Of a stretch of 36,266 bases of DNA, positions 1 to 36,266 are shown in pieces (the stretch's first letter is position 1; every line of letters begins with the position of its first letter). The notes beneath the pieces were generated by a model. That model was given only the letters and a program-made list of their open reading frames with translations. It did no database searches and was not told the origin of the DNA. The DNA is from Motilibacter deserti (GTDB lineage: Bacteria > Actinomycetota > Actinomycetes > Motilibacterales > Motilibacteraceae). The stretch lies in assembly GCF_011250635.1 (NCBI RefSeq), contig NZ_JAANNP010000011.1:40038-76303 (forward strand), read 5' to 3'. The position numbers and the translations under genes are program-made.

Positions 1-165
1 TGGTCGCCGCCGGCGCTCTGGCTCTCGCGTGGGCCGTCCTACGTCCAGCGCGTCTCGAGACGTCCGCTGCGTCCTGCGCCCCACTGACCGCTGCGGGCGT
101 CCCCGCGCCGCTACCCCATCGCGGGCCGCGAGCACCGCACCGAGCCGCAGCCCCCCAGAGTCAGT

Positions 166-222
166 TGATCACGGGACTTGGCGTACGCCGCGCCGGCGTG
201 TCCGAGCCAAGTCCCGTGATCA
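166..222. repeat. Long palindromic (REP-like) repeat, copy 1
   Basis: A perfect 16-bp inverted repeat, TGATCACGGGACTTGG at 166-181 and its complement at 207-222, encloses a 25-nt centre. The centre has its own inner stem, ACGCCG (185-190) with CGGCGT (194-199). The same element recurs at 347-405 with an identical centre and right arm, so it is a repeated unit rather than a chance hairpin. A nested, intergenic palindrome in several copies resembles bacterial REP elements. There is no T-tract, so it is a poor intrinsic terminator. Confidence 0.85.
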
Positions 223-346
223 GCGCTGCGCCGAGAGCGGCGCAGCGGTGCACGGTGCCCGCGGGAGCCGCGGGCCCAGCCGCAGCCTCGGTCCGCCAGA
301 GTCACGGCTCAGCGCGATGACCCTGCTCGACATGCCGGGCATCGCG

Positions 347-405
347 TTGACCACGGGATTTGGCGTACGCCGCGCCGGCGTGTCCGAGCCAAGTCCCGTG
401 ATCAA
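347..405. repeat. Long palindromic (REP-like) repeat, copy 2
   Basis: This is the second copy of the 166-222 element, about 182 bp further on and in the same orientation. The left arm (347-363) differs from copy 1 at two bases and therefore pairs imperfectly with the right arm (389-405). The inner palindrome and right arm are unchanged. The pairing extends one base beyond copy 1 on each side (TTGA...TCAA). Two substitutions in one arm suggest that this copy is older or under less constraint. Confidence 0.85.
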
Positions 406-457
406 CGCCCGGGGAGGGGGCGGCGGGACCTACAGGCCCGCGGGCCGCGCAGCAGTG

Positions 458-526
458 GGACGCGCAGCGGCAGGACGCCCGATAGCGGCAGGGCGCCCTG
501 CAGCGGCGGGACGCCCAGCGACGGCA
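458..526. repeat. Imperfect 15-18 bp tandem repeat, four units
   Basis: Four units, one of 15 bp and three of 18 bp, share a GGACGCCC...AGCGGCA pattern: 458-472, 473-490, 491-508 and 509-526. Read on the minus strand they give a Pro/Leu/Gly-rich frame with no recognisable motif or ribosome site, so I treat them as non-coding. Function unknown. Confidence 0.5.
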
Positions 527-570
527 CCACCTGCAGCACGCCTCGACGGCGCCGAGCGCCCCGGACAACA

Positions 571-611
571 CCAACGCCCGGGACCGCCGGCAAGGCGGTC
601 CCGGGCGTTGG
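571..611 (-). terminator. Strong hairpin terminator after pstB1
   Basis: A perfect 18-bp stem (571-588 with 594-611) closes on a 5-nt loop. It lies 19 bp beyond the pstB1 stop codon. There is no clear T-run, which is common for actinobacterial terminators. It probably ends the pstS-pstC-pstA-pstB transcript. Confidence 0.85.
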
Positions 612-630
612 AAGGCTCCAGGGGAGCGGC

Positions 631-1407
631 TCAGCCGAAGCGGCCGGAGATGTAGTCCTCGGTCGCCTTCTCCGACGGGGTGGAGAACATCTTCGGCGTC
701 GGGGCCATCTCGATGAGCTTGCCGGGCTTGCCGGAGCCCGCGATGTTGAAGAACGCCGTCGTGTCGCTCACCCGGGCGGCCTGCTGCATGTTGTGGGTGA
801 CGATGACGATCGTGTACTGCTCCTTGAGCGCCGCGATCTGGTCCTCGATCGCGAGCGTCGAGATCGGGTCCAGGGCGGAGCAGGGCTCGTCCATGAGCAG
901 GACCTCGGGCTCGACCGCGATGGCGCGGGCGATGCAGAGGCGCTGCTGCTGGCCGCCGGACAGGCCCGCGCCGGGACGGTCGAGCCGGTCCTTGACCTCG
1001 TTCCAGAGGTTGGCGCCCTTGAGCGAGGTCTCGACGATGCCGTCGAGCTGGGACTTCTTCTTCACGCCGTTGAGCCGCAGGCCGGCCGCGACGTTGTCGT
1101 AGATCGACATGGTCGGGAACGGGTTGGGCCGCTGGAAGACCATCCCCACGGTCCGGCGGACGGCGACCGGGTCGACGTTCTGCCCGTAGAGGTCCTCGCC
1201 GTCGATGGTGACCTTGCCCTCGACGCGCGCTCCCGGGATCACCTCGTGCATCCGGTTCAGCGTGCGCAGGAAGGTCGACTTGCCGCACCCGGACGGGCCG
1301 ATGAAGGCCGTCACCGAGCGGGGCTCGATGGTCATGTTGACGTCCTCGACGGCCCGGAACGAGCCGTAGTAGACGTTCAAGCCGCTGACGTCGATGCGCT
1401 TGGCCAT
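631..1407 (-). CDS. pstB: Phosphate ABC transporter ATP-binding protein PstB (first copy)
   Basis: This is the cytoplasmic ATPase that powers phosphate import through the PstC/PstA channel. The 258-aa length is normal for PstB. It has Walker [10 protein letters not shown] at 37-45, the Q-loop in VFQRPNPFP near 90-98, the ABC signature LSGGQQQR at 149-156, Walker B VLLMDEP at 169-175 and the switch histidine in [11 protein letters not shown]. The PNPFP and [19 protein letters not shown] context is typical of PstB rather than other ABC ATPases. The ATG start has an AGGAG-like site just upstream, and the pstA stop is only 12 bases away, so it is the last gene of the pstSCAB operon. A second pstB lies at 33401-34228. 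Confidence 0.97.
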
Positions 1408-1419
1408 GGATCCAGTCTC

Positions 1420-2499
1420 CTACCGCGCCTTGGGCGCTTTCCACCGCGCGATGCCGCGCGCCACCAGGTTGAGGATCAACACGAGCAGGATCAGCGTCAG
1501 CGCCGTCGCCCACGCCCTGTCTTGAGCGTACGGGCTCGAGCGGAACGCCTGGTCGTAGATGATCAGGGGGAGGGACGCCTGCGGCCCGTCGAAGGCGTTG
1601 AAGTTGATCGAGTCGGTCGCGCCGACGGTGAGCACCAGGGGCGCGGTCTCGCCGATGACGCGGGCGACCGAGAGCATGACGCCGGTGACGATGCCGCCGA
1701 TGGCGGTCGGCATGACGATCGAGACGATCGTCTTCCACTTGGGTACGCCGAGTGCCAGCGACGCCTCGCGCAGGTCGTTCGGCACGAGCTTGAGCATCTC
1801 CTCGGTGCTGCGCACGACGACCGGCAGCATCAGGATCGAGAGCGCCAGGCCGCCCCACACGCCCTTGGGCGTGGTGCCGAAGCCGAGCAGGATCGCGGTG
1901 TAGACGAACAGGCCCGCGACGATCGAGGGCACGCCGGTCATGACGTCGACGAAGAACGTCACCGCCCGCGCGAGAGCGCCCCGGCCGTACTCCACGAGGT
2001 AGACGGCGACGAGCAGCCCGATCGGCACCGCGATGAGCGCCGCGATCCCGACCTGCTCGAAGGTGCCGATGATGCCGTGGTAGATGCCCCCGCCCTCGTC
2101 GCGCGGGCCGATGCCGCGCTGGGAGTGGGTGAGGAAGTACGGCGTGAGGTGGCTGGCGCCGCGCTGGATCGTCGTGATGAGGACGCTGAGCAGCGGCAGG
2201 ATCGCCAGCGCGAAGCAGGTGTAGACGACGACCGTGACGATGCGGTCCTTCGCCCGGCGGGTGCCCTCGAGCCGCGCCGACGCCAGCCCGACGAGGGCGG
2301 CGAAGATCGGCACCGAGACGACGACGGCGAGCGGGAGGTTGAGGCTGCCCAGCGCCAGCAGCAGCAGCACCGACAGGCCGACCGCGGCCACGGCGAGCGC
2401 CCACGGCATCCAGCCCGGCAGCGGCCGCGTCTCCGGCAGCAGGCTGCGGCTCTCCGGCTCGCGGGTGGGCTCGTTGGTGGGCAGGAGGGTGGTGCTCAT
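1420..2499 (-). CDS. pstA: Phosphate ABC transporter permease PstA (first copy)
   Basis: This inner-membrane permease forms the phosphate channel with PstC. It is 359 aa. The N-terminal tail is hydrophilic, followed by two membrane segments near 40-80 and then the permease domain. That domain carries the cytoplasmic EAA loop in EASLALGVPKWKTI and the following ARVIGETAPL segment, both characteristic of PstA. The ATG start overlaps the pstC stop as ATGA (2496-2499), indicating translational coupling. An in-frame extension upstream is open but lies inside pstC and is not supported. The extra N-terminal segments before the permease domain are common in actinobacterial PstA. Confidence 0.95.
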   Translation of the reverse strand: MSTTLLPTNEPTREPESRSLLPETRPLPGWMPWALAVAAVGLSVLLLLALGSLNLPLAVVVSVPIFAALVGLASARLEGTRRAKDRIVTVVVYTCFALAILPLLSVLITTIQRGASHLTPYFLTHSQRGIGPRDEGGGIYHGIIGTFEQVGIAALIAVPIGLLVAVYLVEYGRGALARAVTFFVDVMTGVPSIVAGLFVYTAILLGFGTTPKGVWGGLALSILMLPVVVRSTEEMLKLVPNDLREASLALGVPKWKTIVSIVMPTAIGGIVTGVMLSVARVIGETAPLVLTVGATDSINFNAFDGPQASLPLIIYDQAFRSSPYAQDRAWATALTLILLVLILNLVARGIARWKAPKAR

Positions 2500-3479
2500 G
2501 CCGAGGCCCCCGAGAACTCCTTGCGCCGGGCGATGACCGCTCGGGCGCCCATGTTGACCAGCAGCGTGATGAGGAAGAGCACCAGGCCCGAGGCGATGAG
2601 CGCGCTGCGGCCGGTCTCGGCGATCTCGCCGAAGCGGAGCGCGATGTTGGCCGCGAAGGTCGAGCCGCCGATCTCCAGGACGCTGGCGTTGATGGCGTAG
2701 CTCGGGGACAGGATCAGCGCGATCGCGATGGTCTCGCCGAGCGCGCGGCCCAGGCCGAGCATGGTGGCGCTGATGATGCCGGGGCGCCCGAACGGCAGCA
2801 CCGCGGTGCGAATCATCTCCCAGCGGGTCGCGCCGAGCGCGAGCGCGGCCTCCTCGTGGGCGCGCGGGACCTGCAGGAACACCTCGCGGCAGACGGCGGC
2901 GATGATCGGCAGGATCATGATCGCGAGCACGACGCCGGCCGTGAACAGTGACGACGCGGAGTTGACGCTGCCGCCGAAGACCGGGATCCAGCCGAACCAG
3001 TCGTTGATCCACCGCTCGATCGGCAGGATGTGCTCGCTGAGGAAGCGCAGGCCCCAGAGGCCGAAGATCACGCTGGGCACCGCGGCCAGCAGGTCAACGA
3101 CGTAGGCGAGGATCACGGCCAGCCGCCGGGGCGCGTAGTGCGAGATGAACAGCGCGATCCCGATGGCGACCGGGACGGCGAGGATCAGCGCGATGATGCT
3201 GCTGACCAGGGTGCCGTAGGCGAGCGCGGCGATGCCCCAGTCGTTGTTGTCCGGGTCGAAGTTCTGCGTGGTGAGGACGTTCGACTCGTTCGAGGTCAGG
3301 CTGGGGATCGCCCGGATGAGCAGGAACGTGCCGATGGCGGCCATGACCACCAGCACGAAGATTCCGGCGCCCATCGACGAGCCACGGAAGATGCGGTCCC
3401 CGAGACGCACACCGCTGGCCGACCGGGTCGTGCCCAGTTGGGTGGAAGGTTTGTCGAGATCGGGCGGTGTCGTCGCCAC
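2496..3479 (-). CDS. pstC: Phosphate ABC transporter permease PstC (first copy)
   Basis: This is the second channel subunit, 327 aa. One N-terminal membrane segment near 35-57 is followed by an external loop. The permease core contains DLLAAVPSVIFGLWG and the EAA loop EEAALALGATRWEMIRTAVLPFG, then GLGRALGETIA, a PstC hallmark. The start is GTG with GGAGGAG seven bases upstream. Its stop overlaps the pstA start by four bases. It is separated from pstS by 131 bp that hold a very large hairpin, which probably lowers pstCAB expression relative to pstS. Confidence 0.95.
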   Translation of the reverse strand: MATTPPDLDKPSTQLGTTRSASGVRLGDRIFRGSSMGAGIFVLVVMAAIGTFLLIRAIPSLTSNESNVLTTQNFDPDNNDWGIAALAYGTLVSSIIALILAVPVAIGIALFISHYAPRRLAVILAYVVDLLAAVPSVIFGLWGLRFLSEHILPIERWINDWFGWIPVFGGSVNSASSLFTAGVVLAIMILPIIAAVCREVFLQVPRAHEEAALALGATRWEMIRTAVLPFGRPGIISATMLGLGRALGETIAIALILSPSYAINASVLEIGGSTFAANIALRFGEIAETGRSALIASGLVLFLITLLVNMGARAVIARRKEFSGASA

Positions 3480-3528
3480 TGCTTGCTCCTCCGGCGGGCG
3501 GACGGGGCGGTAGGGATGCTGTCACTCC

Positions 3529-3590
3529 GAAGCGCCGGGTGCTGACCCGGCCCCCTCATGATCGGGGGGGCCGGGAGCACTCGGCGCTTC
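3529..3590 (-). terminator. Large hairpin between pstS1 and pstC1
   Basis: Two stacked stems share one axis. The outer stem pairs 3529-3543 (GAAGCGCCGGGTGCT) with 3576-3590 with one G-T wobble. The inner stem pairs 3546-3555 (CCCGGCCCCC) with 3566-3575. A 2-nt bulge separates them and the loop is 10 nt. About 25 base pairs make it one of the strongest structures in the window. Its position, 20 bp after the pstS stop, fits a partial terminator or an mRNA 3'-end stabiliser that gives more binding protein than permease. Confidence 0.85.
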
Positions 3591-3610
3591 AGGGGGTGGT
3601 GCAGCGGGTG

Positions 3611-4774
3611 TCAGGCACCCGGGGTGATCGCGGCGACGGTCTCCGCGACCTGGGTGCGGACCTCCTCGGGGAGCGGCGCGTAGCCGTTGTCCGTGAGCAG
3701 GGCCTGGCCCTCGGTGCTCGAGGTGTAGGTCAGGAAGGACTTGACCAGGTTGGCGTCGGCGGCGGGCTGGCCGGCCGAGCACGCGATCTCGTAGGTCACG
3801 AGCACGATCGGGTACGCGTTGGCGGCCGTCGTGGCGTAGTTCAGCGAGAGCGCGAGGTCGGGGGCGGTGCCGGAGACCTCGGCGTCCGCGACGGCGGCGG
3901 CCGCGTTCTCCGGGGTCAGCTCGACGAAGCTCTGGCCGTCGTTGGAGACCTTGGCGGCGCTGAGGCCGGCGTCCTCGACGAAGGAGTACTCGACGTAGCC
4001 GATGGCGCCCGCGGTGCGGGAGACCGCGTCGGCCACACCCGCGGACTTGTTGGCGCCCTGGCCGCCCTTGATGGCGGCCGGCCACTGCTGCTCGGTGCCG
4101 TAGGTCCAGATGTCCTTGGCCGTGGCGTCGAGGTAGCGGGCGAAGTTCTGCGTGGTGCCGGACTCGTCCGAGCGGTGGACGGCGACGATGTCGGCGTCGG
4201 GCAGGTCGGCGTCGGGGTTCTCCGCCGTGATCTCGGCGGCGTTCCACTTGGTGATCTGGCCGGTGAAGATGCCGGCGATCGTCTTGGCCGACAGGTTGAG
4301 CTCGTCGACGCCCTCGATGTTGTAGGCGACGGCGATCGGGCCGACGACCATCGGGAGGTTGATCGCCTGGCCGCCGGTGCAGTTGGCGTCGGCCTGGGTC
4401 TTCTCCTCCTCCTTGATCGAGGAGTCCGAGCCGGCCCACGCGACCTGCTTGTCGATGAAGGCCTGGCGGCCGGCACCGGAGCCGGAGGCGTTGTAGTTGA
4501 TGGTGACGTCCGGGCAGGCCTCCTGGAAGGCCTTCGTCCACTCGGAGACCGCGTTCTGCTGCGCGCTGGACCCGGCGCCGTTGAGCGTGCCGCCGCCGGC
4601 GGGGCACGCGATGCCGCCGCTGCCCGCGTCGGGAGCGGTCGAGCTGCCGGCGGAGGCTGCGGGCGCGTCCGACCCGGTGGTCTCGTCGGAGTTGTCGTCG
4701 GAGCCGCAGGCCGCCAGCGCGAGGGAGCCGGCGAGGGCGACGACCGAGAGCCGGCCGAAGCGGTGGAGCTTCAC
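3611..4774 (-). CDS. pstS: Phosphate-binding lipoprotein PstS (first copy)
   Basis: This extracellular lipoprotein captures inorganic phosphate and delivers it to PstC/PstA. It is 387 aa. The signal peptide ends in a lipobox, LAAC, with C23 as the lipidated residue, followed by a Ser/Asp/Gly-rich linker to about residue 60. The PstS fold shows the phosphate-loop motifs: GAGSSAQQNA, SGSGAGRQAF, AGSDSS, and SDESGTTQNFARYL after FTGQITKWN. The GTG start is preceded by GGAGAGGGA. It heads the pstSCAB operon; the PHO box lies 83 bp upstream of the start, followed by a possible -10 TACCGT (4820-4825 on the minus strand). Confidence 0.96.
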   Translation of the reverse strand: MKLHRFGRLSVVALAGSLALAACGSDDNSDETTGSDAPAASAGSSTAPDAGSGGIACPAGGGTLNGAGSSAQQNAVSEWTKAFQEACPDVTINYNASGSGAGRQAFIDKQVAWAGSDSSIKEEEKTQADANCTGGQAINLPMVVGPIAVAYNIEGVDELNLSAKTIAGIFTGQITKWNAAEITAENPDADLPDADIVAVHRSDESGTTQNFARYLDATAKDIWTYGTEQQWPAAIKGGQGANKSAGVADAVSRTAGAIGYVEYSFVEDAGLSAAKVSNDGQSFVELTPENAAAAVADAEVSGTAPDLALSLNYATTAANAYPIVLVTYEIACSAGQPAADANLVKSFLTYTSSTEGQALLTDNGYAPLPEEVRTQVAETVAAITPGA

Positions 4775-4834
4775 GAGTTCTAGTCCCTCTCCTGGGATGA
4801 CTTTGTCGTTGCAGAGGGGACGGTAGGTGGGCTA

Positions 4835-4874
4835 GGTGACGCGATCGCCGGTCGAGGGTGAACGGGAGGTGAAC
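4835..4874 (-). promoter_or_regulatory. PHO box upstream of pstS1
   Basis: Read on the minus strand, GTTCACCTCCCGTTCACC (4857-4874) is two perfect copies of the actinobacterial PhoP-binding heptamer GTTCACC, spaced 11 bp apart. In the same 11-bp register a third unit is degenerate and a fourth, CGTCACC (4835-4841), is close to consensus. It lies in the 269-bp gap between the divergent pstS and phoD genes and points to pstS. It may also affect phoD, 170 bp away. Confidence 0.88.
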
Positions 4875-4970
4875 GTCGGGCGAGGGCGCGACGACGGCGT
4901 CGTTGCCCGGAGTGGTACGCCAGGGAAACAGCCCCTTTGGGGCGTCCGAATCGCGCGGGGACACCCCACT

Positions 4971-4992
4971 GGTCACCCAGCCGACGCCCGCC
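4971..4992 (+). promoter_or_regulatory. Possible weak PHO box upstream of phoD
   Basis: GGTCACCCAGC (4971-4981) fits the Streptomyces 11-mer PHO unit at about ten of eleven positions, as I recall that consensus. The next 11-mer fits poorly. A small palindrome GGTTAACC follows at 5003-5010. The site lies 52 bp from the phoD start. One good unit is weak evidence. Confidence 0.25.
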
Positions 4993-5043
4993 CGACCGGA
5001 AGGGTTAACCCGAACAGGGGGCCCGCGGGCTTCAGTTCGCGCC

Positions 5044-6645
5044 ATGAACAACCTCCCCCTCAGCCGCCGCTCGGTCCTCGCGGGCGGCGCCGCCGTCGGC
5101 GCGGGTGTCGCCGCCGGCGCGCTCGGTGCTCCTCTTCCTGCGCTCGCCGTCCCCAAGGCCCGGCCGGGCCGCATCTCCTACCCGTTCCTGCTCGGCATCG
5201 CCTCCGGCGACCCGTCCCCGGACGGGGTCGTGCTGTGGACCCGCCTCGCGGTGGACCCGCTGGCCGAGGACGGCTTCGGCGGCATGACGGCCGCGAAGTA
5301 CGACGTGGAGTTCCAGGTCGGCCTGGACGAGCAGTTCCGGACGCTGGCCCGGCGCGGCACCAAGCACGCCCGTCGGGACGAGGGCTACGCGATCCACGTC
5401 GAGCTCACCGGCCTCGAGCCGGGCCGCGAGTACTTCTACCGCTTCCGCATCGACGAGCACGTCTCGCCCGTGGGCCGCACGCTGACGGCGCCCGCCGCCG
5501 GCGCGGCGGTCTCGGCACTGCGGACCGGCATCGTCTCGTGCGCGCAGTACGAGCACGGCTACTTCACCGCGTACCGCCGCCTCGCGGAGGACACGCCGGA
5601 CCTGGTCCTGCACCTCGGCGACTACATCTACGAGTACCGCGCCGGAGCGTACGTCGCCAGCGGCGGCAACCCCCGCGACCACGCGGGCCCCGAGACCACG
5701 ACGCTCGCGGGCTACCGTCAGCGGCACGCGCAGTACAAGGCCGACACCGACCTGCAGGCCGCCCACGCGGTGGCGCCGTGGGTCGTGGTCCTCGACGACC
5801 ACGAGGTCGACAACAACTGGGCCGGCGACGTGCCCGAGGCGCCCGGCAACGCGGGGGTGACCGCAGCGCAGTTCCGCGCCCGCCGCACCGCGGCCTTCCA
5901 GGCGTACTACGAGAACATGCCGCTGCGCCGAGCCCAGGTGGCGAAGGGCGCGCAGATGAAGCTCTACCGCCGCCTCGGCTGGGGCAGCCTGGCCAACTTC
6001 CACATGCTCGACACCCGGCAGTTCCGCGACGACCAGGCCAACGGCGACGGCACCAAGCCGCCGACGGCCGAGTCCATGGACCCGCGCCGGTCGATCATGG
6101 GCCTGGAGCAGGAGCGCTGGCTCTACGACGGCCTGGGCCGTTCGCAGGCGACGTGGGACGTCCTCGGCCAGCAGGTGTTCTTCGCCCTCAGCGACTTCAG
6201 CCCGGGCGCCGCCGAGGTCTACAACATGGACTCCTGGGACGGCTACCAGCCGAACCGCGACCGCGTGATGAACGCCTTCCAGACCCGCGGTGTCGCGAAC
6301 CCGGTCGTCCTCACCGGCGACATCCACTCGCACTGGGCCAACGACCTCAAGGCCGACTTCCGCGACCCGTCGTCCCGGACGGTCGGTGTCGAGCTGGTGA
6401 CGACGTCCATCACCTCGGGCGGGAACGGCAGTGACCGGCCCTCGTTCGGCCCGACCGTGCGCGCGGAGAACCCGCACGTGAAGTTCGACAGCAACCGCCG
6501 CGGCTACGTCCTCGCGACGTACACCCCGACCGAGCTGCGCGCGGACTTCCGCTCTCTCGCGCAGGTACGCACCCCCGGCGCGCCCGTCTACACCCAGGCC
6601 TCGTTCGCGGTGGAGGCCGGCAACCCCGGCCTGCACACCGCCTGA
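5044..6645 (+). CDS. phoD: PhoD-family alkaline phosphatase/phosphodiesterase, Tat-exported
   Basis: This secreted metallophosphatase releases phosphate from phosphate mono- and diesters. It is 533 aa. The N-terminus carries a twin-arginine signal, SRRSVLAGG (7-15), with a hydrophobic stretch and Ala-rich cleavage region near 35. A PhoD N-terminal domain (about 45-150) contains GIASGDPSPDGVVLWTRL. The metallophosphatase domain shows C166 in SCAQYEHG, GDYIYEY (192-198), DDHEVDNNW (251-259) and GDIHSHW (425-431), the expected Fe/Ca ligands of PhoD. The frame is open further upstream, but ATG 5044 gives a complete Tat signal. It is divergent from pstS and begins a plus-strand block; the next gene follows after 21 bp. 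Confidence 0.94.
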   Translation: MNNLPLSRRSVLAGGAAVGAGVAAGALGAPLPALAVPKARPGRISYPFLLGIASGDPSPDGVVLWTRLAVDPLAEDGFGGMTAAKYDVEFQVGLDEQFRTLARRGTKHARRDEGYAIHVELTGLEPGREYFYRFRIDEHVSPVGRTLTAPAAGAAVSALRTGIVSCAQYEHGYFTAYRRLAEDTPDLVLHLGDYIYEYRAGAYVASGGNPRDHAGPETTTLAGYRQRHAQYKADTDLQAAHAVAPWVVVLDDHEVDNNWAGDVPEAPGNAGVTAAQFRARRTAAFQAYYENMPLRRAQVAKGAQMKLYRRLGWGSLANFHMLDTRQFRDDQANGDGTKPPTAESMDPRRSIMGLEQERWLYDGLGRSQATWDVLGQQVFFALSDFSPGAAEVYNMDSWDGYQPNRDRVMNAFQTRGVANPVVLTGDIHSHWANDLKADFRDPSSRTVGVELVTTSITSGGNGSDRPSFGPTVRAENPHVKFDSNRRGYVLATYTPTELRADFRSLAQVRTPGAPVYTQASFAVEAGNPGLHTA

Positions 6646-6666
6646 GAATCAGGAGAAGCGCGAATC

Positions 6667-7857
6667 ATGCGATCTCGTTCTGTCGTCGCCGTGACGGCCG
6701 TGATGACGCTCGGCTGCGGCGTCGGTGCCGCGGTCCTCGGTCCCTCGGCTACCGGTGCCGATGGCTCGCTCCAGCAGGCCGAGCTCGTCGCCCGCACGGT
6801 GCTGCCCGCCGACACGTTCGGCGAGGCACTCCCCAGCGGGGCGCTGGCCAGCTCCGCGAACGGGCGCACGACGCCGTTCGCCGCCCAGCCGGTCCAGGGC
6901 TTCAGCGGTGTCCTGCCGCAGCAGGACGGCACCTACTGGGTGCTGTCGGACAACGGCTTCGGCACGAAGGCGAACAGCGCCGACTTCATCCTGCGCGTCC
7001 AGCACGTCAAGCCGGACTACGTCACCGGCAAGGCGACCGTCGTCGACCTCGGGATCGACCTCGAGGACCCCGACCGCAAGGTGCCGTTCCCCCTGACGCG
7101 TGCGGACCGGCGCCTCACCGGCGCGGACTTCGACATCGAGTCCTTCCGCCAGGCGCCCGACGGAACGCTCTGGTTCGGCGACGAGTTCGGCCCATGGCTC
7201 ATCCACACCGACGCGAACGGCAAGGTGCTCGAGGCGCCCTTCCACGTCCCGGGCGTGGCCTCTCCGAGCGACCCGACGCTGCCCGCCGGCGCGACGCCGA
7301 ACCTTGCGAACAGCAAGGGCTTCGAGGGCATGGCTCTCTCGGACGACGGCAAGGAGCTCTACCCGATGCTGGAGGGGCCGGTCACTGGCGACTCCCCGCA
7401 GGACCTGCGCGTCTACAAGTTCAACCTGCGGCACGAGCGCTTCCAGGGCATCGCGTTCCGCTACCGCCTCGAGAGCACCGGCAACGCGATCGGCGACCTG
7501 ACCGCGATCGACGACCACCGCTACGTCGTTATCGAGCGCGACAACGGCGAGGGCGCAACGGCCCGGTTCAAGGCCGTCTTCCTCGTGGACGACCGCGACA
7601 AGGACAAGGACGGGTACGCCGACAAGACGCTGTTGGTGAACCTGCTCGCCGTGCCGGACCCCAACGGCGTCGCCGGGGCCAAGGGCTCGTTCTTCAGCTT
7701 CCCCTTCCAGACCATCGAGGGGATCGCCGTCCTCGACGACCACACGCTGCTCATCGAGAACGACAACAACTACCCTGGCTCTGCCGGTCGGACGCCCGGG
7801 TCGCCCGACGACAACGAGTTCATCAAGGTGCGGCTCGACCGCGCACTGACGGACTGA
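6667..7857 (+). CDS. Secreted esterase-like/phytase-like beta-propeller protein
   Basis: This 396-aa protein has a Sec signal peptide (about 1-31) and then a domain of the 'esterase-like activity of phytase' type (PF13449-like). Supporting motifs are FSGVLPQQDGTYWVLSDNGFG, GEEFG-type FGDEFGPWLIH, KGFEGMALSDDG and the late FPFQTIEGIAVLDDHTLLIENDNN. Members are calcium-binding propellers found with phosphatases; substrates are not well established, so phytate or another phosphate ester is only an inference. AGGAGAAG lies 8 bases before the ATG. It sits 21 bp after phoD and probably shares its transcript, which supports a role in extracellular phosphate release. Confidence 0.85.
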   Translation: MRSRSVVAVTAVMTLGCGVGAAVLGPSATGADGSLQQAELVARTVLPADTFGEALPSGALASSANGRTTPFAAQPVQGFSGVLPQQDGTYWVLSDNGFGTKANSADFILRVQHVKPDYVTGKATVVDLGIDLEDPDRKVPFPLTRADRRLTGADFDIESFRQAPDGTLWFGDEFGPWLIHTDANGKVLEAPFHVPGVASPSDPTLPAGATPNLANSKGFEGMALSDDGKELYPMLEGPVTGDSPQDLRVYKFNLRHERFQGIAFRYRLESTGNAIGDLTAIDDHRYVVIERDNGEGATARFKAVFLVDDRDKDKDGYADKTLLVNLLAVPDPNGVAGAKGSFFSFPFQTIEGIAVLDDHTLLIENDNNYPGSAGRTPGSPDDNEFIKVRLDRALTD

Positions 7858-7886
7858 GCCGCCTCACCTTCTAGAGAAACTGGCAG

Positions 7887-8372
7887 GTGCCTGTGTTCGT
7901 CCTGCTCCGACACGGGCACGCCGGGCAGAAGCGCGAGTGGCCGTTCCCCGACCGGGAACGGCCACTGCGCGGCCGCGGCCGGCAGGAGGCGCAGGGCGTC
8001 GTGGGGACGATGCAGCACGTTCCCGTGCGCCGGCTGTTCACCAGCCCCTACCGCCGCTGCTGGGAGACGCTGATGCCGCTGTCGGCGGCGCGCGGAATCC
8101 CCGTCGAGCGTTGCGACCTGCTGGCGCCCGATGCCGATCTCGAGGACGTGCTCGCGCTGCTGGCCGACGAGGAGTCCGACGGCGCGGTGTTCTGCACGCA
8201 CGGGGAGCTGCTCGAGCAGGTCCTCGACCGCTGGCAGTCCGACGGCCCGGTGCACGTCCGCAAGCGGGTGACGACCAAGAAGGGCGGGCTCTGGGTGGTG
8301 GACTCCGCCCCCGGCAAGGCACCGGTCGCGCGCTACCACTCCGCACGCAGGGTGAAGTCAGACCGGCGCTGA
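7887..8372 (+). CDS. SixA-like histidine phosphatase
   Basis: This 161-aa protein belongs to the histidine phosphatase (phosphoglycerate mutase-like) superfamily. It shows the catalytic RHG motif at 8-10 (LLRHGHAG), SPYRRC near 53-58 and the second catalytic histidine in FCTHGELLEQV (H105). It has no signal peptide, so it acts in the cytoplasm. Its small size matches SixA-type phosphohistidine phosphatases, but the substrate cannot be told from sequence. The start chosen is GTG 7887, 29 bp after the upstream gene; a second in-frame GTG six bases later is possible, and the ribosome site is weak for both. Confidence 0.85.
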   Translation: MPVFVLLRHGHAGQKREWPFPDRERPLRGRGRQEAQGVVGTMQHVPVRRLFTSPYRRCWETLMPLSAARGIPVERCDLLAPDADLEDVLALLADEESDGAVFCTHGELLEQVLDRWQSDGPVHVRKRVTTKKGGLWVVDSAPGKAPVARYHSARRVKSDRR

Positions 8373-8403
8373 GTGCCTCTTTCCCGCCCGCCGCGAGCGC
8401 CGA

Positions 8404-8421
8404 GTTGAACACTCGGTGAAC
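8404..8421 (-). promoter_or_regulatory. PHO box (inverted orientation) upstream of pit
   Basis: On the minus strand this reads GTTCACC-GAGT-GTTCAAC: one perfect and one near-perfect heptamer 11 bp apart. It lies 88 bp before the pit start, the same distance as the boxes of pstS, glpQ and phoX, but in the opposite orientation to the gene. That could mean repression or a different promoter geometry. Confidence 0.65.
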
Positions 8422-8425
8422 GCCG

Positions 8426-8447
8426 CGGGGGCGGTGTTTCGCCCCCG
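8426..8447 (+). terminator. GC-rich hairpin between the PHO box and pit
   Basis: An 8-bp stem CGGGGGCG/CGCCCCCG (8426-8433 with 8440-8447) encloses a 6-nt loop. It may end the phoD-esterase-phosphatase transcript, whose last stop is 54 bp before it. It could also lie in the pit leader. There is no T-tract. Confidence 0.5.
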
Positions 8448-8508
8448 GGCTTCCCGCGGGTAGTCGCGTTCCGGCACCAATCCCGGTCTGCGCGGCTGAA
8501 GGAGCCCG

Positions 8509-9663
8509 ATGGACGGCGACACCCTCCTCCTCGTCACGGTCGTGGCGACAGCGCTCGCCTTCGACTTCACCAACGGCTTCCACGACACGGCCAACGCCAT
8601 GGCGACGTCGATCTCCACGGGCGCCCTGCGCCCGAAGGTCGCGGTCGCGGTGTCGGCCGTGCTCAATTTCGTGGGCGCCTTCCTGTCCCTGTCGGTCGCG
8701 GCGACCATCGCCAGCGGCATCGTCGACTCGGGCGCGATCACGCTCACCGTGGTGTTCGCCGGCCTGGTCGGCGGCATCCTCTGGAACCTGCTGACGTGGT
8801 ACCTCGGGATCCCGTCGAGCTCGTCGCACGCCCTCATCGGAGGCGTCGTCGGTGCGGCGCTCATCGCCGACGGCACGGGCGCGGTCAACGGCTCCGGAGT
8901 CGTCTCCAAGGTGATCCTCCCGGCGCTGCTGGCGCCGGTGGCCGCCGGCCTCGTCGCCGGGCTCGGGACCTACCTCGCGTACAAGATCACCTCCAACGTC
9001 TCCCAGAACGTGCGCGACAAGGGCTTCAAGGCGGGCCAGATCGGCTCGGCATCACTGGTGTCGCTGGCCCACGGCACGAACGACGCGCAGAAGACGATGG
9101 GCATCATCGCGCTGGCCCTGATCGCGCACGGCAGCCTCGACGAGGGCGCTGACCCGCCGTTCTGGGTCATCGCCTCGTGCGCGGTGGCGATCAGCCTCGG
9201 CACCTACATGGGCGGCTGGCGGGTCATCCGCACGCTCGGCAAGGGCCTCGTGGAGATCCAGACCCCGCAGGGCTTCGCGTCCGAGGGCGCATCCGCCTCG
9301 GTCATCCTCGCGTCCTCGCACTTCGGCTACCCGCTCTCGACGACGCACGTGGTCTCCGGGTCGATCCTCGGGTCCGGGATCGGGCGGCGCCTGGCTGACG
9401 TGCACTGGAGCGTGGCCGGGCGCATGGCGACGGCCTGGCTGGTCACCCTGCCGGCCGCGGGCCTCGTCGGGGCGCTCGCCTGGAAGGGGGCCGACCTGAT
9501 CGGGGGCACGGCCGGGGTGGCAGCGGTCTTCGTGCTGCTCGTCGCGTGCGCGTCCGCGTTCTACCTCGCGGCCCGCAAGGCTCCGGTCAACTCCGAGAAC
9601 GTCAACGACGAGTGGACCGGGTCGGTCGCGCCGCAGCGCGACGGCGTTCCGGCCGGGGTCTGA
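8509..9663 (+). CDS. pit: PiT-family inorganic phosphate permease
   Basis: This low-affinity phosphate/cation symporter sits in the cytoplasmic membrane. It is 384 aa, with about ten hydrophobic segments and the two inverted PiT signature halves: FDFTNGFHDTANAMAT (18-33) and LAHGTNDAQKTMG (186-198). SSSHALIGGVVGA near 105-117 and STTHVVSGSILGSG in the second half complete the family pattern. The short length is typical of bacterial PiT proteins without a large cytoplasmic insert. GAAGGAG lies just upstream of the ATG. The next small gene follows after 13 bp and is probably cotranscribed. It complements the high-affinity Pst systems of the window. Confidence 0.95.
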   Translation: MDGDTLLLVTVVATALAFDFTNGFHDTANAMATSISTGALRPKVAVAVSAVLNFVGAFLSLSVAATIASGIVDSGAITLTVVFAGLVGGILWNLLTWYLGIPSSSSHALIGGVVGAALIADGTGAVNGSGVVSKVILPALLAPVAAGLVAGLGTYLAYKITSNVSQNVRDKGFKAGQIGSASLVSLAHGTNDAQKTMGIIALALIAHGSLDEGADPPFWVIASCAVAISLGTYMGGWRVIRTLGKGLVEIQTPQGFASEGASASVILASSHFGYPLSTTHVVSGSILGSGIGRRLADVHWSVAGRMATAWLVTLPAAGLVGALAWKGADLIGGTAGVAAVFVLLVACASAFYLAARKAPVNSENVNDEWTGSVAPQRDGVPAGV

Positions 9664-9676
9664 AGGGGAGACGCAC

Positions 9677-9922
9677 GTGGACGAGTGGATCGACCTCGCC
9701 GCCCTGGGCCGGGTGCTGCTGGCCAGCCTCGTCGGGGGCGCCGGCCTGGTGGCGGTGTTCTCCCTCGGCCTGGTCGGCCTGTCCGAGCACGAGGGCCGCA
9801 TGCGCTCGGGGACGCACGCCGGCAGGGGAGGCAGCCCGCTGGGGCTGGCCGTCGCCTCCGGCTGCTTCCTCTGCGTCGCCGCCGGCGTGGCCGTCGGGCT
9901 CTGGGCGATGTTGAAGGGTTGA
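9677..9922 (+). CDS. Small membrane protein linked to pit
   Basis: This 81-aa protein has two hydrophobic segments (about 10-35 and 55-78) separated by a charged, Gly-rich loop. It starts at GTG 9677 with AAGGGGAG six bases upstream, and lies 13 bp after pit. Small two-helix membrane proteins often follow pit genes in actinobacteria, so a partner role is plausible. I recognise no domain or catalytic motif. Confidence 0.75.
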   Translation: MDEWIDLAALGRVLLASLVGGAGLVAVFSLGLVGLSEHEGRMRSGTHAGRGGSPLGLAVASGCFLCVAAGVAVGLWAMLKG

Positions 9923-10012
9923 CGCCGGAGCCGCCGATCTCGCCCCTCAGGTCCACACCCTCGGTTGTCGAGGCACCTACCGGCTTCGGGTGACGGACGG
10001 GACGGGGAGCAC

Positions 10013-11443
10013 GTGGGCCTGACGGTGAACTTCTCGGGGGCGGCGCAGGCGGCGTACCGCAGCCTGGCCGTGAACGACGGCCAGATGACGCGCTCCTTGG
10101 AGCGGCTCTCCAGCGGGCTGCGCATCAACCGCGCGGCCGACGACGCCGCCGGGCTGGTCGTCTCCGAGGGGCTGCGGTCGAAGGTCGGCGGCACTCGGGT
10201 CGCGGTGCGCAACACCAGCGAGGGGATCAACCTGCTCAACACCGCCGACGGCGCGCTGGGCGAGACGCACGCCATCCTGCAGCGCATGCGGGAGCTGGCC
10301 ATGCAGGCGGGCAACACCGGGGCGTACGGCGAGACCGAGCTGCGCGACGTGCAGGCGGAGATGGCCCAGCTCAACAAGGAGCTGGACGACATCGCGCGCA
10401 AGACGACGTACAACGGGATCCCGCTGCTCGACGGCAGCTACGGCAAGGTGTCGCGCACCGGGCTGATGTGGGGGATGACGCGCTCGCCCGGGCCGGGCAC
10501 GCAGGAGACGCGCATCCTGTCCGGAGTCACCAACTCGACGCTGCACATCAAGGCCGGCGACAACGACCTGCTCAGCTTCAGCGACGAGATCGGCACCCCG
10601 GACGAGTCGACCGTCCAGCTGCAGCTCGCGCCGGGGGACTACCCCGTGACGGCCGACGGTGCGGGGAAGCTGCAGCAGGCCCTGCAGGACGCCATCGCGG
10701 CGTCACCGCTCGCGGGCAGCATGACGGCGTCGGTGCGCCTGGACGGCGACCGGCTCGCGACCGAGTTCCGCTGGGTCGGCAGCGTGACCGGCTACCGCGC
10801 GGTCGGCGGGGACGGCCTCGCCGACATCTGGGGTGGGATCACCCTCGGCGTCGAGCGGCGGTTCCAGGTCGGCGCCGACGCCGGGGACGTCCTCGACGTG
10901 GACCTTCCCGACTTCACCTCCGGCGGCCTCGGCACCCGCTGGATCGACGTCGTGCCCCCGCGCCCGACGCCCCCGCCGCCCCCGCCCGCCCCGGGCACGG
11001 GGACGCCGACGCCCCCTCCCGTCCCGACGGTGCCCACGACCCCGCCTCCGCCGCCACCCCCGCCGCCCGGTGGGACGCTGTTCGGCACCCCGCGGCCGCG
11101 GGCCTTCGGCGCGGAGGCCGGTGCGCTGTCCGAGCCGGTCGAGCTCTCGGCGGCGGCGGTGGACGTCGCCGGCAGTGCGATCCGCCGGATCGACGAGGCC
11201 ATCGCGCGCGTCAGCGACGCCCGCGCCCACATCGGCGCGACCGTCAACCGCATGGAGCACCGGCTCGCGTCGCTGGGGACGACCGAGGAGAACCTCGCGC
11301 AGGCCGAGAGCAGGATCCGGGACGCGGACATGGCGCACGAGGCCGTCGCCCTGACGCGGGCGCAGATCCTCAGCCAGGCCGGGTCGTCGATGCTGGGCCA
11401 GGCGAACTCGTCGCGGCAGTCGCTCCTGTCCCTGCTGCGCTGA
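10013..11443 (+). CDS. Flagellin with a polyproline insert
   Basis: This is the filament subunit of the bacterial flagellum, 476 aa. The N-terminal D0/D1 region is canonical, with SLERLSSGLRINRAADDAAG near 28-47 and NTSEGINLLNTADGAL near 67-82. The C-terminal D1/D0 helices end in the usual way (SQAGSSMLGQANSSRQ, then LLSLLR). The variable middle (about 145-312) is followed by a Pro/Thr-rich stretch (about 315-355) that includes a run of nine prolines and is unusual for flagellin. GTG 10013 is chosen because GGGGAG sits six bases upstream and the product then starts MGLTVNFSG, like other flagellins; a TTG at 9965 is less likely. No other flagellar gene is visible, and the neighbours are phosphate genes. 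Confidence 0.9.
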   Translation: MGLTVNFSGAAQAAYRSLAVNDGQMTRSLERLSSGLRINRAADDAAGLVVSEGLRSKVGGTRVAVRNTSEGINLLNTADGALGETHAILQRMRELAMQAGNTGAYGETELRDVQAEMAQLNKELDDIARKTTYNGIPLLDGSYGKVSRTGLMWGMTRSPGPGTQETRILSGVTNSTLHIKAGDNDLLSFSDEIGTPDESTVQLQLAPGDYPVTADGAGKLQQALQDAIAASPLAGSMTASVRLDGDRLATEFRWVGSVTGYRAVGGDGLADIWGGITLGVERRFQVGADAGDVLDVDLPDFTSGGLGTRWIDVVPPRPTPPPPPPAPGTGTPTPPPVPTVPTTPPPPPPPPPGGTLFGTPRPRAFGAEAGALSEPVELSAAAVDVAGSAIRRIDEAIARVSDARAHIGATVNRMEHRLASLGTTEENLAQAESRIRDADMAHEAVALTRAQILSQAGSSMLGQANSSRQSLLSLLR

Positions 11444-11468
11444 CGGCGGTCGCCACACGCCAACCGTG

Positions 11469-11508
11469 GTTCAGGCTCCGTTCGCCTCGAACGCGGTCTC
11501 CGTTAACC
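11469..11508 (+). promoter_or_regulatory. PHO box array upstream of glpQ
   Basis: Units in strict 11-bp register: GTTCAGG (11469), GTTCGCC (11480), a degenerate unit (11491) and GTTAACC (11502). Three of four resemble the PhoP heptamer GTTCACC. The array ends 80 bp before the glpQ start and points toward it. Confidence 0.7.
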
Positions 11509-11587
11509 GGGCCTCGCTTCGCTGTGCGGCGTCGGTGGCGCCACGGCCGAGGGACGGCCGGGTGAGCGTCGCCGCGAGGAGCCCTGC

Positions 11588-12766
11588 GTGCGTACCCTCT
11601 CCCTCAGCCGCCGCGCGATCGTCGCGCTGGCCGGCATCCCCGCCATCGTCGCGCCGGTCGCGCTCGTGTCGGTGAGCGCCGACGCGAACGTCAACGCCAC
11701 CGGCACCTCGGTGTCCGCCCCGCTGGTCTTCGGCCACCGCGGCGCGTCCGGCTACCGCCCGGAGCACACCCTCGCGAGCTACGACCTGGCCGTCCGGCAG
11801 GGCGCCGACGTCATCGAGCCCGACCTGGTCTCGACCAGGGACCACGTCCTCGTCGCCCGGCACGAGAACGAGATCAGCGGGACCACCGACGTGGCCGACC
11901 ACCCCGAGTTCGCCGCGCGGCGTACGACGAAGGTGATCGACGGCTCGTCCATCACCGGCTGGTTCACCGAGGACTTCACGCTCGCCGAGCTGCGGACGCT
12001 GCGGGCGAAGGAGCGGCTCCCCGCCGTGCGCCAGGAGAACACGGTGCTCGACGGCCGCTACGTGATCCCGACCTTCGAGGAGGTCCTCGACTTCGCGAAG
12101 CGGGCCTCGAAGGAGACCGGGCGCGACATCGGTGTGGCCCCGGAGACCAAGCACCCGACCTACTTCGACTCGATCGGGCTCTCGCTCGAGGAGCCGCTGG
12201 TGCAGGCGCTGCGCGACCGCAACATCGACAAGCGCAACAAGAACATCTGGATCCAGTCGTTCGAGGAGTCGAACCTTCGCCAGCTGCACGACCTCTTCGA
12301 GGTCAAGGTAGGCCTGGTGCAGCTCACCAGCGCGGCCGGGCGGCCGTACGACCACGTGGCGGCGGGCGACCCGCAGACGTACGCGCAGATGACCTCGGCG
12401 GCTGGCCTCGAGGAGGTCGCGGAGTACGCCACGGTGGTCGGCCCGGACAAGTCCCAGATCTTCCCGCGCGCGGCCGACGGCACCACGAGCGCGCCGTCCG
12501 CGCTCGTGACGAACGCCCACGCCGCCGGGCTGAAGGTCGTGCCCTACACGGTCCGCGCCGAGAACCAGTTCCTGCCCGTGCAGTACCGCAAGGGGACCGA
12601 CCCGAACGCCTACGGTGACGTCGTCTCGGAGTTCGAGGACCTCTTCGAGGCGGGCGTCGACGGCATCTTCTCCGACCAGCCCGACCTCGCGTACGCCGCG
12701 CGTGAGGACTTCCTCGGCTACACCCACGGCATCACGCACCCCCAGGCGGAGCAGCCGCGCGGCTGA
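11588..12766 (+). CDS. glpQ: Secreted glycerophosphodiester phosphodiesterase (GlpQ type)
   Basis: This 392-aa secreted enzyme should cleave glycerophosphodiesters from phospholipid or teichoic acid breakdown into glycerol-3-phosphate and an alcohol. The first 34 residues form an export signal with SRR at 7-9, so Tat export is possible. The GDPD barrel begins HRGASGYRPEHT (50-61), continues with the metal-site pair in DVIEPDLV, then a GlpQ-type SGTTDVADHPEFA segment and APETKHP. The C-terminal GVDGIFSDQPDL is the usual last barrel strand. GTG 11588 is preceded by GAGGAG. It has its own PHO box array and a terminator-like hairpin afterwards, so it is probably a single-gene unit. Confidence 0.92.
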   Translation: MRTLSLSRRAIVALAGIPAIVAPVALVSVSADANVNATGTSVSAPLVFGHRGASGYRPEHTLASYDLAVRQGADVIEPDLVSTRDHVLVARHENEISGTTDVADHPEFAARRTTKVIDGSSITGWFTEDFTLAELRTLRAKERLPAVRQENTVLDGRYVIPTFEEVLDFAKRASKETGRDIGVAPETKHPTYFDSIGLSLEEPLVQALRDRNIDKRNKNIWIQSFEESNLRQLHDLFEVKVGLVQLTSAAGRPYDHVAAGDPQTYAQMTSAAGLEEVAEYATVVGPDKSQIFPRAADGTTSAPSALVTNAHAAGLKVVPYTVRAENQFLPVQYRKGTDPNAYGDVVSEFEDLFEAGVDGIFSDQPDLAYAAREDFLGYTHGITHPQAEQPRG

Positions 12767-12803
12767 CGGCCACGGGCTGCTTCCCCTCCTCACCGCGGGC
12801 GAG

Positions 12804-12833
12804 GGCCCCGCGACGCCGATGCGTCACGGGGCC
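12804..12833 (+). terminator. Hairpin terminator after glpQ
   Basis: GGCCCCG (12804-12810) pairs with CGGGGCC (12827-12833). After one mismatch, GACGC pairs with GCGTC around a 4-nt loop. It lies 38 bp after the glpQ stop and before the phoX PHO box. Confidence 0.7.
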
Positions 12834-12903
12834 GTCCCCCGCGGTTCCTGCGTCGAGGGAGGCCCGGCCGGACAGGCAAGGCGTCGATGCGACTCCACGC
12901 GCT

Positions 12904-12921
12904 GTTCACCTCGGGTTCACT
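12904..12921 (+). promoter_or_regulatory. PHO box upstream of phoX
   Basis: GTTCACCTCGGGTTCACT is a perfect and a near-perfect heptamer with 11-bp spacing, directed at phoX, whose start is 91 bp downstream. A TANNNT element, TAGCGT (12942-12947), lies 20 bp further on and could be the -10. Confidence 0.88.
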
Positions 12922-13011
12922 CCAGGCCCCGTCAGGGCTTCTAGCGTGCGGGCCGACGCGCCGACACCGGCGCGCGCTGACGCCTGAGACTTCTGCACCC
13001 CGAGGGGAAAC

Positions 13012-15348
13012 GTGTCGGACCTCGAAGACGCCATCCGTCGCCGGCAGCTCCCGCTGCTGAACGGCACGCGCCATGGCAGCCGCAGCCACATGACCTGCCT
13101 GTACCGGTGCGGCAACGCCTGTGACAAGCCCGTCCCCAACACCACGGACAACCCCTACATCCGCGACGTCATCGAGGGCGTCCTGTCCCGTCGCGCGGTC
13201 GTCAAGGCGGCCGGCGCGTCGGCGCTGGTCGTCATGGCGAGCGGTGCGCTCTCCCAGCGCCCGGCCTCGGCCGCGGAGAAGCTGGCCAAGGTTCCGAGCC
13301 CGATCGGCATCGCCGCGGACGGCGACGGGGCGCTCGAGTTCCTCCCGGTGGCGCCCAACAACCTCGACGAGCTCGTGGTCCCGACGGGGGACGACTACGC
13401 CTACAGCGTCGTCATGCGGTGGGGCGACCCGGTGCTGGCCGGGGCGCCGGCGTTCGACCCGCTCAACCAGACGGCGGCGGCGCAGGCCGCGCAGTTCGGC
13501 TACAACTGCGACTACGTCGCCGTGCTGCCCTACTCGCGCGACGGGGACACGGGGCTCCTCGTGGTCAACCACGAGTACACCGACGAGCAGATGATGTTCC
13601 CGGGCGTGGCCACCGCGGCGGCCACGAACGACGAGCAGAAGCGCATCGCGATGATGGCGCACGGCATCTCGGTCGTGAAGATCGAGCGGGTGGGCCGGCA
13701 CGGACAGTGGCAGCGGTCCGCCGACCGCTCGGTCAACCGTCGCATCACCGCGTCCACCCCGTTCGTCGTCGACGGCCCCGCGGCCGGCTCGGACTACCTC
13801 AAGACCTCGGCCGACCCGACGGGCCGGCGCGTGCTGGGCACGCTCAACAACTGCGCGGGCGGCATCACGCCGTGGGGCACGACGCTGCACGGCGAGGAGA
13901 ACTTCAACCAGTACTTCGGCGCCAGCACCACGGTGCAGGACCCGGAGCGCCGGCTCTCCCGCTACGGCATCGCCACCAGCGGCCTGTCCTCGCGGCGCTG
14001 GGAGCAGGTCGACCCCCGTTTCGACCTGGCCAAGGAGCCGAACGAGCCCAACCGCTTCGGCTGGGTCGTCGAGGTGGACCCGACCAACCCCTCGGCCCCG
14101 CCGGTCAAGCACACGGCGCTCGGCCGCATCAAGCACGAGGGCGCGACGATCTCCATCGCCGCCGACGGCCGCGTGGTCGCCTACACCGGCGACGACGAGC
14201 GCTTCGACTACATCTACAAGTTCGTCTCGCGCAACAAGTACCGCGCCGGCCGCTCGGCCGCGGACCGCGCGCACAACATGACGCTGCTCTCCGAGGGCGA
14301 CCTCTACGTCGCGCAGTTCACCGGCGACAGCCCGAAGAGCGAGCTGAACGGCAACGCCAACGGGCAGGGCACGCTCCCGTCCGACGGCGAGTTCGACGGC
14401 GGCGGCCACTGGATCCCGCTGGTGCTCAACGGCCAGTCGATGGTCCCGGGCAAGTCGGTCGAGTGGGTGCTCACCTTCACCCGCCTCGCCGCCGACCGCC
14501 TCGGCAAGCAGCTCGACGCGAACGGCGACCCGGTGCTCGCCGGTGGCGCCGAGATCATCGTCGACGCCACCAAGGTCCCGACCAAGATGGACCGGCCCGA
14601 GGACATCGAGCCCAACCCCGTCACCGGCCGGGTCTACGCGGCGCTGACCAACAACTCCAACCGCACGGTGGCGCAGGTCGACGAGGCCAACCCGCTCGGC
14701 CGGTCGTACGCGTTCAACGCCACCACGGGGGCGGACACGCTGCAGAGCGGCAACCGCAACGGCCACGTCCTCGAGTGGGAGGAGGCGGGCAACGACCACG
14801 CGGCACTCACCTTCAGCTGGCGGATCTTCCTGGTCGCCGGCGACCCCTCGCGGCCCGAGTCGTACTTCGCGGGCTACGACAAGTCCAAGGTCAGCCCGAT
14901 CTCCTGCCCGGACAACGTGGCGTTCGACCCGCACGGCAACCTGTGGATCTCGACCGACGGCAACTCGCTGTCGTTCGTGAACCAGGCCGAGGGCACCACG
15001 GGCCTGCTCGGCGGCAACGACGGCCTCTTCGCCGTGCCGGTGCAGGGCCCCGAGCGCGGCCACCTCAAGCAGTTCCTCACCGTGCCGCGCGGCGCGGAGA
15101 CCTGCGGCCCGTTCATCACGTGGGACGGCGACAGCGTCTTCGTCGCCGTTCAGCACCCGGGCGAGTACGGCGGCGCCACCTTCGACCGCCCCGTGAGCTC
15201 GTGGCCGGACCGCTCGGCCACGCGCCCCTTCCCGCGCCCGAGCGTGTGCGTGGTCTACAAGACCCGCGGCGACAAGCGCATCGGGTCCGGCGGCCGGGCG
15301 GCGCGTGACGCCGAGCGCGCCGAGCGGCGGACGGCTGCCACCAAGTAG
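13012..15348 (+). CDS. phoX: PhoX-family alkaline phosphatase, Tat-exported
   Basis: This calcium/iron-dependent extracellular phosphatase is 778 aa, long for a family usually near 650-700. About 58 residues precede the twin-arginine signal SRRAVVK (59-65); that leader contains CLYRCGNACDKPVPNT (29-44), a segment conserved in PhoX proteins. The propeller domain shows VVNHEYTDEQMMF, LHGEENFNQYFG, GRIKHEGATI and PDNVAFDPHGNLWISTDG, which hold the metal-binding acidic and Asn residues. GTG 13012 has GAGGGGAAA upstream. With phoD it gives this strain two unrelated Tat phosphatases in one locus. Confidence 0.95.
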   Translation: MSDLEDAIRRRQLPLLNGTRHGSRSHMTCLYRCGNACDKPVPNTTDNPYIRDVIEGVLSRRAVVKAAGASALVVMASGALSQRPASAAEKLAKVPSPIGIAADGDGALEFLPVAPNNLDELVVPTGDDYAYSVVMRWGDPVLAGAPAFDPLNQTAAAQAAQFGYNCDYVAVLPYSRDGDTGLLVVNHEYTDEQMMFPGVATAAATNDEQKRIAMMAHGISVVKIERVGRHGQWQRSADRSVNRRITASTPFVVDGPAAGSDYLKTSADPTGRRVLGTLNNCAGGITPWGTTLHGEENFNQYFGASTTVQDPERRLSRYGIATSGLSSRRWEQVDPRFDLAKEPNEPNRFGWVVEVDPTNPSAPPVKHTALGRIKHEGATISIAADGRVVAYTGDDERFDYIYKFVSRNKYRAGRSAADRAHNMTLLSEGDLYVAQFTGDSPKSELNGNANGQGTLPSDGEFDGGGHWIPLVLNGQSMVPGKSVEWVLTFTRLAADRLGKQLDANGDPVLAGGAEIIVDATKVPTKMDRPEDIEPNPVTGRVYAALTNNSNRTVAQVDEANPLGRSYAFNATTGADTLQSGNRNGHVLEWEEAGNDHAALTFSWRIFLVAGDPSRPESYFAGYDKSKVSPISCPDNVAFDPHGNLWISTDGNSLSFVNQAEGTTGLLGGNDGLFAVPVQGPERGHLKQFLTVPRGAETCGPFITWDGDSVFVAVQHPGEYGGATFDRPVSSWPDRSATRPFPRPSVCVVYKTRGDKRIGSGGRAARDAERAERRTAATK

Positions 15349-15366
15349 CAGCCCGAGGAACGGCCC

Positions 15367-15406
15367 GGAGCCGGGGCAGCCTGCGGTCGTAGGCTGCCCC
15401 GGCTCC
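15367..15406 (+). terminator. Strong hairpin terminator after phoX
   Basis: A perfect 16-bp stem (15367-15382 with 15391-15406) encloses an 8-nt loop, 18 bp after the phoX stop. It isolates phoX from the small downstream gene. Confidence 0.88.
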
Positions 15407-15455
15407 GTCGTCTGCTGCGGGTTTGGCCGCCGAGCGTGCTGCCGAGAAGACCGGT

Positions 15456-15677
15456 ATGAGCACTCCGGCACAGCGAGAGGTCGGCGCCGCCCTGCGCCTC
15501 ACCGGCGTGGTGATCGGCGTCGGTGCGGTCGTCAGCGTGCTGCTCGGGCTCGTCCTCGGCGCGCTGAGCGAGGACTTCGCGGGCGTCTTCGGGGGGACCG
15601 TCGCGGTCGCCATGAGCGTCACCGCAGTCGTGGGTGTCGCGCTGGTGCTGATCCCGGGGCGGCGCGGCCGGCGCTAG
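15456..15677 (+). CDS. Small hypothetical membrane protein
   Basis: This 73-aa protein has two hydrophobic segments (about 14-35 and 45-68) and a basic end, GRRGRR. ATG 15456 is chosen because GAGAAG precedes it; an open extension to 15423 adds 11 residues. It is convergent with the acyltransferase gene, and the two stop codons overlap in one CTAG (15674-15677). I do not recognise a family. Confidence 0.6.
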   Translation: MSTPAQREVGAALRLTGVVIGVGAVVSVLLGLVLGALSEDFAGVFGGTVAVAMSVTAVVGVALVLIPGRRGRR

Positions 15678-16342
15678 TCCTCGGCGGGCAGCTCGTTGTA
15701 GCCCGGGGCGCGCTCCTGCCCGGTCAGCCGCCCGATGGTGTCGATGACGTCGTCGGTGAGCTGACGGCGCGCGAGCCCCGGGGCCACGGCGGCGTAGTCC
15801 TTCGGCTGGATCGGGGGCGCGAAGCGGACCGTGACCTTGGCGATGCGTGGGAAGCGGGCTCCCACGGGCTGCACCCGGTCCGTCCCGATGAGGCCGACCG
15901 GCAGCACCGGCGCCTCCGCGGCGAACGCCAGCCACGCGACGCCGACCCGCCCGCGGTAGAGCCGCCCGTCGCGCGACCGCGTGCCTTCCGGGTAGATCCC
16001 GAAAGCCTCTTCACGCTTGAGGACCTCCAGCGCGGTGTCGAGCGAGGCCTGCGCCGCGCGGGCCTGCCCGCGGGGAACGGGGACCGCGCCCATCGCGGTG
16101 AAGAACCACCGGGAGGGCGCGTTGCGCAGGCTCCGGTCGGTGAAGTACTCGCTCTTCGCGAGGAAGGTGATCCGGCGCTCGGTGACCACGAGGGGCAGGA
16201 TGATGCTGTCGATGAACGACAGGTGGTTGCTCGCGACGATCACGCGGCCTTCGCGCGGGATGTGCTCGCGCCCCTCGACGACGGGGCGCCAGAAGGTGCG
16301 CAGCAGGATGCCGAGCAGCCGGCGCAGGACGAAGTACAGCAC
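15674..16342 (-). CDS. 1-acylglycerol-3-phosphate acyltransferase-like protein (PlsC family)
   Basis: This membrane-associated acyltransferase, 222 aa, probably transfers an acyl chain to a lysophosphatidate-like acceptor. It has the catalytic HX4D motif NHLSFID (H40, D45), a second-block Arg in the GAVPVPRG region (near 85-92) and the EGTRS acceptor motif (119-123). A hydrophobic N-terminus provides membrane contact. GTG 16342 is 13 bases after the mutT1-like stop, so it is the last gene of the ppk operon. The acceptor cannot be fixed from sequence. Confidence 0.9.
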   Translation of the reverse strand: MLYFVLRRLLGILLRTFWRPVVEGREHIPREGRVIVASNHLSFIDSIILPLVVTERRITFLAKSEYFTDRSLRNAPSRWFFTAMGAVPVPRGQARAAQASLDTALEVLKREEAFGIYPEGTRSRDGRLYRGRVGVAWLAFAAEAPVLPVGLIGTDRVQPVGARFPRIAKVTVRFAPPIQPKDYAAVAPGLARRQLTDDVIDTIGRLTGQERAPGYNELPAED

Positions 16343-16355
16343 GGACAGGATCTCC

Positions 16356-17234
16356 CTACGCGTCGTGCGTCTCGACGGCGACGACCGTTCCGGCCGTCAC
16401 GTGCAGCACCCAGAACCCGCCCGCGGACAGCGCGTGGGCCGGGGCGAGGCTGGGGCAGAGCGCGCACAGCGCCCGCACCACCGGCAGCAGCAGCGCCTTG
16501 TGCGTGCAGACCACAGTGCCCGCCGATGCGTGGAGCAGGCGCTGCAGCTCCACCACAGCAGCCGAACCAGCATTGGCGAATCCGCTTTCGCTGACCAAAG
16601 GCTGGGCCTCCATGGTCAGCGACATCGCGTCGGCGTACGGCTGGAGCGTGCCCATCGTGCGTGCCGTGTCCGAGGCGATCAACCGCTCGATGCCGTACGC
16701 CGCGAGCAGCGGGACGAGCGCCTGCGCCGTCGCCCGCCCGCGCGCGTCCAGCGGGCGGACCTCGTCGGCGCCGGCCCATTCGTCGCGCGGCACCGGCTTG
16801 GCGTGGCGCAGCACGACGAGCGGAACGGTCTGGGCGCGCACGGCGTCGAGGGCATCGATGAGCGCCGCGTCGCGGTGCCGGGTGAGGCGCTGCCGGGCGG
16901 CGTCGAGGGTCAGCCACTCGCAACGGTCGACCTCGGCGGTCGGCACGAACTCGCCGCCGACGGCCCGCGCCGCCCAGTAGGACACGGCCTTGTCCCGGCC
17001 GGAGACGACGTAGCGCTGGGCCGGCAGCGGCCGGCCCAGCACGATGTCGAGCCCGGTCTCCTCGCACACCTCGCGCCGTGCGGTGTGCAGCAGGTGCTCG
17101 CCCGGGTCGGCCTTGCCCTTGGGGAACGACCAGTCGTCGTACTTCGGGCGGTGGACGAGCAGGACCTCCGGCCCGCTGGGGCCCTCTCGGCGGACCAGGG
17201 CGCCCGCGGCGAGGACCGTGCTTGCGTTGCTCAC
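16356..17234 (-). CDS. mutT1: NUDIX hydrolase fused to a histidine phosphatase (MutT1-like)
   Basis: This 292-aa cytoplasmic protein has two domains. The N-terminal NUDIX domain carries a perfect Nudix box from G40 to L62 (E46, R54, E55, E58, E59, G61). The C-terminal domain has the RH of a histidine phosphatase (R143, H144 in VLRHAKP) and a second His, H245, in VCTHKALLLPV. This architecture matches mycobacterial MutT1, which sanitises 8-oxo-guanine nucleotides and hydrolyses dinucleoside polyphosphates. It is one base away from the CYTH-CHAD stop. The ppk - CHAD - mutT order is also known near pst genes in Streptomyces, as I recall. Substrate here is inferred. Confidence 0.92.
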   Translation of the reverse strand: MSNASTVLAAGALVRREGPSGPEVLLVHRPKYDDWSFPKGKADPGEHLLHTARREVCEETGLDIVLGRPLPAQRYVVSGRDKAVSYWAARAVGGEFVPTAEVDRCEWLTLDAARQRLTRHRDAALIDALDAVRAQTVPLVVLRHAKPVPRDEWAGADEVRPLDARGRATAQALVPLLAAYGIERLIASDTARTMGTLQPYADAMSLTMEAQPLVSESGFANAGSAAVVELQRLLHASAGTVVCTHKALLLPVVRALCALCPSLAPAHALSAGGFWVLHVTAGTVVAVETHDA

Positions 17235-17235
17235 G

Positions 17236-18789
17236 TCAGGTCGGGCGCAGCCATCGTCGGTGCTTCGGGTCGGCGACCTCCGGCCACAGGTCCAGGAACT
17301 CGTGCCGCGCGAGGTCCATCGCCGCCCGCTCCTCGCAGTAGAGCAGGCCGAGGGCGAAGCCGGTGCGGCCGCCGACGTGGGACCCGGCGGCGAAGCCCTG
17401 CAGCGTGTGCGCGGCCACCGAGGCGTCCATGTGCTCGCCGAGGTGCTCGGTAACCCGCTCGACCTGCTTGGCCAGCCGCTTCGCCGGCTTGCCGAGGGCG
17501 GGTGCCACGGCCTCGCAGGCGTAGCGCACCTGCTTGGCCGCCTTGCGCGCCTCGTGCCACTCCTCGTCCGGCCCGTCCAGCTGCAGGCCCTTCACATCGC
17601 GGTCGAGCCGCTTCCACGCCTTGGCCACGAGCGGCGGCAGCACGTCCGCGCAGGCCTTCTCCGCGGACTTGGTGAGCCGGGGCGCGTTGACAGCGTCCAC
17701 GAGGGCGTCGTGCAGGGCGACGTAGCGGTCGCTGCGCAGCGCCGCGAGCGCCCGCTCCCGCCCGTCGTCCGCCTCCTTGCCGAGGTGGCGGTCGATGAGG
17801 CTGCGCGCGGCCAGCGGCTCCACGTCGTGCGGGAGGTGCTTCACCGACTCGTCGAGCCGCTCGCGGAGCACCTCGCGGTCGCGGGCCGCGCTGAACTCGC
17901 CCGCGAGCCACTTGAGCTCGGCGCGCAGGCCGTCCGCCCACTCCCGGTCCAGCAGAGGACGGAAGACCTTGAGCCCGCTGCGCAGCCGCCGAGCGGCGAC
18001 CCGCACCTGGTGGACGGCGTCCTCCGCGTCGCGGCGCACCCCGAGGTCGTTCTCGCGCAGCTTGCGGGCCTGCTCGGCGATGAAGGCGCGGACCAGGACC
18101 GCGGCGCTGTCCTTGGGCCCGACGGCGGGCAGCCGCGGGATGTCGGACGGGGCGCTCGCCATCGGGCCGAGCGCGCGCACCGCCTTGGAGGCGAACTCCC
18201 CGGGCACGGCTCCGGCCGCGAGCAGCCGTTCGACGGACTCGTCGAGCTCGCCGGGGCGGGCCTCGAGGTCTTCCAGCTCGAGCTCGTGGAACTTCACGAC
18301 GACGCGGTCGCCGTCGACCACCGACACGTCGTCGTCGGTCAGCTCGGCGAGCTCGCGGCCGTCCGCGGTGAGCAGCACCCGGCTGACCCGCTTCGTCTGC
18401 AGCGTCGCGACGGCGACCAGCGGGGCGGTGCGGGTGATCGCCGTGACCAGCTCGCGGAGCTCCTGCGGGACGTCGCCGACCTCCCCGGCCTCGAGCGGCA
18501 GCCGGAGCTCGTCGCGCACGCCGGAGCCGAGCCCGCCCACCGGCAGCTTCAGGTGCCACCCGGCGTCCGAGCCACCCTCGCGGCGCCGCAAGGTGATGCC
18601 CTCGCGGGCGAGGCGGAGGTCGCCGGTGTCGTGGTAGACGGCGGTGAGGTCGTAGGTCCCGCGCTCCTCCACACCGGACACCGGCCCGGCCCCGGCGAGG
18701 TCGGGCAACGCGAAGAGGCCGTGGATGCGGAACTTGCGCTCGCTCTCCCGGTAGGTCTCGGGCTTCGGGCCGTCCTTGGCGTCAGGCAC
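17236..18789 (-). CDS. CYTH and CHAD domain protein
   Basis: This 517-aa protein fuses a CYTH triphosphate-tunnel domain (about 12-205) to a CHAD helical domain (about 228-500). The CYTH signature ExExK is visible as ESERK (15-19), with LRRREG and WHLKLP strands later. CHAD shows the conserved His-rich helices [17 protein letters not shown] (H260) and [17 protein letters not shown] (H412); such basic residues bind polyphosphate. Known relatives hydrolyse inorganic triphosphate or attach to polyphosphate granules. The GTG start lies inside the end of ppk (8-bp overlap), so the two are coupled, and polyphosphate is the natural ligand. Confidence 0.93.
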
Positions 18790-20932
18790 GGGCGCTCCTC
18801 GCTCCTCGCTGCTTCACGGTCATGAGGTGGTCCTGCAGGTCGCGCAGTGGCTGGCCCTGCCCGTCGGTGGCGCGGCGGTGCCACTCGCCGTCGGCGTCCA
18901 GCTCCCACGCCGCGGTGCCCTCGTCGAACCCGAGGTCGAGCAGGGCGTCGAGCTCGGCGACGTGCTCGGGGCTGGTGAGGCGCACGAGCGTCTCGATGCG
19001 GCGGTCGAGGTTGCGGTGCATCATGTCCGCACTACCGAACCATGTTTCGCACGTCGCGCCGACGCCGAACTGGAAGAGGCGGCTGTGCTCGAGGAAGCGC
19101 CCCAGGATGCTTCGGACCTGGATGCGCTCGGAGAGCCCGGGGACGCCTGGCCGCAACGCGCAGATGCCGCGTACCCAGAGCTGGACGTCGACCCCGGCCT
19201 GGCTCGCGCGGTAGAGCGCGTCGATCACGGCCTCGTCCACGAGGGAGTTCACCTTGATGCGCACCCGGGCCGGCTGGCCGGCGCGGGCGGCCTCGGCCTG
19301 CTGCTCGATGCGCTCGACGATGCCGGACCGCATCGACTCCGGTGCCACGAGGATGCGCTTGTAGCGGCCGGTCCCGAGCGCGAAGCCGGAGAGCGTGTTG
19401 AAGAGGTTGGTCAGATCGGCCCCGACCTCCTCGTCGCACGTCAGGAGGCCGAAGTCCTCGTAGAGCCGGGCGGTCTTGGGGTTGTAGTTGCCCGTGCCCA
19501 TGTGGACGTAGCGGCGAAGCCCGTCCTTCTCTTCACGGATCACCAGTGCGGCCTTGCAGTGCGTCTTGAGCCCGACGAGGCCGTAGACCACGTGGCAGCC
19601 GGCCTGCTCGAGCTTGCGCGCCCACTTGATGTTGGCCGACTCGTCGAAGCGGGCCTTGATCTCCACGAGGACGAGGACCTGCTTGCCCGCCTCGGCGGCG
19701 TCGATCAGGGCGTCGACGATCGGGGAGTCGCCGCTGGTGCGGTAGAGCGTCTGCTTGATCGCGAGGACGCGGGGGTCGGCGGCCGCCTGCTCGATGAAGG
19801 CCTGGACGCTCGTCGCGAAGGAGTCGTAGGGGTGCTGGACGAGGATCTCGCCCTGCCGGATCTTCGCGAAGATCGAGGCCTCACGCGCCTCGACGTCGAC
19901 GAGGTCGCGGTGGGTGCCGGGGACGAACGGGGGGAACTTCAGCTCCGGCCGGTCGAGGTCGGCGATCGCGTGCAGCCCGGTCAGGTCCAGCGGCCCGGGC
20001 AGCGGGAAGACGTCGTCGTCCTCGACGCCCAGCTCGCCCTTGAGCAGGTCGAGCAGGTGCGGGTCGATGGTCTCCTCGACCTCGAGGCGGACCGGCGGGC
20101 CGAAGCGCCGCCGCATGAGCTCGCGCTCGAGCGCCTGGAGGAGGTTCTCCGCCTCGTCCTCGTCGACCTCGAGGTCCTCGTTGCGGGTGACCCGGAACAT
20201 GTGGTGCTGCAGCACCTGCATGCCGGGGAAGAGCTGCTGGAGGTGGGCCGAGATGACGTCCTCGAGCGGGACGAAGCGCTGCGCCGACGCCCGGGTGAAG
20301 CGCTGCAGCACCGGCGGCACCTTGATGCGCGCGAAGTGCTCGGTGCCGGTGTTGGGGTTGCGGACGATGACGGCGAGGTTGAGGCTCAGCCCCGAGATGT
20401 AGGGGAACGGGTGGGCCGGGTCCACCGCCAGCGGGGTCAGGACCGGGAAGATCCGGTCACGGAAGAGCTCGTGCAGCGACTCCTGCTCGTCGTCCTTGAG
20501 ATCGGCCCAGCGGACGATCTCGATCCCGGCGTCGCAGAGCGCCGGGTGGACCGAGTCGCGGTAGTCGTCGGAGTGGCGCCGCATCAGGTCGCGGGCCTGC
20601 TCGGACACCCGCTCGAGGACCTGGCGCGGCTGCAGGCCGCTTGCGGCCCGTACGGCCAGCCCGGTGGCCATGCGGCGCTTCAGGCCCGCCACCCGCACCA
20701 TGAAGAACTCGTCGAGGTTGCTCGCGAAGATCGCGAGGAACCGCGCCCGCTCGAGCAGCGGGACGTTGGGGTCCTCGGCCAGCTCGAGGACGCGCTGGTT
20801 GAAGCGGAGCCAGGACAGCTCCCGGTCGAGGAACCGGTCGGCCGGCAGCTGCCCCTCGGCGGCCGCCCCGTCGGGGCGCCCCGGGACGGGGGCCGGCGAG
20901 GCTGCAGCACGCGCTTCGGGCTCGACGCTCAT
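18782..20932 (-). CDS. ppk: Polyphosphate kinase 1
   Basis: This enzyme reversibly makes polyphosphate from ATP. It is 716 aa, normal for PPK1. [17 protein letters not shown] lies in the N-terminal domain, the autophosphorylated histidine is in [11 protein letters not shown] (H477), and the second conserved histidine is in [16 protein letters not shown] (H639). ATG 20932 gives MSVEPEA; an ATG three codons earlier (20941) is an equal alternative, while a longer open frame runs into the divergent gene and is not supported. Transcription starts in the 210-bp gap shared with the gene at 21143. No clear PHO box is seen there. It leads the ppk, CYTH-CHAD, mutT1-like, plsC-like operon. Confidence 0.96.
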
Positions 20933-21142
20933 GAACCACATCGTCCCATCTCGCGGGCGGGCGGAAACGAGCGCCTCGCGGGGCCCCGGCGGGCCGGTCG
21001 CGGGCTGTTGGCGGGGCGTACGGCGTGCGTTCATCCGCTCGTGCGGCGTCCTTCGCCGACCGGGCCCAAGATCTGCGCCGTCCCAGCCTCCCGACGGCCC
21101 GAGCAGGCGCTCCGGCGCCGGCGCCCGCGGAAGGAAGACGGC

Positions 21143-21571
21143 ATGCCCGCCGCCCGGTTCGAGCTCTTCCTGCGCGGCTCCGACGGCGTCGAATGGCGGC
21201 TCATCGGGGCCAACCACCGCGAGCTGGCCCGCGGCGCCCGCGGCTACGCGGACGTCGAGGAGTGCGCGGCCGTCGTCAGCGGGGTGAAGCGGGTCGCCCG
21301 GGACGCCCGCGCCCAGCTCCAGCGCGACCCCGAGGGACGCTGGCGCTGGCAGCTGCTGGACGCGGGGGAGCCCGTCGCCCACGGCGGCCGGGGCTATCTG
21401 CGCCGGCTCGAGTGCGAGTCGGCGCTCGCCGCCTTCCGCACCAGCGCGCCGGACGCGCCGGCCGCTGCGGGCGTACGCGTCCTCCCCGGAGCGGTGCGGG
21501 TCCCGGGCGCCCGTCGGCCGTCGCACGACACCCTGCCCGGCGACGTCCGGGCCGCCCGCGCTCGCGGCTGA
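21143..21571 (+). CDS. Small protein with two YegP-like (DUF1508-like) repeats, copy A
   Basis: This 142-aa protein contains two repeats of a short beta-rich pattern: [20 protein letters not shown] followed by a GYADVEEC helix (about 5-50), and [20 protein letters not shown] followed by [15 protein letters not shown] (about 62-98). These resemble YegP/DUF1508 repeats, whose role is unknown. The tail (100-142) is Arg/Ala/Pro-rich. ATG 21143 has AAGGAAG six bases upstream. It is divergent from ppk and lies 276 bp before a paralogue. The repeat assignment is by pattern only. Confidence 0.7.
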
Positions 21572-21705
21572 GGCTCGGCGCGCTCGCGGCTGAGGCCGCC
21601 CGCTCGCCGCGACCGTGATGTCGCCCGGTGTCGGGATCGGGGCCGACTCGACCCCGGTGTGAGCTGCGGGCCGAATGCCCGGCTGCGGTGGTGAACTCAG
21701 CCGCA

Positions 21706-21727
21706 GGCCATCTGTCCTTCACCTTCG
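21706..21727 (+). promoter_or_regulatory. Possible weak PHO box before the second pst operon
   Basis: Two adjacent 11-mers, GGCCATCTGTC and CTTCACCTTCG, partly follow the PHO unit pattern. A single GTTCACC on the minus strand lies nearby (21690-21696). The site is 121 bp before the gene at 21848, further than the other boxes. It may be chance. Confidence 0.25.
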
Positions 21728-21847
21728 CGTGGCTGGCCGGAAGCCCACGGCCGCCACCTTCAGATGCGCCGCCACTGCGTCGACCGCGCTGCGCGCCGAC
21801 ACACCGCCGCACCCCGTCCAACGACCGCCCGAGGGGGCCAGTTCCGC

Positions 21848-22273
21848 ATGAGCGAATCGCGCTTCGTGCTGTCGGTCTCCCGGCGGCCGGACTCGGCCGA
21901 CGGGCCGGTGTCGTGGCGGCTGCTGTCGGCCAACAACCGGCTGCTCGCCAAGAGCCCGGCCGGGTTCGCGACCTTCGCCGAGTCCCGGGCCGCGGTGCTC
22001 GCGCTGTGCGCCGCGCTGCCGCGTACGACCGCGACCGCGATGACCGTGCCGACGACCGGCCGGTGGGTCTGGTCGCTGCGCGCGGACGGCGCGGTGGTCG
22101 CCGTGAGCGGCCGCTCGTACGAGCGGGAGCGCGAGTGCGTCGAGAGCCTGCGCCGGGCGCTCGCCGCAGCGGCCTCGGCGCCGCTCGCCCCCGCCGACCG
22201 TGACGTCGTGGTCGAGCTGCCCACGCAGCCGGCCCCGGCGCGTACCCCGCACGATCTGGAGACCACGCGATGA
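21848..22273 (+). CDS. Small protein with two YegP-like (DUF1508-like) repeats, copy B
   Basis: This 141-aa protein is a paralogue of the 21143 product. It has VSWRLLSANNRLLAKSPAGF followed by an Ala-rich helix (about 21-56), then GRWVWSLRADGAVVAVSGRS followed by YERERECVESLRRAL (about 70-105). ATG 21848 follows a GAGGGGG site. Its stop overlaps the pstC2 start as ATGA (22270-22273), so it is the first gene of the second pst operon. That coupling is the only clue to its job: a cytoplasmic accessory of the transporter or its regulation. The repeat match is by eye. Confidence 0.72.
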   Translation: MSESRFVLSVSRRPDSADGPVSWRLLSANNRLLAKSPAGFATFAESRAAVLALCAALPRTTATAMTVPTTGRWVWSLRADGAVVAVSGRSYERERECVESLRRALAAAASAPLAPADRDVVVELPTQPAPARTPHDLETTR

Positions 22274-23298
22274 CCGTCGTGGCCGTCGAGCCACCCCACG
22301 CCGAGGACGTGCCGCGCCGGCTCGCGGACCGTCCCACGCCCGCCGACCGCTTCTTCTTCCTGTTCACCCGCGCCGGCGGCCTCAGCGTGCTCGTCCTCAT
22401 GGGGCTGGTGGGGGCGTTCCTGACCTACCGCGCCGGCAAGGCGCTCGAGCAGGCGAACATCGCCTTCCTCACGACCGAGGCGTGGGAGCCGGACTCCGGC
22501 AACTTCGGCATCGCGGCCGTCCTCGTCGGCACCCTGCTGATCGCCGGCGTCGCCATCCTGATCGCCTTCCCGCTGGCGGCGGGCACCGCGCTCTACATCA
22601 GCGAGTACGCCCCCCGCCGGCTCAGGTCGACGCTCATCAGCCTCGTCGACCTGATGGCGGCGATCCCGAGCGTCGTCTACGGCCTGTGGGGGTTCTTCCT
22701 GCTCCAGCCGCACATGCTGGTCGTCGGCCAGGAGGGCAACGGGCTGGTCCGGTGGCTGGCGACGTACCTCGGGTGGATCCCGCTCTTCGCCGTGGACGGC
22801 GCGGACCCGGGCGACCCGCTGTCCACGGCGACGGTCTACACCTCCTCGACCTTCATCGCCGGCGTCGTCGTGGCCCTGATGATCGCCCCGGTCATGTGCT
22901 CGGTGATGCGCGAGGTCTTCTCGCAGGCGCCGGTCGGCGAGCGGGAGGGCGCGTACGCCCTGGGCACGACGCGGTGGGGGATGATCCGCGCGGTCGTGCT
23001 GCCGTTCGGCCGGGCCGGGATGATCGGCGGGACGATGCTCGGCCTCGGCCGTGCGCTGGGGGAGACGATCGCCGTCTACCTCATCATCTCGCCGATCTTC
23101 GTGATCCAGCCGCACATCCTGCAGAACGGCGCGAGCTCGATCTCCTCGCTCATCGCGCTGCGCTACGGCGAGGCCTCCGGGTTCGGCACCTCCGCGCTGA
23201 TGGCGGCGGGCCTCGCGCTCTTCCTCATCACGCTGCTCGTCAACGTGCTGGCCTCCGCCGTCGTGAACCGCAGCCGGTCCGGGGCGGTGACGGGATGA
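22270..23298 (+). CDS. pstC: Phosphate-type ABC permease PstC (second copy)
   Basis: This membrane channel subunit is 342 aa. It has an N-terminal membrane segment (about 35-58), an external loop that includes EPDSGNFGIAAV, then the permease core with DLMAAIPSVVYGLWGFF. The EAA loop is EREGAYALGTTRWGMIRAVV, followed by GLGRALGETIAVYLI. The loop between the third and fourth core helices contains about 40 extra polar residues (near 150-195). ATG 22270 overlaps the upstream stop by four bases, and its own stop overlaps pstA2 the same way. The family fits phosphate, but the true ligand depends on the unusual binding proteins downstream. Confidence 0.93.
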   Translation: MTVVAVEPPHAEDVPRRLADRPTPADRFFFLFTRAGGLSVLVLMGLVGAFLTYRAGKALEQANIAFLTTEAWEPDSGNFGIAAVLVGTLLIAGVAILIAFPLAAGTALYISEYAPRRLRSTLISLVDLMAAIPSVVYGLWGFFLLQPHMLVVGQEGNGLVRWLATYLGWIPLFAVDGADPGDPLSTATVYTSSTFIAGVVVALMIAPVMCSVMREVFSQAPVGEREGAYALGTTRWGMIRAVVLPFGRAGMIGGTMLGLGRALGETIAVYLIISPIFVIQPHILQNGASSISSLIALRYGEASGFGTSALMAAGLALFLITLLVNVLASAVVNRSRSGAVTG

Positions 23299-24518
23299 CG
23301 ACGTCGACCTTCAGCGGCACGGCCCCGGCGGCCGCAGCCCCGGCGGCCGTGGTCGAGCGGCCGGTGGAGACGAAGCGCTCGCTGCGCTCGGTGCGACGCA
23401 GCGATGTGCTCGCGCTGGTCGGTGCCGCGGTCGGTGCGGTCTCGTGCACGAGCCTGCTGTTCTTCCGGCTCGCGCCGTTCTCGGGGAAGCTCGGCTTCGT
23501 CGTCGTCGCCTACCTGCTCTTCCTCGGCTTCTACGCGCTGCTGGTGTCGCGGGACGAGGCCGGCCCCGTCGTACGCGACCGGCTCGCCGCAGCGGTCTCG
23601 CACAGCCTCGCGTTCGTGCTGCTGCTGGCGATGGTCGTCGTCATCGGCTACACGCTCTGGCGTGGCAAGGACGCCTGGTCGCACGCGAACTTCTTCACGG
23701 AGGACATGCGGCGCACCGGGCCGCTCGACCCCCTGGACGTCGGCGGCATCGCGCACGCCGCCGTCGGCACGCTCGAGCAGATCGCGCTCGCCCTCGTCGT
23801 CACGGTCCCGCTCGGCCTGACGTGCGCGGTCTTCCTGCTGGAGGCCCGGGGCCGGCTGGCCCGCCTCGTGCGCATGCTCACCGAGGCGATGACCGCGCTG
23901 CCGTCGATCGTGGCCGGCCTGTTCGTCTACGCGATGCTGATCGTGAGCCACGTCGTGGAGCGGTCGGGCCTCGCCGCGTCGATCGCCATCAGCGTGATGA
24001 TGCTGCCGATCGTCATCCGGGCGGCCGACGTCGTGCTCCGTCTGGTGCCGGGCAACCTCAAGGAGGCCTCGCTCGCCCTGGGGGCGAGCCGCTGGCGGAC
24101 GGTCTGGCACGTGGTGCTGCCGACCGCGCGGTCCGGCCTCACGACGGCGGTCATCCTCGGCACCGCCCGCGGCATCGGCGAGACCTCGCCTGTCCTGCTC
24201 ACGGCCGGCTACGCCACCGCGATGAACGCGAACCCGTTGCAGGACCCGATGACGTCGCTGCCGCTGGCGACGTTCCAGCTGGTGAAGTCCTCGCAGCCGG
24301 AGATGATCGCGCGCGGGTTCGGCGCCGCCGCCACGCTGCTCGCCATCGTCCTCGTCCTCTTCGTCGTCGCCCGCGTCATCGGCGGCAAGCCTCCGGGCCA
24401 GCTGTCCAAGCGCGCGCAGAAGCGTGCCGCCCGCGCCTCGGAGCGGGACGCCCGCCGCTTCACGATCGAGGCCGTGCACCAACTCGTCTCCGAAGACACC
24501 AACAGGAGAAGCGCATGA
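23295..24518 (+). CDS. pstA: Phosphate-type ABC permease PstA (second copy)
   Basis: This partner permease is 407 aa, about 50 longer than the first PstA. The N-terminus (1-35) is Ala/Pro-rich and polar; two or three membrane segments follow, then the core with TEAMTALPSIVAGLFVYA. The EAA loop is KEASLALGASRWRTVWHVVL, followed by GTARGIGETSPVLLTAG. A basic tail of about 40 residues (SKRAQKRAARASERDARR) extends into the cytoplasm and is not usual for PstA. Start and stop both form ATGA overlaps with neighbours. Confidence 0.93.
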   Translation: MTTSTFSGTAPAAAAPAAVVERPVETKRSLRSVRRSDVLALVGAAVGAVSCTSLLFFRLAPFSGKLGFVVVAYLLFLGFYALLVSRDEAGPVVRDRLAAAVSHSLAFVLLLAMVVVIGYTLWRGKDAWSHANFFTEDMRRTGPLDPLDVGGIAHAAVGTLEQIALALVVTVPLGLTCAVFLLEARGRLARLVRMLTEAMTALPSIVAGLFVYAMLIVSHVVERSGLAASIAISVMMLPIVIRAADVVLRLVPGNLKEASLALGASRWRTVWHVVLPTARSGLTTAVILGTARGIGETSPVLLTAGYATAMNANPLQDPMTSLPLATFQLVKSSQPEMIARGFGAAATLLAIVLVLFVVARVIGGKPPGQLSKRAQKRAARASERDARRFTIEAVHQLVSEDTNRRSA

Positions 24519-26470
24519 CCCGCCTTCGGCTTCGCCCGACGACTTCAGTCAAGGAAGTGAGCTTCCTGCGTCGGCTGAGCCGCGTCTGCGCGGCCGTCGC
24601 CGTCGTCCTCGTCGGGAGCCCCCTCGCGGCCGGCCCGGCTGCGGCCGAGTCCTACGTCCGCATCAGCGGCTCGGGCTCCTCGTGGAGCTTCAACGCGCTC
24701 AACGCCTGGATCGCCGGCGTCGACCAGCTGGGGATGCGGGTCGACTACGACCCGTCCGGCTCGTCGGTGGGCCGCGAGGCGTTCAAGAACGGCACGGCCG
24801 ACTACGGCGTCTCGGAGATCCCCTACGGCATCACGGATGCAGGGCAGCCGGACCCGCCGCCCACCCGCAAGTACGCCTACATGCCGATCGTCGCCGGCGG
24901 CTCCGCCTTCATGTACAACCTCAAGGTCGGGGCCACGCGCATCACGAACCTGCGGCTGTCCGGCGAGACGCTGACCAAGATCTTCACGGGCGCCATCACG
25001 CAGTGGAGCGACCCGGCCATCAAGGCGGACAACCCGGGGCTCACGCTGCCGCCGCGGCGCATCGTCCCGGTCGTCCGCTCGGACGGCTCGGGCAGCACCG
25101 CCCAGTTCACGACCTGGATGGCGAGCCAGTACCCGAGCCTGTGGAACGCCTACTGCGCCAGCGCAGGCCGGTCCACGCCGTGCGGGACCACGTCGATCTA
25201 CCCGGTCAAGGCAGGCTCCGGCTTCACCGCGCAGTCGGGCTCGCTAGGTGTCGCCGGCTACGTGAAGCAGGAGACCGCCGAGGGTGCCATCACGTACGTC
25301 GAGTACTCCTACGCGCTCGACACCAACTTCCCTGTGGTCAAGGTGCTCAACAAGGCCGGCTACTACGTCGAGCCGACCGCGGACAACGTCGCGGTGGCGC
25401 TCACGGAGGCCCGGATCAACCAGGACGAGAGCTCTCCGCTCTACCTCACCCAGCAGCTCGAGGGCGTCTACGGCAACGCCGACCCCCGCAGCTATCCGCT
25501 GTCGAGCTACAGCTACATGATCCTGCCGCTGCAGACGGACAAGACGTTCACGAAGGAGAAGGGGCACACCCTCGCCGACTTCGCCTTCTACTTCCTCTGC
25601 GACGGCCAGCAGACGATGCCGAGGCTCGGGTTCTCCCCGCTGCCCCGCAACCTCGTGCAGGCCGGCTTCGAGCAGGTGACCCGCATACCCAACCTCGACG
25701 ACGCGCAGCCGCCGGACATCTCCCGCTGCAACAACCCGACCTTCTCCAGCAGTGGCGAGAACCTGCTGGCCCAGAACGCGCCGATGCCGGCCGACTGCGA
25801 CAAGCAGGGGCCGCTGCAGTGCGGCGAGGGGACGGGCGGTGCCGAGGAGGCCACGCCGGTCGCGCCGGAGGCCTCCGGTGGCGAAGGGGCACCGGCCGGC
25901 GACGGCGGCACGGCAGCCGGCGGCGAGGCCTCGGCCGGAGGAGCGGCCGCGGGCGGGCCCGCGACCGGCGGGGCCGTAGGGGCCGGCGGCACGGGCGTTC
26001 CCGTGGCCGGCGGCACCGGCGCCACGGGTGGCGCGCCCGGCTCGACGGGGGCAGGTGGCTCGTCCACCTCGGGTGGCACCGGGGCGGGCGCCGCACCGGT
26101 CGTGGTCGACCCCGACACCGGTGAGGTCATCAGCGGCGGCGGGACAGCCGGTGCCGCTGGGGTGGGCGCCTCCGCGGCCGGCGGCACTGCCGCTGGCGGC
26201 GCGCTCGCCGGTGCGGCCGGGACCGGCGGCACGACGACAGCGGGCGGGACGGCGACGACCGTCGGCGCTGCGGGCGCTGCCGGAGGAGGCGCAGTGGGCG
26301 GCGGGGTGACTCAGCTCGCGGGCGCGATCCCGGTGTCGGCCGCCGCAGCCGGCGGGTGGGGCCAGCGCGAGTCGCTGATGGCCCTGAGCGCACTGCTGTT
26401 GTTCGCGACCGTCCTGTTGCCGCCGCTGGCCGCGCAGCTGCTGGCCCGCCGCAAGGCAGGAAGCCGATGA
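24515..26470 (+). CDS. PstS-like binding protein with Gly/Ala stalk and C-terminal membrane anchor
   Basis: This 651-aa protein should bind phosphate or a related oxyanion at the cell surface. A Sec signal ends near PAAA-ES (44-45), with no lipobox. The PstS domain (about 46-430) shows ISGSGSSWSFNALNAW, DPSGSSVGREAF, KIFTGAITQWSDP and RSDGSGSTAQFTTWM. Residues 437-610 form a Gly/Ala/Thr low-complexity stalk. A membrane segment (about 621-643) and the basic end RRKAGSR anchor it. PstS proteins are normally lipoproteins or free periplasmic proteins of 300-400 aa, so stalk plus anchor is the odd feature. It overlaps pstA2 by ATGA, with AGGAGAAG upstream. Confidence 0.88.
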   Translation: MTRLRLRPTTSVKEVSFLRRLSRVCAAVAVVLVGSPLAAGPAAAESYVRISGSGSSWSFNALNAWIAGVDQLGMRVDYDPSGSSVGREAFKNGTADYGVSEIPYGITDAGQPDPPPTRKYAYMPIVAGGSAFMYNLKVGATRITNLRLSGETLTKIFTGAITQWSDPAIKADNPGLTLPPRRIVPVVRSDGSGSTAQFTTWMASQYPSLWNAYCASAGRSTPCGTTSIYPVKAGSGFTAQSGSLGVAGYVKQETAEGAITYVEYSYALDTNFPVVKVLNKAGYYVEPTADNVAVALTEARINQDESSPLYLTQQLEGVYGNADPRSYPLSSYSYMILPLQTDKTFTKEKGHTLADFAFYFLCDGQQTMPRLGFSPLPRNLVQAGFEQVTRIPNLDDAQPPDISRCNNPTFSSSGENLLAQNAPMPADCDKQGPLQCGEGTGGAEEATPVAPEASGGEGAPAGDGGTAAGGEASAGGAAAGGPATGGAVGAGGTGVPVAGGTGATGGAPGSTGAGGSSTSGGTGAGAAPVVVDPDTGEVISGGGTAGAAGVGASAAGGTAAGGALAGAAGTGGTTTAGGTATTVGAAGAAGGGAVGGGVTQLAGAIPVSAAAAGGWGQRESLMALSALLLFATVLLPPLAAQLLARRKAGSR

Positions 26471-29115
26471 GGCGAATCTCCCTTCGCCTGTCTCGCCTCC
26501 GGCGGGGAGCCGCCCTGGCCGGCGCCGTGCTGCTGGCACTCGGCAGCGTCACGTCCTGGCCCGCGACCGCCGACGAGTCCGCGCCCTCCTCGAGCCTGAC
26601 GAAGAGCGGCACCGGCGAGTTCGCCGGCCTCGAGGTCACCGTGAGCCAGACGGCGGACCTGGTCAACCAGGTCATCACGGTCTCCTGGACCGGCGGGCGT
26701 CGGACCTTCCCGTCGGACGGGAGCTTCGGCGCGAACTACCTGCAGATCATGCAGTGCTGGGGCGACGACGAGGCGGCCGGCCCGAGCCGGGACCAGTGCC
26801 AGTTCGGCGGCCTCGCCACGAACGGCGACACCCGCGGCGGCGCGTTCGTCACGACGCGTCAGCTGACGTACGGCAGCCTCGTCGACCCGGCGGAGACCGA
26901 GCAGCCGGAGGACGGCGAGCAGGTCGCGTACGCACCCTTCCGGTCGGTGACCGGTGTGGTCGAGCGCGGGCCGCGCAGCCAGTTCTTCAGCGCGAGCACC
27001 ACCAACGAGCTGCCCTTCGGCCGTACGCTCGGCGACGGCACCGGCCTGGAGTACTTCGAGGCCCAGACCGCGCTCGAGGCGCCCGGCCTCGGCTGCGGCG
27101 CGCCCCGCGCCGACGCGTCCGCCGACGGCTCCGTCGCGCCGTGCTGGCTCGTCGTGGTGCCGCGGTCCGATCGCGACGTCGACGGCTCGCGCATCGTGCT
27201 CTCCGGGGACAAGCTCCAGTCCTCCCCGTTGAGCGCGAGCAACTGGGCCCACCGCATCGTCTTCCCGCTGCGCTTCAACTCCCTCGCCACTGCGTGCGAG
27301 CTGTCCGGTGCCCACCCGCTGTCCGGGCAGGAGGCGCCCGTCGAGGCCGTGGTGCGGTGGCAGAACGAGACGTGCAAGGACGACGGCCCGAGCTTCTCCT
27401 ACACCCCGCTGACGGACATCGAGGCCCGGCGGCAGCTCGTCGGGAGCAACCCCGACCTGGTCTTCATCTCACGACCCCCGGAGAAGTCAGCGGTCCCTGC
27501 TGCCCACCCGGTGGTCTACGCGCCGACGACGCTCTCGGGCATCGTCATCGCCTTCAACATCGACCGGCAGTCGGACTCGTCGGCCCCCGCCTCGGTCAAG
27601 GAGCAGGACGGGCAGAAGGTGCCGGAGCTGCGGCTGACGCCCCGGCTGGTGGCGAAGCTGCTGACGCAGTCCTACCGGCTGGCGGTGCACCCGACCGCGA
27701 CCTACCTCGCGGGGAACCCGTACGACCTGACCCGCGACCAGGACTTCCTCTCGCACAACCCGATGTTCCGTGAACTGTCCTTCCCCTTCCCCGGGATCCC
27801 GGAGCTCCTGCTGCCCTTCAAGTCCTCCGACGCGACGCGGCAGGTCTGGGAGTGGATCGCGGCCGACGCCGAGGCGCAGGCTTTCCTCGCCGGGCAGCCC
27901 GACCCCTGGGGGATGCGGGTCAACCCGCGCTACGCCGGCATGTCCCTCCCGCTGGACGACTTCCCCAAGCGGGACGACTACTGCCGGACGAACCTGCCGC
28001 CGGACGGCCACGAGGAGTGCACCATCGCGATGCACCCCTACGCCAACAACTTCCTGGCGACCGCTCAGTCGGCGAGCAAGGGCGACACGCTCACGAAGTT
28101 CTACGACCCGAACGCCCTGCCCAAGGCGACCTACAAGAGCTCCCCCGCCCAGCCGAGCGGCGCGCGTGCCGTGCTCGCCGTCACCGACGCGGCGCGCGCG
28201 GCGAGGTACGGGCTCTTCACCGCCAAGCTGCGCAACGTCGCAGGGGAGTTCGTCGCGCCCGACGCCGCAGGCCTGCTCGCAGGCGTGGAGGCGATGAGCC
28301 CGGCCGAGGCAGCGCCCAGCGTGCTCGCGCCCGACTACAGGTCCACGGACGCCGCGGCGTACCCGCTCACCAACGTGACCTACGCCGCCACCGCGCCGTC
28401 CCGGCTGCGCAAGGCCGAGGGGCGGGCCTACGGTCAGCTCCTGCGCTACGCCGTCAGCGGCAAGGCGCAGGTGCAGGGCGTCAAGGAGGGGCAGCTGCCC
28501 TACGGCTACGCCCCGCTGCCCGCGGACCTGCGCGAGCAGGCGCTCGACGCGGCCGACCGCATCGCGGCGGGGGCGGGCGTACCGGTCGCCGTGCCGAGCC
28601 CGACCCCGACGCCCCGCGCGACGACGACGCCCACGCCGCGGCCGACAGCGGCGACAACGCCTCGCCCCACGGTGTCGTCCAGCGCACGCCCGACGGCAGC
28701 TTCGGCGATCTCCGCTTCGGTCTCGCCCTCCCCGACGCCGGCCGCACAGAGCCCTGCGCCCACGCCGTCGCCGTCGGCGTCGCCCTCGGCCGCCGCCACG
28801 CCCGCAGCGAGCGGAAGCCCGTCTCCCACGGAGCGGCCGTCGTCGAGCGCGGCGGACGGCGGTGGGACGGGCGCGGCGCCATCGGTCCCGACGTCGTCGT
28901 CGCCGTCGGCCAGCGCGACGGCGAGCCCGTCGGCGACCCCCACGGCGCCGAGCGCCCCGCCGGTGCAGGTCGTCGACGTGCAGCCGGTCGCCCTCACCCC
29001 CGCCGACCCGGTCGGCGCCGTGCGGTTCGTGGTCCTGGGCGTCGTCGCGCTCGGCCTGCTGGCCGGCGTCGCCGTCCCGATCCTCTACTTCCTCCCGCGC
29101 CGGGACCGTCCGTGA
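26467..29115 (+). CDS. Large surface protein with PstS-like domain, Pro/Ser/Thr stalk and membrane anchor
   Basis: This 882-aa protein has a signal peptide (about 1-35). Residues 45-330 have no family I recognise but include TADLVNQVITVSWTGG, YLQIMQCWGD and several Cys. A PstS-like half follows: APTTLSGIVIAFNID, LRLTPRLVAKLLTQSY, then the PstS-type end YPLTNVTYAA...AEGRAYGQLLRYAVSG and LPYGYAPLPADL. Residues 709-835 are a Pro/Ser/Thr stalk; a membrane segment (about 853-876) and RRDRP close the protein. It overlaps the previous gene by ATGA. It looks like a second, enlarged binding protein anchored beside the first. Confidence 0.8.
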   Translation: MRRISLRLSRLRRGAALAGAVLLALGSVTSWPATADESAPSSSLTKSGTGEFAGLEVTVSQTADLVNQVITVSWTGGRRTFPSDGSFGANYLQIMQCWGDDEAAGPSRDQCQFGGLATNGDTRGGAFVTTRQLTYGSLVDPAETEQPEDGEQVAYAPFRSVTGVVERGPRSQFFSASTTNELPFGRTLGDGTGLEYFEAQTALEAPGLGCGAPRADASADGSVAPCWLVVVPRSDRDVDGSRIVLSGDKLQSSPLSASNWAHRIVFPLRFNSLATACELSGAHPLSGQEAPVEAVVRWQNETCKDDGPSFSYTPLTDIEARRQLVGSNPDLVFISRPPEKSAVPAAHPVVYAPTTLSGIVIAFNIDRQSDSSAPASVKEQDGQKVPELRLTPRLVAKLLTQSYRLAVHPTATYLAGNPYDLTRDQDFLSHNPMFRELSFPFPGIPELLLPFKSSDATRQVWEWIAADAEAQAFLAGQPDPWGMRVNPRYAGMSLPLDDFPKRDDYCRTNLPPDGHEECTIAMHPYANNFLATAQSASKGDTLTKFYDPNALPKATYKSSPAQPSGARAVLAVTDAARAARYGLFTAKLRNVAGEFVAPDAAGLLAGVEAMSPAEAAPSVLAPDYRSTDAAAYPLTNVTYAATAPSRLRKAEGRAYGQLLRYAVSGKAQVQGVKEGQLPYGYAPLPADLREQALDAADRIAAGAGVPVAVPSPTPTPRATTTPTPRPTAATTPRPTVSSSARPTAASAISASVSPSPTPAAQSPAPTPSPSASPSAAATPAASGSPSPTERPSSSAADGGGTGAAPSVPTSSSPSASATASPSATPTAPSAPPVQVVDVQPVALTPADPVGAVRFVVLGVVALGLLAGVAVPILYFLPRRDRP

Positions 29116-29145
29116 CTCCCACGGCCGGCCCCGCTCCTCAACTCC

Positions 29146-29168
29146 GTGCCGGGCAGCGCGCCCGGCAC
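29146..29168 (+). terminator. Hairpin inside the second pst operon
   Basis: A perfect 9-bp stem GTGCCGGGC/GCCCGGCAC encloses a 5-nt loop. It lies in the 83-bp gap before the 29199 gene, the first true gap of the operon. It may be a partial terminator or an mRNA-processing site that sets different levels of the downstream genes. Confidence 0.55.
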
Positions 29169-29198
29169 GTGAACTCTCCTGTCGAAGGGACTCCTCGA

Positions 29199-30158
29199 GT
29201 GAACCGCAAGCGCGTTCTGGCCTTCGCGGCCGGGATCTGCATGATCGCCGGACTGGGGACCGCAGGGTCGGCGCTGGCCGACCCGCCGCAGGGCGAGTAC
29301 CGCCAGCTCGCCGGCGTCGGCTCCGACACCACCCAGGACGTCATGAACGCGATGGCCGACGCCATCGTCGTCAACGGCCAGAAGCCCATCGCGTCCTACG
29401 ACGCGTTCGGGTCGGCCACGGTCCAGACGAAGGCCAACCCCGCCTGCACCATCTCGCGCCCGGCCGGCTCCGGCGCCGGCCGCACGGCGCTCGTCACCCA
29501 GCTGCAGGCGGGCAACGGCTGCCTCGACTTCGCCCGCTCCTCCAGCCTCAGCCTGGGCGCGACCACCCCGGGCCTGACGTACGTCCCCTTCGCCGTCGAC
29601 GCCGTCAGCTTCGCCGTCAGCAGCGACAGCCTCCTGCCGCGCCGGCTCACGCTGCAGCAGGTCAAGGACATCTACAACTGCAAGAACGACGCCCAGGGCT
29701 GGAAGCCGCTGCTGCCGCAGGCCGGCTCCGGCACGCGCAGCTTCTGGCTGTCCACCCTGGGGATGACCGAGGCGCAGGTCACCGCCAGCCCCTGCATCGT
29801 CCAGACCGTCGCCGGTGCCCCGATCCAGGAGCACGACGGGCGCGTCCTCGACAGCTCGAGCATCGTCCCGATCTCGGTCGCGCAGTGGGTCGCGCAGACC
29901 GAGGGCACCGTCGCGGACGTGCGCGGCAAGGCCGTCCTCGGCGTCATCGACGGCAACCTGCCGATCGTCCTCAACTCCGACTTCGGCGTGAAGCGCGACG
30001 TCTACAACGTCGTGCCGACCTCGAAGCTCGGCGAGAGCCCGTACAAGGAGATCTTCATCGGCAAGCAGTCCGAGATCTGCAAGAACACGGGGATCATCAC
30101 GCAGTACGGCTTCGCTCCGCACACGGACTGCGGCAGCGACACGCGCCGCACGTCCTGA
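29199..30158 (+). CDS. Secreted PstS-like substrate-binding protein
   Basis: This 319-aa protein has a signal peptide cleaved near A27 (GSALA-DPP). GVGSDTTQDVMNAMADA (38-54), SRPAGSGAGRTAL and GNGCLDFARSSS mark a PstS-type periplasmic-binding fold. LTLQQVKDIYNCK and AGSGTRSFWLSTLG correspond to the hinge and second anion-binding loop. It has no lipobox and no C-terminal anchor, so it should be released or loosely held. GTG 29199 is preceded by GAAGGGA; an in-frame GTG at 29169 is less likely. This is the third binding-protein-like gene of the operon. Confidence 0.82.
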   Translation: MNRKRVLAFAAGICMIAGLGTAGSALADPPQGEYRQLAGVGSDTTQDVMNAMADAIVVNGQKPIASYDAFGSATVQTKANPACTISRPAGSGAGRTALVTQLQAGNGCLDFARSSSLSLGATTPGLTYVPFAVDAVSFAVSSDSLLPRRLTLQQVKDIYNCKNDAQGWKPLLPQAGSGTRSFWLSTLGMTEAQVTASPCIVQTVAGAPIQEHDGRVLDSSSIVPISVAQWVAQTEGTVADVRGKAVLGVIDGNLPIVLNSDFGVKRDVYNVVPTSKLGESPYKEIFIGKQSEICKNTGIITQYGFAPHTDCGSDTRRTS

Positions 30159-30187
30159 GCCGTAGGGACCGCGTGGAGGTGACCGTG

Positions 30188-30952
30188 ATGCGAGCCGTGA
30201 AGCCAGTCTGGGGCGCTGCCGCGCTGCTGACGGTGGCGTGCGTCGCGGCTCCTCCGGCCGCTGCGGACGAGGTGGAGCGCCGCCCGCTGCTGGTGGTGCC
30301 GGAGTCGGGCCGTGACGTCTCGCCGATGTCGCTGCAGACCACGGGCAGCTGCACGCTCCCCGCGACCAACGTCGTCGGGCTCGTGCGCGGCCCGGGCTTC
30401 CCCGAGGCGGGGCAGGTCGTCGTCGGCAACACCGACGTCGGCGTCTCCTCGTCGGCGGCGTTCTCGCTGCCGCTGGGGGACACCCTGCGGTCCTACGCAG
30501 CCCAGCAGCAGCCGCCCGCGCCGCTGAAGGGGACGTACGAGCTGGTGCTGAGCTGCCGCGAGCCACTGGGGCCGTCGCTGCTCGAGTACCGCGCCGAGCT
30601 CGTCCTCCCCGGGGACGGCACCTACACCTTGAAGCCGGTCGGGGCCGGCCGGCCCGCGGGGAGCGCGCCGGGCCCCTCGGCGGCCACCCCTGGTGCCTCG
30701 GCCCCGGTCGCCGCTCCTGGTGCGCCGACCCCATCGGCCGCGCCCGGGACCGCTGCGCCGGGCGCGGGTGCGCCTTCTGCGGCGGGCCCGCCCCCCGGCC
30801 CGTCCGCGGCTGCCGTCGCGACGCCGCAGGTGCAGACCGTGGCGTCCTCGCACCGCACGTCGCGGCTCGGGCTCTCGGCCCTGCTGCTCGTCCTCGCTCT
30901 TGCCTTCCTGATTGCCCTGTGGCGGCCGTTCGCCGGCAAGCGCCACAGCTGA
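30188..30952 (+). CDS. Membrane-anchored protein with a two-cysteine domain of unknown type
   Basis: This 254-aa protein has a signal peptide to about A26. Residues 55-123 form a domain bounded by C55 and C123, shared with the next gene product at identical cysteine spacing. An Ala/Pro/Gly stalk (about 145-220), a membrane helix (about 228-245) and RPFAGKRHS follow. A perfect GGAGGTGA site precedes ATG 30188. I recognise no family. The cysteines probably form a disulfide outside the cell. Its place between a binding protein and an Ig-like protein suggests a surface accessory. Confidence 0.78.
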   Translation: MRAVKPVWGAAALLTVACVAAPPAAADEVERRPLLVVPESGRDVSPMSLQTTGSCTLPATNVVGLVRGPGFPEAGQVVVGNTDVGVSSSAAFSLPLGDTLRSYAAQQQPPAPLKGTYELVLSCREPLGPSLLEYRAELVLPGDGTYTLKPVGAGRPAGSAPGPSAATPGASAPVAAPGAPTPSAAPGTAAPGAGAPSAAGPPPGPSAAAVATPQVQTVASSHRTSRLGLSALLLVLALAFLIALWRPFAGKRHS

Positions 30953-30990
30953 GAACTTCCTCGAATCTCCTTCAGAACGGGAGCACTTCC

Positions 30991-32409
30991 GTGACGTCCA
31001 CGCGATGGAGGCGGCGGTACGCCGCCGCCCTCACGACCGCGGCGCTGGCCGCCGGGACGGGGCTGGCGCTCGCCGGCTCGGCCGGCGCCGCGCCTGCCGT
31101 CGGGTCCCTCACCTTCCTCAACACCGCCGGCGGGACGGGCACGTTCGCCGACAACGCCCCGGTCAACGTCAAGACCTCCGCGGCCTGCCCGCCCGGCAGC
31201 ACGAACGTCGTCGGGATCCTGCGCGGTGCGGGCCTGCCGGCCGCGGGCGCCGTCGTCGTGGCCAACACGGCCGCCGGCGTCTCGACCTCCGGCGCCTTCA
31301 CTATGCCGCTGCGCGCCTCGCTGCGCGACATCGCGGCCGAGCAGACCCCCGCCGCGAGGCTGCAGGGCCGCTACGACATGACGCTGCGCTGCCAGGACTT
31401 CTCCGGCGCGCAGAACCTCGGTGAGTTCACCGGGACGGTCTGGTTCACCTCGGCCACGAGCTACCAGACGACCCAGCCGATCGTCACGACGACGCTCGCG
31501 CTGTCGGCTGCTCCGGCCGGGCCGGTCACGGCGGGCGCGCGGGTCACCCTCACCGCCGTCGTGGCGCCCGTCGAGGCCACGGGGTCGGTGCAGTTCTTCG
31601 ACAACGGGGCGGCGCTCGGGAAGGCCGATGTCGCCGGCGGCCGCGCGCAGCTGACGACGGCCACGCTCGGCGCCGGGACGCACAGCTTCACCGCGGCCTT
31701 CTCCGGCGACGTGGCCGAATACCTGAACTCCACCTCGGCCGCGGTCGGAGTGCGGGTCGACGCCCCGGCCCCGGCTCCGACGCAGCCCGCGCCGGCTCCG
31801 ACGCAGCCCGCTCCGGCCCCGACGCAGCCGGCACCGGCCGCCACGCAGCCGGCGCCCGGCTCGGGCACGCCCGCCCAGCCGCTGCCGAAGCCGACGGTGA
31901 GCCGGGCCACGCTGGCCGGCAAGCCGTACGTCGCCTCGAAGGTGACGTGCAACGTGACGGTCAGCGGCGCGGCCAGCGTGAGCTACGCCTGGCTGCGCGA
32001 CGGCAAGCCCGTCAGCGGCACCGCGAAGACCCGCGCCCTCACCAAGACGGACCTGAAGCACACCTTCGCCTGCCGCGTGACCGCCACGAACGCGTCCGGC
32101 ACGACGGTCGTGACCAGCGCCGCGGTGCGCGTCGGCCCTGCCGCGCTCAAGGCAGCCAAGGCCCCGTCCGTCGCGGGCAAGGCCGTCGTCGGCGGCAAGC
32201 TCACCGCGAAGGCCGGCACCTGGTCGCCGAAGGCGACGTCGGTCAAGTACCAGTGGCTCCGCGACGGCAAGGCGATCTCGGGCGCCAAGGCCGCGACGTA
32301 CACGCTGAAGAAGGCCGACAAGGGCCACACCGTGTCGGTCCAGGTGACGGCCGCCCGCAAGGGCTCCTCGCCGGGTGTCGCGGTGTCGCGGGGCCTGAAG
32401 GTCAAGTAG
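30991..32409 (+). CDS. Secreted multidomain protein: two-cysteine domain plus Ig-like domains
   Basis: This 472-aa protein has a signal peptide (about 1-34). The two-cysteine domain (C66-C134) matches the previous gene product. An Ig-like domain of the Big_3/Ig_5 kind (about 163-255; TGSVQFFDNGAALG and GTHSFTAAFSGD) follows. Next come a Pro/Ala/Thr/Gln linker of four APTQPAP repeats and two further beta-sandwich repeats (about 287-375 and 378-472), each with YxWLRDGKxxSG. There is no C-terminal anchor or LPXTG motif. GTG 30991 has CGGGAG upstream. It may bind neighbouring surface proteins or cell wall. Confidence 0.82.
   Translation: MTSTRWRRRYAAALTTAALAAGTGLALAGSAGAAPAVGSLTFLNTAGGTGTFADNAPVNVKTSAACPPGSTNVVGILRGAGLPAAGAVVVANTAAGVSTSGAFTMPLRASLRDIAAEQTPAARLQGRYDMTLRCQDFSGAQNLGEFTGTVWFTSATSYQTTQPIVTTTLALSAAPAGPVTAGARVTLTAVVAPVEATGSVQFFDNGAALGKADVAGGRAQLTTATLGAGTHSFTAAFSGDVAEYLNSTSAAVGVRVDAPAPAPTQPAPAPTQPAPAPTQPAPAATQPAPGSGTPAQPLPKPTVSRATLAGKPYVASKVTCNVTVSGAASVSYAWLRDGKPVSGTAKTRALTKTDLKHTFACRVTATNASGTTVVTSAAVRVGPAALKAAKAPSVAGKAVVGGKLTAKAGTWSPKATSVKYQWLRDGKAISGAKAATYTLKKADKGHTVSVQVTAARKGSSPGVAVSRGLKVK
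31774..31857 (+). repeat. 21-bp tandem repeat, four units, in a coding linker
   Basis: Four 21-bp units (31774, 31795, 31816, 31837) encode APTQPAP-type heptapeptides between Ig-like domains. Units 1 and 2 are almost identical and 3 and 4 have diverged. Copy number could vary between strains. Confidence 0.8.
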
Positions 32410-33368
32410 TGAGCTCGACCCTCGAGGTGCAGGAGGCCCGGACGGCGACGCCGTCCGGGTCCTCCGGCCGACCCTCCCGCCCCGCGCGCCAACGCATTCC
32501 GCTCCCGCGCCGGCGCTCCCTGCCGCCCGTCTCGCGTGCGCTCGCCGGAGGGCTCGGCGCCCTCGCGGCCATGCTCCTCGGCTTCGGCCTGCAGCTCGGC
32601 GTGGTCGGTGCGGTCCAGCACGACCGCGACCAGGAGGTGGCGTACGACGACTTCCGCGGCGCGCTCGCACTGGCCCTCGCGCCGGTGGGGCAGGCCGACT
32701 ACGAGGGCAAGCTGCTGCAGCCCGGCGCCGCGGTCGCGATCCTGGAGATCCCCAGGCTCGGGCTGCGCGAGGTCGTGGGCGAAGGCACCACCTCGGAGGT
32801 GCTGCAGTCCGGCCCGGGGCACCGTCGCGACACGGTGCTCCCCGGCCAGGCGGGCACCAGCGTCGTCTTCGGCCGGCGCGCGGGCTACGGCGGCCCCTTC
32901 AGCGGCATCGCGGGGCTGCGGATCGGCGACGCGATCAGGACGACCACCGGTCAGGGCGAGGCGACCTTCCGCGTCCTCGGCGTCCGCCGCGCCGGCGACC
33001 CGGTCCTGGCGCCGCTCGCGCCCGGCGCCGGACGGCTCACGCTGGTGACCGCTGACGGCGACGCGTTCTTCCCGCAGGGGGCGCTGCGCGTCGATGCCGA
33101 GCTGACGAGCGCCGCGTTCCCCGCGCCGGCGAAGGTGGTCACCGCCGCCGACCTCGGCGCGTCCGAGCAGCCGCTCGCCGGTGACAGCAAGGCTTGGGTC
33201 CCGCTCGTGCTCTGGGGCGAGGGGCTCCTGCTGGCCGCCGTCGGCTTCGTCTGGGCCCGTGCCCGCTGGGGGCGGTGGCAGGCCTGGATCGCGGGCGGCC
33301 CGGCCCTGGTCGCACTGGCCCTTCCGGTCGCGGACTGCACGTCCCGACTTCTGCCGAACCTGCTGTGA
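32409..33368 (+). CDS. Membrane protein with a sortase-like domain lacking catalytic residues
   Basis: This 319-aa protein has a basic N-terminus, a membrane segment (about 43-68) and a sortase-fold domain (about 100-235), then two C-terminal membrane segments (about 263-283 and 291-306). The fold is shown by [34 protein letters not shown] and YGGPF. The catalytic His of the usual GHR motif is Arg (G155-R156-R157). The catalytic Cys of the usual TLxTC motif is Ala (TLVTA, A215). The Arg expected at the last strand also appears displaced (ALRVDAEL). No transpeptidase activity is expected. GTG 32409 shares a base with the previous stop (TAGTG). A binding or assembly role is inferred. Confidence 0.83.
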
Positions 33369-33400
33369 CGAATCCTCCTTCTTTAGAAAGCAGTCTCGAC

Positions 33401-34228
33401 GTGACCGTCACCGAGTCGCCCGTGCCGATGCAGCGTACGAGCCCGTCGACCTCCCTCGCCGCGCTCGAGGGTCGTGCCGTGTCGGCGTGGTTCGGCTCGC
33501 ACAAGGTGCTGGACCGCGTGTCGCTGACGATGCCGGCCGGTGCGGTCACCGCGCTCATCGGCCCGTCGGGGTGCGGCAAGTCGACGTTCCTGCGCATCCT
33601 CAACCGGATGCACGAGCTCGTGCCCTCCGCGGCACTCGCGGGAGAGGTCCTGCTCGACGGCGAGGACATCTACGCCCCCTCGCGCCGGCTCATCGACGCC
33701 CGGCGGGAGATCGGCATGGTCTTCCAGAAGCCGAACCCGTTCCCGGCGATGAGCATCTACGACAACGTGGTGGCCGGCCTCAAGCTCACGGGCAAGCGCG
33801 TGTCGCGCTCGGAGAAGGACGGGCTCGTCGAGTCCTGCCTGAGCCGGGCGGGCCTGTGGAAGGAGGTCAAGGACCGCCTCCGCCAGCCGGGCGGCGGCCT
33901 CTCCGGCGGCCAGCAGCAGCGGCTCTGCATCGCGCGCTCGCTCGCCGTCATGCCGCGCGTGCTGCTCATGGACGAGCCGTGCTCGGCGCTCGACCCGACG
34001 AGCACGCGCCGCATCGAGGAGACGATCGGTGAGCTCAAGTCCGAGGTCACCATCGTCATCGTGACGCACAACATGCAGCAGGCTGCGCGCGTCTCGGACT
34101 TCTGCGCGTTCTTCCTGGCCGAGCAGGGCACGCCCGGCCACATCGTCGAGGCGGGGCCGACGACGGCGATCTTCGAGACGCCGCAGGACGCGCGGACGTC
34201 GGACTACGTGCACGGGCGCTTCGGCTGA
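33401..34228 (+). CDS. pstB: Phosphate-type ABC ATP-binding protein PstB (second copy)
   Basis: This ATPase is 275 aa from GTG 33401. It has Walker [10 protein letters not shown] (54-62), VFQKPNPFP, signature LSGGQQQR (167-174), Walker B VLLMDEP (187-193) and [13 protein letters not shown], all PstB-like. The frame is open to GTG 33365, which would overlap the previous stop, but that stretch uses AAT, CCT, TCT and a TTA codon, alien to this genome, so I prefer 33401 despite its weak GAAAG site. It closes the second pst operon. The two PstB proteins differ clearly in the Walker A to signature region, so this is not a recent duplicate. Confidence 0.94.
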
Positions 34229-34642
34229 CAGGATTTCGTCGCGATGCCGCATCGTGTCGACTCCCGGCTCGCACGATGCGCCACTCTGCCGATAGGTCCG
34301 CGAGAATGTGGCATTCTGCCAAACGGGGCTGGCGCGACGCGGCATCGTGACGACGAGCGGGGTGCCCGGTGCGCCGCCGTGCGGGTAGGTCGCGAGAATG
34401 CGACATCCTGCCGAACGGGGTCGGGCACGATGCGGCACCGTGACGATAGGTCCGCGAGAATGCGGCACTCCGCCAAACGGGGGCGGGCAGGATGCGGCAT
34501 TCTGCCGAACGGCGTTCCGGCGGGGGCGTCACTTCCCGGCCACCGGACGTACGCCGGCGCGCCCCGTCGTGCACACCGGGCGGACGCCCGCCGCCGGCAT
34601 CGTGAGGGCTTTGCCACCTCACACCCGTCGAAGGGATCGCGC
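34229..34642. other. Gene-free region with repeats before the tandem GDPD gene
   Basis: I see no gene in these 414 bp. A repeat of about 62 bp fills 34291-34512, with a degraded remnant before it (34241-34290). The last 130 bp before the ATG at 34643 show no PHO box and no clear -35/-10 pair. Confidence 0.65.
34291..34512. repeat. About 62-bp repeat, three imperfect copies
   Basis: Copies begin near 34291, 34384 and 34445. Each has TAGGT, CGCGAGAATG, then a GGCATTCTGCC-like block, AACGGGG and a GATGCGGCAYCGTGACGA-like end. In copy 1, AGAATGTGGCATTCT (34305-34319) folds into a 6-bp hairpin. Copies 2 and 3 are directly adjacent; about 30 unrelated bases separate copies 1 and 2. It differs from the palindrome at 166-405. 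Confidence 0.8.
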
Positions 34643-36266
34643 ATGCAGCACCGCCGCGTGCTCGCCGTCGCCGTCGCGGCGGCGGCCGCCACGAGCGCAC
34701 TGCCCGCCACCGCGTACGCCAAGACCTCCGCTCCGCGGGCGACAGCCGCGGCCGTGAGCGGGTTCGACCTGCAGGCCCACCGCGGCGGCCTCGGCCTCCG
34801 CCCCGAGAGCACGCTGTCGTCCTTCGGCAACGCCCTCCGGCTCGGCGTCTCGACGCTCGAGCTCGACATCCAGATCACCGAGGACGGCAAGGCCGTCGTC
34901 ACCCACGACCGCCGGGTCAGCGCGACGCCGTGCCGAGACACCGCACCGGCCTTTCCCGGCGACCCGGAGTTCCCGTACGTCGGCAAGTACGTCAAGAACC
35001 TCACGCTCGCGCAGGTCAAGACGCTCGACTGCGGCCAGCGCAACACGAGCCCGGCCACGGACCCGGTGACCGCCACGCAGGAGAAGGTGCCGGGCTCGCG
35101 CATGCCCGAGCTGCGCGACGTGCTGAGCCTGGTCAAGCGCTACGGCGCCAAGGACGTGAAGCTCAACGTCGAGACCAAGGTCGAGGCCGGCGCCCCGAAC
35201 GAGACGGCACCGCGCGAGCAGTTCGTGCAGGTCGCGGTGCAGGAGATCCGCAACTCCGGAATCCTGGACCAGGTCACGATCCAGAGCTTCGACTGGGGCA
35301 CGCTGAAGCGGATCGGCGAGGTCGAGCCGCGCCTGCCGCTCGTCGCGCTGACGAACTACGACTTCCTCCAGACCGGCCAGCCCGGGGCGTCCCCCTGGCT
35401 CGGCGGCATCGACATCGACGACTTCGGTGGCGACCCGATCGCCGCGATCAAGTCCTTCGGCGCCACGGCGTTCTCGCCCGTGCACGGGTTCCCGCAGAAC
35501 GGCAAGGTGACCGATGCGGGCTACCGGCCGTACGTCACCAAGGCCATGGTCGACGCGGCCCACGCGGCGGGCATCAAGGTCGTCCCGTGGACCGTCGACG
35601 ACCAGCCGACGATGCGCAAGCTGATCGACGACGGCGTGGACGGCATCATCACCGACTACCCGGACCGGCTGCGCCAGGTCATGGCCGAGCGCGGTCTGGC
35701 CCTGCCGAAGCAGTACGCATCGCCGTTCGACGTGCAGGCCCACCGCGGCGGCCGCGCCCGCCTGCCGGAGAACACGCTCGCGGCCTTCGCGAACGCGCTC
35801 TCCGACGACGACATCTCGACGCTCGAGTTCGACACCGGCATCACGCAGGACCGGGTGCCGGTCGTCCTGCACGACCGGACGGTCAACGGCTCGCACTGCG
35901 TCGACACGGCGCCCGTGACCTCCGGTGACCCAGAGTTCCCGTACGTCGGCAGGGCCGTCCACGATCTCACTCTCGCCCAGCTCAAGACGCTCGACTGCGG
36001 CAGCAAGACGCTGTCGGCGGAGCTGCCGCAGCAGCAGGCCGTGCCCGGCGCGCGGATCCCGACGCTCGAGGAGGTCCTCGACCTCGTCAACGAGAGCGGC
36101 CGCGACGACATCCGGCTCAACATCGAGACGAAGCTGAGCCCGACGGCTGACGACACGATCCGCTACAAGACCTTCACCCACGAGGTCGTCCGGGAGATCA
36201 AGCGCGCCAAGCTGATCGACCGAACCACGTTGCAGTCGTTCGACTGGCGGACGATCCAGTACTCCC
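34643..36266 (+). CDS. Secreted tandem glycerophosphodiester phosphodiesterase, cut by the window end
   Basis: The frame is open from ATG 34643 to the last base, giving 541 residues with no stop, so the 3' end lies outside. A Sec signal (about 1-26, ending ATAYA) precedes two GDPD domains. Domain 1 begins AHRGGLGLRPEST (H46) and has LELDIQIT, THDRR, NVETK, QSFDWGTL and GVDGIITDYP. Domain 2 begins AHRGGRARLPENT (H367) and repeats LEFDTGIT, LHDRT, NIETK and QSFDWRTI. Both keep the catalytic His pair and metal Glu. GAAGGGA precedes the start. It differs from the single-domain GlpQ at 11588. Confidence 0.9.
   Translation, partial: MQHRRVLAVAVAAAAATSALPATAYAKTSAPRATAAAVSGFDLQAHRGGLGLRPESTLSSFGNALRLGVSTLELDIQITEDGKAVVTHDRRVSATPCRDTAPAFPGDPEFPYVGKYVKNLTLAQVKTLDCGQRNTSPATDPVTATQEKVPGSRMPELRDVLSLVKRYGAKDVKLNVETKVEAGAPNETAPREQFVQVAVQEIRNSGILDQVTIQSFDWGTLKRIGEVEPRLPLVALTNYDFLQTGQPGASPWLGGIDIDDFGGDPIAAIKSFGATAFSPVHGFPQNGKVTDAGYRPYVTKAMVDAAHAAGIKVVPWTVDDQPTMRKLIDDGVDGIITDYPDRLRQVMAERGLALPKQYASPFDVQAHRGGRARLPENTLAAFANALSDDDISTLEFDTGITQDRVPVVLHDRTVNGSHCVDTAPVTSGDPEFPYVGRAVHDLTLAQLKTLDCGSKTLSAELPQQQAVPGARIPTLEEVLDLVNESGRDDIRLNIETKLSPTADDTIRYKTFTHEVVREIKRAKLIDRTTLQSFDWRTIQYS

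Follow-up and report, generated by a model that had tools for sequence, protein, structure and literature searches.

Sortases are known as wall-anchoring enzymes, and a widespread triad-less family could be annotated 'sortase' and thereby mislead counts of both sortases and their substrates. The class E enzymes, represented by Streptomyces avermitilis SrtE (5go5/5go6) and S. coelicolor SrtE1 (5cuw), have in common with the protein described here (the pseudo-sortase PSRT) the sortase barrel. In SrtE1, Tyr229, the residue that follows the conserved GH, is proposed to read the Ala at position P3 of the sorting signal and an Arg is said to bond the backbone of the signal (PMC5148588). Unlike these enzymes, PSRT lacks the catalytic His, Cys and Arg, has the P3-reading Tyr replaced in most of its core lineage, carries an extra C-terminal membrane hairpin and has a set position within a Pst-type operon. 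A second class of actinobacteria has intact sortases (e.g., L142, L249 and L253) with the same hairpin as PSRT; these differ from it in that His, Cys and Arg are kept and no Pst genes lie nearby. Another dead homologue kept in an operon is SipA (LepA), a signal-peptidase homologue of streptococcal pilus operons that is needed by the operon it serves (PMC7900414); PSRT resembles it in this respect, but fold and operon are unrelated and PSRT is not a member of the SipA family. Five sortase candidates of classes E and F (792, 273, 184, 240 and 247 aa) are listed for Actinoplanes missouriensis (PMC13251363), and they do not look like the PSRT family. The titles and abstract openings returned by our search of open-licence papers contained no description of a natural dead sortase family, and the search gave none of a phosphate-type importer with anchored receptors and surface proteins. 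If our reading is true, PSRT would to our knowledge be the first known sortase pseudoenzyme family.

The window analysed here, a 36,266-nucleotide stretch of a Motilibacter deserti contig, carries nine co-directed genes in the order PstC, PstA, SBP1, SBP2, SBP3, IgS, IgL, PSRT and PstB, with gaps of fewer than 90 bases or negative gaps between them (Table 1). PSRT is the eighth gene; its start shares one base with the upstream stop and its own stop overlaps the GTG start of PstB at position 33365. The likeness to PstSCAB importers lies in the PstB-like ATPase, the two permeases and the PstS-like receptors. BPD_transp_1 is the sole match of each permease (45.4 and 60.2 bits against a cut-off of 26.4), giving the operon the pair of permeases expected of such a transporter, and the ATPase matches the PstB equivalog TIGR00972 with 336.4 bits (E 8.7e-101), just below the cut-off of 343.2. 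Beyond the PstSCAB set, operons of this kind encode two PstS-fold receptors tethered to the membrane, another PBP-like protein as the third, surface proteins of Ig-like or WxL type, and the pseudo-sortase. A separate four-gene set resembling an ordinary pst operon was seen by eye on the opposite strand (631-4774). Two DUF1508 (YegP-like) genes stand ahead of the nine-gene operon (21143-21571 and 21848-22273), and DUF1508 homologues adjoin PstB in three distant relatives (L042, L047 and L048). The gene that follows PstB (34643-36265) appears by eye to encode two glycerophosphodiester phosphodiesterase modules in one secreted protein.

Table 1. Coordinates of the operon genes and of the sites within them, in positions of the window.
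Feature	Coordinates	Strand	Basis or remark
PstC-like permease	22270..23298	+	named by position and partners; Pfam BPD_transp_1
PstA-like permease	23295..24518	+	named by position and partners; Pfam BPD_transp_1
SBP1, PstS-like receptor, long linker, C-terminal membrane helix	24557..26470	+	sequence matches
DPDTG peptide in SBP1 linker, lineage-specific sorting-signal-like motif	26108..26122	+	computed; 120 residues from C-terminus
SBP2, N-terminal beta region, PstS-fold domain, low-complexity linker, C-terminal membrane helix	26467..29115	+	predicted structure
SBP3, secreted PBP-like protein	29199..30158	+	PF12849, 29.5 bits, cut-off 27
IgS, small secreted protein, C-terminal membrane helix, basic tail, no sorting motif	30188..30952	+	
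IgL, secreted protein with bacterial Ig-like domain (Big_3_5)	30991..32409	+	Pfam
PSRT, pseudo-sortase	32409..33368	+	319 aa, GTG start; profile match, alignment, AlphaFold2 model
Codon of R156, place of catalytic His	32874..32876	+	alignment column: R 98, K 3 of 101
Codon of A215, place of catalytic Cys	33051..33053	+	alignment column: A 85, S 8, G 8, T 2 of 103
Codon of A225, place of catalytic Arg	33081..33083	+	alignment column: Arg 0/103
C-terminal two-helix membrane hairpin, residues 260-314	33186..33350	+	AlphaFold2 model
PstB-like ATPase	33365..34228	+	TIGR00972

Profile and structural comparisons agree on the fold of PSRT. The Pfam Sortase model PF04203 gives 50.3 bits (gathering score 26.6), which places the protein in the sortase superfamily, and its best NCBIfam model is class_E_sortase NF033747 at 60.7 bits, far under the cut-off of 160; class E is the top NCBIfam match, or tied by count with class D, in 60/60 members scanned. 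The AlphaFold2 model, built from 60 sequences, has a mean pLDDT of 92.6 and a pTM of 0.85 and predicts an N-terminal membrane helix (residues 40-87), an extracytoplasmic sortase barrel (~105-237) and two C-terminal membrane helices (260-287 and 289-314), the protein ending in LLPNLL. When this model was submitted to a structural aligner, every one of the 50 rows shown was a sortase. They include 4d70, at Z 18.4 and rmsd 2.9 over 153 aligned residues, and the class E enzyme 5go6, at Z 17.5 and rmsd 2.2 over 125 (36% identity). The sortase fold asserted in the initial annotation is thus borne out by structure prediction. The same annotation considered the two C-terminal helices unusual; they are indeed present, but they are not peculiar to dead copies, since intact relatives share the hairpin.

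PSRT does not have the His-Cys-Arg triad of a sortase enzyme. The absence of His and Cys had been noticed at the outset and the alignment confirmed R156 and A215 in their places; the replacement of the catalytic Arg by A225 is an additional loss that had gone unmentioned. An alignment of homologues showed the first two replacements to be widely shared (Table 1). Among 103 family sequences, obtained from 98 related genomes, one scan of GTDB contigs and the window (two of them partial, and two loci, L006/L120 and L035/L074, counted twice), His was found in 0/101 readable sequences (two more do not cover the site), Cys in 0/103 and the catalytic Arg in 0/103, the last column reading V 61, A 17, L 13, I 7, T 4 and E 1. 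By comparison, 12/12 ordinary sortases encoded in these or related genomes have H, C and R, including one from the genome that contains the window. The contig scan relied on a peptide pattern at residues 137-146 and the best 80 of 247 relatives were taken; it is unable to count intact relatives because the pattern would miss ordinary sortases and only those 80 were kept. A search with the C-terminal 68 residues alone, a segment with no catalytic residue inside, matched 34 places in 27/196 genomes of the class, and the 33 that were read (29 plus four earlier rows; G512:C3 was unread) are all without His and Cys. Named carriers of PSRT include Streptomyces, Micromonospora, Actinoplanes, Microbacterium and Cellulomonas. 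In 13 hand-picked close pairs dN/dS ranged from 0.08 to 0.40 (Nei-Gojobori, own script), and the sequences support the view that the lineage has been kept under purifying selection. Four genomes hold two pseudo-sortase loci each: G061 (L032, L034), G017 (L045, L047), G048 (L041, L050) and G056 (L043, L049).

In a phylum-wide search of 396 genomes, 20 matched at E 1e-18 or lower, and among these L142, L144, L146 and L147 have the same C-terminal hairpin and an intact triad; L145 is intact without the hairpin. We followed this up in 148 genomes of the class to which one hairpin-bearing intact copy belongs, 116 of which matched at E 1e-15 or lower, and read 50 proteins with a sortase domain at 50 loci from 38 genomes, together with up to ~9 kb of flanking sequence on either side. 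Before counting we excluded eight spurious ORFs (on the reverse strand or fragmentary), low-GC loci were accessible via tblastn only, and the 50-locus sample is non-random because it was taken from hit lists, mostly for long matches. Thirty-one of the 50 copies have H, C and R intact, with no PstA, PstB or PstC within their stretches; 29 of these end in the hairpin, one has a divergent end (L266) and one has no hairpin (L187). All 16 copies that stand beside Pst genes are without His and Cys. The remaining three lack Cys and were seen without PstA, PstB or PstC: L276 comes from a contig of only 5.2 kb, L283 is flanked by SBP2-like and SBP3-like genes, and L269 (4981-7110) is a hairpin-bearing copy away from Pst genes in which His is kept, Cys has become Ser and Arg has become Gln. 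Both kinds coexist in ten of the 38 genomes, the intact copy lying away from Pst genes and the dead one next to them. The association of intact or dead state with the Pst neighborhood has a Fisher p of 2e-10, with kinship ignored and loci taken from hit lists. Among the copies read, no intact His-Cys copy was found in the same Pst operon, and the window's copy is accordingly not one decayed gene, every copy read beside Pst genes being without both residues. The intact hairpin sortases L178, L180, L252, L253 and L260 adjoin, by eye, genes of a ccm-like (cytochrome c maturation) cluster, which suggests a link between hairpin-bearing intact sortases and ccm.

For the history of the loss we built a tree with the three catalytic columns omitted, which set 53 non-intact rows (42 without Arg, ten with Arg, and L269) beside 30 intact hairpin-bearing and 12 class E sequences. 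All 53 fall together in a single clade (bootstrap 99, SH-aLRT 94; recovered in 99% of 200 bootstrap trees), and the intact hairpin sortases are its nearest outside relatives. In a quick tree the branches from the base upward are L269 (H, S, Q at the His, Cys and Arg places), L283 (R, G, R), several members with R, S, R and then the core without Arg. From this branching order, the deep part of which is modestly supported, Cys and His were apparently lost first and Arg later; Cys loss may even have begun outside the operon, since L269, read without Pst genes in its stretch, is sister of the rest in the quick tree. L269 is a possible early step of triad loss. Together these data give a natural series from enzyme to pseudoenzyme tied to entry into one operon, and the sequences support a history in which a paralogue entered a Pst operon, lost its triad, and persists as one clade under selection.

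The old active site has been remodelled beyond the triad. Residues that are fixed in the 42 core rows yet rare in intact rows are R156 (93%), R193 (93%), D229 (90%) and R140 (86%), together with G217 (90%), P222 (90%) and N317 (93%), and the Cys place is Ser in 9/10 of the Arg-keeping rows. The P3-reading Tyr belongs to the beta3/beta4 loop, following GPGH, and its position holds Y or F in 30/30 intact hairpin rows and 12/12 class E rows; it is R139 in the window's PSRT, which thus lacks this class E feature, and in the 42 core rows it is R in 67%, L in 12% and Q in 10%. The backbone-binding Arg is missing from the core as well. Because both the P3 Tyr and this Arg are lost in most of the core, binding of an ordinary LAXTG signal in the usual way is unlikely. 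The hairpin and an invariant P316 are common to PSRT and its intact relatives and so are no mark of a new role.

The initial annotation placed an inactive sortase inside an ABC transporter operon, and across relatives that transporter proves to be of Pst type: PstB follows PSRT in 79 of 80 named loci, the exception being L074, which has no PstB match. The other partners across the 80 loci are SBP3 (65), SBP2 (60), SBP1 (56), PstA (45) and PstC (24), falling counts that fit the 10 kb flank and contig ends. At low-GC loci the gene caller, which is based on GC content, yielded hardly any genes or none, and counts that depend on it are for that reason lower bounds. In several deep members PSRT directly adjoins SBP2 with PstCAB in opposite orientation; as a direct neighbor even where PstCAB is divergent, SBP2 is the steadiest partner of PSRT.

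Taking the conservation and the gene context together, we propose, with about an even chance of being right, that PSRT is a conserved sortase pseudoenzyme that serves as a dedicated non-catalytic membrane part of a Pst-type importer with surface-tethered receptors. The sequences support the history: a class-E-like sortase with the C-terminal hairpin has a paralogue that joined a Pst-type operon, and this lineage lost Cys and His and later, for the most part, Arg while being retained under purifying selection. The initial annotation suggested a peptide-binding or scaffold role; an ordinary LAXTG peptide is not the likely ligand, and the scaffold role is one that we infer from gene context. Three helices would hold the barrel against the membrane's outer face, where it would act as a non-covalent docking and assembly platform that keeps SBP1 and SBP2 close to the PstC/PstA permease, perhaps along with surface proteins encoded in the operon, and the newly fixed R156, R193, D229 and R140 would form the interface. 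The more specific version, in which the sortase fold was converted once into a non-catalytic importer subunit that holds several tethered PstS receptors at the permease, and in which intermediates of that conversion survive (Cys replaced by Ser and His by Arg at first, with the catalytic Arg disappearing afterwards), we put a little lower, at somewhat under an even chance.

Several other explanations were weighed against this one. Simple decay of one copy in the window's genome would account for the absence of all three catalytic residues, but the loss is common across many families of the phylum and accompanied by purifying selection; because the triad loss is shared and dN/dS is low in the pairs given above, we reject decay as having next to no chance of being correct. 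An unlikely, though the least unlikely, alternative is that PSRT binds the sorting signals of its neighbors uncut and passes them to, or withholds them from, the cell's active class E sortase, much as has been proposed for SipA and pilins. The window's genome does have a separate intact sortase (L002), SipA shows that a sortase pathway can include a dead enzyme (PMC7900414), and the gene directly upstream of PSRT ends in an LxxTG-type signal in 22 of the 51 loci that have a called upstream gene. That survey looked at 81 loci and no upstream gene was called in 24 of them, so that its counts are lower bounds. The claim that no LPXTG-type substrate is encoded nearby consequently stands for the window, where a pattern-plus-hydropathy scan found no credible LPXTG/LAXTG-type signal, and fails for these 22 relatives. 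Against the adaptor, 29 of the 51 upstream genes, the window's included, have no signal, the P3 Tyr and backbone Arg are gone from most of the core, and an LxxTG gene is present only in a minority of loci when PstB follows in nearly all. With only 22 of 51 called upstream genes carrying it, an LxxTG substrate as an obligatory partner of PSRT was rejected.

Somewhat less probable again is that the old groove, with Arg at the His place, holds an acidic [DE][PA]xTG peptide of the SBP1 linker and so tethers SBP1. The motif occurs in the linker at 34 of 57 loci, the window included (VVVDPDTGEVI), against a shuffle mean of 2.5 and maximum of 9, and it is found in 0/13 loci where the pseudo-sortase has E211 versus 34/44 others (p 5e-7, kinship uncorrected). 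In a further 25 loci, however, even a broader pattern found it in only seven, and in 0/8 deep Arg-keeping loci, and DPDTG may serve otherwise, for example in metal binding. Docking on DPxTG was accordingly rejected as a general mechanism, being strong in the first set and weak in the second, and it is the weakness of the second set that leaves it as a rival only; the motif looks like a feature of a lineage rather than a function of the pseudo-sortase family. We consider it improbable that the remodelled site, through the Ser of deep members or the newly fixed Arg and Asp residues, catalyses another reaction. Such an enzyme would fit with the change of Cys to Ser in nearly all Arg-keeping rows and with how strongly R156, R193 and D229 have become fixed in the core, but most core rows have Ala, Gly, Val or Thr where the nucleophile stood, and casual inspection noticed no conserved replacement nucleophile.

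The receptors that the proposed platform would hold are themselves PstS-like. SBP1 matches PstS chains (E 8e-33 to 8ods), and, of the positions that we take to be its phosphate contacts, S38, R135, D137, S139 and G140 are kept in 45/45 readable sequences (57 in total), and two are changed, F11W in 45/45 and D56E in 44/45. Phosphate or a similar oxyanion is the probable cargo, phosphate itself not being assured given the two fixed changes D56E and F11W. No Pfam model matches SBP2; its start at the ATG at 26467 was taken from the ORF, and the structure model, made from 26527 on, has a pLDDT of 83.5 and a predicted PstS fold at ~260-687 (against PstS3, Z 29.8, rmsd 2.7, 309 aligned). In SBP2 (26467-29115) six cysteines are invariant, and a beta-rich N-terminal region precedes the PstS-fold domain. 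By eye, the C-termini of both SBP1 and SBP2 consist of a membrane helix and a basic tail at most of the listed loci, with a few frames wrong (e.g., L063 and L066 in the SBP2 list). WxL-type surface proteins are best known from Firmicutes. WxL-type or WxL-interacting-type surface proteins lie inside the operons of relatives L057 (6009-8597) and L082 (5614-8449); the L057 operon matches WxL with 26.6 bits (cut-off 25) and WxL-interacting with 27.2 bits, just under the cut-off of 27.3.
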